From: Hyphomicrobiales bacterium
GTDB taxonomy: Bacteria; Pseudomonadota; Alphaproteobacteria; Rhizobiales; Devosiaceae
Assembly: GCA_027487555.1 (NCBI GenBank)
Contig: JAIYDI010000047.1
Coordinates: 1-64,000 of the forward strand
Direction of reading: 5' to 3'
Length of the DNA: 64,000 nucleotides
Both the position numbers and the translations under genes were made by a program. The notes below the pieces were generated by a model that was not told the DNA's origin, ran no database searches, and saw nothing but the letters and a program-made list of their open reading frames with translations. Positions 1-64,000 of this stretch are shown here, piece after piece; the stretch's first letter is position 1, and every line of letters begins with the position of its first letter.

Positions 1-1148
1 CGGCCATGCTCGCCGGCCCGGGCAGCTTCCACGGCGGCGTTCAGCGCCAGCAGGTCGGTCTGCCGCGCGATCTCCTGCACGACCATGATCTTCTCGGCGA
101 TAGTCTCCATCGCGCCGACAGCTTTGCCGACGGCCTGGCCGGATGCCTCGGCATCCGCGGCCGACTGCCGTGCGATGCGCTCGGTCTGAGCGGCATTGTC
201 GGCCGACTGCTTGATGGTCGAGGCCATTTCTTCCATCGAGGCCGAGGCCTCCTCGGTCGAACTCGCCTGCTCGGTCGAGCCCTGGCTCAGTTGCTCCGCC
301 GTCGCACTAAGCTCCTGGCTGCCCGAAGCGACATTGCGGGCCGACGTCTGGACTTCCGAGACAATTGACCTCAGTTTCGTCATCATCGTCGCGACACCAG
401 CGAGAACGCTGGATTTGTCGTTCTTTCGCATCGCCACATCGAGCTTGAGATTGCCCGAGGCGATCTCGGCCACCACCATGCGGACATAGTCAGGTTCGCC
501 GCCGACCGACTTCATCACACCCCTGGTGATGAACCAGGCCATTGCCAGCCCGGAGATGCCAGCTGCAATCAATACTATGGTTACGAGCAGGTTGGATTGG
601 GCGAACAGCGCATCGCCCTCGGCACTGGCCTTCTGTCCGCCTGCGCTGTTGATGGCGACCAGCTTGCTGAGATCGTCCAGGACGGTTTCGAACAAGCTAA
701 GCGCTTCGCCATCCATGATCTCGATGGCGGTCGCCTTCTGGTTCTCCCGTGAAAGCACAATTGCGCGATCCTGGAGGGAGAGGTAGCGGGGAAAGGACTT
801 GGCGAAATCATCATACAGCGCTTGTTCCTCTGGCGACGCGATCAGTTTCTCGTAGCTGCCCCGCAGCGTCGCTATCACCTGCTTCTTCTCCTCGATCGTC
901 TTCTCCCAGGCGATGGCGGCGGTGGGGTCCTGGAGCGTCACATGCTGGAAGGAGGCGATCCGCAGTTCAGCGGTCGCCGTGGCGAGTTGGTTGGCGGAAT
1001 CGACACTTGGCAGCCACAGGTGGGCGATCTCGGTCGATTTGGCATTGATCTGGTTCATCTGGATAAGCGCGAAGACCCCCAAGCCACACAGCACCGCGAT
1101 GAGGATGCCGAAGCCGAGAGCGAGTTGTGCCTTGAGCCCGATTTTCAT
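1..1148 (-). CDS. methyl-accepting chemotaxis protein, partial (C-terminus beyond left edge)
   Basis: This is a transmembrane chemoreceptor that controls CheA activity. About 382 residues are visible. A first membrane helix lies at residues 8-30. It is followed by a helical periplasmic domain of about 150 residues and a second helix at about 195-218, whose sequence includes LLVTIVLIAAGISGL. A HAMP linker comes next, then the start of the signalling coiled coil, rich in Glu, Ala and Ser and ending in the conserved EIARQTDLLALNAAVEAARA region near the window edge. The hairpin tip and the rest of the signalling domain lie outside. The ATG overlaps the cheW stop as ATGA, so it is probably co-translated with cheW. 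The ligand cannot be deduced. Confidence 0.93.
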   Translation of the reverse strand, partial: MKIGLKAQLALGFGILIAVLCGLGVFALIQMNQINAKSTEIAHLWLPSVDSANQLATATAELRIASFQHVTLQDPTAAIAWEKTIEEKKQVIATLRGSYEKLIASPEEQALYDDFAKSFPRYLSLQDRAIVLSRENQKATAIEIMDGEALSLFETVLDDLSKLVAINSAGGQKASAEGDALFAQSNLLVTIVLIAAGISGLAMAWFITRGVMKSVGGEPDYVRMVVAEIASGNLKLDVAMRKNDKSSVLAGVATMMTKLRSIVSEVQTSARNVASGSQELSATAEQLSQGSTEQASSTEEASASMEEMASTIKQSADNAAQTERIARQSAADAEASGQAVGKAVGAMETIAEKIMVVQEIARQTDLLALNAAVEAARAGEHG

Positions 1149-1636
1149 TTGCTTGCCCCTTCGTTGTGGCCATGTGAGCCGCTCCTGCGGCCCGCCTGCT
1201 CCAAGATCCGCTGCAGGTGCGGTATGATGATGAACTGCCCGTTGCGCTTGCCGATGCCGCGCACATAGTCGGCGCGCCAGCGCATGCCGACCTTCGGTGC
1301 GTCCTCGATGGCAGCGTTTTCGATATCGGTGACGTCGTAGACCTTGTCGGCGAGCAGCCCGACGACGGTCTGTTCACCCTCTATCTCGGCCTCGACGACG
1401 ACGATGCGGGTATCTGGGGTATGCGCAGCCTGCCGCATGCCGAACGCCACCCTCAGGTCGGCGAGCGGCACCACGCGGCCCCGCACGTTGATCAGCCCCG
1501 CCGCGAACGGCGAAGCGTTCGGAACCTCGGTCACCGGGACGAGATCGAGGATCTCGCGCACCCCTTCGGCTTCGAATGCAAAATACTCGTCATCGAGCCT
1601 CAGAGTCAGTGCCCGCATGTGTGTCGCGTGGCTCAT
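1145..1636 (-). CDS. cheW: chemotaxis coupling protein CheW
   Basis: CheW is the adaptor that links MCPs to CheA in the chemoreceptor array. The protein has 163 residues and consists of one CheW SH3-like domain. Family sequence is visible in YFAFEAEGVREILDL near the N-terminus and in GLINVRGRVVPLADLR around residue 50. The GLLADKVYDVTDI segment around residue 95 also fits. The C-terminal tail is short and polar. The start codon overlaps the cheA stop as ATGA, and the stop overlaps the start of the receptor gene, so cheA, cheW and the receptor are translationally coupled. Confidence 0.95.
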   Translation of the reverse strand: MSHATHMRALTLRLDDEYFAFEAEGVREILDLVPVTEVPNASPFAAGLINVRGRVVPLADLRVAFGMRQAAHTPDTRIVVVEAEIEGEQTVVGLLADKVYDVTDIENAAIEDAPKVGMRWRADYVRGIGKRNGQFIIIPHLQRILEQAGRRSGSHGHNEGASK

Positions 1637-3666
1637 GCTGCTTTCCCCTGCTGCAGGTCGGTTCCCTGTCCGGCATCAACCAGCCGCGCCGTGTCGAGGA
1701 TGAGGGCGACCGTGCCGTCGCCGAGAATGGTCGCACCCGAAAAGTTCGGCAGGTCGGCATGCAGCTTGCTCAACTGCTTGATCACCGCCTGGGTGTTGCC
1801 GATGATCTGGTCGACGACGAGGCCGACGCGCCCTCCGCCGGAGGAGACGATCACCACTTTCTGGAACGGATCCCGTTCGCCCGACGTGCCGAACACGTCG
1901 CGCAGGCTGATGAACGGCACGAGGCTGCCGCGGATATCGAGGAAGTTCCGGCCGCGGGAGGCGGTGAGCGCCGTCGCGGGGAGTTCCACGCATTCCTCTA
2001 CCGCTGAGAGCGGGATCGCATAGCGCCCCGTCCCGACCCTCACGAGCATGCCTTCGATGATCGCCAGCGTCAGCGGCAGGCGCAGCGTGATGGTCGTACC
2101 CTTGCCCGGCGTCGAGGTCAGGTGGATCTTGCCACGCAGGCCCTCGATGGTCTTCTTGACGACGTCCATGCCGACACCGCGGCCAGAGAGCGCGGTGACT
2201 TCCTTGGCGGTCGAGAAGCCCGGGGCGAAGATCAGCTGGTGCAGTTCGCTGTCGGTTAGGCGCGTATCGGGCGTGATGAGGCCGTTCTCTTCTGCCTTCT
2301 GGCGAATGCGGGCCGTATTGAGCCCCGCGCCGTCATCGGTCACCGAGATCGTCACTTCAGCGCCGGCATAGACGGCGCCGAGGCGAACGGTTCCCCGCGC
2401 GGGCTTGCCGGAGGCCAGCCGCTTGTCGGCCGACTCCAGGCCATGGTCGACCGAATTGCGGATCAGGTGCACCAGCGGATCTGCCAGGCGTTCGATCATC
2501 GTCTTGTCGAGTTCTGTCTCCTCACCCGAGGTGAGAAACTCGATGTCCTTGCCCAGATCATTGCTCAGGTCGTGGATCAGCCGCCGGAACCTCGAGAACA
2601 GCGACCCGATCGGCACCATGCGGATACCCATCGTCGTATCGCGAAGGCCGGACGAGAGGCGCTCGAGTTCTTCGGCAACCGACTTTAGGCTGCTGTCTGC
2701 ACTGAGCGCGGCAAGCTGGGTGAGTCGCGCCTGTGCGATGACCAGTTCGCCTACTCGGTCCATGAGTTCGTCGAGCCGCTCCGCCGGGACCCGCAACGAA
2801 CTCGCCGCAGCGCCACTCGCCTGCTTTGCATCGGCGCGTTCGGTGTCTGCGGGAGCCCGGCCTGCAACTGGCGCGGTCGCCTCGGCGCCTTCCTGTGCCG
2901 CTGTCGCGGGCAGGGCCGGCAACGGAACCGCCACGGCGGTCTGAGCGGCCCTGGTATCTTCGAGTTTCTCGCAGCTCAGCTCCATCCCATCCATCAGGAA
3001 CAGGAAGACGTCATCGAGCGCCGGGCGCGGATCGTCATGCTCGAGATCTATCTGCCAGCCGAGATAGCTGCGCTCGGGATCCATCTCCTCAAGTGTCGGC
3101 ACCCGGTCTGCGATCAGGGTCACCTCGGCTTTCCCGAGCGCCGTGATTTCGCCGAGCAGCAGCACCGGGTTCGTGCCATGCACAAGCGCGTCACTGGGCA
3201 GGAAGAACCGAATCCGCCATCGCACCACGCCATCTCGGGATGCGGCAGTGGTCATGGCAGCGGCGGCTTCGCCAACTGCCTCGGCCACCGGGACAACACC
3301 GCCATCGACCACGATCGCGAGGTCGGCGAGCAGTGTGTCGCCTGCATCACCGACGCTCACCGGGTCATGGATCAGTCCATGGATATGGTCCTTGGCCGCC
3401 AGCGCGATTGTCACCAGAGCCGGCGAAACCGGCGCAACACCCTTGCGGACGCGGTCGAAGGCCGTCTCGAAATTATGTACGAACTCGGCGACCTCGGTGA
3501 ACCCGAACATGGCCCCCGAGCCCTTGATCGTGTGCAGGGCGCGGAACACTGAATTGACGAGGTCGCTATCCTCTGGGGTCTGCCCTAGGTCAAGCAGCCC
3601 CTGCTCGAGTTGTTCGAGCAACTCGGCCGCCTCCTGGCGAAATGTGTCAGTCGGGTCGTTGCTCAT
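1633..3666 (-). CDS. cheA: chemotaxis histidine kinase CheA
   Basis: CheA autophosphorylates on an HPt histidine and passes the phosphate to CheY. The protein has 677 residues. The N-terminal HPt domain has phospho-accepting His45 in FRALHTIKGSGAMFG. A long linker/P2 region follows. A dimerisation segment (LDELMDRVGELVIAQARL) lies near residue 325. The kinase domain contains the N-box HLIRNSVDHGLE, the G1 box VTDDGAGL and the G2 box GRGVGMDVV. A CheW-like domain ends the protein. The start at 3666 was chosen because it overlaps the cheY stop as ATGA and gives a normal HPt N-terminus; an upstream in-frame ATG would lie inside cheY. Confidence 0.96.
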   Translation of the reverse strand: MSNDPTDTFRQEAAELLEQLEQGLLDLGQTPEDSDLVNSVFRALHTIKGSGAMFGFTEVAEFVHNFETAFDRVRKGVAPVSPALVTIALAAKDHIHGLIHDPVSVGDAGDTLLADLAIVVDGGVVPVAEAVGEAAAAMTTAASRDGVVRWRIRFFLPSDALVHGTNPVLLLGEITALGKAEVTLIADRVPTLEEMDPERSYLGWQIDLEHDDPRPALDDVFLFLMDGMELSCEKLEDTRAAQTAVAVPLPALPATAAQEGAEATAPVAGRAPADTERADAKQASGAAASSLRVPAERLDELMDRVGELVIAQARLTQLAALSADSSLKSVAEELERLSSGLRDTTMGIRMVPIGSLFSRFRRLIHDLSNDLGKDIEFLTSGEETELDKTMIERLADPLVHLIRNSVDHGLESADKRLASGKPARGTVRLGAVYAGAEVTISVTDDGAGLNTARIRQKAEENGLITPDTRLTDSELHQLIFAPGFSTAKEVTALSGRGVGMDVVKKTIEGLRGKIHLTSTPGKGTTITLRLPLTLAIIEGMLVRVGTGRYAIPLSAVEECVELPATALTASRGRNFLDIRGSLVPFISLRDVFGTSGERDPFQKVVIVSSGGGRVGLVVDQIIGNTQAVIKQLSKLHADLPNFSGATILGDGTVALILDTARLVDAGQGTDLQQGKAA

Positions 3667-4031
3667 GCCCCGGTCACCTTCTTGATCACAGCGACCAGTT
3701 GGTCCTGCTTGAACGGCTTGACGATCCAACCGGTGGCGCCCGCTTCCCGGGCCTGCCGCTTCAATTCGTCATCGGATTCGGTGGTAAGCAGGATCACCGG
3801 AATCCCCTTGCCTGCCGGCGACTGCCTGAATTTCCTCAGGAACTCGAGACCGTTCATCACCGGCATATTGAGGTCGGTGATCACCGCATGGACGGTGTTG
3901 CTCGTCGCCTTGGTGTAGCCGTCGGCGCCGTTCACTGCCTCGAGCACGCTCAGCCCGGCACTCGAGAGCGTCATCGCCACCATCTGCCGGATGGACGCCG
4001 AGTCATCGATTGTCAGTACTGTCTTCGTCAT
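3663..4031 (-). CDS. cheY: single-domain response regulator CheY
   Basis: CheY is the receiver that is phosphorylated by CheA and signals to the motor or acts as a phosphate sink. The protein has 122 residues. The acidic pair is Asp9/Asp10, the phospho-acceptor is Asp53 in VITDLNMPVMNG, the switch Thr is in LLTTES (about 83-84) and the conserved lysine is Lys105 in IVKPF. There is no output domain. The start at 4031 was chosen because it overlaps the stop of the STAS gene as ATGA; an ATG 27 bases upstream is less likely. Confidence 0.95.
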   Translation of the reverse strand: MTKTVLTIDDSASIRQMVAMTLSSAGLSVLEAVNGADGYTKATSNTVHAVITDLNMPVMNGLEFLRKFRQSPAGKGIPVILLTTESDDELKRQAREAGATGWIVKPFKQDQLVAVIKKVTGA

Positions 4032-4408
4032 GCCCAAATGCCTTTCTCGAATGTCCATTGAGCAGTCCCCGCTGTGAATTCGGATGCCCCTGCGGTGAAT
4101 ACCCCCGTCGCGACGAGCAACTTGCCCATCGGCGAGTCGGCAGCGGCTACAAAACGCAGCTCCCGGCCAGCTTCCGTCGCGGAGCGCTCGGTGGCGATCA
4201 GCGCCTGCAAGGTACCGACGTCCGCCTCTTCAATGTCCGTAAGGTCGATCGCCAGCGGGCCCTGACCCGCCAGGGCCTGCAGCAGGCTGGCGCGCAGTGT
4301 CGCTGCAGTCCTCAGGCTGTGCGCACCGTTCAGTTTCACCAGCTGCGAACCCGAAGCGTCGGCCGCTACCGCCGGGCTCACTTTGACGTCTGTGTCGATT
4401 TGAATCAT
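4028..4408 (-). CDS. STAS-domain protein heading the chemotaxis operon
   Basis: A small protein of 126 residues, almost entirely one STAS (anti-sigma-factor-antagonist-like) domain. The core is visible as PLAIDLTDIEEADVGTLQAL near residues 55-75, in the position where SpoIIAA-type proteins carry the phosphorylatable Ser or Thr. Here that place reads DVGT, so Thr is the only obvious candidate. The start at 4408 has an AAGGAC ribosome site about 7 bases upstream; the longer in-frame ATG at 4492 lacks one. It is the first gene of the run STAS-cheY-cheA-cheW-MCP. STAS proteins occur in some chemosensory operons, but their role there is not well defined. Confidence 0.8.
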   Translation of the reverse strand: MIQIDTDVKVSPAVAADASGSQLVKLNGAHSLRTAATLRASLLQALAGQGPLAIDLTDIEEADVGTLQALIATERSATEAGRELRFVAAADSPMGKLLVATGVFTAGASEFTAGTAQWTFEKGIWA

Positions 4409-4983
4409 GTGCCCGTCCTTGGTCGGAGATAACCTCGCATTCCGCACGAACTGCTGTTCATCCAAATGCGTAAAATGGTGGTTCCGACCCAACCGCGGGT
4501 ACTATGGGCTCTATGAGTTAAGCCTTGCTTATATTGAATCCATTTATTGCGGCTCCTTCACTTAATAGTTTAATCAAAGTCGAAGGATGCTTTAGGCGTC
4601 ATTAACCATGGCAGATATGGGCCAATGCGGTTCTCTCGGGTAAGTTGTTGCGCATGCATCTGTCGGGCAGATCTGATTGAACACAGACAGATACGTATTT
4701 TTGGGTATCTGATCACTCTCAGGATCGAGAGCAACAGCAACACTCGTGATCTGGGACGACCTGGACCCACTCGGCCCGCCGCCGAAAATCTGGAAGGAAT
4801 CCATTAAGTTCGGTATTGGTCGTCGGATGGGCTGGTAACGTTTGATTAACAAACGACGATAGCGCCTTGTGGCCGGACTGGCCTCCCGGTCAATAGCGCC
4901 AGCCAGCGCCAAACTCTTGAGGGCGTTTCAGTTTCGCCGATCGAACGTCGCAGGCAGTGGCGGTCACTGGCAGGACGAGCATC

Positions 4984-5148
4984 ATGAAACCAGAACGCTG
5001 CCACCGGCTGTCCGTCCACCGTCGCAGTCCGCTGCCGGCAATCATTTTGGCTCTGCACGCTATGCTGCCAGCTAGGGCGCATTCCGCAGGCATCTTCGGC
5101 AGCAATCGCACCGTGCAATGGCCGTGTGGCACTGACGTGCCGTTCTGA
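4984..5148 (+). CDS. possible small exported peptide (weak)
   Basis: An ORF of 54 codons starting MKPERCHRLSVHRRSPLPA. It has a basic N-terminus, then a hydrophobic stretch (LPAIILALHAML) and an AHSA sequence that could be a signal peptidase site. The rest is polar with one further Cys. There is no clear ribosome site and no recognisable family. It sits in a long intergenic region, so it may be spurious. It is listed only because the N-terminus has signal-peptide character. Confidence 0.18.
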   Translation: MKPERCHRLSVHRRSPLPAIILALHAMLPARAHSAGIFGSNRTVQWPCGTDVPF

Positions 5149-5190
5149 AGGCCTGCTCGCTGCAGTTTTGCCGAGTGTCGGGCTTCGCCC

Positions 5191-5227
5191 AACTTATCCC
5201 CGCGCTCCCAACCTGCCTTATCCTCCC
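5191..5227 (+). repeat. AACTTATCCCCGC direct repeat, copy 1
   Basis: The sequence reads AACTTATCCCCGC, six variable bases, AACCTGCC and then a TTATCC hexamer. A second copy with the same two conserved blocks lies at 5889-5928, just after the stop of the intervening gene. This copy ends about 30 bases before the ATG at 5256, so it could be a promoter or operator element. Confidence 0.5.
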
Positions 5228-5255
5228 GGGCCTCATTCACCCCGAGGATAAGCTC

Positions 5256-5882
5256 ATGCCGAATCCAGCCGCCTCCGCCCAATCCAGCCCCACCCTCGCC
5301 ACCGTGCTGGCGCAGGAGCAATTGCTGCCGCAGGTCACCGCGCTCCTCAAGCAACTGGAGAAACTCCCGCCGCGACAGCGCATTGGCCCGGCCTCTGCCG
5401 TAACGCTTTCTGCCGCAAACGCCCTCTTCACCGCCGCCCGCAAAGTGCTCGGCCGCGCGGCGCCCGACCCGGTGACCGACATCCGCACCGAGGATCTTTC
5501 CGTGCTGCTCGCGGCGCTCTCGGGCGCGCTCGAAGGCTTCGAGGCGCGCCATTCCGGTCCCGACCCACGCGGGGTACTCGTGTGGTACCTCAGCGAGGGC
5601 CTGTCGCGCCCGGTGGCGCGGCATCTGGGCAAATGGCTGCGCGGGCCGAGCGGCTTCCCGATCAGCGAGCAACGCCACGATTTCGATGCCGACTCCGCCC
5701 GCAAGGCGCTGATGCGCCGCATCGTCGAGCGCGACAACATCTCCTACGCCGAGGGGTATCGCGATGCGCGCGAGGGCCAGCCGCCGCGGCCCGACCGCGA
5801 CAAGATCGAGTTCGAAGGGCCGGCGCCATCGCTCGAGCGCTATCGGCAGGAGGCTGAGGCGAAGGCCGGGCCGCAGGGCTGA
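5256..5882 (+). CDS. hypothetical protein, 208 aa
   Basis: I do not recognise the family. The protein is soluble-looking, with no signal peptide or membrane segment. It appears to have two helical halves. The first (to about residue 125) is rich in Ala and Leu and contains LLKQLEKLPPRQRIGP. The second has WYLSEGLSRPVARHLGKWLRG around 115-135, followed by a charged C-terminus with Arg/Glu/Pro. The start at 5256 is preceded by CGAGGATAAG; a longer in-frame start at 5175 lies across the repeat and is less likely. The gene stands alone and is bracketed by two copies of the AACTTATCCCCGC repeat. GC-rich codon use like its neighbours argues that it is genuinely coding. Confidence 0.7.
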   Translation: MPNPAASAQSSPTLATVLAQEQLLPQVTALLKQLEKLPPRQRIGPASAVTLSAANALFTAARKVLGRAAPDPVTDIRTEDLSVLLAALSGALEGFEARHSGPDPRGVLVWYLSEGLSRPVARHLGKWLRGPSGFPISEQRHDFDADSARKALMRRIVERDNISYAEGYRDAREGQPPRPDRDKIEFEGPAPSLERYRQEAEAKAGPQG

Positions 5883-5888
5883 ACGGCA

Positions 5889-5928
5889 AACTTATCCCCG
5901 CCGCCAAAACCTGCCGTATAGTCCGCCC
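5889..5928 (+). repeat. AACTTATCCCCGC direct repeat, copy 2
   Basis: Begins six bases after the stop of the gene at 5256-5882. It has the same blocks as copy 1 (AACTTATCCCCGC, variable six, AACCTGCC), then GTATAG in place of TTATCC. No gene follows closely downstream on this strand, so if it is a promoter it would drive either a non-coding transcript or the GH95 gene 590 bases away. Confidence 0.45.
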
Positions 5929-6143
5929 TATCTCTTCGCATGAAAGCGGGGTCGCGACGAACGGTTCGGCGGGGGGAGATCGGGCGGAGGGGGAGTCGTC
6001 TCCCTTCGGGCCGCTATCGCATGGCATGGCGCCCGAAAAGGGCCCCGCTGCCGGGCATCTCACATGGGAGCAATCCCGCGTGAGTGCCTGTCGCAGTCCG
6101 ATGCGTCGGGTGCACGATGATGGCCAGGCCAAAAACCCTGATC

Positions 6144-6210
6144 GGCCGGCGAGGCAGGAGCCTCATAGCATTTGCGGACTAACCGCGTCGGGGCACCTGC
6201 CTCGCCGGCC
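6144..6210. repeat. 15-bp perfect inverted repeat, 37-base loop
   Basis: GGCCGGCGAGGCAGG at 6144-6158 is exactly complementary to CCTGCCTCGCCGGCC at 6196-6210. There is no T-run on either side, so it does not look like a Rho-independent terminator. It may be a structured RNA element or a dispersed palindromic repeat. Confidence 0.55.
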
Positions 6211-6514
6211 CGCTTTCCACTTGCCCATCCCCCGAGGCCCCTGGCCATCGGGCGCTTCGGCGCGCCTCTAGCTCCAACTTCTACGTCCTCCCGTCTACGA
6301 CTGCCGATTGCCAACGCCTATTTCCCCATTCACCACTGCCGATTCCCCGCTCACCCTCAGCCCAGGGTCTTCGGATCGATCATGAAGCGGTACTCACATC
6401 GCCCCTCGCCAAACGTGCCAGCCATGCTCCCTCTTCCAAACCGGTGCTCGACTGCGCCATCATCCCGCGCGACTCGACCCCCAACACCGCTCCTCGTGAC
6501 TGAAACCATCGAAA

Positions 6515-8758
6515 GTGCCCGTGACAGATTCCCACCCCACCGACCACCTCCTCTGGCATGGCGACCCAGCCGGGGACTGGAACTCCGCCCTGCCGCTCGG
6601 CAATGGCAGGCTAGGCGCCATGTGCTTTGGCGGCGTCGTGCGCGACGAGTTCCAACTCAACGAGGATACACTCTGGTCGGGGGGGCCCTATTCCCCGGTC
6701 AACCCCGAAGCACTGCCGCATCTCGAAGAGGTTCGCGCACTGCTCTTTGCCGGCAGCTATCGCGAGGCGCATGATTTGGCCGATCGCCACATGATGGGCC
6801 GGCCATACCTGCAGAGCGCTTACCAGCCGGCCGGGCGCCTGTTGCTCGACTTCGACAACCGCACGCTGTATTCTGACTATCGTCGAGTGCTCGACCTTCA
6901 GAACGCCCTGCATGAGACGCACTATACGGCTGATGGTGTCCGCGTCGTCCGCGAGAGCTTCGCCTCGGCCGCCGATCATGTGCTCGTCATCCGCATCAGT
7001 GCCGATCGCCCGCGCGCACTCGGCTTCGTCGCCGAATTCGTGAGCGAGCAACCCGGTGTGGTCGATACCGTCGCCCCATCGCTGCGCTTCACCGGCACCA
7101 ACCGCCGTGAGATCGGCATCCCCGCAGCACTGCGCTGGTGCCTCGACAGCCGGATCATTCTCGAAGACGGGACCAGCCGGCGCGACGGCCATACCCTCGT
7201 CGTCACGGGCGCCACCGCCGTCACACTCCTCATAGATATCGAAACCAGCTTCCGCCGCTTCGACGACGTGTCGGGCGACCCCGAAGCATTGGCCACACAA
7301 CGCCTCGAGGCCGCTTCGGCTTTATCCTACGAGGCCCTGCGCACACGGCACATCGCAGCGCATCGTGCCCTCTACGATCGGCTGGAGATCAATCTCGGCC
7401 ATACGTCAAGCGCGGCCCATGCTGTTGGCGACCGCATCCGTAACTTCGAACATGGCAACGACCCCGACCTAGCGGCGCTCTATGTGCGCTATGGCCGCTA
7501 TCTCGCCATCTCGTCGAGCCGCCCCGGCACCCAGCCCGCCAATCTCCAGGGGATATGGAACAAGGAGATGCGGCCTCCCTGGGGGAGCAAATATACCTCC
7601 AACATCAACCTTCAGATGAACTACTGGCTCGCCGACCCGGCCAACCTGGCGGAGTGCTTCGAGCCGTTCATTGCGCTTGTTGAGGATCTGGCGCAGTCCG
7701 GTCAGGCCCTCGCGCGCGGCCACTATGGCGCGCGAGGCTGGGTGCTGCACCACAATACCGATCTGTGGCGTGCATCGGCTCCGGTCGATGGCGCGCAATG
7801 GGGGCTCTGGCCCACCGGCGGCGCCTGGGTCTCCGCCCAGCTCTGGGATCATGTCCGCTACGCGGGCTACCCCAGGGCGCTTGTCGAGCGGACCTATCCG
7901 CTGCTCGTCGGTGCCAGCCAGTTCTTCATCGACACACTAGTTCCTCTGCCCGGCACCGACTTGCTGGTAACTGCGCCCTCGGTCTCGCCCGAGAACATCC
8001 ACCCGCTTGGCACGACGCTCTGCTACGGGCCGGCCATGGACAACCAGCTTGTTCGCGACCTGTTCGACGCAACCATATCTGCCGCAATCCGCCTCGGCCG
8101 CGATAGAGAACTGGTGACCGCGCTCGAAGGCCTGCGCGCCCGCCTGCCGACCGATCGCATCGGCAAAGCCGGGCAATTGCAGGAGTGGCTGCAGGATTGG
8201 GACATGGATGTGCCTGAAATCCACCACCGGCACGTCTCGCACCTCTATGCGATCTACCCCTCGCTGCAGATCGACACGGTGCACAGTCCGGAGTTGGCCG
8301 CCGCCGCGCGCCGCTCACTCCACATCCGAGGCGACGATGCCACCGGCTGGGGGATTGGCTGGCGTATCAACCTCTGGGCTCGCCTCCGCGACGGCAACCA
8401 CGCCCATGATGTGCTGAAGCTGCTGCTGCACCCGACCCGGTCCTATCCGAACCTGTTCGACGCACATCCGCCGTTCCAGATCGATGGCAATTTCGGCGGC
8501 GCCGCCGGCGTGCTCGAAATGCTGGTGCAGTCCGACGAGACCTCGATCACCCTCTTGCCCGCTCTACCCAGCGAATGGCCCGCGGGCCGCCTGTCGGGTG
8601 TCCGCGCGCGCGGTGGCGTCACGCTCGATTTCGCATGGGAGAACCGCAAGCTCACCCGCCTCAAAGCCACCGCCAGCGTCCCCTATTTCGGCAAGATCCT
8701 GGCCAATGGCGTCACGGTTGCGACCGAGCTTGCCGTCGGCGCTAGCACACTGGTGTAG
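6515..8758 (+). CDS. glycoside hydrolase family 95 (alpha-L-fucosidase type)
   Basis: GH95 enzymes hydrolyse terminal alpha-L-fucose (or alpha-L-galactose) from glycans by inversion. The protein has 747 residues. Family sequence is clear: [11 protein letters not shown] and [11 protein letters not shown] in the N-terminal domain, then three active-site regions: HHNTDLW at about 412-418 (paired Asn that assist the base), SVSPEN at about 489-494 (general acid Glu) and QIDGNFGG near 655 (Asp base). No signal peptide is visible, so it is probably cytoplasmic. The start is GTG 6515 or GTG 6521; neither has a strong ribosome site. It stands alone, converging on phnE with only 9 bases between the stops. 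No fucose-utilisation genes adjoin it. Confidence 0.88.
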
Positions 8759-8767
8759 CACTCTGTC

Positions 8768-10114
8768 TCAATGTTCGACCCGGCCGATAAGTCGCGTCCT
8801 GAGCATGTTGGAGATGTTGTCGAAAATGAACACAACGATAAGGATAAGGATCACCATGTAGGCGACATTTTCCCAATCCTGGTTCGTCCGCATGGCTTCG
8901 ATCAGCTTGAGGCCGATACCGCCCGCGCCGACGGCACCGATGATGGTGGCGGAGCGCGTATTGCTTTCCCAGAAGTACAATGCCTGGCTCACGAAAACCG
9001 GCAGTACCTGCGGCACGACACCGAACCGCTGGATCGTGGCAGGCGGCGCCCCGACGGACTTTACGCCTTCGCGCTGTTTGTCGTCGATATTCTCAAGGGC
9101 CTCGGTGGTGGTCTTGCCCAGTGTGCCCGTGTCAGTGAAGAAAATCGCCGCAATTCCGGGGATCGGACCTGGGCCGAAGCCGCGCACGAAGAACAACGCC
9201 CAGATAAGCATGTCTACGGACCTCAGAAGGTCGAAGGCGCGCTTGGTCAACCAACTTCCAATGCGGCTTGGGTTGATGTTGCGGGCCGCGACAAAGGCTA
9301 GGGGCAATGCAACCAACGCAGCAAACAACGTCCCGACAAAGGCCATGACGATGGTCTGCAACAGCTTGTTGAACACATCGAGATGTTGCCATTCCGTGTT
9401 GTAAAGGAACTCGGCCACGATCATTTGCCAGTTGTCCATCCGCGGGTCGATCCGGTCCGGACTGGTTGCTGCCTCCCAGAGTTGGTCGGGTGTCATCCCG
9501 AAAAAGGGCGACTTGGTATCGAAGAAGAAATTCGGCCAGCCAAAGAACCGGTGCCGCACATAGACCTGGGTGTTCCTGACCTCGGCCGAACCTGCAAAAC
9601 CAAAGTCAACGGTCACCCGGCCGCCCTTCAGCGACATGGCTTGCGGCGCATCTACGGGCAGTTGCGCACCCTCCGGCCCGATGGGAACCGCGTACGACTT
9701 GCCGTCAAGCACGGCTACGACATCGGTGGGACTGAGAATGTCGATGTAGTTGTCGACGCTGCTGAAGCTCACGCGATAGCTTCCATCTGGCCGGGCCTCG
9801 ATCCAGTCGGGTGCCGGATTTTCGCCAAGCAGGGAACGAGTCCACTCGATGGAGACGGCATCCTCACGGAAGCGAAAGCGCGGGGTCGCTTCCCAGGAGT
9901 ACCAGTCTGCTAGGTACAACCCAGCTCGGTCCCACTGCGCTTCCTCGACGACCTTCGGCACCTGGAAGAAGAAGAAGCAGAACACCATGTAGCCTACGCC
10001 CAGCAGTACGGCGAATGGCCCCCGCAAACGCTGCCACAGTGGCCGGTGGAACACGGTGGGGTACTTCCCCCTCAGCAGGGCAGCCTCTTGGGCAGGAACG
10101 ACGAGCGCGGGCAT
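8768..10114 (-). CDS. phnE: phosphonate ABC transporter permease PhnE (long form)
   Basis: Inner-membrane subunit of the phosphonate importer, 448 residues. One N-terminal helix (about 33-52, GYMVFCFFFFQVP) is followed by an unusually long soluble segment of roughly 190 residues, then the usual BPD-type transmembrane domain. The cytoplasmic coupling loop EGVKSVGAPPATIQRFGVVPQVLP (about 355-378) contacts PhnC. The start has a CGAGGA ribosome site. It is the last gene of phnC-D-E-E, separated from the first phnE by 208 bases with no feature I recognise. The two phnE genes probably form a heterodimeric channel. Confidence 0.92.
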   Translation of the reverse strand: MPALVVPAQEAALLRGKYPTVFHRPLWQRLRGPFAVLLGVGYMVFCFFFFQVPKVVEEAQWDRAGLYLADWYSWEATPRFRFREDAVSIEWTRSLLGENPAPDWIEARPDGSYRVSFSSVDNYIDILSPTDVVAVLDGKSYAVPIGPEGAQLPVDAPQAMSLKGGRVTVDFGFAGSAEVRNTQVYVRHRFFGWPNFFFDTKSPFFGMTPDQLWEAATSPDRIDPRMDNWQMIVAEFLYNTEWQHLDVFNKLLQTIVMAFVGTLFAALVALPLAFVAARNINPSRIGSWLTKRAFDLLRSVDMLIWALFFVRGFGPGPIPGIAAIFFTDTGTLGKTTTEALENIDDKQREGVKSVGAPPATIQRFGVVPQVLPVFVSQALYFWESNTRSATIIGAVGAGGIGLKLIEAMRTNQDWENVAYMVILILIVVFIFDNISNMLRTRLIGRVEH

Positions 10115-10322
10115 GGAAAGGTCCTCGGGCGCTTAGGCGACGGATCGCAGTTCGGTGATGTTTGGGTGGCGCTCGACCGCGGTGATGCATGGGGCCGAGA
10201 AAGAGTGAGTTTCAGGGCGATACGGCGCTGCGCGGCGTACCGACCCCTGCGGCGATGGGTTTGTGGCACCCTCGCCCGACCGCGCGCTCGCCAGCCGACT
10301 GAAGCCCACGGGACTCACGGTT

Positions 10323-11270
10323 TCAGGCCCAGCCGCCCTGGACGCCGCCGACCAGCCGCCGCCGCAGTTGCGTGGAGATCCAGTCGATTGCGACGATGGT
10401 GACGAACAGTAGGATGATGATGGCATAGGTCTTGGCGGCATAGTCACGACCAATCGACAGCCGGAAGACTTCACCAATGCCACCGCCGCCCACCGCTCCA
10501 ATGATGGTCGATGCGCGGACATTTATCTCTGTGCGCAGCAGCAGGTACGATACGAAGTTCGGCAACACCTGCGGCATGATGCCGAAGCGGACGCGCTCAA
10601 ACCAGTTGCCTCCAACGGCACGAAGCCCTTCGTCGGGTTTCATGTCAGCGTTCTCGATCACTTCGTAGTAGAGCTTCCCGAGCGCCCCGACCGTATGCAC
10701 CGCCACAGCGACAATGGCGGCAATCGGCCCCAGCGACAGGATGGCGACCAGCATCCCAGCAATTACGATCTCCGGAAACGCTCGAAGGATCTCCAGACAG
10801 CGCCGTACAGCAAAGCGAAGCGAGGCCGAGCGCGTCAGGTTGCGCGCTGCGACAAAGGCGAGCGGAAACGCTAGCAGGAAGCCGAGCAGTGTCGATATGA
10901 GCGCCACGTTGATCGTGACGAGCAGCTGGTAGAAATACTCGGGGATGTAGAAATCACCCCAAACATAGACGCGGCCCACTTCATAGTCATATTTGAACGA
11001 ACCGTCGGCGTAAGGCGAAGGAATATCGAACATGGCCCGGAAAATCTCGAACGGATCGTCCGGCTGGAAGTGAATGAAGAAATCGAAAAAGAATGGCAAT
11101 CGCTCGAAGAAACGGCCAGCGTTGGAATTGTCGGCAAACCAGAGGGCAAAGCCGAGAAACGTAAGCAGCACGCCTATAGACAGCACCGTATAGAGCCGGC
11201 GGGTCCGAACCAGGCCTTCGTAGTGGCTTCTGGTCTGCCGGCCGAGTTCAGATAGCCCTTCAGTCGTCAT
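10323..11270 (-). CDS. phnE: phosphonate ABC transporter permease PhnE
   Basis: Second permease subunit, 315 residues from the chosen ATG at 11270, which has GGAAG nine bases upstream. ATG 11279 is an alternative. The N-terminal helix TVLSIGVLLTFLGFALWF is followed by a soluble loop of about 80 residues, then the transmembrane domain with about five helices. The coupling loop EGLRAVGGNWFERVRFGIMPQVLP aligns with that of the neighbouring long PhnE. It lies 71 bases downstream of phnD in the same operon. Confidence 0.92.
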   Translation of the reverse strand: MTTEGLSELGRQTRSHYEGLVRTRRLYTVLSIGVLLTFLGFALWFADNSNAGRFFERLPFFFDFFIHFQPDDPFEIFRAMFDIPSPYADGSFKYDYEVGRVYVWGDFYIPEYFYQLLVTINVALISTLLGFLLAFPLAFVAARNLTRSASLRFAVRRCLEILRAFPEIVIAGMLVAILSLGPIAAIVAVAVHTVGALGKLYYEVIENADMKPDEGLRAVGGNWFERVRFGIMPQVLPNFVSYLLLRTEINVRASTIIGAVGGGGIGEVFRLSIGRDYAAKTYAIIILLFVTIVAIDWISTQLRRRLVGGVQGGWA

Positions 11271-11341
11271 GCTGCTCATCTTCCACCGCTCAAAAGCGCA
11301 GCGGCGATGAGGTTGCCCCCATCGCCGCATGTATCAGTTCA

Positions 11342-12250
11342 TCAACCGCCGAGGGCTGCCTTGCGAGCTTCGATGATCGGCATGTAGAAGTCGACGGTCA
11401 CCGGGGTATAGCCCTTGAAATCACCGTTCTCGATCGAGCGGAAGCACTCGTAATCGGTCGTCGGCAGTTCGGTGAAGAACTTGAGGATCTTGTCCTTCAT
11501 ATCCTGACTCAGGCTCGAACGCATGACGGTGGGGCCGTTCGGGATGAGCGGCGAACGCCACACTTCCACGACGTCTTCCATGTCGAGCATGCCCTTGTCG
11601 ACCATCGAGCGGATATTGCCCGAGGTGTAGCCTTCGGAGAACTCGCCAACGCCCGAACCCCAGGTCGTTGCGACATCGAACTTGCTGTCGAGCAGAGCGA
11701 GGACGAGGTTCTCATGACCGCCGCCGAAGTCGGTCGAGGCAAAGAACGTGTCCGGCTTCTCGCCCAGCGTCGCAGGCAGAGCGGTAAGCGGCACCAGGTA
11801 ACCGGAAGTCGAGTCCGGATCGGCATAGCCGAGGCGCTTGCCCTTGGCCTGCTTGATGTCGGTGATGCCCGAGTCCTTGCGAGCCAGCGCGATCGAATAG
11901 TAGCCGGTCGAACCGTCGGTCTGAACGGTGGTTACGAAGGGCTCAACTGCCTTGGGATCGGCCAGGTAAACCTTGGCATAGGCCGAGGCGCCAAGACCGG
12001 CAACGTCGAGCGTGCCGCCCAGCAGGCCCTGCACCACGCCATCATAGTCCGCGGCGGGGAACAGCTTCACTTCCTTGACGCCAAGAGCGGCCGGCAGCTT
12101 GTCGATGAGGCACTGGTTATCGGCCAGGCGGTCGGCTTCATTCTCGCCGCCGAGCAGGCCGATGCGGATGACGTCTTCCTGCGCCATGGCGGGAAGGGCG
12201 ACGGAAACTGCGGCAATGCCTGCCAGCAGAAGTGTGCGGATCGCGAACAT
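11342..12250 (-). CDS. phnD: phosphonate ABC transporter substrate-binding protein PhnD
   Basis: Periplasmic receptor of the phosphonate importer, 302 residues. A Sec signal peptide ends at about ALPAMAQ-ED (residue 24). Family sequence includes IGLLGGENEADRL near the mature N-terminus, GGTLDVAGLGASAY near 80 and SGYLVPL near 150. The start is supported by a strong AAGGAG eight bases upstream. Phosphite or phosphonate cannot be told apart by eye, but the adjacent C-P lyase genes favour phosphonates. Confidence 0.93.
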   Translation of the reverse strand: MFAIRTLLLAGIAAVSVALPAMAQEDVIRIGLLGGENEADRLADNQCLIDKLPAALGVKEVKLFPAADYDGVVQGLLGGTLDVAGLGASAYAKVYLADPKAVEPFVTTVQTDGSTGYYSIALARKDSGITDIKQAKGKRLGYADPDSTSGYLVPLTALPATLGEKPDTFFASTDFGGGHENLVLALLDSKFDVATTWGSGVGEFSEGYTSGNIRSMVDKGMLDMEDVVEVWRSPLIPNGPTVMRSSLSQDMKDKILKFFTELPTTDYECFRSIENGDFKGYTPVTVDFYMPIIEARKAALGG

Positions 12251-12332
12251 GGAGAACTCCTTTGGTGACGCGATAGTCCAACCCGATTGCGCTGCCCGGT
12301 CACTGGACCGGAACGGTGCCCAAGCGGGAAAC

Positions 12333-13196
12333 TCAATTGGCGAGGGCTACTGCCTCGGCGCTCTGCGGGTGAGCGGCAAGAGGCACCGACTTGCGGCGCT
12401 TGCGCGGTGCAAGGTCCTCCAGACTGGTGGATGTCATGGATTCCGAGAACGCCTCGGCCATCCCGTCGGCGCCATACAGATCGCGCGCCACATCGGTGGT
12501 GAGAGCCTCGGGCGGGCCATCGAAGACCACGCGTCCTGCGGCCATGCCGATGATGCGCTCACAGTAGTTGCGTGCGGTATCGAGTGTGTGGAGGTTGGTG
12601 ATCACGGTGATCCCCTGTTCCTCGTTGATGCGCTGGAGCGAGTCCATCACGATCTTGGCATTGCGCGGATCGAGCGAGGCGATCGGCTCATCGGCCAGGA
12701 TCACCTTCGGCTCCTGCAGCAATGCCCGGGCGATGGCCACGCGTTGCTGCTGGCCACCGGAAAGGGTCTGGGCGCGCTGCGTCGCCGTGGTCGCGATATC
12801 AAGCCGGTCGAGCGCCGAGAGCGCCATCAGCCGCTCGTCCTCGGTGAACAGCGAGAGCATGCTCTTCCAGGTCGGCCGATGATTGAGCCGCCCCAGCATG
12901 ACGTTGGTGAGCACGTCAAGGCGGGGCACGAGATTGAACTGCTGGAAGATCATCGCGCAGTCGCGCTGCCAACTGCGGAGCGCCTTGCCGGACAACCGCG
13001 ACACTTCGACATCGCCGAAATGAATGCTGCCGCTCGACACATCGGTCAGTCGGTTGATCATGCGCAGCAGGGTCGACTTGCCGGCACCGGACCGCCCGAT
13101 AACCCCAACCATCTGCCCTTGCGGAATCTCCAATGTCACGTCCGAAACGGCGGTTTTGTCGCCGAAGCGTCGGTAGAGCTTGGAAATCCTGAGCAT
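12333..13196 (-). CDS. phnC: phosphonate ABC transporter ATPase PhnC
   Basis: ATPase that powers phosphonate import, 287 residues. Walker A is [12 protein letters not shown] (about 34-45), the signature is [15 protein letters not shown] (about 145) and Walker B is [12 protein letters not shown]. The C-terminus extends about 45 residues past the usual end, ending in a basic stretch (PRKRRKS). It is the first gene of phnC-D-E-E; a Pho-box array ends 54 bases before its ATG, so phosphate starvation control through PhoB is likely. Confidence 0.94.
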
Positions 13197-13249
13197 GTGG
13201 CCCCCCGTCCTGTTTTGCGAGGGCCATTGCTAGGTGGGCATCACGAAGC

Positions 13250-13282
13250 GTGGATGAAGCTTCAGTGACCGTTCGGTGACAG
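13250..13282 (-). promoter_or_regulatory. Pho box (three 11-bp units) upstream of phnC
   Basis: On the minus strand three consecutive 11-base units read CTGTCACCGAA, CGGTCACTGAA and GCTTCATCCAC, matching the PhoB-binding pattern of CTGTCAT-like heptamers at 11-base spacing. The last unit ends 54 bases from the phnC ATG, and a PhoB-activated promoter would be expected to overlap it. The match is strong for units 1 and 2 and weaker for unit 3. Confidence 0.82.
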
Positions 13283-13445
13283 TGGAAATCTGCGTCACAA
13301 TCGCTCGCAACCCCCTGTTCCCGCTGCGCTGGCGGCTGATACCAGTCAATCTGCGCCCCCCGTTTCTCAACATGAACGGCGATTTCAACGCCGTCGCCGC
13401 CTCCTGCTTCGATGACGACAAGGGCATTATCGCATGAGCCGGAAG

Positions 13446-13460
13446 CGCGGGGATAAGTTT
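13446..13460 (-). repeat. AAACTTATCCCCGCG motif, copy 3
   Basis: On the minus strand this shares AACTTATCCCCGC with the copies at 5191 and 5889. A GATAAT hexamer follows about 20 bases on, at a distance similar to the hexamers after copies 1 and 2. It may be a promoter element lying upstream of the phnC Pho box. Confidence 0.4.
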
Positions 13461-13696
13461 GGAAAATGTCGTGATTTCATAAGGGTACGCGGGATGCCGA
13501 AACAGCGCTGCGGGACCACTCGAAATGCGGGCGCGTTCTCACGCCAGGTTTTCGCCACGATTTCGCCGCGCCCACTCCGTCCCGATGAACGGATTCTGAG
13601 CAGCTGAGAATGCCGGAACTCGCTCAACACAAGCCGCACCCGCCTGCCCTTTGGGCACCCGCCCCGCCGGCGGTGGTGGGAGTGCCGACTTCTGGC

Positions 13697-14305
13697 CTAT
13701 TCGTATTTCTCGAGAAACGCCTCGATGTCGAGCGCGCGGAAATCCGGCAGCGCCTGGTGCAGTTTGTCATGCGGCCAATCCCACCAGGCAAGCGCCATGA
13801 GCCGGGCGGCGATGGCATCGGGGAAGCGCTGGCGGATGGGCTTGGCCGGCACGCCGACGGCGATGGCGAAATCCGCCACGTCCTTGGTGACCACGGCATT
13901 GGAGCCGATAATGGCGCCGGTGCCGATGCGAACGCCCGGCATCACCACCGCGCCATGCCCGATCCAGGTATCGTGGCCGATATGGATGCGCTGCTCGGCC
14001 CGCCAGTCGAAGAAGGCCGGGTCATCTTCTTCGCCATCGAAATACCAGCTCGAGCGATAGGTGAAATGGTGCTGCGAGGCGCGCCCCATCGGGTGCATGG
14101 AGGCATAGATACGCACATGCGCGGCGATATTGGAGAACTTGCCGATTTCGGCATAGGCGATCTGCGTGTTCTCGACGCAATAGGAATAGTCGCCCATGCT
14201 CGAATGCGCCACGTGGCACCCGGCGCCCACTTCGACATAACGGCCAAGCGTGGAGTTCTTCACATCGGCGGTCGAGTGGACAAAGGCCTGTTCAGTGAGC
14301 TTCAT
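13697..14305 (-). CDS. phn-associated hexapeptide-repeat acetyltransferase
   Basis: A 202-residue left-handed beta-helix protein with hexapeptide repeats from about 10 to 155 (for example IHIGHDTWIGHGAVV and IGTGAIIGSNAVV). It has the acceptor loop with YASMHPMG and the C-terminal PAKPIRQRF segment typical of chloramphenicol/serine-type xenobiotic acetyltransferases. Members of this subfamily are often the last gene of alphaproteobacterial C-P lyase operons. The substrate is unknown; acetylation of an aminophosphonate before cleavage is a plausible role, by analogy with PhnO. The start overlaps the phnL stop as ATGA. Confidence 0.88.
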   Translation of the reverse strand: MKLTEQAFVHSTADVKNSTLGRYVEVGAGCHVAHSSMGDYSYCVENTQIAYAEIGKFSNIAAHVRIYASMHPMGRASQHHFTYRSSWYFDGEEDDPAFFDWRAEQRIHIGHDTWIGHGAVVMPGVRIGTGAIIGSNAVVTKDVADFAIAVGVPAKPIRQRFPDAIAARLMALAWWDWPHDKLHQALPDFRALDIEAFLEKYE

Positions 14306-15012
14306 GCGGCAATCCTTGGCGCAAAGGCTGTGACATCGACGATGCGGTCGGCGACTTCGGCGCGCACCTCTTCGTCGTGGAAAATGCCGAGCAGGCCGAC
14401 ACCAGCGGCCTTCTTTTCGGCGATCATCTCGACCACCACGGCGCGGTTCTTCGCATCGAGCGAGGCGGTCGGCTCATCGAGCAACAGCACCGGGTGCTCG
14501 GTGATGAAGCCGCGCGCGATGTTGACGCGCTGCTGTTCGCCACCGGAGAAGGTCGCGGGCGGCAGGCTCCAGAGCCGCTCGGGCAGGTTCAGCCGGCGGA
14601 GCAGCACCTCGGCCCGCTGACGGGCTTCTTCGCGCGACACGCCGCGGCTGACCAGCGGCTCGGCGACGACATCGAGCGTCGAGACGCGCGGCACGGTGCG
14701 GAGGAACTGGCTGACATAGCCGATAGTGTCGCGCCGCAATTCCAGCACCTGCCGCGGGCTGGCGGTGGCGAGATCGACTTCGCCGTCATGATGGCGGAGG
14801 CGGATAGCGCCCTGATCGACGCCGTAATTGCCATAGACCATCTTGAGCAGGCTGGATTTGCCCGCACCCGAGGGGCCGCCGAGCACGACGCATTCGCCGG
14901 CATTGACCTCGAAGCCGACGGCCTCGACCACCGGCAGCACGACGCCGCCACGCAGATGCATGGTGAAGCTCTTCGCGACATTGGAAACGGAGAGGAGTGG
15001 GGTCATCGTCAC
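14302..15012 (-). CDS. phnL: C-P lyase subunit PhnL (ABC-type ATPase homologue)
   Basis: PhnL is required with PhnGHI for forming 1-phosphonoribosyl nucleotide in the C-P lyase pathway; it is an ABC ATPase homologue without a membrane partner. It has 236 residues, with Walker A GPSGAGKSSLLK (about 45), signature FSGGEQQRVNIARGF (about 158) and Walker B LLLDEPTASLD. The start overlaps the phnK stop (ATGA). An ATG two codons downstream is an alternative start. Confidence 0.94.
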   Translation of the reverse strand: MTMTPLLSVSNVAKSFTMHLRGGVVLPVVEAVGFEVNAGECVVLGGPSGAGKSSLLKMVYGNYGVDQGAIRLRHHDGEVDLATASPRQVLELRRDTIGYVSQFLRTVPRVSTLDVVAEPLVSRGVSREEARQRAEVLLRRLNLPERLWSLPPATFSGGEQQRVNIARGFITEHPVLLLDEPTASLDAKNRAVVVEMIAEKKAAGVGLLGIFHDEEVRAEVADRIVDVTAFAPRIAA

Positions 15013-15785
15013 ACCTGCAAAATCGAGCTGACGAGCAGCTGCGTGTAGGGCTCGCGCGGATCATCGAGCACCCGGTCGGTGAGGCCATGTTCGATGACAT
15101 GGCCATCCTTCATTACCAGCATGCGATGCGAGAGGAGCCGCGCCACCGCCAGATCATGCGTGACGATGACCACCGAGAGCCCCAGATCGGCGACGAGGCC
15201 GCGGATCAGATCGAGCAGCCGCGCCTGCACCGAAACATCGAGCCCGCCGGTCGGCTCGTCCATGAAGACGAGGCGCGGATGGGTGACGAGGTTGCGCGCG
15301 ATCTGCAACCGCTGCCGCATGCCGCCCGAAAAGCTGCGCGGCTGATCGTCGATGCGGTCGGCGGCGATTTCGACGCGGCCGAGCCAATCGATGGCCGTGT
15401 GCCGGATGCGACCATAGTGCCGGTCGCCCACCGCCATCATCCGCTCGCCGACATTGGCACCGGCGGAAACCGTCATGCGGAGGCCATCTGCCGGGTTCTG
15501 GTGCACGAAGCCCCAATCGGTACGCATCAGGAAGCGGCGCTCGGCTTCCGAGAGGTCGTAGAGATTGCGCCATTGCCCATCGCGCATGCGGTATTCCGCA
15601 ACGCCGGAGCTGGGTTCGAGCCGGGTGGAAAGGATATTGAGCAGCGTCGTCTTGCCGGAGCCGCTCTCGCCGACAATGGCCAGCACTTCGCCGGGCCAGA
15701 GCTCGAAATCCACATCGGCGCAGCCGAGGCGGGAGCCGTAATATTTGGTGAGGCTGGAGACGCGGAGAAGGGGTTCAGTCATCAT
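15009..15785 (-). CDS. phnK: C-P lyase subunit PhnK (ABC-type ATPase homologue)
   Basis: PhnK docks on the PhnGHIJ core complex and is needed for C-P bond cleavage. It has 258 residues, with Walker A GESGSGKTTLLN, signature FSGGMRQRLQIARNL and Walker B LVFMDEPTGGLD. Two consecutive ATGs occur at the start; the first (15785) overlaps the phnJ stop as ATGA and is chosen. A longer frame upstream runs through phnJ and is not used. Confidence 0.94.
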   Translation of the reverse strand: MMTEPLLRVSSLTKYYGSRLGCADVDFELWPGEVLAIVGESGSGKTTLLNILSTRLEPSSGVAEYRMRDGQWRNLYDLSEAERRFLMRTDWGFVHQNPADGLRMTVSAGANVGERMMAVGDRHYGRIRHTAIDWLGRVEIAADRIDDQPRSFSGGMRQRLQIARNLVTHPRLVFMDEPTGGLDVSVQARLLDLIRGLVADLGLSVVIVTHDLAVARLLSHRMLVMKDGHVIEHGLTDRVLDDPREPYTQLLVSSILQV

Positions 15786-16660
15786 TCCGCGGCCTCCAGC
15801 GCATGGCCGGCGAGCGGCCCGCGATGGCCGTGGGCGCGACGATCCTCGCAATTATCGGTATCGGAGCAGACGAACATCCGCCCGCCCTTGTCGTCGAGGA
15901 TCACCTCGTCGAGATAGACGCCCGTGGCGTTGCAGAGCGCGCAGGGCTGGGTGAAATGCTGCACCTCGAAGGGGTGATCCTCGAAATCGAGACTGACGAC
16001 ATCGGTATAGGGCGGCACGGCATAGATGCGCTTTTCTCGACCTGCCCCGAACAATTGCAGCGCGTCCGACATATGCATCTTCGGGTTATCGAATTTCGGC
16101 GTCGGCGACGGGTCCATCACGTAGCGGCCCTCGACCTTCACCGGATAGGCATAGGTGGTGGCGATGCGGCCGTGCTGGGCGATATCCTCGTAGAGCTTCA
16201 CATGCATGAGCCCATATTCCTCGAGCGCATGCATCTTGCGCGTCTCGGTTTCGCGCGGCTCGAGAAAGCGCAGCGGCTCGGGGATCGGCACCTGGTAGAC
16301 CAGCACCTGGCCTTCGGCGAGCGGATATTCCGGGATGCGGTGGCGCGTCTGGATGATGCTGGCTTCCGCCGTGTGGGTCGTGGTCGCAACATTGGCGACC
16401 TTGGCGAAGAAGGCGCGGATGGAGACGGCGTTGGTGGTGTCGTCGGCGCCCTGGTCGATGACTTTCAGCACGTCATCGGGCCCGATGATCGACGCCGTGA
16501 CCTGCACGCCGCCGGTGCCCCACCCATAGGGCATGGGCATTTCGCGGCTGGCGAAGGGCACCTGATAGCCGGGAATGGCGATGGCCTTGAGGATGGCCCG
16601 CCGGATCATCCGCTTGGTCTGCTCATCGAGATAGGCGAAGTTGTAGTGGGCTTGGGTCAT
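15782..16660 (-). CDS. phnJ: C-P lyase radical SAM subunit PhnJ
   Basis: PhnJ cleaves the C-P bond of ribose-1-phosphonate-5-phosphate with a 4Fe-4S cluster and SAM. It has 292 residues. The four diagnostic cysteines are present near the C-terminus in a CxxC, 21 residues, C, five residues, C arrangement (beginning CALCNATG, ending VCSDTDNC), as in characterised PhnJ. The MTQAHYNFAYLDEQTKRMIRR N-terminus is typical. The start overlaps the phnI stop (ATGA). Confidence 0.96.
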   Translation of the reverse strand: MTQAHYNFAYLDEQTKRMIRRAILKAIAIPGYQVPFASREMPMPYGWGTGGVQVTASIIGPDDVLKVIDQGADDTTNAVSIRAFFAKVANVATTTHTAEASIIQTRHRIPEYPLAEGQVLVYQVPIPEPLRFLEPRETETRKMHALEEYGLMHVKLYEDIAQHGRIATTYAYPVKVEGRYVMDPSPTPKFDNPKMHMSDALQLFGAGREKRIYAVPPYTDVVSLDFEDHPFEVQHFTQPCALCNATGVYLDEVILDDKGGRMFVCSDTDNCEDRRAHGHRGPLAGHALEAAE

Positions 16661-17748
16661 TCCGCGGCTTCCTTGAGCTCTTCGGGCACCGCCTCGTGCT
16701 CGGCGCGCATTTCGCGCAACAGCCCGAGTTCGCCCTGGAAATCGACATAATGCGGCAGCTTCAAATGCTCGACGAAGCCGGTCGACTGCACGTTGTCGGA
16801 ATGCGAGATGACGAATTCCTCGTCCTGCGCCGGGTGGTTGACGTCTTCGCCCAGCTCTCTCGCACGAAGCGAGCGGTCGCAGAGCGACATGGCCATGGCC
16901 TTGCGCTCGGCCTGCCCGAAGACGAGGCCATAGCCGCGGGTGAACTGCGGCGGCACCTTGGCATTGCCCTTGAACTTGTTGACCATCTGGCACTCGGTGA
17001 CGCGGATGCGGCCGAGCGACACGGCAAAGCCGAGTTCAGGGATATCGAGTTCGACCTCCACTTCGCCGATGCGGATTTCGCCGACAAACGGGTGCGAGCG
17101 GCCATAGCCGCGCTGCGTGGAATAGCCGAGGGCGAGGAGGAAACCCTCGTCGCCGCGGGCGAGTGCCTGAAGGCGGAGGTCGCGGTTCAAGGGGAATTCC
17201 AGCGGCTCGCGGGTCAAATCGCCGATTTCGCCCTGCGGCTCAGACACGTCGACCTCGATCAGGCCCTCGTCGTTGAGGAGATCCGTGACACGCGGCGCGG
17301 CAGCATCTTCCGCCGTCCGGGCGACGGGCTCGGGCACGTCCGCATCGAGCAGCGACGGATCGAGCAGGCGGTGGGTGTAATCGAAAGTGGGGCCGAGGAG
17401 CTGGCCGCCGGGCAGATCCTTGTAGGTGGCGGAAATGCGCCGCTCGATCAGCATCTTGCCGGTATCGATCGGCTGCGAATAGCCGAAGCGCGGCAGCGTG
17501 GTGCGATAGGCGCGGAGGAGGAAGATCGCCTCGATCATGTCGCCGCGCGCCTGCACGATGGCGAGCGCGGCAAGTTCCATATCGTAGAGCGAGCCCTCGC
17601 CCATGACGCGATCGACGGCGAGCCCGAGCTGGCCGATGATCTGGGTGAGTGTGAGGCCCGGCACCGAGCGGTCGCCGCGGCGGCGATCTCCGAGCAGGCG
17701 ATGCGCATTGGCGATGGCGGCCTCGCCACCCTTTACGGCAACATACAT
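16657..17748 (-). CDS. phnI: C-P lyase subunit PhnI
   Basis: PhnI is the nucleosidase that, with PhnG, H and L, couples phosphonate to ribose triphosphate. It has 363 residues, with the family N-terminus MYVAVKGGEAAIANAHRLL and the SQPIDTGKMLIERRISATYKD segment near residue 95. Part of the PhnGHIJ core complex. One base separates its ATG from the phnH stop. Confidence 0.95.
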   Translation of the reverse strand: MYVAVKGGEAAIANAHRLLGDRRRGDRSVPGLTLTQIIGQLGLAVDRVMGEGSLYDMELAALAIVQARGDMIEAIFLLRAYRTTLPRFGYSQPIDTGKMLIERRISATYKDLPGGQLLGPTFDYTHRLLDPSLLDADVPEPVARTAEDAAAPRVTDLLNDEGLIEVDVSEPQGEIGDLTREPLEFPLNRDLRLQALARGDEGFLLALGYSTQRGYGRSHPFVGEIRIGEVEVELDIPELGFAVSLGRIRVTECQMVNKFKGNAKVPPQFTRGYGLVFGQAERKAMAMSLCDRSLRARELGEDVNHPAQDEEFVISHSDNVQSTGFVEHLKLPHYVDFQGELGLLREMRAEHEAVPEELKEAAE

Positions 17749-17749
17749 T

Positions 17750-18340
17750 TCAGGCCTCCGAAATGCGGGTGGTGCGCGGCAGGCCGATCAGTTGGCCCTG
17801 GCCGGCGAGGACGAGATCGACACCGCGCGGGAAGCGGGCGCGATTTTCGGCCCATTGCGCGAGGAAATCCCAGGAGGGCAACGGCAGGGAGGTGTCGAGC
17901 TGGCCGTTGATTCCGGGGCCGCGCAGCGTGACGGAGATGGCGGGCGCGGTGGCGGCGACCAGCAGCGTCGTCGAGCGGTCGGGATATTCGTCTGTGCCCT
18001 GCCCGAAACGTTCGAGCGCCGGCAACAGCGCCGGACTGGCGACGAGCGCGAAGCTTGCGGCGGCCGGGTCATCGGTGAGCACGACACCGGTCTGGAAGCG
18101 CAGCCACGCGGCGATTTCGGGCGCAGCGGCGAGCGACGGATCGAGCCACACGGAGGCGTCGGCATCGAGCAGCGTCAGCGCGAGCGCACCGAGTTCGGGG
18201 GTGAGGGGCGCGGGCGGGTTGGCGTCGGGCGCGATGGCCTGCGGCGTGCCGGGCCGGGCCAGCGCCTCCATGCTGGCGCGGAACACGCCCTGCGCGGCCA
18301 ACACCGGATCGGCGAAACCGCCTTCGATGCTCATGTCCAT
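17750..18340 (-). CDS. phnH: C-P lyase subunit PhnH
   Basis: A structural subunit of the C-P lyase core complex, 196 residues. Family sequence is seen in FRASMEALARPGTP near residue 20 and GRGTDEYPDRSTTLL-like sequence (here GQGTDEYPDRSTTLL) near 115. The ATG at 18340 shares one base with the phnG stop (TGATG); an upstream TTG is in frame but unnecessary. Confidence 0.93.
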   Translation of the reverse strand: MDMSIEGGFADPVLAAQGVFRASMEALARPGTPQAIAPDANPPAPLTPELGALALTLLDADASVWLDPSLAAAPEIAAWLRFQTGVVLTDDPAAASFALVASPALLPALERFGQGTDEYPDRSTTLLVAATAPAISVTLRGPGINGQLDTSLPLPSWDFLAQWAENRARFPRGVDLVLAGQGQLIGLPRTTRISEA

Positions 18341-18798
18341 CAATCGTCTCCCCGCACCATGGTGAAGAAATCCACTTTCGTGGCAGCGACTTCCTCGCGC
18401 CGCACTCGGTCGGCTGCCTCAGCCTCGGCCGCGAGCGGCGCAAGGAACTGCGTGGTGATCATGGCCGGATCGCGCTGGAACAGCGCGTCGAGCACCGCCG
18501 CGATCTCGACCTTTGCCGCATCGCGGCCCAGCGCATAGGCGTGGCCAACCTCGCCGGTCGAAAGGCGCACCGTGGCGCGCGTCACCGTCGCCTCGCCGAG
18601 ATTGAACGGATTGCCGCCACCGCCGGCGCGGGCGCGCACCATGACGAGCCCGGTTTCGGGGCCGCGGACGCGCACATGCGCGGGCTTGTCGGCAAAGGAA
18701 GCCCAGAGCGCTGCGAGCCGTTCGGGCGCCGCGTGGCTCAGGATTTCCATGGCGTCGCGCCGCGGATTGTCATCGCTTTGCGCCTGTTGCTGCGGCAT
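18340..18798 (-). CDS. phnG: C-P lyase subunit PhnG
   Basis: First gene of the C-P lyase operon, 152 residues from the chosen ATG. The PhnG family core is visible: FNLGEATVTRATVRL around residue 65 and GHAYALGRDAAKVEIAAVLDAL after it. An in-frame start further upstream would run through the palindromic operator, so 18798 is preferred. Divergent from phnF. Confidence 0.92.
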   Translation of the reverse strand: MPQQQAQSDDNPRRDAMEILSHAAPERLAALWASFADKPAHVRVRGPETGLVMVRARAGGGGNPFNLGEATVTRATVRLSTGEVGHAYALGRDAAKVEIAAVLDALFQRDPAMITTQFLAPLAAEAEAADRVRREEVAATKVDFFTMVRGDD

Positions 18799-18812
18799 GG
18801 ATGCTTGCTCCA

Positions 18813-18836
18813 ACTTGTATAATCCACTAGACAAGT
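18813..18836. promoter_or_regulatory. candidate PhnF operator between phnG and phnF
   Basis: A 24-base palindrome. Each half reads ACTTGTnTAnTn when written 5' to 3', with 9 of 12 positions pairing exactly. It lies 15 bases before the phnG ATG and 44 bases before the phnF ATG, the usual position for a GntR/HutC repressor acting on both genes. Confidence 0.7.
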
Positions 18837-18879
18837 GACTGCACTGATTTCCCTCTTAGGGCTCTCGCGTGAATTTGCA

Positions 18880-19617
18880 ATGACAAACTTGTCCCGCAGT
18901 CAAATCGCCCCGCAGGGGGGCGTCGCGCTCTGGCGGCAGATCGCCGACCAGATCCGCCTCGAGATCGTCGGCGGCAAGCTCGAAAGTGGCGACAAGCTGC
19001 CGGGCGAACTGCCGCTCGCCGAGCGCTTCGGGGTGAACCGCCACACCGTGCGCCGCGCCATCGCGGTACTGATCGAGGAGGGCGTGCTGCGCGCCGAGCA
19101 CGGACGCGGCACCTTCGTCGCCTCGGCAAGGCGGCTGACCTACCCCGTCGGGCGACGCACCCGCTTCCGCGAGGGCCTGAGGGGCCAGGTGCAGGACCTG
19201 ACCTCGCTCAGCCTAGGGCACAAGCTCGAGGCGGCGAGCCATCGCATCGCGCAGGCGCTGAAGATTCCGCGCGGATCGCGGCTCGTTCGGATCGACGGCG
19301 TCAACGCGGCCGATGGGCTGCCGATCTCGCGCGCGACGACCTGGCTGCCCTACAAGCGCTTTCCGGATTTCGCCGAGCGGATCGCCGGGCTGTTGTCGAC
19401 CACGGAGACTTTCGCGAGCTACGGCATTGCCGATTATGTGCGCGCCTCGACCCGCATTTCGGCCCGCCACGCCGATGCCGAGGAAACCAAGCTGCTGCGG
19501 CTCTCGCCCGGCGCGGTGGTTCTGGTGTCCGAAGCGGTGGATGCCGACGAGGCCGGCACGCCGATTTCCTATGGCCTCTCGCGCTTCCCCGCCGACCGGC
19601 TGGAACTGATGGTGTGA
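18880..19617 (+). CDS. phnF: GntR-family (HutC type) phosphonate regulator PhnF
   Basis: A 245-residue repressor with an N-terminal winged helix (WRQIADQIRLEIVGGKLESG, then the recognition region FGVNRHTVRRAIAVL at about 48-62) and a C-terminal UTRA ligand-binding domain from about 95. It is divergent from phnG and is expected to repress the C-P lyase genes until a phosphonate or phosphate signal appears. The start at 18880 lies in a stretch with a second small palindrome (18882-18893). The longer in-frame start at 18835 overlaps the operator. Confidence 0.92.
   Translation: MTNLSRSQIAPQGGVALWRQIADQIRLEIVGGKLESGDKLPGELPLAERFGVNRHTVRRAIAVLIEEGVLRAEHGRGTFVASARRLTYPVGRRTRFREGLRGQVQDLTSLSLGHKLEAASHRIAQALKIPRGSRLVRIDGVNAADGLPISRATTWLPYKRFPDFAERIAGLLSTTETFASYGIADYVRASTRISARHADAEETKLLRLSPGAVVLVSEAVDADEAGTPISYGLSRFPADRLELMV
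18882..18893. promoter_or_regulatory. second GACAA/TTGTC palindrome at the phnF start
   Basis: GACAA-AC-TTGTC overlaps the phnF initiation codon and uses the same TTGTC/GACAA half-site as the 18813-18836 palindrome. It could serve as an autoregulatory site, but it is short and partly dictated by the coding sequence. Confidence 0.35.
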
Positions 19618-19741
19618 GGCGCCTCAGCGCCGTCATTGCTGGCTTGCGGCCGACGCCGAACAGGCCAATATCCGAGAGTGGAATGTGGGCGGCGAAACAT
19701 CCGCTGCGCCTGCCCCGACCCGCCCCGGAGAAAACTCGCCG

Positions 19742-20509
19742 ATGACCCCACTGCCGCGCCTCCCGACCCAGCGCCTCGACGGGCGCCGCGCGCTTGTCTC
19801 CGGTGGTACCCGCGGCATCGGGCTTGGCGCCGCGATCGCGCTTGCCTCCGCCGGGGCCGACGTCACCATTCTCGCCCGCTCCGCCGAGACGATCGAGGAG
19901 GCGACCGATGCCCTGGCGCGGGACGGGCTGACGATCTCCGGCGTCGTGCTCGATGTGACCGACAACGCAGCGGTCACAGCCTTCCTCGTGCCCCAGCCAG
20001 CCTTCGACATTCTTGTCAACTCGGCGGGCATGGCGCGGCATGGGCCCTTTCTCGACGTGAGCGAGGCGGACTACGACGCGGTGCTCGATCTCAACCTCAA
20101 GGCGCTGTTCTTCCTGTCGCAGGCGGTCGCGGCACGGCTCGTGGCAGAAAAACGCCCCGGCTCCATCATCCATGTCTCCTCGCAGATGGGCCACGTCTCG
20201 GGCCCGCGCCGCTCGGTCTATTCTGCAACCAAGTTTGCGGTTGAGGGCCTGACCAAGGCGATGGCGATCGAGCTCGGCCCCCACAATATCCGCGTCAACA
20301 CGGTCTGCCCCACCTTTGTCGAGACGGAACTGACGGCGAAGGCGCTCGCCGCTGAAGAGTTCCGCGCGTGGGTGCTGGGCAAGATCAAGCTCGGGCGCCT
20401 TGCACGGGTGGAGGATATCATGGGCCCCATCCTGTTCCTTGCGTCGGACCAGGCGGCGATGATCACCGGCTCCGCGCTGATGGTGGATGGCGGATGGACG
20501 GCGGAATAG
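19742..20509 (+). CDS. short-chain dehydrogenase/reductase
   Basis: A 255-residue classical SDR. The cofactor loop GGTRGIGLG is near residue 20, NSAG near 92, the catalytic Ser is in VSSQMG and the catalytic YxxxK is in YSATK (about 160). The C-terminus ends SALMVDGGW, as usual. NAD(H) or NADP(H) preference is not clear. The start is supported by GGAGA nine bases upstream. It follows phnF by 124 bases, but a link to phosphonates is unproven; it could equally serve the polyol genes that converge on it. Confidence 0.85.
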   Translation: MTPLPRLPTQRLDGRRALVSGGTRGIGLGAAIALASAGADVTILARSAETIEEATDALARDGLTISGVVLDVTDNAAVTAFLVPQPAFDILVNSAGMARHGPFLDVSEADYDAVLDLNLKALFFLSQAVAARLVAEKRPGSIIHVSSQMGHVSGPRRSVYSATKFAVEGLTKAMAIELGPHNIRVNTVCPTFVETELTAKALAAEEFRAWVLGKIKLGRLARVEDIMGPILFLASDQAAMITGSALMVDGGWTAE

Positions 20510-20570
20510 GGACGAGGACCGACCGCGCCGGCGATGGCTTAGGCCAGCACCTGCACCGGTTGGAGGCCGC

Positions 20571-22847
20571 CTATCCCCGCTCGATGACCTCGATCTCGTG
20601 CCGATGCCGGAGCATCGCCTCGAACACCTGATAGTCGCGCATGAGCCGTTCGCCACCGCTACCGTTCGGCTCCCGGCTGCGCACCGGCTGCTGCATGGCG
20701 AGCGCTGCCGCGCTGAGCGAGCCATAAAGGCCCGCGCCTGCGGCCGCAGCCATTGCCGTACCGAGCAGGGTCACGTCTGTGGTGGGCTCAAGCAGCCGGC
20801 AGCCGGTGGCTTCGGCATAGAGCTCCATCAGCAGCGGATTGTGGACATGCCCGCCCGCGACACGCAGGGTCGCCGTGCCATAACCATGCTGGCGCAGGTG
20901 ATCGACGATCCGCCTGAGGCCGAGGGCGAGCCCGATGGCGGTACGCCAGTAGAGCCGGCAGAGCCCATCGAAATCGCAAGCCAAATCAAGCCCGACAATC
21001 GTGCCCCGCGCCCGCGGCTCCGCCTCGGGCGACCGGTTGCCATGGAAATCGGGCAATACATGCAGCCCCGCGCCGAGGTCCCAGCCGTCGATGGCACGCA
21101 GCTGAGCAATACGCTCGAGGATGCGGCGATGAAACGCCGCTGTCGGCGCCCCACCGGCCGGATGCCCTTGGATCAGGTGATCGAGCAGCGCGCCGGAAGC
21201 GGATTGCCCGCCCTCGACAAGCCAGGTGCCCGGCAGAACGGCGTCGCGATAAGGCCCCCATGCGCCAGAGACATGCCGCGCTGCGGGCGACAGTGCCATG
21301 ACGCAGCTCGATGTACCGCCGACCAGCACCAGATGGTTGGAAATCGACGCAATACTCGCAGCTTCCGCGCCAAGCGCACCCAGCGTACCGGCATGGGCAT
21401 CGACGAAGCCGGCGACGACAAGGCAGGTCTCGGGCAGGCCGAGCGCCGCTGCTGCGTCGGGTGTCAATGGCCCGAGAGCCTTGCCAACGGCAACCGGAGC
21501 CTCGGCAATGCCGGTCCGGGCATTGAAGTCCTTGAGGCCGATTGTCGCAAGAAGCGCCTCGGGCCACCCGCCCTGATCTGGCAACCAGTTCCATTTGCAG
21601 CCAAGCGTGCAGGCCGACCGCACACCCGTGCCAGTCGCCCGCCAGGCCAGAAAATCAGCAAGATCGAAGATCAGCCCCGCCTCTGCCCAGCTATCGGGCT
21701 TGTGCCGCTTGAGCCAAAGCAGTTTCGGCAGCTCCATCTCGGGCGACATGACGCCCCCGACGGCAAGGACTGCCGGATCACCCGTTGCGGTCAGGGCATC
21801 GGCTTCGTCGAGTGCGCGGTGATCGAACCAGGCGATCGTGTCCCATTCCGCGCCGCCGCCACCCACCGACAATGGGCGACCGTTGCGATCGCGCACCACC
21901 AGCGAGCAGGTCGCGTCGAAGCTCAGGCTGACCACGCTGTCGGCCGGCTTGCCGGAGGCAGCAAGAGCCCTGCGGACCGCGTCCGTCACTGCCCGCCAGA
22001 TCTGCTCCGAGCTGTGTTCGCCAACGAGAGGCCCCGACCGGCGGAGCAAGATCGGCTCTTCGGCGCGCGCCAGAAGCGTGCCCGTCGCGGTCAGGATACC
22101 GGCCCGCGCGCTGCCGGTGCCGACATCGACTGCGACAAGGAGCGCCTCACGCTCGGTCGGGCGCTGCTCCAGCGTCTCGATCAGCCCAGGCAGTTCCCGC
22201 ATCTCGGCGAAGCTGGCATCGGGCCGGAGGTCGGCAATGAGTTCGGCAAGCCCGGAGGGCGCAATATGCCCGCCGCCGGTGAATGCAAAAACCCGCATGC
22301 CGGCTTTCTTGGCCGCGATGATGCCCGCCGGGCTATCCTCGATGACGAGGCACTCGGCAGGATCGACGCCCATCTGCCGCGCCGCATGCAGGAACAAGTC
22401 AGGCGCCGGCTTGCCGTTTTCGACCATGCTGGCCGAATAGATGGCGGGGTGCAGGCGCTCCATCAGCCCGGCCACTTCCAGGCTGACGGCGATGCGCTCC
22501 ATCTGGCTCGATGACGCGACGCAGACTGGAATCTGAAGGGTTTCGAGCACATCGAGCAGCCCGGCCATTGGCTTCAGTTCGCCCCTGTAGGTCTGGTAGA
22601 GCGCCTGCCGCATGGCATCGAGGCTGACAGCATCCAAGCTCACCCGATGCTGGTCGCGCAGCACATCCATAACGGACGCAAAGCTGCGCCCAAGGAAATG
22701 CCGGAATGCGTCTTCGGGCGGAATGCGCACGCCTGCCCGCTCGACGGCCTCGAGCAGCACACGCATGGCAAGCGGCTCGCTATCGACCAGCACGCCATCG
22801 CAATCAAAAATCACCAGCCGGACCGGTGTCACCGCAACCGGTGTCAC
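20571..22847 (-). CDS. fused HAD phosphatase / FGGY pentulose kinase
   Basis: A single 758-residue frame with two enzymes. Residues 1 to about 225 are a beta-phosphoglucomutase-type HAD phosphatase: FDCDGVLVDSEP (nucleophile and acid Asp), SSSQME, NGKPAPD and VIEDSPAGI. Residues about 235 to 758 are an FGGY kinase: VAVDVGTGSARAGIL, DHRALDEADAL, GGTSSCVMALS and VAGGHVHNPLLMELYA. The kinase half resembles the D-ribulokinase/FGGY subfamily. It lies at the downstream end of a polyol transport operon, where smo-type clusters often carry a separate HAD phosphatase (smoC) and a xylulokinase. The start is GTG 22847 with GGGAG upstream; two 15-base repeats give alternative GTG starts. Confidence 0.87.
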   Translation of the reverse strand: MTPVAVTPVRLVIFDCDGVLVDSEPLAMRVLLEAVERAGVRIPPEDAFRHFLGRSFASVMDVLRDQHRVSLDAVSLDAMRQALYQTYRGELKPMAGLLDVLETLQIPVCVASSSQMERIAVSLEVAGLMERLHPAIYSASMVENGKPAPDLFLHAARQMGVDPAECLVIEDSPAGIIAAKKAGMRVFAFTGGGHIAPSGLAELIADLRPDASFAEMRELPGLIETLEQRPTEREALLVAVDVGTGSARAGILTATGTLLARAEEPILLRRSGPLVGEHSSEQIWRAVTDAVRRALAASGKPADSVVSLSFDATCSLVVRDRNGRPLSVGGGGAEWDTIAWFDHRALDEADALTATGDPAVLAVGGVMSPEMELPKLLWLKRHKPDSWAEAGLIFDLADFLAWRATGTGVRSACTLGCKWNWLPDQGGWPEALLATIGLKDFNARTGIAEAPVAVGKALGPLTPDAAAALGLPETCLVVAGFVDAHAGTLGALGAEAASIASISNHLVLVGGTSSCVMALSPAARHVSGAWGPYRDAVLPGTWLVEGGQSASGALLDHLIQGHPAGGAPTAAFHRRILERIAQLRAIDGWDLGAGLHVLPDFHGNRSPEAEPRARGTIVGLDLACDFDGLCRLYWRTAIGLALGLRRIVDHLRQHGYGTATLRVAGGHVHNPLLMELYAEATGCRLLEPTTDVTLLGTAMAAAAGAGLYGSLSAAALAMQQPVRSREPNGSGGERLMRDYQVFEAMLRHRHEIEVIERG

Positions 22848-22883
22848 CGTGGCCGCTCCCGAAACCGAACAAACATCGTCTCT

Positions 22884-22909
22884 CTCCCGGCGGCGACCCT
22901 AGCCGGGAG
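22884..22909. other. 8-bp hairpin between mtlK and the HAD-FGGY gene
   Basis: CTCCCGGC and GCCGGGAG flank a 10-base loop in the 95-base gap. There is no T-run, so it is not a classical terminator. It could modulate expression of the downstream fusion gene or stabilise the upstream mRNA. Confidence 0.4.
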
Positions 22910-22942
22910 TGAGCAATGGCGGCAAGGCGTTGCGGCGGAAGC

Positions 22943-24421
22943 TCAGAGCGCTCCAGTCAGATAGCGTTCAAGCGTCGCCCTCGTCCCGATGGCCCAGAGC
23001 GTGGAGAGTGCGTTGGTGAAGGCCGCGACATAGGCCGGGTCGCTGGCGAGGGGACCAAAGATATCGGTCATTTCGAGCCAGGCCTTCGGGTCGGCCTTGG
23101 CACGCCTCGCCTGTGCAGTGAGACGATCCCAGCTCGGATCGTTGGGCGGAATGACCTTGCCGCTCTCGGTTTCGCCATAGCAATAGCGTGCCCAGAGCGC
23201 CGACACGAGCGCCAACCCAGTGACACTCCTGCCCGCCCTGATCCGGTCGGCGGCGGTGGGGAGAATGAATTTCGGCTGTCGATTCGAGCCGTCGAGGCAG
23301 AGCCGCGTGATCGTGTCGCCAATCTTGGGATTGGCGAAGCGGCTGACGATCAGCTCGTAATAAGCCTCGAGATTTGTATCGGGTACCGGCGGCACCATGG
23401 GCACGATTTCATCCTGCTCGACCTTGGCAAGGAAGCGGCGGACGAGATCGTTCTCCATCGCCTCGTGGACGAAATGGATATCCAAAAGTCCGGCGGGATA
23501 GGCGATGGTGGCATGCCCGCCATTGAGGATGCGGATCTTCATCAGCTCGAACGGCGCAACATCGGGCACGAACTGCACGCCCACGGCCTCGAGCGCGGGG
23601 CGACCGGCGGGGAAATGATCCTCGAGCACCCATTGGGTGAACGCTTCGCAGAACACCGGCCAATTGTCGGTAATGCCATAGTCGCGGGCGAGGATATCGC
23701 GCTCGCGGTCGCTGGTGGCGGGCGTGATCCGGTCGACCATGGAATTGGGGAAAGCCACCTCGGCCCCGACCCATTGGGCCAGCGCTGTGTCCGAAAGTTC
23801 GGCGAGCCCAACGACGGCATTCTGCGTCACATGGCCATTGCCGGGGATATTGTCGCAGCTCATCACCGTAAAGGGCACAAGCCCCTTGGCGCGGCGTGCG
23901 ACGAGGCCGGCAAGGATCAATCCGAACACCGTTTTCGGGTGTTCGGGATCGCGCCCGTCGGCGGCGATATCGGGGTGCCTGGGGTCAAACCGCTGCGTTG
24001 CGGGGTCAATGTAATAGCCCCCCTCGGTGATGGTGAGCGACACGATGCGGATAGCGGGGTCGGCGAGCTTTTCGATGATCGCCGCGCTGTCGCCGATCGG
24101 CAGATGATCGATCATCGCGCCCGTGACATGCGCACCTGAATGCCCGGCCTCCTGCTCCACCACGGTGGTGAGCCAATCCTGCGCGGCGAGCTTCTCGCGC
24201 ATGGCAATATCGGCAGCACGAACGCCCGCGCCGACAATGGCCCAATCCCGATCGCGCCCAAGGTTGAACAACCGGTCGAGATAGACAGCCTGATGCGCCC
24301 GATGGAAATTGCCGACGCCGAAATGCACGATGCCCGCAGAGACATCGCCCGCGCCATAAGTTGGCACGGCGGCTGTCTTGGCGATTTCGCTGAGGCGCGA
24401 GCGGCTGAGAAGGGTCGGCAT
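22943..24421 (-). CDS. mtlK: mannitol 2-dehydrogenase family polyol dehydrogenase
   Basis: NAD-dependent oxidation of a polyol (D-mannitol, D-arabitol or related) to the ketose. The protein has 492 residues. The N-terminal Rossmann part contains GIVHFGVGNFHRAHQAVYLD near 35. The catalytic signature K-x4-N-x2-H is seen as KIRILNGGHATIAY near residue 300. The start at 24421 follows the ATPase gene by 11 bases; the longer frame upstream runs into that gene. Placed in an smo-type ABC operon. Confidence 0.9.
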   Translation of the reverse strand: MPTLLSRSRLSEIAKTAAVPTYGAGDVSAGIVHFGVGNFHRAHQAVYLDRLFNLGRDRDWAIVGAGVRAADIAMREKLAAQDWLTTVVEQEAGHSGAHVTGAMIDHLPIGDSAAIIEKLADPAIRIVSLTITEGGYYIDPATQRFDPRHPDIAADGRDPEHPKTVFGLILAGLVARRAKGLVPFTVMSCDNIPGNGHVTQNAVVGLAELSDTALAQWVGAEVAFPNSMVDRITPATSDRERDILARDYGITDNWPVFCEAFTQWVLEDHFPAGRPALEAVGVQFVPDVAPFELMKIRILNGGHATIAYPAGLLDIHFVHEAMENDLVRRFLAKVEQDEIVPMVPPVPDTNLEAYYELIVSRFANPKIGDTITRLCLDGSNRQPKFILPTAADRIRAGRSVTGLALVSALWARYCYGETESGKVIPPNDPSWDRLTAQARRAKADPKAWLEMTDIFGPLASDPAYVAAFTNALSTLWAIGTRATLERYLTGAL

Positions 24422-24432
24422 CGGGGTCGTCC

Positions 24433-25440
<1,008 letters not shown>

Positions 25441-25450
25441 TTGCGCTTCC

Positions 25451-26497
25451 CTATTTCACGGCGCCGAAGGTGAGGCCACGCACCAGCTGCCGCTGCGAGA
25501 ACCAGCCGATGACGAGGATCGGGGTGATCGCCATGATGGAAGCGGCAGAGAGCTTGGCCCAGAACTGCCCTTCAGGGCTCGAGTATTCCGAGATGAAGAA
25601 CGACAGCGGCGCGGCGTTCTTGTTGGTGAGGTTCAGCGACCAGAAGGCTTCGTTCCAGGTGAGGATGATGTTCAGCAGGCAGGTCGACACGATGCCCGGC
25701 AGCGCCATCGGCATCAGCACGCGGAACAGCTCGTTCCACAACGATGCGCCGTCCATCCGCGCTGCCTCGAGGATGGCGACGGGGATTTCCTTGAAATAGC
25801 TGAACAGCATCCAGATGAAGATGGGCAGGTTGAGCAGCGTCATCAGCAGCACCATGCCCCACAGGCTGTCCATCAGGTTGAACTCGCGCAGATCGACAAT
25901 TCCCCAATCGGCGAAGACCAGTCCGTTGCGGTTGAAGATCAGGTAGATGGGGATAAGCGCGCCGGCCGGCGGCATCATCTTGGTGGAGAGCATCCAGAGA
26001 AGCGTGCCGGGCGTGTTGCGTGTCCACACCCAGATGGTGGCAGGAATGACCACCAGCATCAGCAGACCGAACCCCACGAAGAAATTGCTGACCTTCCAGC
26101 CATTGACATAGAGCACGATGAAACAGGCGCCGCTCGCCCCCAGCATGATGGCGAGCCAGGCCCGCCCGCTGAGCCGGCTTGTCGGCTTTTCCACCGGGGT
26201 GAAGGCAAGCGACCAGGCAGCCGGCACGGCAAGGGCAAGTGCCAGCGCCGTCGAGAGCACAACGATCAGCGTGGTATTGACCACATAGCGCACATAGTCG
26301 GAACGCTCCTGCACGATGGCGAAGTTCTCGAGCGTCCATGGCGTCGTAAGGAAATTCTGCGGCAGCGTATAGGCATCGGACTCAGTCTTGAACGCGGCCA
26401 CCGCCGTCCAGAAGATCGGGAAGAACATCAGGATGCCGATGGTCCACCCGATGATGGTCATCACCGCGATGCGGCGGTTGGATTGTGCCCGCGCCAT
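25451..26497 (-). CDS. smoG: polyol ABC transporter permease (SmoG/MalG type) with insertion
   Basis: Inner-membrane permease, 348 residues, about 70 longer than usual for this family. The core is normal: [15 protein letters not shown] at the N-terminus, [14 protein letters not shown] near 170, and the EAA loop [20 protein letters not shown] near 250. Between the second helix (ending AAWSLAFTP) and LLWMLSTK there is an extra stretch of about 55 residues with two hydrophobic helices ([19 protein letters not shown] and [21 protein letters not shown]). An even number of added helices would keep the topology. Confidence 0.88.
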
Positions 26498-26499
26498 GC

Positions 26500-27366
26500 T
26501 CAGGCCTCCAGGTTCTTGCCGACGAAGCGGACGAGCAGCGCCGAAACGATGTTGGCCAGCACCACCGCGACCAGCCCGCCCGCCGCTGCCATGCCCACGT
26601 CATTGGCGTCGTTCAATTGCGAGAACACCAAATAGGTGAGATTGCCGGCAAAGCCGCCCACCGATGTCACCTTGATCTCGGCGAAGACGTTGAGAATGAA
26701 GATCGTCTCGATGAGGATAACCACGGTGATCGGGCGCGCGAGGTGCGGCAACACGATGTGCCAGAAATAGTTGACCGCGTTGGCGCCATCCATCTGGGCG
26801 GCGTCCTTCTGCTCCTCGTCGAGCGATTGGAGTGCGGTGAGCAGGATCAGCGCCGCATAGGGCAGCCATTGCCACGCGACGATCAGCCCAACCGAGAACA
26901 GCGGCGCCCTGCCGAACCAGTCGAAGGGCTGGTGTTCGCCGAAAAAGCGCTGGATCTCCGCCGTCAACCCGAAGACCGGGTGCATGATCAGGTTCTTCCA
27001 CACCAGCGACGACACCGTCGGCATGATGAAGAACGGCGCGATCACCAGAAGACGCACGATGCCCCGACCCCAGAATTTCTGGTCAAGCAGGAGTGCGAGG
27101 AATACGCCACCCACCACTGTGGTGACGATGACGCCGACGACCAGCACGATGGTGTTGATGAGATCCTTGACGAAGAACGGATCCTTGAAAAAATAGTAGA
27201 AGTTCGAGAGACCGGCCCACCCAGTATTTTCCGGATCCTGCAGGTTGTAGCTGAGGAAGGCAAAGTAGAACGTCAGGGCCAGAGGAATAAAGGCCCAGCC
27301 GGAAAGGACCAGGACCGAGGGCATCAATGCCCATTTCCCTACGATATGTGCCTGTCTCGTCGCCAT
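26500..27366 (-). CDS. smoF: polyol ABC transporter permease (SmoF/MalF type)
   Basis: Inner-membrane permease, 288 residues with about six helices. The coupling loop is DAAQMDGANAVNYFWHIVLPHL near 190, the MalF-type EAA variant. It lies between the substrate-binding gene and the second permease gene; the junction with the latter is only 2 bases. Confidence 0.9.
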   Translation of the reverse strand: MATRQAHIVGKWALMPSVLVLSGWAFIPLALTFYFAFLSYNLQDPENTGWAGLSNFYYFFKDPFFVKDLINTIVLVVGVIVTTVVGGVFLALLLDQKFWGRGIVRLLVIAPFFIMPTVSSLVWKNLIMHPVFGLTAEIQRFFGEHQPFDWFGRAPLFSVGLIVAWQWLPYAALILLTALQSLDEEQKDAAQMDGANAVNYFWHIVLPHLARPITVVILIETIFILNVFAEIKVTSVGGFAGNLTYLVFSQLNDANDVGMAAAGGLVAVVLANIVSALLVRFVGKNLEA

Positions 27367-27450
27367 GGCTCAGAAAAATCCCTGTTGCGCGTTACCGCAG
27401 CATGACGCCCCTGGCGGGCGTTGAAAATCGCCGAAAATCGGAAGGGCCAA

Positions 27451-27478
27451 CTCCCCCCGCCGCACGCGACGGGGGGAG
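27451..27478 (-). terminator. strong stem-loop after the substrate-binding gene
   Basis: Twelve-base arms CTCCCCCCGCCG and CGACGGGGGGAG with one mismatch around a 4-base loop, 15 bases after the smoE stop. There is no T-run. Such hairpins commonly sit between binding-protein and permease genes, where they stabilise the upstream mRNA or cause partial termination so that the binding protein is made in excess. Confidence 0.65.
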
Positions 27479-27492
27479 CGGGAGGGGCCTGC

Positions 27493-28791
27493 TTACTTGA
27501 TGTAGCCGGCCTTGGTCATCACGTCGGTCGTGTACTGCTGGGCCTGCGCCAGCGCGTCATCCGCCGACATCTGGCCGGCAAGCGCAGCCGAGAACAGCTC
27601 ACCAACCTTGGTGCCGATCCCCTGGAATTCCGGGATCGCCACGAACTGCACGCCGGTATAGGGCACCGGCTGCACGGTCGGCTTGGTCGGGTCGGCCGCA
27701 TTCATCGACTCGAGAGTCATCTTGGCGAACGGGACCTTGAGGTATTCCGGATTGTTGTAGAGCGAGGTACGCGTGCCCGGAGGCACGTTCGCCCAACCTT
27801 CCTTGGACGCAACCAGATCGGCATAGTGCTTGGAAGTTGCCCAGCTGATGAATTTCTGCGCAGCGTCAACCTTCTGCGAGCCGGCCGGAATGGCGAGGGC
27901 CCAGGCCCAGAGCCAGTTGGCGCGCTTGCCGAGACCCTTGTCGGGCGCCAGCGTGAAGCCAACATGCTCGGCGACCTGGCTGGCCTTGGGATCGATCACG
28001 AAAGAACCGGCCGCGGTCGCGTCCGCCCACATGCCGCACTTGCCCGACTGGAACAGTGCCAGGTTTTCCGAGAAGCCGTTGCCCGAAGCACCTTCCGGAC
28101 CAGCATCCTTCATGATGGAGAGGTAGGTGGTGAGCGTGTCCTTCCACTCGGCCGTATCGAACTGCGGCTTCCAGTTCTCATCGAACCAGCGCGCGCCGAA
28201 CGAGTTCGCCATCGAGCCGATGAACGCCATGTTCTCGCCCCAGCCGGCCTTGCCGCGCAGGCAGATGCCGTTCACGCCATTCGGACGATCGGTCATTTTC
28301 TTGGCCGCGTCGAGAATGAAGTCCCAGGTCGGTGCATCCGGCATCTCAAGGCCGGCCTTCGCCATCAAGTCCTTGCGATACATGACGAAAGAGCTTTCGC
28401 CATAGAACGGCGCCGCATAGAGCTTGCCATTGGCGGACAGACCGCCCGAGACGGCCGGCAGGATATCCGCCGGGTCATCGAGTCCGGTGAGTTCCACGAG
28501 CCAGCCCTTGGCACCCCAAATCGGCGTCTCGTACATGCCGATGGTCAGCACGTCATACTGGCCGCCCTTGGTCGAGATGTCCTTGGTGACCTTCTGGCGC
28601 AGGTCGTTCTCTTCGAGCGTGACCCAATCGAGCTTGATGTCGGGGTTCGAGGCAGTGAAATCATCCGTGAGCTTCTGCATGCGGATCATGTCGCCGTTGT
28701 TGACCGTCGCGATGGTGAGCGTGGTCTCGGCATAAACGGAGCTCGCGAGCATAGCCGCGAAAGCCCCCAGGAAAAGGGGTGCAAGTTTCAT
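27493..28791 (-). CDS. smoE: polyol ABC transporter substrate-binding protein (SmoE type)
   Basis: Periplasmic receptor of the CUT1 importer, 432 residues. A Sec signal ends at about SSVYAE-TT (residue 22). The mature part has the extracellular solute-binding family 1 pattern (IKLDWVTLEENDLRQKVTKD near 55, YDVLTIGMYETPIWG near 80 and GKLYAAPFYGESSFVMYR near 125), which is typical of sorbitol/mannitol binders. The ATG at 28791 was chosen because the signal peptide begins there (MKLAPLF). First gene of the operon smoE-F-G-K-mtlK. Confidence 0.9.
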   Translation of the reverse strand: MKLAPLFLGAFAAMLASSVYAETTLTIATVNNGDMIRMQKLTDDFTASNPDIKLDWVTLEENDLRQKVTKDISTKGGQYDVLTIGMYETPIWGAKGWLVELTGLDDPADILPAVSGGLSANGKLYAAPFYGESSFVMYRKDLMAKAGLEMPDAPTWDFILDAAKKMTDRPNGVNGICLRGKAGWGENMAFIGSMANSFGARWFDENWKPQFDTAEWKDTLTTYLSIMKDAGPEGASGNGFSENLALFQSGKCGMWADATAAGSFVIDPKASQVAEHVGFTLAPDKGLGKRANWLWAWALAIPAGSQKVDAAQKFISWATSKHYADLVASKEGWANVPPGTRTSLYNNPEYLKVPFAKMTLESMNAADPTKPTVQPVPYTGVQFVAIPEFQGIGTKVGELFSAALAGQMSADDALAQAQQYTTDVMTKAGYIK

Positions 28792-28832
28792 CGAATTCCT
28801 CCCAGTGACAAAGCGAGCATTTGCTTTGTTCG

Positions 28833-28846
28833 TGGGCAATTACCCA
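28833..28846. promoter_or_regulatory. candidate operator upstream of smoE
   Basis: TGGGCAATTACCCA, a 14-base palindrome with six of seven pairs, 42 bases before the smoE ATG. A second pair of arms CAAAGC/GCTTTG spans 28809-28828. Either could be bound by the SorC-type regulator encoded just upstream; the assignment is by position only. The rest of the 258-base gap holds nothing else recognisable. Confidence 0.35.
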
Positions 28847-29049
28847 TACGAGCCGCTCGGGTGTCAAGAGGTGGGCGTGCGCATTTGTCGCCCCACTGAC
28901 ACAATTGATCGGCGGCGGCGCGACCCCGCGCGACCGCGAGTATACGAATTCGGCCGCCAGCCCAGAGCCTTAGCCAAACCTCGGACAAGGGCACAACGTG
29001 CCACGCAGAACCATGGCAGGGGCAGCAGTGGTGGCTATGGCGGTGGGGA

Positions 29050-30009
29050 TCAGGCCGAAGCGAGCAGCCGGCTCGCGGTCCACTCATCGGTGATGAGGCC
29101 ATTGATCAGCCTGCGGTTGAGCGCGGCACGCAAGCCAGGAAGCTTCCGCTCGCCAATGGCAATGGCGGCGACCAGCGAGGTTTCGCGCGACGGAAGCGGC
29201 GCGCTCGCCACACGGTCATTGGTCAACCCGTCGATCAGGCGGCCCTGATCGTCAAAGGCCCAGCCGACAATTTCCCCCACGGCGCCCGCCTTCTGCAGCT
29301 GCCGCAGTTCGGCGGCCGAGATGAAGCCGTCCTTGAACAGCGGCGCATCGGGCCCGAGATCGCCAATGCCGACAAAGGTGACGCGGGCCTGGCTCGCCAG
29401 CGCATGCGTCTCGCGGATCATCGGCTGGCGCAGCAGCATCTCGCGCTCTTCGGTGGAAGAGGCGATGACCGGCAGCGGCATGGGGAAGCTGCGCGCCTTG
29501 ACCGTCTCGGCGATGTTGAAGATGACATTGTAATAGGCCGCCGAACCATCGGGCGCGATCGAACCCGTCAGCGCCACGATCTTGTGGTGCGGCACCTCCA
29601 TCGGCGTCAGTTGCTCGATCGCGGCCTTTAGCGTGCGCCCCGTGCCGATGGCCATGACGGTGGGCTCGGCCGGCATGAGCCAGCGCTCGATCTCCGCCGC
29701 GGCGGCAATGGCGATGCCATGGATCGCGTGCGGGGCCGACGGGTCGGACGGCACGACATCGATGAAATCGAGCGCATGGCGCTGCTTCAGCTTTTCCCCA
29801 AGTTCCATGCATTGCCCGATCGGATGATCGAGCCGCACCTTGATGAGCCCCTCGCTTACCGACATCGACACCAGCCGCTGCGCCGTCTGCCGCGACACGC
29901 CGAGCTTTCTCGCGATCTCTTCCTGATTGTTGCCGGCCACGTAGTAGAGCCAGCCGGCGCGCGCCGCATCATCGAGCCGGCTGCTGCCGCCGTCCTGTCG
30001 CTGTGCCAT
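29050..30009 (-). CDS. SorC/DeoR-type sugar-binding transcriptional regulator
   Basis: A 319-residue regulator with an N-terminal helix-turn-helix (NQEEIARKLGVSRQTAQRLV, about 28-47) and a C-terminal SorC sugar-phosphate-binding domain (VMAIGTGRTLKAAIEQL near 115, TFVGIGDLG near 210 and GEIVGWAFDDQGR near 245). It lies immediately upstream of smoE in the same orientation and is the likely controller of the polyol operon. The inducer is probably a pentulose or hexulose (phosphate). Confidence 0.88.
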   Translation of the reverse strand: MAQRQDGGSSRLDDAARAGWLYYVAGNNQEEIARKLGVSRQTAQRLVSMSVSEGLIKVRLDHPIGQCMELGEKLKQRHALDFIDVVPSDPSAPHAIHGIAIAAAAEIERWLMPAEPTVMAIGTGRTLKAAIEQLTPMEVPHHKIVALTGSIAPDGSAAYYNVIFNIAETVKARSFPMPLPVIASSTEEREMLLRQPMIRETHALASQARVTFVGIGDLGPDAPLFKDGFISAAELRQLQKAGAVGEIVGWAFDDQGRLIDGLTNDRVASAPLPSRETSLVAAIAIGERKLPGLRAALNRRLINGLITDEWTASRLLASA

Positions 30010-30098
30010 TATGCTCTCGGGGCCCCGTCTTTCGGCGCGGATACTTGACCGAGCAGAGACAACCCCGCAAGGGGCTGCGCGCGATTTGACCCGGGGGT

Positions 30099-30950
30099 TC
30101 AGCCGTCGCTGTCGCCCAGTTCCTCGTGGATGGCCGCGATGATTTCGCTGCGTTGCTCCGCCGACTGCCCGGCCAGTGCGGCGTAGGTGACCGCCAGAAG
30201 CCGGATGGCGCTACTGATCGCCGTATGCGAGGGGCCGAGCCCGAAGCTTGCCACATGGCAAGGGAGGAACACGGTGGAGAACCGCTCCGCCTCGGGCGCA
30301 TAGCCGCGATCGGCGATGGTCACCACTTTCATGCGCGTGGTGCGGGCATAGGAAACGATCGGCCCGAGGATCTCAGGGCGAGGCGGCAGGCTGATCAGGA
30401 GCAGCAGATCCTTTGGGCCGGTCATGGCGAGATCCTCGGCCCATGAACCCTGGTTGATGCCGAGGATCATCACCGAATGCCGCAGCCGCGCGAGCAGGAG
30501 CCGCGCGTAGCGGGCGAAGCCTTCTTCGGCACCGAGACCCAGCACCCAGACTCGCGGCGCCTCGCGCAGCGCTTCGGCCGCCTCCCGCATCTTGTCTGAC
30601 CGCAACTCCTCGAACGTCTTGGTAAGGTTGCGCAGTTCGAGGTCGAGATGCGTACCGATGGTCTTGCCGAGCGCCACCTGCGTCGAACCGGTGATCGACA
30701 GCTCATAGGGCTGGCTGCGATTGCGCTCCTCGCGCGCCTGCTGCCGCACCTCGTTGAAGTCGGCATAGCCGAGGTGCTGAAAGAATCGCGCCGCCGTCGC
30801 CTTCGACACCCCTGCCATCTCGGCAATCTCGGTCGCCGAGTGGGTGAGAATGTCGTCGTCGCGGTCGACCAGCAATTGCGCGAGCTTCTTCTCGCCGGCT
30901 GTGAGCCGACTGAAACGCTCCTGGATGCGCAACACCAGACCGGAAGCCAT
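30099..30950 (-). CDS. RpiR/MurR-family transcriptional regulator
   Basis: A 283-residue regulator: N-terminal HTH_6 domain (LTAGEKKLAQLLVDRDDDILTHS, recognition region MAGVSKATAARFFQHLGY at about 44-61) and C-terminal SIS domain from about 120 (VWVLGLGAEEGFARYARLLL). SIS domains bind sugar phosphates in most studied members. It is divergent from the MTHFSD-like/ABC operon with a palindromic site between them, so it is the likely regulator of that operon and of itself. The ligand is unknown. Confidence 0.9.
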   Translation of the reverse strand: MASGLVLRIQERFSRLTAGEKKLAQLLVDRDDDILTHSATEIAEMAGVSKATAARFFQHLGYADFNEVRQQAREERNRSQPYELSITGSTQVALGKTIGTHLDLELRNLTKTFEELRSDKMREAAEALREAPRVWVLGLGAEEGFARYARLLLARLRHSVMILGINQGSWAEDLAMTGPKDLLLLISLPPRPEILGPIVSYARTTRMKVVTIADRGYAPEAERFSTVFLPCHVASFGLGPSHTAISSAIRLLAVTYAALAGQSAEQRSEIIAAIHEELGDSDG

Positions 30951-31013
30951 GCGCGCGATTCGAACTCCTGTTCCGAAGGCCGATAAAAAACCCTAACAGC
31001 CGGCTTGCAACAA

Positions 31014-31049
31014 TGAAACATCTGTTTCATGATCGTGAAACAGTGAAAC
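31014..31049. promoter_or_regulatory. candidate RpiR operator: TGAAACA palindrome plus two direct copies
   Basis: TGAAACA-TC-TGTTTCA (31014-31029) is a perfect 7-base inverted repeat. It is followed by TGAAACA at 31036-31042 and TGAAAC at 31044-31049. The array ends 10 bases before the ATG at 31060, so a bound repressor would block initiation. It lies 64 bases from the divergent RpiR start. Confidence 0.7.
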
Positions 31050-31059
31050 GGCGGGCAGC

Positions 31060-31797
31060 ATGGCGAGTTCTCGCGTGGTGAGACAAAGGATCTGGGAGAA
31101 GCTGGCGCTCGTCGCCCGCCCGGATGCGCGCTACCACCTCGATTTCGCCGAGTTCATTCCGGATTTCAGCGGCTCGGATGCCGCCACGGCACGGATCGCC
31201 GCCCTGCCTGCCTATGCCACGAGCCGACTGGCCTTCCTCACGCCCGACAACAGCCTGTTGCCGCTGCGCCAGCGCATGCTGGAAGATGGCAAGGCCTTCG
31301 TCGTCTCCACCTACAATATGCTGCGCGGCTTTCGGCTGATGACACCGGGTTCCGTGCCGAAGGGCCAGGAGCGGTTCGCAGCCTGGCTCGAGGGCATCGA
31401 GCACTTCGGGGAGGCCGTCGGCCTTGAGGGCATCAGCCGGCTCGGCCGCTTCGACCTCATGGTCACCGGCGCCTCGGCAGTGTCGGCCGATGGCATCCGC
31501 TTCGGCAAGGGCCACGGCTTCTTCGACCTCGAATGGGGCATGTTCACCGATATCGGCCTAGCCGATGACGCAACGCCCGTAGCCGCCCTCGTGCATGATG
31601 TGCAGGTGGTGGACGAGAAACTGCCGCCCGGCGAAACCGATATCGTCGTCGATCTCATCGCCACTCCGAGCCGCCTGATCGAACTGAGCCGGCCGACCCG
31701 CCGCCCGCGCGGCATCAAGTGGCACCTGCTCACGCCCGACCAGATTGCCGCCACCCCCCCCTTGCGCGAACTCGCCCGCATGCGCGGCGTCGCCTGA
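31060..31797 (+). CDS. MTHFSD-like (5-formyl-THF cyclo-ligase superfamily) protein A
   Basis: A 245-residue protein of the MTHFS-like fold. It resembles the N-terminal part of eukaryotic MTHFSD more than canonical folate cyclo-ligase: the glycine-rich motif reads RFGKGHGFFDLEWGM (about 148-162) rather than the GRGGGYYDR of true cyclo-ligases, and it is followed by LVHDVQVVDEKL and the ATPSRLIEL segment. N-terminal VRQRIWEKLALVARPDARYHLDF parallels its paralogue at 35162. Biochemical activity is unknown; an ATP-dependent step on a pterin- or formyl-containing compound is conceivable. First gene of the operon. Confidence 0.82.
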   Translation: MASSRVVRQRIWEKLALVARPDARYHLDFAEFIPDFSGSDAATARIAALPAYATSRLAFLTPDNSLLPLRQRMLEDGKAFVVSTYNMLRGFRLMTPGSVPKGQERFAAWLEGIEHFGEAVGLEGISRLGRFDLMVTGASAVSADGIRFGKGHGFFDLEWGMFTDIGLADDATPVAALVHDVQVVDEKLPPGETDIVVDLIATPSRLIELSRPTRRPRGIKWHLLTPDQIAATPPLRELARMRGVA

Positions 31798-31837
31798 GCC
31801 AAGCCGTCCCCGAAGCATCATGACAGGAGTGCATATC

Positions 31838-32809
31838 ATGAGCCTGAGACTGAACCGCCGGAGCTTCCTTTCCCTTACCGCCGCGGGCGCCGCCCTGCCG
31901 CTCACCTCGCGCTTTGCGATGGCGGCCACGCCCTTCGCGTTCCAGGCGAGCTGGATCAACGACGCCGAGTTTGCCGGCTACTTCCTCGCGATCGACAAGG
32001 GCTATTACGCCGCCGAAGGCCTCGACGTCACCTATATGTCGGGTGGCCCGGACGTGATCCCGGAATCGACGCTGATCTCTGGGAAGGCCGACCTGACGCT
32101 GACCACACCCGACACCACGATCAAGGCCATTGTCGAGCAGGGTGCGCCCTTCAAGATCATCGGCGCGCAGTACCAGAAAAATCCGATCGGCATCGTTTCG
32201 CTTGCATCCAAGCCGATCAACACGCCGCAGGATCTGGTCGGCAAGACGCTCGCCGTGCCGCCGGTCAACGTCGTCTCGGTGGAAGCGATGCTGAAGATCT
32301 CGGGCGTCGACCGCGCCGCGGTCAACATCGTACCCTACGCCTATGACCCGACACCGCTGATCAAGGGCGAGATCGACGCGTCGCTCGATTTCACCACCAA
32401 CGTGCCCTACACCATCAAACAGGCGGGCGTCGAAGCGACCTCGTTCCTGCTCTACGATTTCGGCTTCACCATCTTCAACGACACCGTCGTGGTGACCGAG
32501 GAGGTGCTGAAGTCGAAGCGCAAGGAAATCGTCGCCTTCCTTCGTGCCTCGCGCAAGGGCTGGGACGAGAACCTCGCCGATCCGGCCGTATACCCGCCGA
32601 CCTTTGCCGAAACATGGTTCAAGGGCACCGGCCGCACCATCGAGAACGAGGTATACTTCAACACGGCGCAAAAGCCGTTGATGGCGGCCGAGGGCGGCAT
32701 CTTCTCGATGAGCGAGGAGGCTATCGCCAAAAATATCGAGGCGCTCGCTGCTGTCGGAATCAAGGCAACGCGCGACATGTTCGACACGACCGTGCTGGCG
32801 GAGATCTGA
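31838..32809 (+). CDS. NMT1/THI5-like ABC substrate-binding protein (Tat signal)
   Basis: Periplasmic binding protein, 323 residues. The N-terminus has a twin-arginine signal, NRRSFLSLTAAGAALPL, cleaved near AMAA. The mature part matches the ThiY/RibY group: INDAEFAGYFLAIDKGYYAAEGLDV near residue 45 and the SGGPDVIPESTLISGKADL segment near 70. Known members bind pyrimidine precursors of thiamine, riboflavin and similar heterocycles. The start at 31838 has AGGAG about 10 bases upstream; ATG 31820 is an alternative. Confidence 0.87.
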   Translation: MSLRLNRRSFLSLTAAGAALPLTSRFAMAATPFAFQASWINDAEFAGYFLAIDKGYYAAEGLDVTYMSGGPDVIPESTLISGKADLTLTTPDTTIKAIVEQGAPFKIIGAQYQKNPIGIVSLASKPINTPQDLVGKTLAVPPVNVVSVEAMLKISGVDRAAVNIVPYAYDPTPLIKGEIDASLDFTTNVPYTIKQAGVEATSFLLYDFGFTIFNDTVVVTEEVLKSKRKEIVAFLRASRKGWDENLADPAVYPPTFAETWFKGTGRTIENEVYFNTAQKPLMAAEGGIFSMSEEAIAKNIEALAAVGIKATRDMFDTTVLAEI

Positions 32810-32812
32810 GAC

Positions 32813-33580
32813 TTGGCAGCGACCGGCATCAGGCTCGAGGGTATCAGCCGCATCTTCGAGGCGCGGGGCAAGCGAACGGAGGCGTTGAAGGACGTCTCCC
32901 TTTCGACAGAGCCCGGCTCCTTCACCGCGCTGATCGGCCCCTCGGGCTGTGGCAAGTCGACCATCCTGAGGCTTTGCCTCGGGCTCGACATGCCGGATGC
33001 CGGCACGCTGACCGTGGACGGGCTCGTGCCGACCGAGGCCACGAAACAGGGCCTCACCGGCGTCGCATTTCAGGATGCGGCGCTGCTCCCCTGGCGGAAT
33101 GTGGAAGCCAATATCGCGCTGCCGCTCGACGTGCTGGGGCGGAAGCTGTCGGACTATCGGCCGCGCATTGCCGAACTGATCAGGCTCGTCGGGCTCGAGG
33201 GCTTCGAGAAATCCCTTCCCGGCGAGCTCTCGGGCGGCATGCGCCAGCGCGTCGCCATTGCCCGAGCGCTGGTGACGAAGCCCGACGTGCTGTTTCTGGA
33301 TGAGCCGTTCGGCGCGCTCGACCAGATCCTGCGCCGCCAGATGAATATCGAATTGCAGCGCATCTGGATGGAAACGCGCGCCACGACACTGCTCGTGACC
33401 CATGGGATCGACGAGGCTGTATTTCTCGCCGACCGCGTTGTGGTGATGGCAAGCCGTCCGGGGCGGATCGCGAAGATCATCGAGATCGACCTGCCGCGCC
33501 CGCGCCACCCGGCGCTCTTCAATGAAGAGCACTTCCACGCGCTCGAACGAGAGGTGTCGGAGGCGCTCGATGGGCATTAG
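32813..33580 (+). CDS. ABC transporter ATPase (NitT/TauT type)
   Basis: ATPase of the NMT1-type importer, 255 residues. Walker [13 protein letters not shown] (about 43), Q-loop FQDAALLPWRNV, signature [15 protein letters not shown] (about 140) and Walker B VLFLDEPFGALD. A TTG start follows the upstream stop by 3 bases; no in-frame ATG or GTG gives a full-length protein. It overlaps the permease start by 11 bases. Confidence 0.88.
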   Translation: MAATGIRLEGISRIFEARGKRTEALKDVSLSTEPGSFTALIGPSGCGKSTILRLCLGLDMPDAGTLTVDGLVPTEATKQGLTGVAFQDAALLPWRNVEANIALPLDVLGRKLSDYRPRIAELIRLVGLEGFEKSLPGELSGGMRQRVAIARALVTKPDVLFLDEPFGALDQILRRQMNIELQRIWMETRATTLLVTHGIDEAVFLADRVVVMASRPGRIAKIIEIDLPRPRHPALFNEEHFHALEREVSEALDGH

Positions 33581-35144
33581 GTCGATGCTGAGCCGCGTCC
33601 GCCCGCTCATCAACCTGCTGATCCTGATGGCGATCTGGGAGGTTGCCGGGCAGTTGAAACTTGTTGCCGATGGCGCCCTGCCCGCACCGAGCGCCATCCT
33701 CCTGCGCCTTCTCACCGACTGGAGCGACTACCCCAACCATATCGGCGCCACTCTCTATGGCGCAGGTGCAGGCTTCCTCATCGGCAACCTCGTCGCCGTG
33801 GCGCTCGGCACGCTGTTCGCCCTCTATCCGGTGACGGCGCGGCTCGCCCGCGGCATGAATGTCGCGATCTTCGCGCTGCCGCCCATCGCGATTTCGCCGA
33901 TCCTGGTGCTGACACTGAACGAGATGGCGCCGCGCATCGTGCTTGCTGCCATCGGCTGCTACTTCGTCACCATGACCTCGACAGTCGTCGGCCTGACCCA
34001 GGCCGATCCGCGCGCCATTGACCTCGTGCGCGCCTATGGCGGCAACAAGTGGCAGGCGCTGTGGCTGGTGCGGATGCGCAGCGCGCTGCCCACCATTCTC
34101 TCTGGCCTCAGGATCGCGGCGCCAAACGCCGTGCTCGGCTCTATCCTTGCGGAGTTCGGCGGCGGCGGCCGCTGGGGATTGGGTGTCTATCTGCTCGGTT
34201 CGCTCGGTCGCGCCGAACCCGACCGGCTCTGGGGCATAGGCCTGGTGGCCACCGCCATCGCCGCCCTCGCCTATTTCGCCTTCGCGGCCTTGGGCGCGCG
34301 CCTCTTGAAGGGCACCGAAGCCGTCACAGTGCCGAGCGCCCTGCCGCATTCAGGTGATGTGACGCGACCCCTATGGCAGCGCGTTCTGATCCTGCTTGGG
34401 TCTATCGCCCTGCCCTTCGCGCTCTGGTGGGCGCTGCTCGCGGCACTACGGGTGCCGGCGATGATCGCCAAGACCCCGCCCGGGCTGTTCGACTATCTGT
34501 TCGTCCTGCCGAGCGCGGCGGCGGCACAGGTAAAGCTGCTTGCGGCGCTGGCACAGACCCTGCCGATGACGCTGATCGGCATGGCGGCGGGGCTCGCCCT
34601 CGCGTTTCTTCTTGCCCTCACCTCCCAGGTCCGTCCCGGCATTGTTCGCGCGCTGCTGCCCGTCGCGCTGGTCACCCAGACCATGCCGCTGGTGGCGCTG
34701 ACGCCACTCCTGGTGCTGATGCTCGGGCGCGGGCCGGCGGTAATCCTGTGGATCACCATCTCTGTGACGTTCTTTCCCGCCTTCGTCACCATGGCGCAGG
34801 GGCTGTTGCTGGTGCCACGCGCTGCGCTCGACGTGCCGCGCGCCTATGGCGCAAGCCTGTTCACCCAGTTGCGCCTTGTCTCGGTGCCGGCCTCGCTGCC
34901 GTACCTGTTTGCCGCAACCCGGCTCACGGCGCCCCGCGCGCTGTTGGGCGTGATGATCGCCGAATGGCTCGCCACCGGCACTGGACTCGGCAACCTGCTC
35001 AACCAATCCCGCGGCTATCTCGACTACGGCATGATCTGGGCCGTGGCCGTCGTCTCGGTGCTGATCTCCGTATTCTTTTACCAGGTCGTGGTGGTCATCG
35101 AGCGACGGACCCTGAGCCGGCTCGGCATGGCCGTCGCAGACTAG
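33570..35144 (+). CDS. tandem-fused ABC permease (two BPD domains in one chain)
   Basis: A 524-residue membrane protein holding two complete NitT/TauT-type permease domains. The first has its coupling loop VRAYGGNKWQALWLVRMRSALP near 155. The second has PRAYGASLFTQLRLVSVPASLP near 425. A hydrophobic linker near 265-285 (VLILLGSIALPFALWWALL) starts the second half. The fusion replaces the usual homodimer, so the two halves can differ. The start has GGAGG eight bases upstream and lies inside the ATPase gene. Confidence 0.87.
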   Translation: MGIRSMLSRVRPLINLLILMAIWEVAGQLKLVADGALPAPSAILLRLLTDWSDYPNHIGATLYGAGAGFLIGNLVAVALGTLFALYPVTARLARGMNVAIFALPPIAISPILVLTLNEMAPRIVLAAIGCYFVTMTSTVVGLTQADPRAIDLVRAYGGNKWQALWLVRMRSALPTILSGLRIAAPNAVLGSILAEFGGGGRWGLGVYLLGSLGRAEPDRLWGIGLVATAIAALAYFAFAALGARLLKGTEAVTVPSALPHSGDVTRPLWQRVLILLGSIALPFALWWALLAALRVPAMIAKTPPGLFDYLFVLPSAAAAQVKLLAALAQTLPMTLIGMAAGLALAFLLALTSQVRPGIVRALLPVALVTQTMPLVALTPLLVLMLGRGPAVILWITISVTFFPAFVTMAQGLLLVPRAALDVPRAYGASLFTQLRLVSVPASLPYLFAATRLTAPRALLGVMIAEWLATGTGLGNLLNQSRGYLDYGMIWAVAVVSVLISVFFYQVVVVIERRTLSRLGMAVAD

Positions 35145-35161
35145 CATTCAAGGAGTTGTCG

Positions 35162-35908
35162 ATGAACGATTTCGTCACCGAACATAAAGCCTCCGTGCGC
35201 GAGCGGGTATGGACCGAGCTGCGCAAGGTGGCGGTGCCGGATAGCCGCTTCCACTTCGACTTCGGCGAGTTCATTGCCGATTTCGAGGGCGGTGCCGCGG
35301 CGGTCAAGCGGCTCACCGACCATCGCTACTACCAGAAGGCAAGCTTCGTCTTCATCACGCCGGACAACTGCCTTGACCGTCTGCGGCTCAAGGCGCTTGA
35401 GGACGGCAAGACCGTGCTGATGACCACCTACTCGATCAAGCGCGGCTTCTGGCTGCTCGACCCCAAGCTGATCGCGCCCGAGCTCTACCTTTATGCCTCG
35501 ACCCTCGATGGCATGGAGCGCGTCGCCCAGCCGGTCGATCTCGAAGCGATCAAGGCGCTACCGCCGGTTGACTACATGGTCACTGGCACAGGAGCCATCA
35601 ACATGGACGGCGTACGCTTTGGCAAGGGCCACGGCTTCTTCGATGCCGAATGGGGCATGCTCTACCAGTTGGGCCGCGTGACCACCGATACCCCGACGGC
35701 CGCCGTGGTGCATGATTGCCAGGTGCTCGACGAGAAGCTGACCCCTGAGATTTTCGACACGGTGGCCGATGTGGTCTTTACACCCACCCGCACCATCGAG
35801 GTCGTGGGGCCGCACAAGCCGACCGTCGGGATCCTCTGGGACGTGCTCGACCCGCATATGTACGAGACGATCCCGCCGCTGCAGCAGCTGAAGGCGATGG
35901 GGCTGTAG
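35162..35908 (+). CDS. MTHFSD-like (5-formyl-THF cyclo-ligase superfamily) protein B
   Basis: A 248-residue paralogue of the protein at 31060. It keeps the same landmarks: VRERVWTELRKVAVPDSRFHFDF at the N-terminus, FITPDNCLDRLR, MVTGTGAINMDGVRFGKGHG and FFDAEWGM (about 140-167), VVHDCQVLDEKL and FTPTRTIEV. The last two match eukaryotic MTHFSD closely. It has an excellent AAGGAG ribosome site. Last gene of the operon, 17 bases after the permease gene. Two diverged copies in one operon suggest a heteromeric enzyme or two successive steps. Confidence 0.83.
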   Translation: MNDFVTEHKASVRERVWTELRKVAVPDSRFHFDFGEFIADFEGGAAAVKRLTDHRYYQKASFVFITPDNCLDRLRLKALEDGKTVLMTTYSIKRGFWLLDPKLIAPELYLYASTLDGMERVAQPVDLEAIKALPPVDYMVTGTGAINMDGVRFGKGHGFFDAEWGMLYQLGRVTTDTPTAAVVHDCQVLDEKLTPEIFDTVADVVFTPTRTIEVVGPHKPTVGILWDVLDPHMYETIPPLQQLKAMGL

Positions 35909-35917
35909 GGCGGGCCG

Positions 35918-36643
35918 CTACCCCTTGGTTCTGAGCGTCGAGCGGCCGCCATCGACGCCATAGACCTGCCCGGTGATCCACGACGCATCGGGCGAGAGGA
36001 GGAATGCCCCGAGCGCGGCGATATCGTCGGGCTCGCCCAACCGCTGCAGCGGATGCATCTGCGCGATGGCGTTCGCCATCTGCTCGCTGGAGAGAAGCGA
36101 CGCGGCGAGCCCGGTGCGGGTGAGCGACGGCGCGATGGCGTTGACACGGATTCTCGGCGCCAGCTCCGTGGCGAGCGCGAGGACGAGGCCCTCGACCGCG
36201 CCTTTTGCCATCGATACCGAGGCATGGGCGGTAAAGCCCTGCGACGCAGCGATGGTGGAGAACAGCAGCACTGACGCGCCGCCCTCGGCTGCCTTCAGCG
36301 CCGGCAGGGCGGCCTGCACCGCAAGCGCCGCGCCTTCGGCATTGAGACGAAAATCACGCAGGAAATCCGCCGAACTGAGCCGCGCGATAGGCTTCAGGGT
36401 AATGGTGCCGACGGCATAGACGAGGCCAGACAGCGCCGGCCCGGCTTCGGCCGCGACATGGGCAAAGCTCGCCGGGTCCTCGACATCGGCCACCGAGTAG
36501 GAGGCACCGACTTCCCCCGCGATGGCCGCGAGGCGGGCGGCGTCTCGCCCCACCAGATGCAGCGACCGACCGGCCGCTGCCAGCCGCCGTGCCAGAGCAC
36601 CGCCAATGCCGCCGGTCGCCCCATAAATCAGCAGCTTGTCCAT
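35918..36643 (-). CDS. SDR-fold oxidoreductase with altered catalytic motif
   Basis: A 241-residue SDR: cofactor loop [15 protein letters not shown] at the N-terminus, LVYAVGT near 78 in place of [13 protein letters not shown] for the Ser region and the usual C-terminal [11 protein letters not shown]. The YxxxK motif reads VSMAK, so the catalytic Tyr is replaced by Val while Lys remains. It is convergent with the MTHFSD-like operon, 9 bases from its end. The start at 36643 was chosen because the Rossmann strand begins there. Confidence 0.82.
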
Positions 36644-36771
36644 CGCCGAGACCCCATCGATACATTCATGTGAGATTACGCCCGACGATGGGGAATGGTT
36701 CAACGCTGTCGCTGGCAGCGCCGGCAAATCTGCGCCACACTACCGATCCGTTTCACCACGACGAGCCGCGC

Positions 36772-37785
36772 GTGTCCCGCTCAATTCTCTTTGCGCTCAG
36801 GTCGCTCGGCCTCGGTGGCGCCGAGCGCGTCGCCGCCGATATCGTCATGGGCCTTGTGACTGCGGGGCACAGGGTGCGCGTGCTGGAGTTCGCCGACACG
36901 CCCGGCCCCGCCGCGGCATGGTTCTCTTCGGCAAGCGAGATCATCCAGGTCGGCCGCCAGACCAGCCCCGATGCCCTCGCAGAGAGCCGCGCAGCAGCGG
37001 ATATCGATACGCTGGTACTGTGCGGCCCCTCGCCAGCCTATCGCGCGCTGCCGGTGCTGAAGCGGCGCAACCCGGCGCTGCGGATCGTGGGCTTCATGTT
37101 CAACGCGCGGCAGCTGGTTGATGAACATCGCGCAAATGCCGCCTATCTCGACGGCGTGATCGCCGAAAGCGCCGAGGCGGCAGCGGCCCTCGGCCCGAGC
37201 GGCCCGCCTGTCCGCGTCGCATCGAGCGGGGTCGATATCTCGGCGATCTTCGCGAGAAAAATCCTCGCGCGGGTCGCGGACCCGCTGGTGGTGGGCTATG
37301 TCGGCCGCTTCGACCGCACCAAGAACCCGCGCGGCTTTCTCGATATCGCGAGGCGGCTCAGGGGCCAGGGCTTCCGCTTCACCATGGCCGGCCCGGGGCC
37401 GCGCTGGTTCCGCCCGCCGCGTGACGTATCGTTCGCGGGTCCGCTGTTCGGAGAAGACAAGGAACGCTTTCTTGATGGGCTCGACATTCTCGTCGTGCCG
37501 TCGCGCCATGACGGCCGACCGCTGATCATCCACGAGGCGCAAGCGCGCGGACAGGTCGTGGTGGCATCCTCCGTGGGCGCCATCCCGGAACTGATCACCG
37601 ATGGCGAGAACGGCCTGCTCTGCGGGCCCGGCGATGTGGCGGGCTTTGCCGCCGCCATCGCCCGTCTCGCCGCCGACACGGATTTGCGCCACCGCCTGGG
37701 CGAGGCGGCACGCGAGAGGGTTCGGCATCAGGGCGATATCGGGGTGTCGTTGCCGCTCTATCTCGACGCCATCATCGGCGATTGA
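36772..37785 (+). CDS. GT4-type glycosyltransferase
   Basis: A 337-residue GT-B glycosyltransferase. The N-terminal LRSLGLGGAERVAADI loop is typical of family 4. The nucleotide-sugar domain has VGYVGRFDRTKNPRGFLDIA near 185 and the acidic motif PSRHDGRPLIIHEAQARG near 245, followed by GLLCGPGDVAGF. Start GTG 36772 gives the usual N-terminus; ATG 36688 is possible. It converges on the next glycosyltransferase gene with a 14-base overlap. It probably builds LPS core or another surface glycan, given the heptose genes nearby. Confidence 0.83.
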   Translation: MSRSILFALRSLGLGGAERVAADIVMGLVTAGHRVRVLEFADTPGPAAAWFSSASEIIQVGRQTSPDALAESRAAADIDTLVLCGPSPAYRALPVLKRRNPALRIVGFMFNARQLVDEHRANAAYLDGVIAESAEAAAALGPSGPPVRVASSGVDISAIFARKILARVADPLVVGYVGRFDRTKNPRGFLDIARRLRGQGFRFTMAGPGPRWFRPPRDVSFAGPLFGEDKERFLDGLDILVVPSRHDGRPLIIHEAQARGQVVVASSVGAIPELITDGENGLLCGPGDVAGFAAAIARLAADTDLRHRLGEAARERVRHQGDIGVSLPLYLDAIIGD

Positions 37786-39400
37786 CCAGCCGATCGATGC
37801 GCCGGCCGAGGCTGGCGGAGAGCCGCCGCCAGTGCCGGACGGGCGCAGATTGTCGAGGAAGCGCCTGCTGTAGAGCGCGGGATTCGAGCGCCCGGCCGAG
37901 CCGATCGGCGGCGGCGAGCGGTCCGTCATTGCGCGCCTTGGCCGCAAGCTGGCGCAACACCACCCCGGCGGCGTCCGCCTTGCAGGCACGCGCCACCCAG
38001 CCATCGAGCCGAGCGAGCATCTCACGCTGAAACCCGGTATCGTTGAGCCGCGCGATCTGCGCCTGCCAGTCGGCCACGGCACCACCGGCCGTCAGCACGC
38101 CATCCTCTTCGGCGAGCCCATGATATGCCGGCTCTTGAGCAACAATGGGCACAGCGCCGAGATAGGCCGCGACCAGCAGGGTGCCGCGACTCTTGTTGGC
38201 AATGTTGGCGCTGTCACCCTGCGGATGCAGCAGCGCGAAGGGCGCCTCGGCCTGCCAGCGAAACACGAATTGCGCGAAATCGCCCTCGAACGGCAGCCGC
38301 AGCGCATCGAAGGGTGCGTGCGGCAAGCCGGCGGGCACGATCAACCGCACGCCTTCCGCCCGAGCGGCAGGCGCCACGACATCGCGCAGCGCCTTCGCCC
38401 GGAACCCGCCCCCGACGACGGCAGCCCGGTGGCCAGGGACGGCAGGACGTCGCGCTAGCAGCACGGGGTCGGCGGCAAGCGGCATGATGGTCACGTCGCG
38501 ATGATAGTGCGCAAGCGCCCCGGCAAGCGGCGCGGACGTGGTGACGATGCCGACAAGTCGCGCGGCAAAGCGCCGGACTGTCTCGGCCCGATAGTGCCCC
38601 AGGGACGCCGAGTCGCGCCCCAGCACGATGAAGTCATCATCGGTGAACCAAAGGACTGGCGTGCCAAGCTCAAGGAGCAGGTCGAGCGCACCGTTCCGCT
38701 CGGCAAACTCGAAGCCGCGAACGACGATGACGAGGCTGGCGGCAGCGAGCCAATGGAGGTCGCTGAACAGGTCGCCCGGCTCCAGCATGCGGATGCGCGC
38801 GCGCTCCGCCATCGGCAGGCCGTCGAAATAGAGGCTGGTCGAGGCACCGAGCCGACCATAGACGAGGATGAAACCGCCTTCCTCGCTGTGGGGACCGAGC
38901 CGGGCGCGGTCGGGCGGCAACCGGCTCGCCGTCGGCGCCTCATCGCCAGGGCCGGCAAGGCTGCAATCGAACGGCACCACTGGCCCCCGCCGCGCGAGCG
39001 CAAGAGCCAAGTCGCGCGCCCAGTGCGGGTCCCATGCATCGGAGATATCAGCGGCAGCGCGCGCCGCCGCATCGGCTCGACAGAGCAGCGCGCCGGGAGC
39101 GAGCGGCAGATAAGCCAGCATCTGCGGGCGCGACAGGAAGGCCGAGCAGCGGCCACCTGCAAGCTGCACGCGCCCGACCACGGCTTCAGCCCCACGGCGC
39201 GCCGCCGCGCTGACTGCACGCTGCACCTCCTCGCGCCGCGACAGGGCCCCCTTGGGCAGCACATGCACGAAGCGATCGCCGAACCGCTCTGCCAGCGCGT
39301 GCCAGAATCGGGACGGCGGCGGCAACAGCCAGCTTTCCGCGCCGATCCAGGCCATGGCGGCGTCAATATCGAGGACGATTTCGACGGGCTCGGCGCTCAT
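37772..39400 (-). CDS. predicted glycosyltransferase of the LPS locus, 542 aa
   Basis: A long soluble protein. The C-terminal half looks like a GT-B transferase: VTIMPLAADPVLLARRP near 350, AAVVGGGFRAKALRDVVAPAA, then FALLHPQGDSANIANKSRGTLLVAAYLGAVPIV near 440, a donor-site-like segment. The N-terminal half of about 250 residues is not a family I can name. The start overlaps the waaC stop as ATGA, tying it to the heptosyltransferase genes. The basic C-terminal tail (RRIDRLVNRR) may help membrane association. Confidence 0.65.
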   Translation of the reverse strand: MSAEPVEIVLDIDAAMAWIGAESWLLPPPSRFWHALAERFGDRFVHVLPKGALSRREEVQRAVSAAARRGAEAVVGRVQLAGGRCSAFLSRPQMLAYLPLAPGALLCRADAAARAAADISDAWDPHWARDLALALARRGPVVPFDCSLAGPGDEAPTASRLPPDRARLGPHSEEGGFILVYGRLGASTSLYFDGLPMAERARIRMLEPGDLFSDLHWLAAASLVIVVRGFEFAERNGALDLLLELGTPVLWFTDDDFIVLGRDSASLGHYRAETVRRFAARLVGIVTTSAPLAGALAHYHRDVTIMPLAADPVLLARRPAVPGHRAAVVGGGFRAKALRDVVAPAARAEGVRLIVPAGLPHAPFDALRLPFEGDFAQFVFRWQAEAPFALLHPQGDSANIANKSRGTLLVAAYLGAVPIVAQEPAYHGLAEEDGVLTAGGAVADWQAQIARLNDTGFQREMLARLDGWVARACKADAAGVVLRQLAAKARNDGPLAAADRLGRALESRALQQALPRQSAPVRHWRRLSASLGRRIDRLVNRR

Positions 39401-40332
39401 GTGAGCATCTCGTCGATTGCGGCGATCACCATCGCCACGTCCGGAAGCGGATGCAGAGGCGGGCGATTGCGGTCTCGGCGGCGCGGCCGGGTCGGCATGG
39501 TCCCGGCCCAGATCGCGCGACTGCTGGAAAAATACGGGCCTGTGCGGCGGGGGTCGGAGGCCTGGAACAGCATCAGCACGGGGCAGCCGAGCCAATCGGC
39601 AAAGTGGCCCAGCCCGGTATCGACGCTGACGACGAGCCGCGACGCATCGATCTGGGTGCGCAATGCCTGGATTTCGAGACCAGGCAGGAACCGGAGGCCG
39701 GGCACGTCCATGGCAAGCTGCTCGGCAAACGCGGTTTCGGCCATGCCCTGCGCCGTCACCACAGGCTCGAGCCCGCGGCGCAACAGGTGCCGCGCGACCT
39801 GCGCCCAATGGCCGAGCGGCCAGAGCTTTGCCGCCTGCGCCGTGCCATGAAACAGCAGGGCCTGCCGGCGATCTACGCCTTGCGCACGCTGCGCGCGGCT
39901 GGTTCCACTCATGGCGCCCGGCACCGCAACATAGCCGCAGACGCTACCCAAGAGGGCGCGCGCCGCATCGACCGCATGCAGGCCGGCCGGATAGCGGACG
40001 CGCTGGTGGTAGACCCAGTGGCTTGGCCACTCGCGGACGCGTGGCCAGTCCGCGCCGACAACGCAGCCTCCGACGCGGCGGGCGAGAACCGCTGATCGGA
40101 GCAGCCCCTGCGCGTCGACCACCCTGGCATATTGCCCGCTCTGCAGGCTCGGGATGTCGGCCGGTATGAGCACGCGCCCCACCCCCGGACATTGGCGGAC
40201 GAGTTCGGCATGTGCCGCATCGACCAGCCAGTCGATTTCGAGGCCGGGCACACGCGCCACAGCCTCCGTCACTGCCGGAAAGGCGTGCACGATATCGCCG
40301 AGCGCCGAGAGCTTCACCAAAAGCACTCTCAC
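39397..40332 (-). CDS. waaC: LPS heptosyltransferase (WaaC-like, GT9)
   Basis: Transfers heptose from ADP-heptose to the inner core. It has 311 residues from GTG 40332. The N-terminal VRVLLVKLSALGDIVHAFPAV is the hallmark of heptosyltransferase I; the C-terminal VSVDTGLGHFADWLGCPVLMLFQASDP is the ADP-heptose site (D-T-x-x-x-H form). The GTG start overlaps the upstream stop as GTGA, matching the style of the operon. It is assigned to WaaC rather than WaaF by the N-terminus; by-eye only. Confidence 0.83.
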   Translation of the reverse strand: MRVLLVKLSALGDIVHAFPAVTEAVARVPGLEIDWLVDAAHAELVRQCPGVGRVLIPADIPSLQSGQYARVVDAQGLLRSAVLARRVGGCVVGADWPRVREWPSHWVYHQRVRYPAGLHAVDAARALLGSVCGYVAVPGAMSGTSRAQRAQGVDRRQALLFHGTAQAAKLWPLGHWAQVARHLLRRGLEPVVTAQGMAETAFAEQLAMDVPGLRFLPGLEIQALRTQIDASRLVVSVDTGLGHFADWLGCPVLMLFQASDPRRTGPYFSSSRAIWAGTMPTRPRRRDRNRPPLHPLPDVAMVIAAIDEMLT

Positions 40333-41336
40333 GATGGCGCCCGCCCGGCCAGGCTCGCGAAGCGCGCCATAACCATTTGCGGCAGGAGCTCGCTCATGCA
40401 GCGGTGATGTCCGAGCGGACAGGTCCGCGCCCGGCATGGCGCGCAGGGCAAACCCAACGAGATGGTCGCGCCTAGCGCGCTAAGCGGCGGCGTCTCGTCC
40501 GGCGCCGTGGGCCCGTAGAGGCCGAGCACCGGCACGCCCGTCGCCGCCGCCACATGCAAGAGGCCGGTATCGTTGCCAACCGCGCCTCGCGCAGCCGCGA
40601 TGAGATCGACGGCGAGGCCGAGACTGGTGCGGCCACCCATGTCGACCGCACCCGGCGCATCGCGGCAGACCGCCCCTGTAACTGCGCGGTCGCGCGGACT
40701 GCCGAGCACAGCCACCCCCAGCCCTTCGTCCAGCAAGAGCCGCGCAAGGCCCGAAAAATGCGCGACCGGCCAGCGCTTCGCCGACCCACCTTCGGCACCC
40801 GGAAACAACGCGACAAAGCAGCCCTCCCGGAGCCCGAAACGCTGGAGGGCCTCGGCCTGCTGCGCCTGATCGACCCGCAGGCGCGGCGCGGCGGCAGCGG
40901 TGACGCCCGCCACATGCTGATAGGAGCGGAATGGCACCCGGCGGCTGCCCGGACCCGTCTCGCGGACGGGGCGATTGACCAGCAGGTGCCGGAGCTCGGT
41001 TCGATAGCCGCGGCGTTCGGGAACCCCCGCGAACCACGGCACGAGAGCCGAGAGGAAACTGTTGGGGAGGATCACCGCCGTCTCGTAGCGTCCCCGCAGC
41101 GTGCGGCCCAGCGCCCAACGCGGCCCGAAATGCGGCGCATGGGGCGAAAAGGGCAAGGGGATGAGCGCGCCGATATCGGGCATCCGCGCCGCGACTTCGA
41201 GCACATGGGGTGGCGCGAGCATATCCACGGTCCGGTCCGGCCGGGCGCGGCTGAGAGCAGAAACCACCGGCTCCGCCATCACCATGTCGCCCACCCAGTT
41301 GGGCCCGACGATCAGGAGCCGCGCGCGCGGAGCCAT
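40329..41336 (-). CDS. waaF: LPS heptosyltransferase (WaaF-like, GT9)
   Basis: A 335-residue GT9 heptosyltransferase. N-terminal LLIVGPNWVGDMVMAEPVVSAL is characteristic of heptosyltransferase II. The C-terminal GNDTGLLHVAAATGVPVLGLYGPT forms the ADP-heptose site, and a cysteine-bearing PCAPCRARTCPLGHHRCM segment near 300 is also family-typical. The start at 41336 lies 25 bases inside the hldD gene. Adds the second heptose after WaaC. Confidence 0.88.
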   Translation of the reverse strand: MAPRARLLIVGPNWVGDMVMAEPVVSALSRARPDRTVDMLAPPHVLEVAARMPDIGALIPLPFSPHAPHFGPRWALGRTLRGRYETAVILPNSFLSALVPWFAGVPERRGYRTELRHLLVNRPVRETGPGSRRVPFRSYQHVAGVTAAAAPRLRVDQAQQAEALQRFGLREGCFVALFPGAEGGSAKRWPVAHFSGLARLLLDEGLGVAVLGSPRDRAVTGAVCRDAPGAVDMGGRTSLGLAVDLIAAARGAVGNDTGLLHVAAATGVPVLGLYGPTAPDETPPLSALGATISLGLPCAPCRARTCPLGHHRCMSELLPQMVMARFASLAGRAPS

Positions 41337-42259
41337 GCCACATACTCGCCGATGCCGGTTTCGAGGTCGCGGAACTGCCAGTCGCAGCCGGCAGCGCGCA
41401 ACCGCGTGAGATCGGCTTCGGTATGGCTCTGGTAGCGGCCATGGAGCGCTTCGGGAAACGGCTGGAACTGCACCTCGCCAGCACCCATTTCGGCGATCAC
41501 CGCCGCGGCGAGATCGAGAAAGCTGCGGCTCACGCCCGTACCGCAATTGTAGACGCCGCGCGCCGCAGCCTCCCAAGCCCAGAGGATCACCTGCACCACG
41601 TCCGACACATGGACGAAATCCCGCCGATGCTGACCAGGCCCGAGGCCACCATAGGCGCCGAACAGCGTCGGCCGGTCTCCCGCGCGGATCTGCTCGACCA
41701 TGCGCAGTGCCACCGACGACATCTTACCCTTGTGCCCCTCGCGCGGGCCATAGACATTGAAGTAACGCAGGCCGACTACCGGCGACGCCTCGGGCCCGAG
41801 CGCCGCGCGGCGCACATGATCGTCAAACAGCTTCTTCGAATAAGCATAGATATTGAGCGGTGCCTCGTTACCTGGCAGCTCGACGCAGGTCTCGGACAGG
41901 CCATAGACAGCCGCAGACGAAGCATAGATCAGCGGCACGCGCTGCCCGAGCGCGAAATCGAGGATATCGCGCGAGGCGCGATAGTTGCGTTCCATCATCA
42001 GTTGGCCGTCACGCTCGGTGGTATCCGTGCAGGCACCCTGGTGGAAGATGGCGTCGATTTTCGGCAGCCGCCCCGTCGCCAGCCGCTCCATGAACGCGCC
42101 GCGATCAAGGTAGTCGGCGATGCGCAGATCAGCGACATTGCGGAACTTGTCGCCATTGCGCAGGCTGTCGACGACGAGAATATCCTCGTACCCGCGGGCG
42201 TTGAGCGCAGCGACGAGGTTGCTGCCCACCATGCCGCATCCGCCTGTCACCACCAGCAC
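41312..42259 (-). CDS. hldD: ADP-L-glycero-D-manno-heptose 6-epimerase
   Basis: Converts ADP-D-glycero-D-manno-heptose to the L-glycero form. It has 315 residues. The Rossmann loop VVTGGCGMVGSN is at the N-terminus, SSAAVYG near 122 holds the catalytic Ser, and the YAYSKK motif near 145 holds Tyr and Lys. The VDSLRNGDKFRN segment near 30 is characteristic of HldD. GTG 42259 was chosen as start (GGGGGA upstream, Rossmann strand begins at once). Divergent from hldE with a 79-base gap. Confidence 0.9.
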   Translation of the reverse strand: MLVVTGGCGMVGSNLVAALNARGYEDILVVDSLRNGDKFRNVADLRIADYLDRGAFMERLATGRLPKIDAIFHQGACTDTTERDGQLMMERNYRASRDILDFALGQRVPLIYASSAAVYGLSETCVELPGNEAPLNIYAYSKKLFDDHVRRAALGPEASPVVGLRYFNVYGPREGHKGKMSSVALRMVEQIRAGDRPTLFGAYGGLGPGQHRRDFVHVSDVVQVILWAWEAAARGVYNCGTGVSRSFLDLAAAVIAEMGAGEVQFQPFPEALHGRYQSHTEADLTRLRAAGCDWQFRDLETGIGEYVAWLRARGS

Positions 42260-42338
42260 GATGGAATCCCCCGCTTCCAGTTCCGAACTTATCGTATAGA
42301 AGACGAGCAAGCCCGGAAGCCAGCCCGATGAATTCTTG

Positions 42339-43769
42339 ATGGACGGTCAGTCCCCGGTCCCGAGGGAGCCGATTGCCGCGCTAGCCGCCCGCCTGCGCCC
42401 TGTACGCGTGCTGGTGGTGGGCGACCTGATGCTCGATCGCTATATCGCCGGCGAGGTCAGCCGCCGCGATCCGGACCATGGCAGCGACATCCTCACCGAA
42501 ACCGGGCGTCACGACTGCCTGGGCGGCGCGGCAAATGTAGCACGCAATGCGGCGGCACTTGGCGCCGAAGCGGCGCTGTGCGGCCTCATTGGTGCTGACC
42601 CGGAGGGCGAGCGCCTCCGCGCATTGCTGCGAGAATCAGGAATTTCGGCGGAAAGTGCCCGCGTCGCACCGGAGCGCCCGACGACGCTGAAGCAGCGCTT
42701 TTCGGCACCCGGACACGCACTGCTCCGGGCGGATCGGGAGACCTCGGCGCCGCTCCCGCCGGATATCGAGGCGGCGCTTCTGGCCCGCTGTGCAGCATCC
42801 ATGGACGAGTTCGACGCGGTCATCCTCTCCGACTATGCCAAGGGCGTGCTCCGGGGCGGGCTCGCAGGGGACATCATCGGCCTGGCCCGCGCCTCCGGCA
42901 TTCCCGTGCTGGTCGACCCCAAGGGGGCGGATTTTGTTCGCTATGCAGGCGCGGCTTACCTCACGCCGAACCAAGCCGAATTCACGCGCGCCGCGGGCGG
43001 CCTGTCACCAACCGAACTCGTCACCCGGCTGGACCTTGATGGCCTCGTCATCACGCGAGCCGAGCACGGCGCCACTCTGTTCGACAGGACGGGGACACGG
43101 GAATTCCCGACAGAGCCCGTTGCGAAGCCTGAAGCGACAGGTGCGGGCGACAGCTTTATCGCCATGCTGGCCGTCGCCTGCGCCTCTGGAATGGGAATAG
43201 ACGATGCGGTGCGGCTTGCAAACCATGCAGGGCGCCTTGCCTGCCTGCGTCCGCGCACGGCGGCGGTGACCAAGGCCGATCTGGCAGAGGACGCAGCCGC
43301 GGCCGAGCGGCCGGTAGACCCGCTCCTCGCACAAGTCGCTCTTTGGAAGGCGGCGGGCCTTCGCGTTGGCTTCACCAATGGCTGTTTCGACTTGCTGCAT
43401 GCCGGGCATGTGCATCTTATCGAACAGGCCCGCGCCCGCTGCGACCGGCTGATCGTCGCTGTGAACACCGATGCGTCGGTGCGTCGCCTCAAGGGGCCCG
43501 TCCGCCCGATCCACCGCCTCGATCACCGCATGCGGGTTCTCGGGGCGCTGCGGAGCGTCGACCTCGTCACCGCCTTCGACGACACCACGCCACTCCGCCT
43601 CATCGAGGCGATCACCCCCGATCTGCTGGTCAAGGGCGCTGACTATACCGTCGAGACCGTCGTCGGCGCGTCGCATGTCCTGGCCCATGGTGGCACGGTA
43701 TTCCTTGCCGAACTGATCGAAGGGCTGAGTACCACGGCCGCCCTGGGCGGCGGTCAGCCAGTGGATTGA
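42339..43769 (+). CDS. hldE: bifunctional heptose kinase/adenylyltransferase HldE
   Basis: Makes ADP-D,D-heptose from heptose 7-phosphate. It has 476 residues. The N-terminal PfkB-type kinase (about 1-325) has VVGDLMLDRYIAGEVSR, LGGAANVARN and the ATGAGDSF active-site motif near 265. The C-terminal cytidylyltransferase-like domain (about 345-476) has FTNGCFDLLHAGHVHLIEQA and LLVKGADY. ATG 42339 is preferred over the adjacent TTG 42336. GmhA and GmhB are not in the window. Confidence 0.93.
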   Translation: MDGQSPVPREPIAALAARLRPVRVLVVGDLMLDRYIAGEVSRRDPDHGSDILTETGRHDCLGGAANVARNAAALGAEAALCGLIGADPEGERLRALLRESGISAESARVAPERPTTLKQRFSAPGHALLRADRETSAPLPPDIEAALLARCAASMDEFDAVILSDYAKGVLRGGLAGDIIGLARASGIPVLVDPKGADFVRYAGAAYLTPNQAEFTRAAGGLSPTELVTRLDLDGLVITRAEHGATLFDRTGTREFPTEPVAKPEATGAGDSFIAMLAVACASGMGIDDAVRLANHAGRLACLRPRTAAVTKADLAEDAAAAERPVDPLLAQVALWKAAGLRVGFTNGCFDLLHAGHVHLIEQARARCDRLIVAVNTDASVRRLKGPVRPIHRLDHRMRVLGALRSVDLVTAFDDTTPLRLIEAITPDLLVKGADYTVETVVGASHVLAHGGTVFLAELIEGLSTTAALGGGQPVD

Positions 43770-44365
43770 GGCTTCCGCCCAACCCCGATGAAGCGCGGCG
43801 GCTGCATGATCGCCTCGACCGAGACCATGTCCAGCCCATCGAGCAAGACCTCGCGCATGGCATCGCGCCCGAAGCGGAAATAGTCGGCCGGATAGCGATG
43901 CACGACAAGGCTCGGTGTGGAGGCAAGCGAGGACTCGAGCGCAGCAGCGCCCGGCAACGGCCGCTTCCACAGCAGCCCGAGGGCGCGAAGCAGCGGACGA
44001 GGCCGGCGCTCCGCAAAGCCGGGCACACCCACCATGAATAGCCCCCCGGGCTTCAGCACCCGCCGCATTTCGGCGAGCGTCAGCCAGAAGGCACGGTCGT
44101 GCTCCAGCATGGAATTGCAGAGTACGAGGTCGATGCTGCAGCTCTCGATCATCGGCATGTGGATGCAATTGCCGACCAGCATCTCGATGCCGGGCTGCGC
44201 CGCCTGCGGGTCCATGTTGATTCCGATGCGCCGGGTGGCGCTCTTGAGCGACGGCAGCGCCAGGAGGGTATGTGGCCCGGCCATGGCACCCAGTTCCAGC
44301 ACCGTGCCACCAGCCCCAAGGCGGCGGCAGAGCCCGTCGAAATGCGTAAACACGGTGCGGTGCAT
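43754..44365 (-). CDS. class I SAM-dependent methyltransferase
   Basis: A 203-residue methyltransferase. Motif I is TVLELGAMAGPHTLLALPSL near 28, a slightly atypical glycine loop; SIDLVLCNSMLEHDRAFW near 90 and LKPGGLFMVGVPG near 120 are the usual post-motifs. It converges on hldE with a 16-base overlap and follows the sulfotransferase gene by 5 bases. It probably modifies a sugar or lipid of the surface glycan; the substrate is not evident. Confidence 0.78.
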   Translation of the reverse strand: MHRTVFTHFDGLCRRLGAGGTVLELGAMAGPHTLLALPSLKSATRRIGINMDPQAAQPGIEMLVGNCIHMPMIESCSIDLVLCNSMLEHDRAFWLTLAEMRRVLKPGGLFMVGVPGFAERRPRPLLRALGLLWKRPLPGAAALESSLASTPSLVVHRYPADYFRFGRDAMREVLLDGLDMVSVEAIMQPPRFIGVGRKPQSTG

Positions 44366-44370
44366 GGCCC

Positions 44371-45309
44371 TCAGTCCAGGTAGCAAAGCTCGGCCAGCAG
44401 CGGCCGGGCGTGCGCCGTCACCTGCCGGACCTTCCAGAACGCCTCGCGTCGGAACCGGCCGATCCGCGCCGCACTCACGTCGGCCTTCACCCCGACGATA
44501 GCCGACGCGCAGTCGCCAAGGCCAGCGAAGTCCAGCACGCGCCGTGCTTCGCCATCGAAATTGCGGCAGAGCGCCTCGTAGCGCGTTTCGCAATAGCGGG
44601 GGCCGAGCATGGCGCCAAAACGCCGCCCCACGGTGACGGCGTTCATCCAGTGCTGGATATTGTACAGATACGGATAAAGCCGGTAGGTGCCGCGCGCGTG
44701 GCGCCCGAAGAACAGCCCGTTCCAGCGTCCCACCCCCTCGGCATTCACATAGACCTTCTGCCAGAACGGCTTGCTGGGTGGGACATGGTTGGCAAAGGCC
44801 ACGTCGCGCCCGTCGCGGATGAGGTGAATGGCCCGCAGATCGGGAAAGATATGGGCCAGCAGCGGCAGGATATAGCCGCTCTCGCACAGCTTCCAGCCCC
44901 ATGGGCCAGCGCCATGACCCGCAAGATGCGCCGCGAGGGCTCGGGCCGCCACCTGTGCCGTGGCATCACTTTCGGGGCCATCGCCGAACAGCACCGCATA
45001 GTCGGGATAGTGCGCGCCGACACAATGCTCGACGAGGTCGAGCAGCGGCAGGGCGTCTTCACTCTCGTTGCGCACCGAACCGATGAACAGGCCAGCGTCC
45101 TTCAGAAGTGTCGCAAGCAGCCGGCTGCCCGAATGCGATTTGTTGAAGACCACCACTGGCGGCGGCAACCGACCCGCAAGCGCCCGCAGGTCGGCCATGG
45201 TCCGCACCGCGAGCCACTCGGCCTGCCCGACAGCAATGGCGCTGCTCGTCCCCATCATGCCGCGGCTTGCCCCAACCTCGATCCGATTGCCAACCCTAGA
45301 CCATTTCAC
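44371..45309 (-). CDS. sulfotransferase-family protein
   Basis: A 312-residue PAPS-dependent sulfotransferase candidate. The 5'-phosphosulfate loop is FNKSHSGSRLLATLLKDAG near residue 56, and the 3'-phosphate site is HLIRDGRDVAFANH near 163. It lies next to a methyltransferase and the heptose genes, suggesting sulfation of a surface glycan. The start at 45309 falls inside a palindromic repeat; starts at 45258 or 45198 would remove it. No PAPS synthesis genes are in the window. Confidence 0.75.
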   Translation of the reverse strand: MKWSRVGNRIEVGASRGMMGTSSAIAVGQAEWLAVRTMADLRALAGRLPPPVVVFNKSHSGSRLLATLLKDAGLFIGSVRNESEDALPLLDLVEHCVGAHYPDYAVLFGDGPESDATAQVAARALAAHLAGHGAGPWGWKLCESGYILPLLAHIFPDLRAIHLIRDGRDVAFANHVPPSKPFWQKVYVNAEGVGRWNGLFFGRHARGTYRLYPYLYNIQHWMNAVTVGRRFGAMLGPRYCETRYEALCRNFDGEARRVLDFAGLGDCASAIVGVKADVSAARIGRFRREAFWKVRQVTAHARPLLAELCYLD

Positions 45310-45397
45310 GCTTCACCTGAAACGCAGAAATGGTCTAAGTCTTTGTTTTGTCGCGCTTCCGAACCAGCGAACCGTTGCCGCTTTTCCTGGAAGCGCG
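45298..45397. repeat. two-hairpin palindromic element (RPE-like)
   Basis: Two adjacent perfect inverted repeats: AGACCATTTC (45298-45307) with GAAATGGTCT (45327-45336), then CGCGCTTCC (45352-45360) with GGAAGCGCG (45389-45397). The layout resembles the dispersed palindromic elements common between genes in Hyphomicrobiales. It overlaps the proposed start of the sulfotransferase gene and precedes the acyltransferase gene. No other copy is seen in this window. Confidence 0.65.
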
Positions 45398-45472
45398 CTA
45401 GCGTCATTATGCTTGCTGTCACCCAACGTGCCACGCCCACGGCATCGGCCGATACCCACGGAATCTGATCGC

Positions 45473-46042
45473 GTGTCCCTGCTCTCGAAGATCGCGGCAA
45501 AGTTGAGCGGATTGCTGGGCACGTCGGGCATAGATCCGGATGCACTGGATGCACGACATGTCGCGCGTCTCAGACGCCGCGGCATGGAGGTCGGCGCACG
45601 CTGCCGCATCTATTCGCCGCTGCCGACCACCGAACCCTGGCTGATCAGCATCGGCGACGATGTCGGCATCGCTGGCGGCGTGGTGCTGCTGACCCATGAT
45701 GGCGCGGCACGGCAATTGCGGGCCCACCGCCCCGCCATCCAGACGCTGGGCCGCATTCGGATCGGCAACCGCTGCTTTATCGGGCAGAATGCCATTCTTG
45801 TGCCGGGCACCACGCTCGGCGATGAGTGCATCGTCGGGGCGGGGGCGGTGGTCAGCGGCACCATTCCGGCCAATTCGCTGGTTGTCGGCAATCCGGGCCG
45901 TGTCATCGGCCGCGCCAGCCTCTATCTTGAGCGCCTGCTCCAGCACGAGGACAGCCTCGATACGTTCGGGCTGCCCCAGGCGGAGCGCGAGGCGCTCATC
46001 CGCAGACACTTTGCCGCGAGGGAGACCCCCAATGCCGATTGA
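45473..46042 (+). CDS. hexapeptide-repeat acyltransferase
   Basis: A 189-residue left-handed beta-helix acyltransferase of the maltose-O-acetyltransferase/WbbJ kind. Visible repeats: ISIGDDVGIAGGVVLLTHDG (catalytic His near 75), IRIGNRCFIGQNAILVPGTT, ECIVGAGAVVSGTI and the closing VVGNPGRVIGRA. GTG 45473 starts the protein. The final 11 bases overlap the acyl-carrier gene, so the acyl donor may be loaded on that carrier. Likely substrate: a surface sugar. Confidence 0.82.
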   Translation: MSLLSKIAAKLSGLLGTSGIDPDALDARHVARLRRRGMEVGARCRIYSPLPTTEPWLISIGDDVGIAGGVVLLTHDGAARQLRAHRPAIQTLGRIRIGNRCFIGQNAILVPGTTLGDECIVGAGAVVSGTIPANSLVVGNPGRVIGRASLYLERLLQHEDSLDTFGLPQAEREALIRRHFAARETPNAD

Positions 46043-46280
46043 AGCCATGGTGCGGGCGGCAATCGCCGCCAATTCCACCGTAGGGGCGAACGAGATAAGG
46101 CTCGACGCCCGGCTGAACGACATCCCCGGACTGGGGTCGCTCGATTTTGTCGCCGCCATCAACGACCTCGAGCAACGCAGCGGCCTCACCATCCCCGACA
46201 GCGACGCCGTCGCCTGCCGCACAGTCGCCGATCTCGTCGACCTGTGCACCCGCCTCGCGGCTTCGCTCAATTCTGCCTGA
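46032..46280 (+). CDS. acyl carrier protein-like
   Basis: An 82-residue acidic protein of the acyl carrier kind. The phosphopantetheine site is IPGLGSLDFVAAIND, with Ser at about residue 37, close to the usual DSL. A ribosome site GGGAG lies upstream. It overlaps the acyltransferase gene by 11 bases and converges on the HisD-like gene with a 14-base overlap. It is not the housekeeping AcpP (no fab genes adjoin); it probably supplies a specialised acyl group to the adjoining acyltransferase. Confidence 0.8.
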   Translation: MPIEAMVRAAIAANSTVGANEIRLDARLNDIPGLGSLDFVAAINDLEQRSGLTIPDSDAVACRTVADLVDLCTRLAASLNSA

Positions 46281-47595
46281 GCGCCGCGAGCCGAAGACCC
46301 GAGACCGCGTTGGCATGCGCATCGAAACCCTCATAGGTCGCGAAGCGATGCGTATGCGGCGCCATTTCGTCGAAGCCCGAGCGCGTCATCTGCCCGATGG
46401 TCGAGAATTTCAGGTAATCGCGCACCCCAAGGGCCGAATGGCTCTTGGCCCAGCCCGAGGTCGGCAGCACGCAATTGGGGCCCATCATGTAATTGGCGAT
46501 GGAGCCGGCCGCATATTCGCCAAGCAGGATTTCGCCGGCATTGCGGATTTTCGACAGGTGCTCGAGCGGCGCCTTGGAGAGGATCTGGAGATGCTCGGGG
46601 GCGTAGTCGTTGATGAAGGCATAGGCCTCCTCGCGCGTCTTGGTGAGCACGATGCCGCCATGCGGGCCGCCAAGCACGGTAGAGGAGAACCCGATGCGGA
46701 GTTCGCCCATCTGCGCCCAATAGGTGGGGATAGCGGCGCGCGCTGCCTCGGCCACTTCGCGCGACCAGGTGACGAGGAACGCCGAGGAATCTGGCCCATG
46801 CTCGCTTTCAATGATGAGATCGAGCGCGGCGAGCTGGCCGTTGGATGTCTCGTCGGCAAGGATCAAGCTCTCGCTCGGGCCGGCGGGGAGGCCTGTATCG
46901 ATGCGGTCGGAGAGGAGCCGCTTCGCCGCGACGACGAAGGGGCTGCCGGGCCCGACGATCTTGGCACAGCGCGGGATGGACGCGGTGCCGAAGGCGGCAG
47001 CGGCGACACCAACCGCACCGCCGGCGCGATAGACCTTCTCCACGCCGCCCAGGCGCGCGGCGACGAGCGTCGCGGCGTCGATCCTGCCATCGGGGCCGGG
47101 CGGGGTGAGCAGGATGGCGACCGGCACCTTGGCGACGCTCGCAGGGATGGTGGTCATCAGCGTGACGGAGGGGAACGAGCCCTTGCCGCGCGGCGCGTAG
47201 CAGGCGACGGAATCGATGGGCGTCGCGCGTTCGCCCACGAGCACGCCGGGCCGGATTTCCTTCATCCACATTTCGGGCGGCATCTGCGCCTCGTGAAAGC
47301 GGCGGATATTGTCGGCCGAATAACGCAGGGTTTCGAGCATTTCGGGCTCGAGCTCGGCAAAGGCGGCGTCGAACTCTGCTTCCGTGGCCATCAGGTGCGC
47401 GGGGTCGAGCGGCACCTTATCGATGCTCTCGGCGAGCGCAGCGATGGCCACATCGCCTTCGAGCCGCACCCGCTCGATGATCGGTTTCACCTTGTCGAGG
47501 AAGGGCGCGAGATCCGCCTCCGAGCGGGTGAGCAGCGCCTGCCGCCCGGCCGGCGTCAGCGCCGCGAGCTCGTAGAAGGCGACGGGGTTGGTCAT
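46267..47595 (-). CDS. HisD-family dehydrogenase A (not histidine biosynthesis)
   Basis: A 442-residue histidinol-dehydrogenase-like protein; the family oxidises an alcohol to an acid with NAD and zinc. Family sequence: CYAPRGKGSFPSVTLMT near 132, VGPGSPFVVAAKRLL near 220, DYAPEHLQIL near 320 (the catalytic Glu-His pair) and EGFDAHANAV near the C-terminus. Two positions that bind zinc in HisD appear changed: the Q of QAEHG is E (IIESEHGP), and the D of GDYxxGPNHVLP is N (ANYMMGPNCVLP). Last gene of a TauABC-type operon; no his genes are near, so a catabolic substrate is likely. Confidence 0.82.
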   Translation of the reverse strand: MTNPVAFYELAALTPAGRQALLTRSEADLAPFLDKVKPIIERVRLEGDVAIAALAESIDKVPLDPAHLMATEAEFDAAFAELEPEMLETLRYSADNIRRFHEAQMPPEMWMKEIRPGVLVGERATPIDSVACYAPRGKGSFPSVTLMTTIPASVAKVPVAILLTPPGPDGRIDAATLVAARLGGVEKVYRAGGAVGVAAAAFGTASIPRCAKIVGPGSPFVVAAKRLLSDRIDTGLPAGPSESLILADETSNGQLAALDLIIESEHGPDSSAFLVTWSREVAEAARAAIPTYWAQMGELRIGFSSTVLGGPHGGIVLTKTREEAYAFINDYAPEHLQILSKAPLEHLSKIRNAGEILLGEYAAGSIANYMMGPNCVLPTSGWAKSHSALGVRDYLKFSTIGQMTRSGFDEMAPHTHRFATYEGFDAHANAVSGLRLAALRQN

Positions 47596-47609
47596 CAGTC
47601 AGTCTCCTG

Positions 47610-48398
47610 TCACGCGCCGTCGAGCGCCATGACCTTCAGGGTCTCTTCGCGGATATCGGCAAGGATCTGCCGCTTCAGATCGGAAAACTCCGGGCTCGTC
47701 ACCACGTCAAAATGGCGCGGCCGGCCAAGCGATACCGGCACGATGCGCTTCAACCGCCCCGGACGCGAGGCGAGCACCACGACACGATCGGCGAGGAAGA
47801 TCGCCTCCTCGACATCATGGGTGACGAACAGCACCGTCACCTTGTGCTCGTCCCACACCTTCAGCAACAATTCCTGCATCATGCCGCGCGTCTGCGCGTC
47901 GAGTGCGCCGAAAGGCTCGTCCATCAGCAGCAGCGATGGCTTGTAGACGAGGGCCCGCGCAATGGCGACGCGCTGCCGCATGCCGCCCGAGAGCTGGCGC
48001 GGATAGGCATCCTCGAAGCCCGCGAGCCCGACAGACTGGATGAACTCGCGCACGAGTTCGGTCTTTTCGGGCTTGCTCAGCGCGGTTTTTTCGAGTGCGA
48101 AGCGGATATTGCCTTCGACCGTGAGCCACTCGAACAGGCTATAGCCCTGGAACACGAAGCCACGATCGCGGCCGGGGCCGGCGACAGGCTGCCCGTCGAT
48201 GCGGATATCGCCGAAGGTGGGCTCGGTCAGCCCGCCCACCATGTTGAGCAGAGTGGATTTGCCGCAGCCCGAGGTGCCGACAATCGAGACGAACTCGTTG
48301 GTGCCGATCATGAGATCGATGCGGTCGATGGCGAGGTATTCCTTCGCTCCGGTGCCAAACACCTTGCCCACGGCGTCGATGGAAACTTTCGGGCTCAT
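47610..48398 (-). CDS. ABC transporter ATPase (TauB/SsuB type)
   Basis: A 262-residue ATPase. Walker [13 protein letters not shown] (about 42), signature [15 protein letters not shown] (about 140), Walker B LLLMDEPFGALD and D-loop, and the VTHDVEEAIFLADRVVVL segment typical of the nitrate/taurine class. The start overlaps the permease stop as ATGA. Order in the operon: binding protein, permease, ATPase, dehydrogenase. Confidence 0.9.
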   Translation of the reverse strand: MSPKVSIDAVGKVFGTGAKEYLAIDRIDLMIGTNEFVSIVGTSGCGKSTLLNMVGGLTEPTFGDIRIDGQPVAGPGRDRGFVFQGYSLFEWLTVEGNIRFALEKTALSKPEKTELVREFIQSVGLAGFEDAYPRQLSGGMRQRVAIARALVYKPSLLLMDEPFGALDAQTRGMMQELLLKVWDEHKVTVLFVTHDVEEAIFLADRVVVLASRPGRLKRIVPVSLGRPRHFDVVTSPEFSDLKRQILADIREETLKVMALDGA

Positions 48399-49252
48399 CG
48401 GTCAGCCGCCCAGCGGAACAGCTTTCGCCCGAAATGCTTGAAGAGAAGGTCGGTGACAAGGCCCAATAGCCCGATGAACAGCGTGCCGAAGATGATGGTG
48501 TCGGTGGCAAGGTAGCGCTGCGCATCCATGATGCGGCGGCCAAGGCCGGATTGCGCCGCGACGAGCTCTGCAACCAGCAGATAGGTCCAGGTCCAGCCGA
48601 TGGTGATGCGGAACGTATCCCAGATGCCGGGCAGCGCTGCGGGCAGGATGATCCGCCACAGGATCTCGGCGTTGGAAAAGCCCAGTGTCTGCCCGGCGCG
48701 GATCAGGTTCATGTCGATGTTCTTCACATTATCCATGACCATCAGGGTCATCTGGAAGAACGTGCCGAGGAACAGGATCAGGATCTTCTGCTCGTCGCCG
48801 ATGCCCGCCCAGAGCACTGACAGCGGGATCAGCGCCACCACCGGCATATAGCGCGCGGTGGAAATCAGCGGCTCGAGCGCACCCTCGAACAGGCGGAAAT
48901 TCCCCATCATGATGCCGATGGGCACGGCAACAACGGTGGCCGCGAGCCAGCCGACGACGATGCGATAGGTGCTGATCGCCGCATCCTGGAACAGGATGCC
49001 GGTCGAGACCTGCCGCCAGGCTTCCTCGATGACCGAAAGCGGGCTGGGGAGGAAGAGCGGCTTCACGAGGCCCAGCGCCGTCACGACGCTCCAGGCAAAC
49101 AGCAGCAGCAGCGGCACGACGAAGCCGGCGCTGGTGAAGACGGAGTCTGGAATGGCTTCGCGCAGGCGCATCAACCCGGTGCGGCGCCTCAGCGTGCGGC
49201 GGTCGACGCGGCCCTGTGCGGCGGCTTCGGCTACGGAGGGAGGAACTGTCAT
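48395..49252 (-). CDS. ABC transporter permease (TauC/SsuC type)
   Basis: A 285-residue membrane permease with about six helices. The coupling loop is AGQTLGFSNAEILWRIILPAALPG near 195. A long charged N-terminus (about 40 residues, RVDRRTLRRRTGLMRLRE) precedes the first helix. ATG 49252 is chosen; a longer start at 49291 would reach to within 5 bases of the substrate-binding gene's stop codon. Confidence 0.88.
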   Translation of the reverse strand: MTVPPSVAEAAAQGRVDRRTLRRRTGLMRLREAIPDSVFTSAGFVVPLLLLFAWSVVTALGLVKPLFLPSPLSVIEEAWRQVSTGILFQDAAISTYRIVVGWLAATVVAVPIGIMMGNFRLFEGALEPLISTARYMPVVALIPLSVLWAGIGDEQKILILFLGTFFQMTLMVMDNVKNIDMNLIRAGQTLGFSNAEILWRIILPAALPGIWDTFRITIGWTWTYLLVAELVAAQSGLGRRIMDAQRYLATDTIIFGTLFIGLLGLVTDLLFKHFGRKLFRWAADR

Positions 49253-49295
49253 GGGATAGGGCGCGGGCGACGCAGGCAGCGCCGCCCGCAATTGC

Positions 49296-50252
49296 TCACT
49301 TCAGGCCGTTGAGCGCGGTGAGGTCGAGGATTTCGTCGCCGGTCGGAACGATCTTGATCTCCTCGGGCTTGGCTTCCTGCATCAGGCCGCCGATCTCGCC
49401 CACGGTTGCCTGGAACGGGCCGGCCAATGCCGCATGGTTTTCCGCGAGATTGTAGAGCTGCACGCCGGCAAAGGCCGTCTTGAACTCTTCCATCGGGGAG
49501 CCGACGGCATCGGCGATGATCTTGCCGCCCTCCTCGGGGTTCTCGCGCAGGTAGGTTACCGCCTTGTCCCAGGCCTTGATGATGCCCTGCAATTCCTTTG
49601 TGTGGGCCGCGACATAGTCCGCAGGCGCGGCCAGCACGTCGGAAATCAGGCCGGGCTTTTCGCCGGCCGAGAACAGGATCTTGTACTCCGGCCCTTCCTT
49701 GAGCGCCGCCGAGATATAGGGCTCGTAGGTGACGGCCACATCGACCCGGCCGGCGATCAGCGCGAGGCCAGCGTCCGACGCATTGATCGGTACGGCCTCG
49801 ATATCCTTGAGGCTCATGCCGTTGACCTTGAGCGCGTAGTTGATCAGCAGGTCGCTTGTGGCACCGACCTCGTAGGCGACCTTCTTGCCCTTCAACTCGG
49901 AGATGGAATTCACCGCCTTGTTGGCAAGTACCGCGTCGGCAGTGGTCGAACCATCCATCAGCATGAAGGCCTTGAGGTCGATGCCGTTATTGCGCTGCAG
50001 GATGACGCCGTTGGTGGCGATGGAGGTGACGTTGATGTTCCCCGACGCAAGCGCCACGGCAAGATCGGCATCCCAGCCGAAATTTACGAGCTGAACATCG
50101 ACACCTTCTTCGGCGAAGTAGCCCTGCTTCTCGGCCACCCAGAGCGGCCCGTAGCCAAGCCATGGCTGCAGGCCGATCTTGATCGTTTCGGCCTGTGCCG
50201 GGGCGGCAAGACCGATCCCCAGGGCAAAGACCAGTGCGGTTGCGAATTTCAT
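49296..50252 (-). CDS. ABC transporter substrate-binding protein (TauA/NMT1 type)
   Basis: A 318-residue periplasmic binding protein. A Sec signal ends at about APAQAE-TI (residue 21). The mature N-terminus IKIGLQPWLGYGPLWVAEKQGYFAEEG is typical of the taurine/nitrate/sulfonate class. First gene of the transporter set; it follows the DMFase-like hydrolase gene by 42 bases. Substrate unknown; the adjoining amidase-like gene suggests an amide. Confidence 0.88.
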   Translation of the reverse strand: MKFATALVFALGIGLAAPAQAETIKIGLQPWLGYGPLWVAEKQGYFAEEGVDVQLVNFGWDADLAVALASGNINVTSIATNGVILQRNNGIDLKAFMLMDGSTTADAVLANKAVNSISELKGKKVAYEVGATSDLLINYALKVNGMSLKDIEAVPINASDAGLALIAGRVDVAVTYEPYISAALKEGPEYKILFSAGEKPGLISDVLAAPADYVAAHTKELQGIIKAWDKAVTYLRENPEEGGKIIADAVGSPMEEFKTAFAGVQLYNLAENHAALAGPFQATVGEIGGLMQEAKPEEIKIVPTGDEILDLTALNGLK

Positions 50253-50294
50253 GGGCAGCTCTCCGGTGTGAGGAAATTGTTGGCAGCGATGCAA

Positions 50295-52304
50295 TTAGCC
50301 CGCGGCGGTAAAGTCAAGGCTTTGGAACGCCTGTAGCAGGTTAAGCACCAGCCTGCCGACATCGTTGGTCTCTCCCGGCCCGGGCAAAGCGCCGAGAAAT
50401 GCTACAGAACTTGCCGAAAAGATCACCCCTCCGCCCGGATGGCGCCAGATGCACATGTCGGCGCGCCGTTGGGCCTGCCGCTCCGCGTCGCCACCTTCGA
50501 ACCATTTGCCGGGATCGTCGACATAGCTGTCGGGGAAGCCCGAGGCGGCGGCGACAACGACGATGTCGTTGGGGCTGCCGAGATGAACACTTACCGAATC
50601 CACCTCATAGCCCGCCGCCCCGCCCTGCACTATGCCGGTGTCGCCGAAGCGATCGCCAACGCCATTGAACAGCCAGGCGAACTCGGGCGAGCGACCGGCC
50701 GCGGTCTTCTCGAAAGGCAGGGCCGGGGAAAAGCCCATCAGCGAAATGCCGACGCCGACAAGCCGATATTCGCCGCGGCCCATATCCCTGAGGTATCCCC
50801 CCGGTTCGCCGGTGAGGGCCAGATTCATCTCGGCGAGCGGGCCATCCCAGGTCCGACCCGATTGCGTCGGACCGCGGCGGAGTTCCATCAGGTCGTCGCG
50901 ATACGCGACCGCCGCGGCAAAGCCATTGCCGCCGAGATAGGCGAGCCGCCCGCCGCCCGCGACATAGGCGCGATAGGCGCTTTCCATCTCGACGGACAGA
51001 TATTCCGGGTGGCTGCCGGTTGCGACGGCGCGATAGCGCTTCAGCAGGTCTATGCCGCCCTCGTGCAAATCCCCGTCGGTGAGCACATCGACTTCGAAAC
51101 CCTCGCGGGCACAAAACCGCAGAAAGTGCAAATCGACCGGCAGGTTGTGCGGATCGCCGCAGAGCGGGTAGCGGTAATCGTCGCGGAGCGTCGCCTTGGC
51201 CTTGCGGGTCGAGACCAGCGACACGCCGCTGCCATCGGAATGGTAGTCGTAGAGCGAGCGCAGTTCGTTGGCCCGGGCGAATTCGTGGCCGCGATCCGTG
51301 CCGATCCACTCGTAAAGATGCGGCGGCAGGTACTCATCGGCATAGGCGAGATAGGTGGCGGTCGGGATGATGACGGCGATCTCCGCCGTTTTCGCGCGCG
51401 GCGCGACGAAGAACGGGATTCGCTCTACAGATTCGCCCGCCACAAGTTCCAGCGCGTAGACGCCGCTCGGCGTGCCCTCGGGAATATCGATCTCGTAGCT
51501 TAGGGGCCAGTCGAGCCCAGCCATGTCGGTATCGTGGAAATGCACCGCGTCATAATGCGCTGGCGCAAGGCGCGGATCGAGCGCGGAGCCGTCCCAGCGG
51601 GCGGAGGTGACGGCGAAGGTCGGGTTGCCGTGCAGTGTCAGCCGTAACGGGCCGGAGGTGATGGGACCGGCAGTAAAGCGCGGCGGAAACTCCAGCCCGC
51701 CCTGCCCATCCACACCGACAAGCGAGATATGTCCGATGCGGCAATTGAGCGTCGGCATGGTTTCGTCGGCATCGGAGGCAAAGACCAGCCGCGTCGGCGC
51801 CGGCGCATGGAACGGCGCGGAGAGTTCGAAGGGAAGGAAGGGATCCGCCGCCGTGACCTGCACAGCGCGCCGCGCCCAATCCAGTCCGAGCTTCAGCCAG
51901 CGCCCGGATGGCAGGCGGCCGAGCGGGTACGCGCCCGAGGGCGTGGCAAGGGTCAGTTGGCCATCGACGACGAACAGCGTCGAATTGCCCGCATCGAGGA
52001 GGACGCGGTGACCGGGATTGCGGGTCAGCAGCAACTCGAAGCTGAGCCGCGCGAGGGGGCCGAAAACCTCGTGCCCGGTGATCTCGGCCCAGCTGCCCTG
52101 CTGGAATCGCCGATGGCTGACCGGCGCCAGCGCGCGCACCGCGAGCGCCACTTCGGGCATGCTGTCGCGGTCGAGGCGCCGCACCCGCGCGTTGTCGATA
52201 GTGAGTGGGCTCGAAAGGCTCGCCTGCCTTAGGCCCGGACCGCCCGTCCAGGGCTCGACATAGCCCGCGATCTTGAGGGCGCCATGGTCGACGATCCGCT
52301 TCAT
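50295..52304 (-). CDS. N,N-dimethylformamidase large-subunit-like hydrolase
   Basis: A 669-residue protein resembling the large subunit of dimethylformamidase (DmfA2), which hydrolyses N-alkyl amides using a mononuclear iron bound by two Tyr and one Glu. The N-terminal half is a jelly-roll/lectin-like region. The C-terminal half (from about 300) has IIPTATYLAYADEY, SLYDYHSDGSG and ATGSHPEYLS with candidate Tyr and Glu ligands. No small subunit (DmfA1) gene is adjacent. ATG 52304 has GGAG upstream. First gene of the operon hydrolase-TauABC-HisD-like. Confidence 0.8.
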   Translation of the reverse strand: MKRIVDHGALKIAGYVEPWTGGPGLRQASLSSPLTIDNARVRRLDRDSMPEVALAVRALAPVSHRRFQQGSWAEITGHEVFGPLARLSFELLLTRNPGHRVLLDAGNSTLFVVDGQLTLATPSGAYPLGRLPSGRWLKLGLDWARRAVQVTAADPFLPFELSAPFHAPAPTRLVFASDADETMPTLNCRIGHISLVGVDGQGGLEFPPRFTAGPITSGPLRLTLHGNPTFAVTSARWDGSALDPRLAPAHYDAVHFHDTDMAGLDWPLSYEIDIPEGTPSGVYALELVAGESVERIPFFVAPRAKTAEIAVIIPTATYLAYADEYLPPHLYEWIGTDRGHEFARANELRSLYDYHSDGSGVSLVSTRKAKATLRDDYRYPLCGDPHNLPVDLHFLRFCAREGFEVDVLTDGDLHEGGIDLLKRYRAVATGSHPEYLSVEMESAYRAYVAGGGRLAYLGGNGFAAAVAYRDDLMELRRGPTQSGRTWDGPLAEMNLALTGEPGGYLRDMGRGEYRLVGVGISLMGFSPALPFEKTAAGRSPEFAWLFNGVGDRFGDTGIVQGGAAGYEVDSVSVHLGSPNDIVVVAAASGFPDSYVDDPGKWFEGGDAERQAQRRADMCIWRHPGGGVIFSASSVAFLGALPGPGETNDVGRLVLNLLQAFQSLDFTAAG

Positions 52305-52414
52305 GCCTGTCTCCATGGCTGGGTGGACCCACTATCGCCGCCCGCACCAAGAATGGCCATTCCCAACTTGGCGCCCACACGGCAATAGTGCCTTGGTCGA
52401 ACGCGGGGCAAATC

Positions 52415-53182
52415 ATGGCAGGCACAGGGCTTTTCGATCTTTCGGGGGAAGTTGTGCTCGTCACTGGCGCGAGCCGCGGCATTGGCGCGGCGCTGGCGAA
52501 GGGCCTCGCGGCCGCGGGGGCGGAGATCGTGCTGGCAGCCCGTTCGGAGGCGGCGCTTGCCGATGTTGCTGCTCAGATTCGCGCAGCGGGCGGGAAGGCC
52601 CACGCATATCCGCTCGATGTCGCGACGAGCGCTTCAGTCGATGCGCTGTTCGCCCGGCTTGCCGAAGATGGCATCGCCCCCAGCATACTCGTCAACAATG
52701 CCGGCACCGAAGAGGTCGCCCCGGCGCTCGAAGTGACCGATGCGCTGTGGGACAAGATCGTCGGCACCAATTTGAAGGGCGCCTTCAATGTGGCGCGCGC
52801 CTTCGCCCGAGCACGGGGCGGCGTGCCGGGTGCGATCGTCAATCTCTGCTCACTCGCCTCGGAAGTGGGCATCCCGACGGCAGTGCCCTATACGGCGTCG
52901 AAGAGCGGCCTCGCCGGTATGACGCGCGCGCTGGCGGTGGAATGGGCGACGCTCGGCATCCGGGTCAACGGCATCGGGCCGGGCTATTTCCGCACCGAGA
53001 TGACCGAGGGCTTCTTTGCGGCCGAAGGCTGGCAACAGGCGATGCTGGCGAAGATCCCGCAGCGCCGCTTCGGCGAGCTTGATGACCTGGTTGGGGCGGC
53101 AATCTTCCTCGCAGCGCCGGCTTCCGCCTATGTCACCGGGCAGATCCTCTATGTCGATGGCGGCTATCTCGCGAGCATCTAG
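52415..53182 (+). CDS. short-chain dehydrogenase/reductase
   Basis: A 255-residue classical SDR: VTGASRGIGAALAKGL near 18, VNNAGTEE near 95, Ser in NLCSLAS near 140 and YTASK near 157 with both catalytic residues. Ends with GQILYVDGGYLASI. It is divergent from the DMFase-like gene with a 110-base gap, which suggests a shared regulatory region and a step in the same pathway. Confidence 0.87.
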   Translation: MAGTGLFDLSGEVVLVTGASRGIGAALAKGLAAAGAEIVLAARSEAALADVAAQIRAAGGKAHAYPLDVATSASVDALFARLAEDGIAPSILVNNAGTEEVAPALEVTDALWDKIVGTNLKGAFNVARAFARARGGVPGAIVNLCSLASEVGIPTAVPYTASKSGLAGMTRALAVEWATLGIRVNGIGPGYFRTEMTEGFFAAEGWQQAMLAKIPQRRFGELDDLVGAAIFLAAPASAYVTGQILYVDGGYLASI

Positions 53183-53199
53183 CCTCGGAGGCAATATGC

Positions 53200-53637
53200 T
53201 CAGAGCCGCGCCCGGCTTGAGCGCGGCGTCGCGAGCAACAGCGTCGTCTCGCTGGCGGTAATGCCCGGAACGAGCCGGATGCGCCGCAGCACGGCGTCGA
53301 AATCCGGCAATGAATCCGTCGCCAGTTCCGCGACAAGGTCCCAGCGGCCATTGGTGGTGTGGATCGCCGTCACTTCGGGATAGCCGCCCAGCGTGCGGAT
53401 CACCTTGTCGGCAACATGGCCTTCGATCTCGATCATCATGATGCCGCGCACCGCCTGCGCGAAGGCATCGGCCTTGAGCACGACCGTGTAGCCGACAATC
53501 TCGCCTGAACGCTCAAGCCGCTCAAGACGGGCGCGGACCGTCGCGCGCGACACCCCAAGCTCTGCCCCGATGTCGGAAATGCTGCGCCGCGCATCGCGCC
53601 GAAGCAGCGTGATCAGCTTGCCATCGAGATCGTCCAT
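53200..53637 (-). CDS. Lrp/AsnC-family regulator
   Basis: A 145-residue regulator. The N-terminal HTH is DARRSISDIGAELGVSRATVRARLERLE (about 15-42); the C-terminal RAM domain holds VTAIHTTNGRWDLVAEL near 92. It is divergent from the arginase gene, the standard place for the local regulator of arginine/ornithine catabolism in this class; the effector is probably arginine or ornithine. The 127-base gap holds the divergent promoters. Confidence 0.9.
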   Translation of the reverse strand: MDDLDGKLITLLRRDARRSISDIGAELGVSRATVRARLERLERSGEIVGYTVVLKADAFAQAVRGIMMIEIEGHVADKVIRTLGGYPEVTAIHTTNGRWDLVAELATDSLPDFDAVLRRIRLVPGITASETTLLLATPRSSRARL

Positions 53638-53764
53638 CTGCCACTCCGCTCAGTACGACTGACCATAATGATAAAAGCTGCTGCACGAATTGCCAATAGT
53701 GCCTGTTCGATCCGCCAGGCGTCCGTGGTGGGATTGCCCCCGGATCAGATGACGGGGCAGGCAC

Positions 53765-54685
53765 ATGCGGGTACGGATCGTTGGCGCGCCAGTGGAAGAC
53801 GGCGCCGGACGGCTTGGCTGCGAAATGGGACCGAAGGCGCTCCGCGTCGCAGATCTCGGCGCGACACTGCGTGACCTCGGCCACGAGGTCGAGGACCTTG
53901 GCAATGTGGCGCGCGGCGCCCTGCCCGCCGTCACGCACGCCAACCCGGCGCTCAAAAACCTGCCCGAAGTCGCGGCCTGGACCTCGGCCATATCCGATGC
54001 CGCCTATGCGGCGAGCGACGACGCCATGCCGATCTTTCTGGGCGGCGATCACGCCCTTTCGGCCGGCACCGTCTCGGGGGTGGCGCGCCGCGCCGCCGAA
54101 CTCGGCCGGCCGCTCTTCGTGCTCTGGCTCGACGCCCACCCGGATTTCCACACGCTAGACACCACGACGAGCGGCAATCTGCATGGCGTGCCGCTTGCCT
54201 ATGTCGCAGGTCGCGCCAGCTTCGGCAGCGCCTTCCCGCCGCTCGCCACCGCGATCGACCCGCGCCGCGCCTGTACAATGGGGCTGCGCAGTGTCGACCC
54301 GGCGGAGCGCCGCGCGCTGACCGAAGCCGGCGTATTGGTGCACGACATGCGCGCCATCGACGAGCACGGCATCGCGCCGCTGCTGCGTGATTTCCTGGCC
54401 CGCGTCGTGGCCGAGAACGGCCTGCTGCATGTCAGCTTCGATGTCGATTTCCTCGATCCGGCCATCGCGCCCGCGGTCGGGACCACAGTGCCGGGCGGCG
54501 CCACATTCCGCGAGGCGCATCTGGTGATGGAGATGCTGTCGGACAGCGGACTCGTGACGAGCCTCGACCTCGTCGAACTCAACCCCTTTCTCGATGAGCG
54601 CGGCCGCACCGCCACCCTGCTTGTCGATCTCACAGCGAGCCTGATGGGCCGCCGCATCATGGATCGCCCGACCCAGAGGTACTGA
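53765..54685 (+). CDS. rocF: arginase
   Basis: Hydrolyses L-arginine to ornithine and urea with a binuclear manganese centre. It has 306 residues. All three family signatures are present: GGDHALSAG near 98, WLDAHPDFHT near 123 and SFDVDFLDPAIAPAVGT near 227. It is followed by ornithine cyclodeaminase after 2 bases, so the pathway runs arginine to ornithine to proline. Confidence 0.94.
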   Translation: MRVRIVGAPVEDGAGRLGCEMGPKALRVADLGATLRDLGHEVEDLGNVARGALPAVTHANPALKNLPEVAAWTSAISDAAYAASDDAMPIFLGGDHALSAGTVSGVARRAAELGRPLFVLWLDAHPDFHTLDTTTSGNLHGVPLAYVAGRASFGSAFPPLATAIDPRRACTMGLRSVDPAERRALTEAGVLVHDMRAIDEHGIAPLLRDFLARVVAENGLLHVSFDVDFLDPAIAPAVGTTVPGGATFREAHLVMEMLSDSGLVTSLDLVELNPFLDERGRTATLLVDLTASLMGRRIMDRPTQRY

Positions 54686-54687
54686 AC

Positions 54688-55743
54688 ATGCTTACGCCCT
54701 CGCCACTCGCCATCGTGCCTTTCGTCAGCGTCGACAACATGATGCGGCTCGTGCATGCCACCGGCATCGAGCGGTTCCTCACCGAGCTTGCCGCCTATAT
54801 CGAAGAGGATTTCCGCCGGTGGGAGCTGTTCGACAAGACGCCGCGCATCGCCTCGCACAGCCATGACGGCGTCATCGAGCTGATGCCGACCAGCGACGGC
54901 GCGCTGTACGGCTTCAAATATGTCAACGGCCACCCCAAGAACATGCGGTCCGGGCGGCAGACGGTGACAGCCTTTGGCGTGCTCGCCGATGTCGGCTCGG
55001 GCTACCCGATGCTGCTGACCGAAATGACGCTGCTCACCGCGCTGCGCACCGCCGCCACCTCGGCCTTTGCCGCAAAGCTGCTCGCGCCACCCGGGGCGCA
55101 TACGATGGCCATTATCGGCAATGGCGCGCAGTCCGAATTCCAGGCCATCGCCTTCCGGGCGCTTCTGGGCATTACCAGCCTGCGCCTCTACGACATCGAC
55201 CCCAGGGCGAGCGAAAAGTGCCGAGGAAACCTTGCTGCGCTCGGCTTCGACATCACGGTTGCCGGCAGCGCCGAGGAGGCGGTGGAAGGCGCACAGATCG
55301 TCACGACGGTGACCGCCGACAAGCAGAATGCCACCATACTTTCGAGCAACATGGTCGGCCCCGGCATCCACATCAACGCGGTGGGCGGCGATTGCCCCGG
55401 CAAGACCGAACTCCACCGCGACATCTTGCTGCGCGCTGATATCTTCGTCGAATTCCCGCCCCAGACCCGCATCGAGGGCGAGATCCAGCAGCTCGATGCT
55501 GACCATCCGGTCACCGAACTCTGGCAGGTGCTTACCGGCCACGCCCCGGGCCGAACCGCGCGCGATCAGGTGACGCTGTTCGATTCCGTCGGCTTCGCAG
55601 TCGAAGACTTCTCGGCGCTGCGCTATGTGCGCGACCGGCTCGTCGAAACTGGGCTCTTCACCGAACTCGATCTGCTCGCCGACCCCGACGATCCGCGCGA
55701 TCTCTTCGGCATGCTGCAGCGCTCGGCTGCCAGCGCCGCCTGA
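54688..55743 (+). CDS. ocd: ornithine cyclodeaminase
   Basis: Converts L-ornithine to L-proline and ammonia with NAD. It has 351 residues. The catalytic Lys is in YGFKYVNGHPKN near 75, the NAD site is IIGNGAQSEFQA near 140 and the catalytic Asp in INAVGGDCPGKTEL near 230. Two bases after the arginase stop. The C-terminal extension of about 20 residues is ordinary. Confidence 0.93.
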   Translation: MLTPSPLAIVPFVSVDNMMRLVHATGIERFLTELAAYIEEDFRRWELFDKTPRIASHSHDGVIELMPTSDGALYGFKYVNGHPKNMRSGRQTVTAFGVLADVGSGYPMLLTEMTLLTALRTAATSAFAAKLLAPPGAHTMAIIGNGAQSEFQAIAFRALLGITSLRLYDIDPRASEKCRGNLAALGFDITVAGSAEEAVEGAQIVTTVTADKQNATILSSNMVGPGIHINAVGGDCPGKTELHRDILLRADIFVEFPPQTRIEGEIQQLDADHPVTELWQVLTGHAPGRTARDQVTLFDSVGFAVEDFSALRYVRDRLVETGLFTELDLLADPDDPRDLFGMLQRSAASAA

Positions 55744-55751
55744 CAGATACC

Positions 55752-55980
55752 TTATGGCATGTTGGCCGCTCCGACGAGCGCGCTCACGTCGCGTACCGAC
55801 CCGATGGCAACCATCTGCTCCGGGGTGAGCTTGTTGCCCAGCAGGGCCTCGAACTCGGCGATGATCGCCATATGGCCGAGGCTGGCTCAGCCCGGCAGCG
55901 TGTCCATGTCGTCATCGAATGTCGGCGGCGCCCCGCCGATGGCGCGCGACAAGGGCAATGGCCTCTTGGTCAATGGTCAT
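55752..55980 (-). pseudogene. acyl carrier protein remnant with frameshift and in-frame stop
   Basis: Read on the minus strand it begins MTIDQEAIALVAR, then needs a one-base shift near 55940 to continue AIGGAPPTFDDDMDTLPG, then meets a TGA at 55887-55889. After it the frame continues ASLGHMAIIAEFEALLG and ends DVSALVGAANMP. The pieces together make one acyl carrier protein, with the phosphopantetheine Ser retained (ASL in place of DSL). At least two lesions, so it is not translated as a whole. It is in frame with the preceding GNAT remnant. Confidence 0.72.
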
Positions 55981-56855
55981 CGCGCGCGCTCCTTTGTCTG
56001 CCGCAATCCAGGGCTCGCGGAACAATTCGAAGGCGACATGGTGGACGATGGCGCCCGTCTTCGGATTCTGCTTGTGACGGTGCCAGGTGCCGACATGCCA
56101 AAAGCCGAGTTTTCGGTAGCTGAACGCTGACGAGACATTGCTGGCATCGACCAGTCCAAACACCCGTTCGACATCGGTATACTGGAAGAAGCGGGTGATG
56201 AGGGCCGCCCGCACTTCCACCACCACATCCTTGCCCCACCAGGCCCGGTCATGCACCGCGACGGCGCCGGAGATGGAGCGATAGCCCGAGAACCGCAAGA
56301 GGTTGGCGCCGATCGGCTGCGGCTCTCCCTTGGGCGTGATGGAATAGAGCAGCAGCCGCCACGACTTCGGCAAGGGCCCCATCACAAACCATTCGGCAAG
56401 CGATCTTGGGCGCGTCGACTGATAGAGTCCCGCGAGGATCTGCGGGTCGCGACGCCACTCCGGGAAACACCTGCAGCATCTGGACTTCGTGGCGCGCAGC
56501 GACGCAGCGCCCCTCGTCATGCACCGGACCATCGGCAAGGACGGTCGCCCCCGGCGGCGGCTCGACCGGCTGCCCGGTGGCAAGCATCAGCCGGAAGCAC
56601 ACCGGCGCCATCGGCGTATCCGCGCCTTCGCCATTGAGCACGTCGGCGAGGAAATCGATAGGTGCGGGTACTGTGCTTGCCGCCGCGAGGGCCGCGCCGC
56701 CAAGATCGCAATAGCGATCAGCCACTGGCAGGTTCCCGCTGGGGCTGCCGAGGGTGGGTGAAATCCGGCACATAGCCGACAATCGGCGCGTTGATGATCG
56801 GCTGACCGGCGAGCGTCACCCCATCCGCGATCTTGAAAATCTCGACTTCGGCCAT
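55912..56855 (-). pseudogene. GNAT-family acetyltransferase, frameshifted
   Basis: The start MAEVEIFKIADGV at 56855 has an excellent GGGGAG ribosome site, but the frame stops at 56718. Removing one C from a CCCC run near 56745 joins it to a second frame (SGNLPVADRYCDLGG). Removing one base from the run at 56462-56464 joins that to a third frame, which holds the GNAT core (WRLLLYSITPKGEPQPIG, VVVEVRAALITRFFQ and SSAFSYRKLGFWHVGTWHRH). Restored, it would be one protein of about 290 residues before the acyl carrier start. Both lesions sit in short C runs, so sequencing error is possible, but the acyl-carrier lesions next door favour true decay. Confidence 0.7.
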
Positions 56856-57326
56856 GTGAACTCCCCAAACACAAAACGAGCGGCACCGGGCCGCTCGTTG
56901 GCTGGCATACATGGACAAACAATCTTGAGGCACCGTCGCGCCCAAGGGGTGGTACCGATACATTGTGGGACCACCCCGGACCACGCCGAGCGCCGGCCTG
57001 ACCGGGTCTGCCCGCCCGTGCCTGCGTCAGATCGGCTTGCTGACCACAGTGGCCGCAGCCGACTGGAGCGGCTGCCGCTTTGTCAGTACAGGCGTCGTAG
57101 CAAGGAAAATCGCGGCTTGGGGATGATGCTGTCAATCCTCCAATCCGCAGACGTGGCGCAGGCAAGATTGCGATTTGGCGTCTGCGCCCGCGATGAACGC
57201 TGCACAGGCGCACGCTGACAATCCCGCGCCAAGATCGCGCCGGCTTGTCCATCTTGCTGGCTTTCCTTCGGCCCCGGCATGGGCAAGATCGCGAGAAGCC
57301 GCGAAGCGGTTGAGGGAGAGATTCGG
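56856..57326. other. 471-bp non-coding region between the GNAT remnant and the isomerase gene
   Basis: Holds a terminator-like hairpin (56875-56899) and otherwise no family-bearing frame. Short ORFs on both strands look like chance. The promoter of the isomerase gene must lie near its right end, but I could not define it. Confidence 0.4.
56875..56899 (-). terminator. Rho-independent terminator or attenuator just before the GNAT remnant
   Basis: On the minus strand AACGAGCGGC and GCCGCTCGTT form a perfect 10-base stem around a 5-base loop, followed by TTGTGTTT (TTTTGTGTTT counting the end of the stem). It lies about 20 bases before the MAEVEIF start, so it would end transcription entering that gene; an attenuator is possible. 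Confidence 0.6.
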
Positions 57327-58199
57327 ATGGCATTGAGGATCGGCGGCTACGGCATCGACTACTTGGGCGACCCGGAGGCCTATGCGCGCGCTCATCTCGC
57401 GTTCGGCTACAACGCCGCCTATATGCCGAACATCAAGATCGACAGCAGCGACGAAATCGCCGCCATCGTCGCGGCCATGGCTCGGGCCGATATCGTCATC
57501 GCCGAGGGCGGTGCATGGAAGAACCTAGTTGCCCACGACGATGCGATCCGAAAGGCCAATCTCGACCACGCCGTGCACCAGTTGGCGCTCGCCGACGCAT
57601 TCGGGGCAAGGGCCTGCGTCGCCTATCTCGGTACTGTCGGACACCCTGGCGACCCGTGGCAATTGAGCGACAACTATGACTACGGCCCGCACCCTGATAA
57701 CCAGTCCGAGGCTGGCTTCGCGCGGGCCGTCGATACCGCCCGCTATGTGATCGATGCGGTCAAGCCGCGCCGCACGAAGTTCTCGCTCGAGATGGTTCCT
57801 TGGCTCGTGACCGACACGGCCGAGAACTACCTGAAGCTTCTCAAGGCCATCGACCGCCCGCAATTCGGAGCCCATATCGACGCGGCAAACATGGTGCTGA
57901 GCCCTCGGCTCTATTTCGACACCGGCCGGATGATCCGCGAGGCCTTCGACCTGCTCGGACCCTGGGTCGTATCCTGCCACGCCAAGGACATCGTCATGCA
58001 GGGCGGGCCCGGAAACATCTCGTTTCATTTCAACGAAGTGCCGCCGGGCGATGGCAATCTCGACTATGGCGCCTACGTCACCGAGATCTGCCGTCTCGGC
58101 GGGGACGTACCGCTGATGCTCGAGCATTTCGATGTGCCGGCATATCGGCGGGGTCTGGCGCATATAAGGCAGGTCGCCCGCGCCGCAGGCGTCGACTGA
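57327..58199 (+). CDS. sugar phosphate isomerase/epimerase family (xylose-isomerase-like TIM barrel)
   Basis: A 290-residue TIM-barrel protein of the AP-endonuclease-2/xylose-isomerase-like group. Metal-binding candidates are FSLEMVPW near 155, HIDAANM near 190, SCHAKDI near 222 and LMLEHFDV near 272, the usual Glu/Asp/His/Glu order. ATG 57327 has GGGAGAG upstream. It lies next to, but divergent in strand from, the dehydrogenase/sugar importer genes and probably acts on a carbohydrate they handle. Confidence 0.82.
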   Translation: MALRIGGYGIDYLGDPEAYARAHLAFGYNAAYMPNIKIDSSDEIAAIVAAMARADIVIAEGGAWKNLVAHDDAIRKANLDHAVHQLALADAFGARACVAYLGTVGHPGDPWQLSDNYDYGPHPDNQSEAGFARAVDTARYVIDAVKPRRTKFSLEMVPWLVTDTAENYLKLLKAIDRPQFGAHIDAANMVLSPRLYFDTGRMIREAFDLLGPWVVSCHAKDIVMQGGPGNISFHFNEVPPGDGNLDYGAYVTEICRLGGDVPLMLEHFDVPAYRRGLAHIRQVARAAGVD

Positions 58200-58239
58200 T
58201 GTCGGACGTTACGCCGTGCCGAAAGCCTCTGGGGTCACC

Positions 58240-59376
58240 TCAGATGCGGACAACACCGCGGACGAGCCTGCCCTCGCGCAACAGGTCGAAGCCGCGGTTG
58301 ATATCGGCGAGGGGCATGATCTCGGTCAGCAGCCGGTCGACCGGCAAGAGCCCGCGCTGGAACAGCCGCACGAAGCGCGGAATATCGCGTGCCGGGACGC
58401 AGGAGCCGAGATAGCTGCCGCGCACGGTTTTTTCGTCGGCGACAAGGTTGACGGCCAGCAGCGCGAAGGTGGCGTTGGGCGGCGGCAGGCCGCCAGTGGT
58501 CAATTCGCCACCGCGGCGGATGATCTGGTAGCCGAGGCCGAGCGCGGCGATGGAGCCGGCAAGCTCGATGGCGTGGTCGACGCCGCCATGCGTCAAATCC
58601 TTCACCTGCTGCACCGCATCGGCATCCGTCGCGAGCACGGCGTCGGTGGCCCCGAGTGAGACGGCGATGGCGAGTTTCTCGCGCGAGATATCGATGGCGA
58701 GGATCTGCTCGGCTCCGGCAGCCCTCGCCCCGAGCAGCGCCGCCATGCCGACTCCGCCAAGGCCGATCACCGCGACGCGGTCGGCAGGACGTACATTGGC
58801 GCCGTTGAAGGCCGCGCCGACGCCGGTGAGCACGGCGCAGCCGAACAGGGCGGCATGCTCGAAGGCGAGACTGTCATCGACCTTCACCAGCGAATTGCGG
58901 CTGACCGTGGCGAACTCGGCGAAGCCCGAGACGCCGAGATGGTGGTTGAGCGGATGGCCTTGGTCGTGATGCGTTTCGCTCAGCCGCCGCGCCCCCGAAA
59001 TCAGCGTGCCGGCCCCGTTGGCGGCAGCGCCAGGAATGCAGAGGGCCGGCCGCGCATCCATGCAGCATTCGCACTGCCCGCAACTGGGCACGAAGACGAA
59101 GACGACATGGTCGCCGACCTTGAGGTCATGCACGCCCATGCCGAGTTCCTCGACCACTCCGGCGGCCTCGTGGCCGAGCACCATGGGCAGCGGACGCGGA
59201 CGGTTGCCATCGATGACGGACAGATCGGAATGGCACAGCCCCGCCGCGACGACCCGCACCAGCACCTCGCCCTCGCCTGGCCCGGCGAGATCGACCTCGC
59301 GCAGCTTGAGCGGCAGGCTTTCAGCATACGGTGCGGGCAGCCCCGACTGCTCGAGGACGGCGGCGCGGATCTTCAT
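58240..59376 (-). CDS. zinc-dependent alcohol dehydrogenase
   Basis: A 378-residue medium-chain dehydrogenase. Catalytic zinc residues are in GLCHSDL near 47 and GHEAAG near 68; the structural zinc loop is CGQCECC near 100. The NAD site is VAVIGLGGVGMAALL near 200 with an acidic residue after the strand (AIDIS), which indicates NAD over NADP. It follows the HisD/HpsN-like gene by 20 bases in the same direction. Confidence 0.88.
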   Translation of the reverse strand: MKIRAAVLEQSGLPAPYAESLPLKLREVDLAGPGEGEVLVRVVAAGLCHSDLSVIDGNRPRPLPMVLGHEAAGVVEELGMGVHDLKVGDHVVFVFVPSCGQCECCMDARPALCIPGAAANGAGTLISGARRLSETHHDQGHPLNHHLGVSGFAEFATVSRNSLVKVDDSLAFEHAALFGCAVLTGVGAAFNGANVRPADRVAVIGLGGVGMAALLGARAAGAEQILAIDISREKLAIAVSLGATDAVLATDADAVQQVKDLTHGGVDHAIELAGSIAALGLGYQIIRRGGELTTGGLPPPNATFALLAVNLVADEKTVRGSYLGSCVPARDIPRFVRLFQRGLLPVDRLLTEIMPLADINRGFDLLREGRLVRGVVRI

Positions 59377-59396
59377 CGGACCTTCCTTGCTCAGTG

Positions 59397-60704
59397 CTAT
59401 TCGGCCGCGCCGGCATAAGGCACGTTGCGGCGCCCATAGCGACGAACGCGCACATTTGCCTGTTCGGCATGTCCGGCAAAACCCTCGAGCATCGAAAGCC
59501 GCGAGCCATAGGCGCCGATCAGCGCGCTCGCCTCGTCGGTGGTGACGCGCTGGTAGGTGCAGGTCTTGAGGAACTTGCCGACCCAGAGCCCGCCGGTATA
59601 GCGCCCGGCCCGCTTGGTGGGCAGGGTGTGGTTGGTTCCGATCACCTTGTCGCCATAGGCGACATTGGTACGTGGCCCTAGAAAGAGCGCACCGTAATTG
59701 GTCATGTTCTCAAGGAAGTAGTCGGGATCGCGGGTCATCACCTGCACATGCTCGAAGGCGAGGCGATTGGCGACGGCAAGCATTTCGGCATCGTCGGCGC
59801 AGAGGATGACCTCGCCATGATCGGACCAGGACACGCGCGCGATTTCTGCGGTGGGGAGAATAGTGAGCAGCCGCTCGACTTCGGCCATGGTTTCGCGCGC
59901 CAGCTTCTCCGACGTTGTGAGCAGAATGGCGGGCGAGGTGGGGCCATGCTCGGCCTGACCGAGCAGGTCGGTGGCGCAGATTTCCGCGTCGACGCTGTCG
60001 TCGGCTATGACGAGGGTTTCGGTCGGGCCGGCGAAGAGGTCGATGCCGACCCGGCCATAGAGCTGGCGCTTGGCTTCTGCGACGAAGGCATTGCCGGGGC
60101 CGACAAGCATATCGACAGGCGCGATGGTTTCGGTGCCGAGCGCCATGGCGCCAATGGCCTGCACGCCACCCAGCACATAGATCTCGTCAGCGCCGGCCAG
60201 ATGCATGGCAGCAACGATGGCCGGATGCGGTCCGCCGTGGAAGGGCGGCGCGGCGGCGACGATGCGTTTGACGCCGGCTACCTTGGCGGTCAACACGCTC
60301 ATGTGCGCGGAGGCGACCATCGGGTACTTGCCGCCCGGCACATAGCAGCCCACGGCATCGACGGGGATATTGCGGTGCCCAAGCACGACGCCCGGCATGG
60401 TTTCGACTTCGATATCCGTGAGTGCGGCTTTCTGCGCCTCGGCGAAGCGCCGCACATTGGCTTGAGCAAAGCGGATATCATCGAGATCGCGCGCGGACAG
60501 CTTGCCGATCGCGGCCTCGATATCGGCCTCGGACAGTCGGAAATCCGCGGGCTCCCATTTGTCGAACTTCGCCGAAAGCTCGCGGATGGCGGCATCGCCA
60601 CGCGCCTCGATATCGGCGAGGATACCCTCGACGATGAGACGAACCTTGCTGTCGGCCTCGGCACGCTGCGCTGCGCCAAGGGCGGTCTTGAGGTGGAGAG
60701 GCAT
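59397..60704 (-). CDS. HisD-family dehydrogenase B (sulfopropanediol 3-dehydrogenase/HpsN-like)
   Basis: A 435-residue HisD-type enzyme oxidising an alcohol to a carboxylate. In contrast to the paralogue at 46267, its zinc-site residues look intact: [10 protein letters not shown] near 250 and [14 protein letters not shown] near 350, with the Glu-His pair in AFEHVQVM. The [16 protein letters not shown] segment near 120 is typical of the HpsN/catabolic branch. It sits between a zinc alcohol dehydrogenase and a CUT2-type importer. HpsN is suggested by similarity only; I see no HpsO- or sulfonate-specific gene beside it. Confidence 0.83.
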
Positions 60705-60733
60705 GGTGTCTGGTCCTGCTCTTGGGCGCGTTG

Positions 60734-61756
60734 TCAGCCGATATCCGAGGCTTCGCGGCCACGGGTGATCTGCGAGATCGTCACTGCAAGGATGAGCGCG
60801 CCGCCATTGAAGACATTGGTGACCCACAGCGGAATACCAAGCATCGACAGCCCGGTGATACCCGTGGCGAGGAAATACACCGCCACGATGGTACCCCACG
60901 GGTTGAAGCGGCCAGGCTGGATGGTGGTGGCGCCGAGGAAGGCGGCGGCAAAGGCCGGCAAGAGGTAGTTGAGGCCCGAATAGGGATCGGCCGAACCAAG
61001 CACGCCGGCATAGAGAATGCCTGCTGCCGACGCGAGCACGGCGGAGGCGACAAGCGCCGCGACGCGCACCCGGTTGACGGCGATGCCGTTGAGCCGCGCC
61101 ACTTCGCGACCGCGACCGACGAAGAGCAGGCGACGACCGAGCGGGGTGTAGTCGAAGACGTACCAGAGCACGAAAGCTGCTGCGATGGCATAGTAGAAGG
61201 CCAGGGGAATGCCGAGGAAGCGCACCCCCACCACGGCATTGATCAGCGCCCTGTCGATGCCGCCAATGGTGGTAGAGTTGGTCATCCACTGCACGATGCC
61301 GCTCATCAACGAGGTCGAGCCAAGCGTGACCACCAGCGACGGCACGCGGAAATAGATGATGAACAGGGCATGCACCAGCCCGACCACCACACCGATGCCC
61401 AGCACAACGACAAGCACGAGGCCGATCGGCAGATCCTGCCAGACATTGAGCACCGCGATGCTGGAGGCGGAAAGGGTGAGCGTCGCACCGACGGAGAGGT
61501 CATAATCCCCCGCCGTCAATGGAATGATGATCGCCAGCGCCAGCAGCGCCGCCGGCGCATAGGAGGCAAACATGATGGAGAAATTGCCCCAGCGCAGGAA
61601 ATTCGGCATCACCGCGGCAAATGTCGCGATCAGGAGTACCCAGACGAGCAGCAGCGCAACACGTTCGAACTGGCGCCGGTAGTTGACAGGCGCACCCGCC
61701 GAGCGTGTGGAACTGGCGTCAGTCTTGATAGCGTCGGACTTCGTGGCATCGGTCAT
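60734..61756 (-). CDS. sugar ABC transporter permease (RbsC, CUT2)
   Basis: A 340-residue multi-helix permease of the ribose class. Family pattern: [23 protein letters not shown] near 85 and the [18 protein letters not shown] coupling loop near 215, followed by [25 protein letters not shown]. The stop and the next gene follow the usual order ATPase-permease on this strand. The start overlaps the ATPase stop by 4 bases. Confidence 0.9.
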
Positions 61757-63390
61757 GGCGCAGCCTGGGTCAGATAGGGCGTGGGAGCACCAGTAGGCAG
61801 TGCCGCCGACTGGTAGCAGGCTTCTGAAATGCCGTCCTTGGTGAGATCGGCACCGGTGAGTTCCTGGCAGATGCGGCCCTTGGCGAAGATCAGCACGCGA
61901 TCGCAGATTTCGGCCAGTTGCTCGGCTTCGGAGCTGGCGCAGATGACCGACATCCCCTCGGCCGCAGCCTTGCGCAGCGCCGCGAATATCTGCTGGCGCG
62001 TGCCGACATCGACCCCCTGCGTAGGCTCATCCAGCAGGAGCAGCGATGGGTTGCGGTTCATCCAGCGGGCGATCAGCACCTTTTGCGCATTGCCGCCCGA
62101 CAGCGCCGACAGCTTCAGCCCCGGGTCGTTAGGCTTGACCTCGAAGGTTGCCCCCAGCGCTCGCGCCTCGCGGACCATGGCACCGTTGCGCATGAAGGCG
62201 CCGCGGAAGAAGCGCCCGACATCGGGCAGGAACATGTTGTCGACGATCGGCAGGCTGTCGACGCCGCTGGCACCCTGCCTATCGGCAGGCAGCAGGGCAA
62301 AGCCCATCTCGATCGAGCGGCGCGGACTGAGCGTGGTCTGGGCGAAGGCAGCGGCGCCGTCTATGGCGATTTCGCCCGAGCGTGCCGGACGCGCGCCAAA
62401 GGCGAGATAGGGCACTTCCTCGTAGCCCGAGCCGATAAGTCCGGTGAGACCGAGGATTTCGCCCCTGTGCACGGCAAGCTCCGAGGGCTCGAGCATCTTG
62501 CCAGCAAGGTTGCTGAACCGGGCATAGACCGGCGCTGTGGTCCGGTCGGTCTTCCGGTGCGCGCCGCGCGCGATCGAGCGCCCGACGATCATCTGGACGA
62601 TCTTGTCATGCGTCGCGTCCGCGCGCTTGAGCTCGCCCACCCGCTCGCCATCGCGCAGCACGGTGATCTCGTCGGTGATCTCCAGGACTTCATCGATATC
62701 ATGCGAAATGAAGATGACGCTCGAGCCCGATTGCGTGATGGAGCGCACGAGCCGGAACAATTGCTCGACGCCCGATTGCGGCAGGAAAGGTGTTGGCTCG
62801 TCGAGGAGCATGAGGCCGGGCTTGCCGGTAGTGGCGCGGGCCAGTTCGATCTCTTCGAAGGCGCGGACGATGGCGAGCAGCGCCCGTTGTACCGGCGTCA
62901 GGCGATCGATGCGCTCCTCGGGATCAAGATCGAGCTCGAAGCGGGCCAGCGCCGCACGGGCCGCCCGCGTTTCAGCCGCCCAGTTGATGAACCCGCGATT
63001 GCCAGCCGTGAGCGGGACAAGGCGCAGGTTTTCGAGCACGGTAAGGGAGGGGATGAGCCCCAGATTCTGGTGGACGAAGGCCATGCCGAGCCGGCGGAAA
63101 TCGCCCGGCTTCAGTGGCAGGCCGGTCGGCTCGCCGTTGAAGGAGAGGCTGCCGCCCTCATCGGGCGCATGGAAACCGGCGAGAATCTTCACGAGGGTCG
63201 ACTTGCCGGAGCCGTTCTTTCCGAGCAGGCCGTGTACTTCCCCAGCCATCACATCGAACGACACGTCGCGCAGCGCTCGAGCGCCGCCGAAGGTCTTGGA
63301 AATGTGCCGCAAGGAGAGGACCGGGGGAGCAGAAGCTGCCCCCCGGCCGTCAACCGGACTTGCGGATGCGCGGTCCGACAGTGCCGTCAC
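61753..63390 (-). CDS. sugar ABC transporter ATPase, duplicated (RbsA, CUT2)
   Basis: A 545-residue protein with two ATPase domains. Domain 1 has a normal Walker A (GKNGSGKSTLVK near 60), but its signature is degenerate (LTPVQRALLAIVRAF instead of LSxGQ). Domain 2 has a degenerate Walker A (GLIGSGYEEVPYL) but a normal signature (LSGGNAQKVLIARWM) and Walker B (LLLLDEPTQGVD). Walker A of 1 and signature of 2 would form a single competent site. First domain lies at about 25-265. Confidence 0.88.
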   Translation of the reverse strand: MTALSDRASASPVDGRGAASAPPVLSLRHISKTFGGARALRDVSFDVMAGEVHGLLGKNGSGKSTLVKILAGFHAPDEGGSLSFNGEPTGLPLKPGDFRRLGMAFVHQNLGLIPSLTVLENLRLVPLTAGNRGFINWAAETRAARAALARFELDLDPEERIDRLTPVQRALLAIVRAFEEIELARATTGKPGLMLLDEPTPFLPQSGVEQLFRLVRSITQSGSSVIFISHDIDEVLEITDEITVLRDGERVGELKRADATHDKIVQMIVGRSIARGAHRKTDRTTAPVYARFSNLAGKMLEPSELAVHRGEILGLTGLIGSGYEEVPYLAFGARPARSGEIAIDGAAAFAQTTLSPRRSIEMGFALLPADRQGASGVDSLPIVDNMFLPDVGRFFRGAFMRNGAMVREARALGATFEVKPNDPGLKLSALSGGNAQKVLIARWMNRNPSLLLLDEPTQGVDVGTRQQIFAALRKAAAEGMSVICASSEAEQLAEICDRVLIFAKGRICQELTGADLTKDGISEACYQSAALPTGAPTPYLTQAAP

Positions 63391-64000
63391 TTATTCGAGG
63401 CCCCACAGCTTGCGGAAGCCAGACTTGTAGGCGTCACCATAGCCGGTGTCGAACTGCGCCGGGTTGCCGGCATCAGCGATGTTCGACTTGTCGAAGATGT
63501 AGAAGGGCACGTTCAGCGCCTTCGGGCTCGGCAGGCCGCAGGCATCGCGCAGGTGGCCGTCAATGGTGGCATGCGCGATCCAGTCGAGGCTTTCGCCGAT
63601 ATCCATGTCGACTTCACCCGAGTGGATATAGTCGAGCACGAACGGCGTGCCGTTGAAGGTGCCGACCTTCACGTCGCCGGTACGGCCGACAAGACGGATG
63701 GCGGGCACGACGAACTGGGACATCGAGTCGTAGATCGGGATCACGACGTTGATATCCGGGTTGGCCTGGAGCGCGGTCTGAACGCCAGCCTGGATTTTGG
63801 TGCCCCATTCGGTAACGCCGACATTGATCTCCTGCACGATCTTGCCATTGGGCGCGACCTCGGCGAGTTGCTTGGTGAACTCCTCGACCAGCGGAATGGT
63901 CGGCGGCACGTCGCGCGACACGACGATGGCGATCTGCGGGTTGCCGTCGGTGACAACTGTCGCCCAGTTCGCCAGGATGCGGCCGACTTCGCCGAACCCG
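63391..64000 (-). CDS. sugar ABC transporter substrate-binding protein, partial (N-terminus beyond right edge)
   Basis: The C-terminal 202 residues of a periplasmic binding protein of the ribose/galactose class; the frame runs open to the right edge. Visible core: IQAGVQTALQANPDINVVIPIYDSMS (hinge region), VGRTGDVKVGTFNG and HSGEVDMDIGESLDWIAHATIDGHL. The gene directly precedes the ATPase gene, one base apart, completing the importer. The substrate cannot be inferred from this part alone. Confidence 0.85.
   Translation of the reverse strand, partial: GFGEVGRILANWATVVTDGNPQIAIVVSRDVPPTIPLVEEFTKQLAEVAPNGKIVQEINVGVTEWGTKIQAGVQTALQANPDINVVIPIYDSMSQFVVPAIRLVGRTGDVKVGTFNGTPFVLDYIHSGEVDMDIGESLDWIAHATIDGHLRDACGLPSPKALNVPFYIFDKSNIADAGNPAQFDTGYGDAYKSGFRKLWGLE

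What the first reader, a model, noticed from the sequence alone, without database searches (positions are those of the whole stretch)
46267..53182. HisD-like dehydrogenase + TauABC importer + dimethylformamidase-like hydrolase: an unassigned amide cassette
Seen: one minus-strand run of DMFase-like hydrolase, binding protein, permease, ATPase and HisD-like dehydrogenase, with a divergent SDR. Known: the DmfA2 family hydrolyses N-alkyl amides with mononuclear iron, usually with a small subunit that is absent here; HisD relatives oxidise alcohols to acids. Inferred: import of a small N-substituted amide, hydrolysis, then oxidation of an alcohol fragment by SDR and HisD-like enzymes.
Basis: partly seen in the sequence, partly recalled or inferred. 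Interest (0 to 1): 0.68.

Follow-up and report, generated by a model that had tools for sequence, protein, structure and literature searches.

The report
Amide-import cassette linked to histidine breakdown
A soil-bacterial gene set that probably imports an unidentified amide, cuts it with an iron enzyme and oxidises a fragment is real and conserved, and some relatives of it sit beside histidine-breakdown genes, which points to an unstudied route for scavenging nitrogen.

Summary
Window 46267-53182 encodes a HisD-family dehydrogenase, ATPase, permease, binding protein and DMFase-like hydrolase (all minus strand), with a divergent SDR. The hydrolase keeps the DMFase iron ligands (Tyr325, Tyr356, Glu438) and catalytic His436; its model fits DmfA2 over 658 residues. 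The core is conserved: 41 of 59 short-type hydrolase loci with full flanks carry binding protein, permease, ATPase and HisD nearby, against 0 of 15 long-type loci.

(1) The dehydrogenase belongs to a separate HisD subfamily in which two zinc ligands are exchanged (Gln to Glu, Asp to Asn); by metal site it is neither histidinol dehydrogenase nor HpsN. (2) This subfamily is linked to histidine utilisation: hut enzymes lie within about 9 kb in 10 of 40 loci, against 0 of 16 canonical HisD loci. In two hydrolase loci, hutU directly precedes the hydrolase gene.

Best reading: import of an amide-linked, probably imidazole-bearing amino alcohol, amide hydrolysis, oxidation towards histidine. The substrate is unproven. 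No hutH or hutU was found in the window's own genome, and only 2 of 40 HisD loci carry the hydrolase nearby, so the hydrolase looks like an optional front end.

The parts
46267..47595 (-). HisD-family dehydrogenase of an E/N subfamily (Glu263 and Asn368 where HisD and HpsN have Gln and Asp zinc ligands)
   Evidence: PF00815 431 bits; residue comparison; tree
47610..48398 (-). ABC transporter ATPase, NtrCD/TauB-like
   Evidence: below the Tau equivalog cut-off
48395..49291 (-). ABC transporter permease, TauC/SsuC-like
   Evidence: below the equivalog cut-offs
49296..50294 (-). Periplasmic binding protein, SsuA/NMT1 superfamily; the Met before a signal-peptide-like sequence lies at about 50252 (by eye)
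   Evidence: PF09084, PF13379; SsuA_fam 140.9 bits, below cut-off 163.5; start read by eye
50295..52316 (-). DMFase-like, probably mononuclear iron, amidohydrolase; Fe ligands Tyr325, Tyr356, Glu438, catalytic His436, Asn464; relatives start at its second Met (about 52304)
   Evidence: PF20254, phmmer to 6lvb, alignments, model, superposition
52388..53182 (+). SDR oxidoreductase, divergent from the hydrolase; likely ATG at 52415
   Evidence: PF13561 198 bits; start; an SDR of 41-63 percent identity in 24 of 59 full-flank hydrolase loci, and 73 percent in the same-genus loci L002 and L018

Best explanation
The cassette is an accessory nitrogen- and carbon-scavenging route of the histidine-utilisation (hut) kind. 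Inferred: the ABC importer brings in a small amide whose amine part is an imidazole amino alcohol or diol of the histidinol type. Inferred from conserved residues: the DMFase-like enzyme uses Fe(III) held by two Tyr and one Glu to hydrolyse the amide. Inferred: the SDR oxidises or epimerises a secondary alcohol, and the E/N-type HisD oxidises the terminal CH2OH to COOH in two NAD-dependent steps, giving histidine or imidazolelactate. Where hut genes exist, the product goes to urocanate and glutamate. Shown: gene content, conserved residues, conserved linkage, hut adjacency in relatives. Not shown: the substrate, any activity, any expression.
For: Core linkage 41 of 59 against 0 of 15. In the 11 genomes where the hydrolase lies alone, all 11 carry the E/N HisD elsewhere; 6 of these 11 stretches were fetched and all 6 hold it with SDR and importer. 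hut enzymes within about 9 kb in 10 of 40 E/N HisD stretches (6 of 20 genera), against 0 of 16 canonical HisD stretches and 0 of 15 long-type DMFase loci (p = 0.024 against the first, 0.002 against both). hutU is followed on the same strand by the hydrolase about 34 bp (L083) and 181 bp (L042) on; HisD lies about 68 bp from hutC in L029 (gaps between tblastn matches). L029 and L042 carry HisD of 67 and 58 percent identity to the window's. The two module GntR regulators tested (L012, L102) exceed the HutC equivalog cut-off (271 and 255 against 220). Some modules add a HisC-like transaminase (the one tested, L102, scores 648 against its cut-off of 540) and an FMN alpha-hydroxy-acid oxidase. hutU is present in 24 of 26 hydrolase-bearing genomes searched (the background rate in such genomes was not measured). 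The S. meliloti hisD2-hisC3 locus falls together with hutUGH and ntrBC in a tolC mutant (PMC2912261, passages), which its authors tie to lower NtrC.
Against: No hutU or hutH was found in the window's own genome (assembly 94 percent complete), and none of its 16 HutC-like matches reaches the cut-off (best 123 of 220), so here any histidine made has no usual hut path to enter. Only 3 of 73 short-type hydrolase loci, and none of 13 further module loci, have hut enzymes in view. Only 2 of 40 HisD stretches hold the hydrolase. The module regulators are only 28-43 percent identical to the HutC of the L083 hut operon. Ten of the 16 canonical control stretches come from the lone-hydrolase group, mostly Mesorhizobium, so that control is narrow. 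The accessory kinase, Zn-alcohol dehydrogenase, GGT and CE4 genes have no firm role in this scheme. The changed zinc ligands could equally mean a non-imidazole substrate.
Confidence: 0.37

Rival explanations
1. HpsNOP-like pathway for a non-imidazole 1,2-diol. SDR and Zn-ADH (like HpsO and HpsP) invert the secondary alcohol, the HisD-like enzyme makes the 2-hydroxy acid, an alpha-hydroxy-acid oxidase and a HisC-like transaminase carry it on; the hydrolase frees the diol-amine from an amide.
For: The trio SDR PF13561 + Zn-ADH PF00107/PF08240 + HisD family is the one used to define hpsO/hpsP/hpsN neighbourhoods (PMC11382572 passages). Zn-ADH in 23 of 59 and SDR in 24 of 59 full-flank loci; oxidase and transaminase in some; a GhrA-like reductase in L132.
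Against: The HpsN sulfonate-binding motif is absent (G-K-G-S-F instead of G-R-Y-A/S-H) and the zinc ligands differ. It does not explain the hut linkage. The Zn-ADH of these modules has no match of 40 percent or more in the window right of 40000, though a different Zn-ADH-like gene (by eye) lies at 58240-59376.
Confidence: 0.22
2. General amide cassette: a small N-alkyl amide, with an alcohol fragment oxidised, unrelated to histidine.
For: Fe ligands and fold of DMFase; five genomes (three Devosia, one Chelativorans, one Agrobacterium) have hydrolase plus importer without the E/N HisD.
Against: The E/N HisD is present for 53 of 59 hydrolase loci (42 linked, 11 elsewhere in the genome), and that HisD is hut-linked in part of its range.
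Confidence: 0.25
3. Only the HisD-like enzyme belongs to histidine catabolism; the hydrolase and importer serve another compound and share no more than regulation.
For: In three stretches HisD follows the hut operon and no SDR or importer was matched (L189, L193, L196). Hydrolase and HisD separate in some genomes.
Against: Five-gene linkage in 41 of 59 loci; hutU directly precedes the hydrolase in L083 and L042.
Confidence: 0.1
4. Pantothenate degradation: hydrolase = the unidentified pantothenase, HisD-like = pantoate oxidation.
For: A family member is named as hydrolysing N-acetyl-beta-phenylalanine, a beta-amino-acid amide (8huy). The protein behind pantothenase is called unknown in PMC10393543 (passages).
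Against: Pantoate is a 1,3-diol acid, a poor analogue of histidinol (recalled chemistry); hut linkage unexplained. Genes for beta-alanine or valine breakdown were not searched for.
Confidence: 0.03

Closest known systems
DMFase DmfA1A2 of Paracoccus (6lvb; PMC7686228)
   Same: PF20254, full-length superposition (Z 47.9, 658 residues, 2.5 A, 26 percent identity), Fe ligands and catalytic His
   Different: About 100 residues shorter than the 775-residue large subunit, no small subunit found, sits with an importer and HisD; substrate unknown
N-acetyl-(R)-beta-phenylalanine acylase (8huy)
   Same: Same fold (Z 46.2, 645 residues, 28 percent identity)
   Different: Chain about 100 residues longer; its neighbourhood, and whether it has a partner chain, were not checked
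Histidinol dehydrogenase (HisD)
   Same: PF00815; catalytic Glu and His, zinc His residues and C-terminal Glu conserved
   Different: Gln to Glu and Asp to Asn at two zinc ligands; the own genome has a separate canonical HisD
HpsN, (R)-DHPS dehydrogenase (8v35, 8wwe; PMC11382572)
   Same: HisD family used in catabolism; SDR and Zn-ADH as neighbours in many loci
   Different: Lacks the His126 motif and Lys353; zinc ligands differ; hut-linked in part of its range
S. meliloti pSymA hisD2-hisC3 locus (SMa0387-SMa0402 region)
   Same: Same HisD subfamily (58 percent), SDR, Zn-ADH, HutC-type regulator, kinase, hydroxy-acid oxidase (on strain ml56)
   Different: Polyamine-type importer and no hydrolase in the stretch; its transporter is called of unknown function in PMC2912261

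Membership tests
DMFase / DMFA2_C (PF20254) | Pfam gathering score | tested here: met
   220.8 bits against 27
DMFase / DMFA2_C (PF20254) | Fe ligands Tyr399, Tyr440, Glu521 and catalytic His519 | tested here: met
   Tyr325, Tyr356, Glu438, His436 aligned, invariant in the 53 sequences aligned
DMFase / DMFA2_C (PF20254) | Ig-like + pentraxin + ThuA-like domains | tested here: met
   658 of 673 residues superpose on 6lvb at 2.5 A
DMFase DmfA1A2 proper | Small subunit, required for activity | tested here: inconclusive
   None found in own genome, but the probe, from L091, matched the known small subunit only at E 0.05
DMFase DmfA1A2 proper | Hydrolyses DMF | not testable with these tools
   needs assay
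Histidinol dehydrogenase | PF00815 / TIGR00069 cut-offs | tested here: met
   431 bits against 27; 417.3 against 243.8
Histidinol dehydrogenase | Catalytic Glu326, His327 (EcHisD) | tested here: met
   Glu334, His335
Histidinol dehydrogenase | Zinc ligands Gln, His, Asp, His | tested here: not met
   Glu263 and Asn368 replace Gln and Asp; His266, His427 kept
HpsN (DHPS dehydrogenase) | Motif G-R-Y-A/S-H ending in His126; Lys353 | tested here: not met
   G-K-G-S-F; Tyr369 at the Lys353 place (mapped through)
TauABC taurine importer | NCBIfam equivalog cut-offs | tested here: not met
   TauA 46.3 of 304, TauC 164.7 of 342, TauB 230.5 of 357
hut-linked module | hut enzymes adjacent | tested here: not met
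   none in the window, no hutU or hutH in own genome; met in 10 of 40 subfamily HisD stretches
Two-tyrosine iron amidohydrolase | Iron bound in the protein | not testable with these tools
   needs metal analysis

The most novel reading that the evidence does not exclude
An undescribed front end of histidine utilisation: alphaproteobacteria import N-acylated histidinol-type imidazole compounds, cleave them with a two-Tyr, one-Glu Fe(III) amidohydrolase, and run a rewired HisD (two zinc ligands exchanged) as a catabolic enzyme that makes histidine for the hut pathway.
Probability: 0.25. Interest if true: 0.72.

Novelty: new variant of a known kind. Interest (0 to 1): 0.56.

Why it matters
If right, it gives a function to a HisD subfamily with matches in 66 of 397 genomes of this order (signature checked in 40 of the 67 matches) that the annotated records seen label as histidine biosynthesis (for example). 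It offers a nitrogen-scavenging role for the S. meliloti hisD2-hisC3 locus, whose transporter is described as of unknown function. It would widen the substrate range of an iron amidohydrolase family for which two enzymes turned up with solved structures. It names a concrete substrate class to test.

Tried and rejected
Rejected or left weak. Sulfonate (DHPS) pathway: HpsN motif absent. Plain taurine import: cut-offs missed. Pantothenate: considered, little support. Arginase, ornithine cyclodeaminase and Lrp next door as part of the system: they fall in no gene cluster shared by four or more of the 89 loci mapped, and the same-genus loci L002 and L018 have a CE4 hydrolase beside the SDR instead, so I treat them as neighbours only. 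Ten paper searches listed no paper that I recognised as describing this cassette; I saw listings and the passages or sections named in the report, and most subscription papers are not held. PMC5127829 and PMC5596199 held none of the locus names sought. PMC12542648 (passages) lists SMa0391 and hisD2 in tables of a PHB regulator study; not used. Unexplained: the role of the APH-fold kinase, Zn-ADH, GGT plus FAD oxidase and CE4 genes in variant loci; a cluster of sugar-acid-type genes beside the hydrolase in L019.

Full report
What is there. The six genes described exist at the coordinates given. The five minus-strand genes run HisD-like, ATPase, permease, binding protein, hydrolase with almost no space between them; the SDR starts on the other strand about 100 bp from the hydrolase. 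The own genome has one PF20254 match and three PF00815 matches: a canonical HisD elsewhere, the one in the finding, and a third 12 kb away in the same window.

The hydrolase. It matches PF20254 and, by phmmer, two solved relatives: DMFase and N-acetyl-(R)-beta-phenylalanine acylase. The DMFase paper (PMC7686228, parts 1 and 2 of 3 of the text) gives the iron ligands Tyr399, Tyr440, Glu521 and the essential His519. In the phmmer alignment these fall on Tyr325, Tyr356, Glu438 and His436, which are invariant in the 53 sequences I aligned (a chosen part of those held), while Asn464 (Asn547) is at least 90 percent conserved. The AlphaFold model (pLDDT 94) superposes over 658 residues on 6lvb (Z 47.9, 2.5 A) and 645 on 8huy (Z 46.2, 2.7 A). 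Side-chain distances were not measured. No small subunit was found in the own genome, but the probe was weak. The hydrolase is patchy: full-length matches in 2 of 61 close genomes searched, own one included, and in 1 of 385 across the class at E 1e-100, the own genome.

Conservation. A plasmid search found 75 records, 7 with at least 80 percent coverage; all 7 loci hold HisD, ATPase, permease and binding protein, though in L017 the hydrolase is split into two frames. The genome scan kept the best 80 of 102 confirmed loci. Of 73 loci with the short hydrolase type, 59 have full flanks; 42 of these carry the subfamily HisD nearby, 41 with the whole importer; 11 have neither HisD nor binding protein nearby; 6 have the importer but no HisD. 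Near-identical loci were not merged. Of 15 long-type loci none matches any of the 14 neighbour genes sought. All 11 genomes of the lone-hydrolase group carry the E/N HisD elsewhere. I fetched 6 of these 11 stretches: all 6 show it with SDR and importer, 5 also with Zn-ADH and a GntR regulator, 4 with the kinase. Of the 6 loci without HisD, 5 genomes were searched and gave only a canonical-type HisD; L039 was not searched.

Accessory genes. Many loci add a Zn-alcohol dehydrogenase, a GntR-UTRA or LuxR-type regulator, and a 430-residue protein without Pfam or NCBIfam match whose model (pLDDT 85) resembles APH-type small-molecule kinases such as methylthioribose and homoserine kinase (best E 1e-5, TM-score by query length 0.3-0.45). 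Some add an FMN hydroxy-acid oxidase, a HisC-like transaminase, GGT with a DadA-like FAD enzyme, or a CE4 hydrolase.

A separate HisD subfamily. Catalytic Glu and His are kept (one His differs in 53), but the zinc ligand Gln is Glu in 53 of 53 and the ligand Asp is Asn in 52 of 52 (one gap) subfamily members; both changes are in 19 of 19 members against 0 of 11 other HisD-family proteins (four of the 19 were also in the 53) and in 40 of 40 further stretches against 0 of 16 canonical ones. The members were picked by similarity to the window protein, and some genomes recur between the sets. Ligand identities come from PMC11382572 (passages) mapped through; E. coli numbers for the ligands are recalled. 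The HpsN motif is absent. The subfamily, including a Monoglobus protein at 43 percent identity that lies next to an IGPD (HisB) domain gene, is one group in the tree of 44 rows (100/99).

Link to histidine utilisation. In L083 the genes hutF, hutC, hutI, hutG and hutU (all over equivalog cut-offs), with hutH detected by similarity, lie upstream of the hydrolase, hutU about 34 bp before it. L042 has hutU 181 bp before it. L029 has HisD 68 bp from hutC, with hutF, hutI, hutH and hutG beyond (gaps between tblastn matches). To test this on HisD, I searched 397 genomes of the order: 66 have a match at E 1e-125, 67 matches in all. I fetched 40 of the 67, spread over 20 genera, leaving out the own one; six stretches are shorter than 17 kb. 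Ten of 40 (6 of 20 genera) have hut enzymes in the stretch, against 0 of 16 canonical HisD stretches and 0 of 15 long-type DMFase loci. A further 13 module loci (6 from the lone-hydrolase genomes, 7 plasmid records) show none. Fisher p is 0.024 against canonical HisD and 0.002 against both controls; with one 9-kb hut locus placed at random in 4.5 Mb, about 0.25 of 40 would be expected. Rows are related, so these p-values are only a guide, and the canonical control comes mostly from one group of genomes. Module regulators from L012 and L102 pass the HutC cut-off. Of 26 hydrolase-bearing genomes searched, 24 have hutU.

Against this reading. No hutU or hutH was found in the window's own genome, and its best HutC-like match scores 123 of 220; the Devosia genomes of L018 and L054 also gave no hutU, and those of L019 and L020 only lower-scoring matches (about 700 bits against 940-984 for the best match of the other 22). 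Only 2 of 40 HisD stretches hold the hydrolase, and only 3 of 73 short-type hydrolase loci hold hut enzymes. So the amide step is optional and the substrate may differ among variants. I therefore hold the imidazole reading at 0.37, and the broader claim that this is an amide import-hydrolysis-oxidation cassette at about 0.7.

Literature. In S. meliloti the related locus includes hisC3 and hisD2 with a transporter called of unknown function; it drops with ntrBC and hut genes in a tolC mutant (PMC2912261, passages). The importer's binding-protein mRNA SMa0392 is controlled by the AbcR small RNAs (PMC8844928, passages). That histidinol can serve as a growth substrate for Arthrobacter histidinolovorans is recalled, not looked up.

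Noticed in passing
window 59397-60680 (-), with 58240-59376 (-) and 60734-63390 (-): A second non-canonical HisD homologue, closest to HpsN in the PDB (392 bits) but with Met at the sulfonate-binding His place; it sits with a Zn-alcohol dehydrogenase-like gene and a sugar-type ABC permease and ATPase (these three named by eye).
   Followed up: partly
window 53200-55743: Lrp/AsnC-type regulator (-), arginase and ornithine cyclodeaminase over their equivalog cut-offs (+), directly beside the SDR; in no gene cluster shared by four or more mapped loci.
   Followed up: partly
L012 14945-16234 and 20 other loci: A kinase-like protein family of about 430 residues; its L012 member has no Pfam or NCBIfam match and the L052 model has an APH-type fold.
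   Followed up: partly
L135 7995-11476: In a Monoglobus record, an E/N-type HisD lies beside an IGPD (HisB) domain gene, a HAD hydrolase and a fumarase C-terminal domain gene; it is the only HisD-family match in that 518-kb record.
   Followed up: partly
L011, L014, L015, L061, L066: Variant cassettes with gamma-glutamyltransferase and a DadA-like FAD oxidoreductase before HisD, suggesting gamma-glutamyl amides in those strains.
   Followed up: no
L013 2005-8682: In Ensifer adhaerens the cassette lies beside a glutamate mutase / methylaspartate pathway gene run.
   Followed up: no
window 41312-43769: Genes that look by eye like heptose epimerase (-) and bifunctional heptose kinase (+), so LPS-type genes lie to the left of the cassette.
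   Followed up: no
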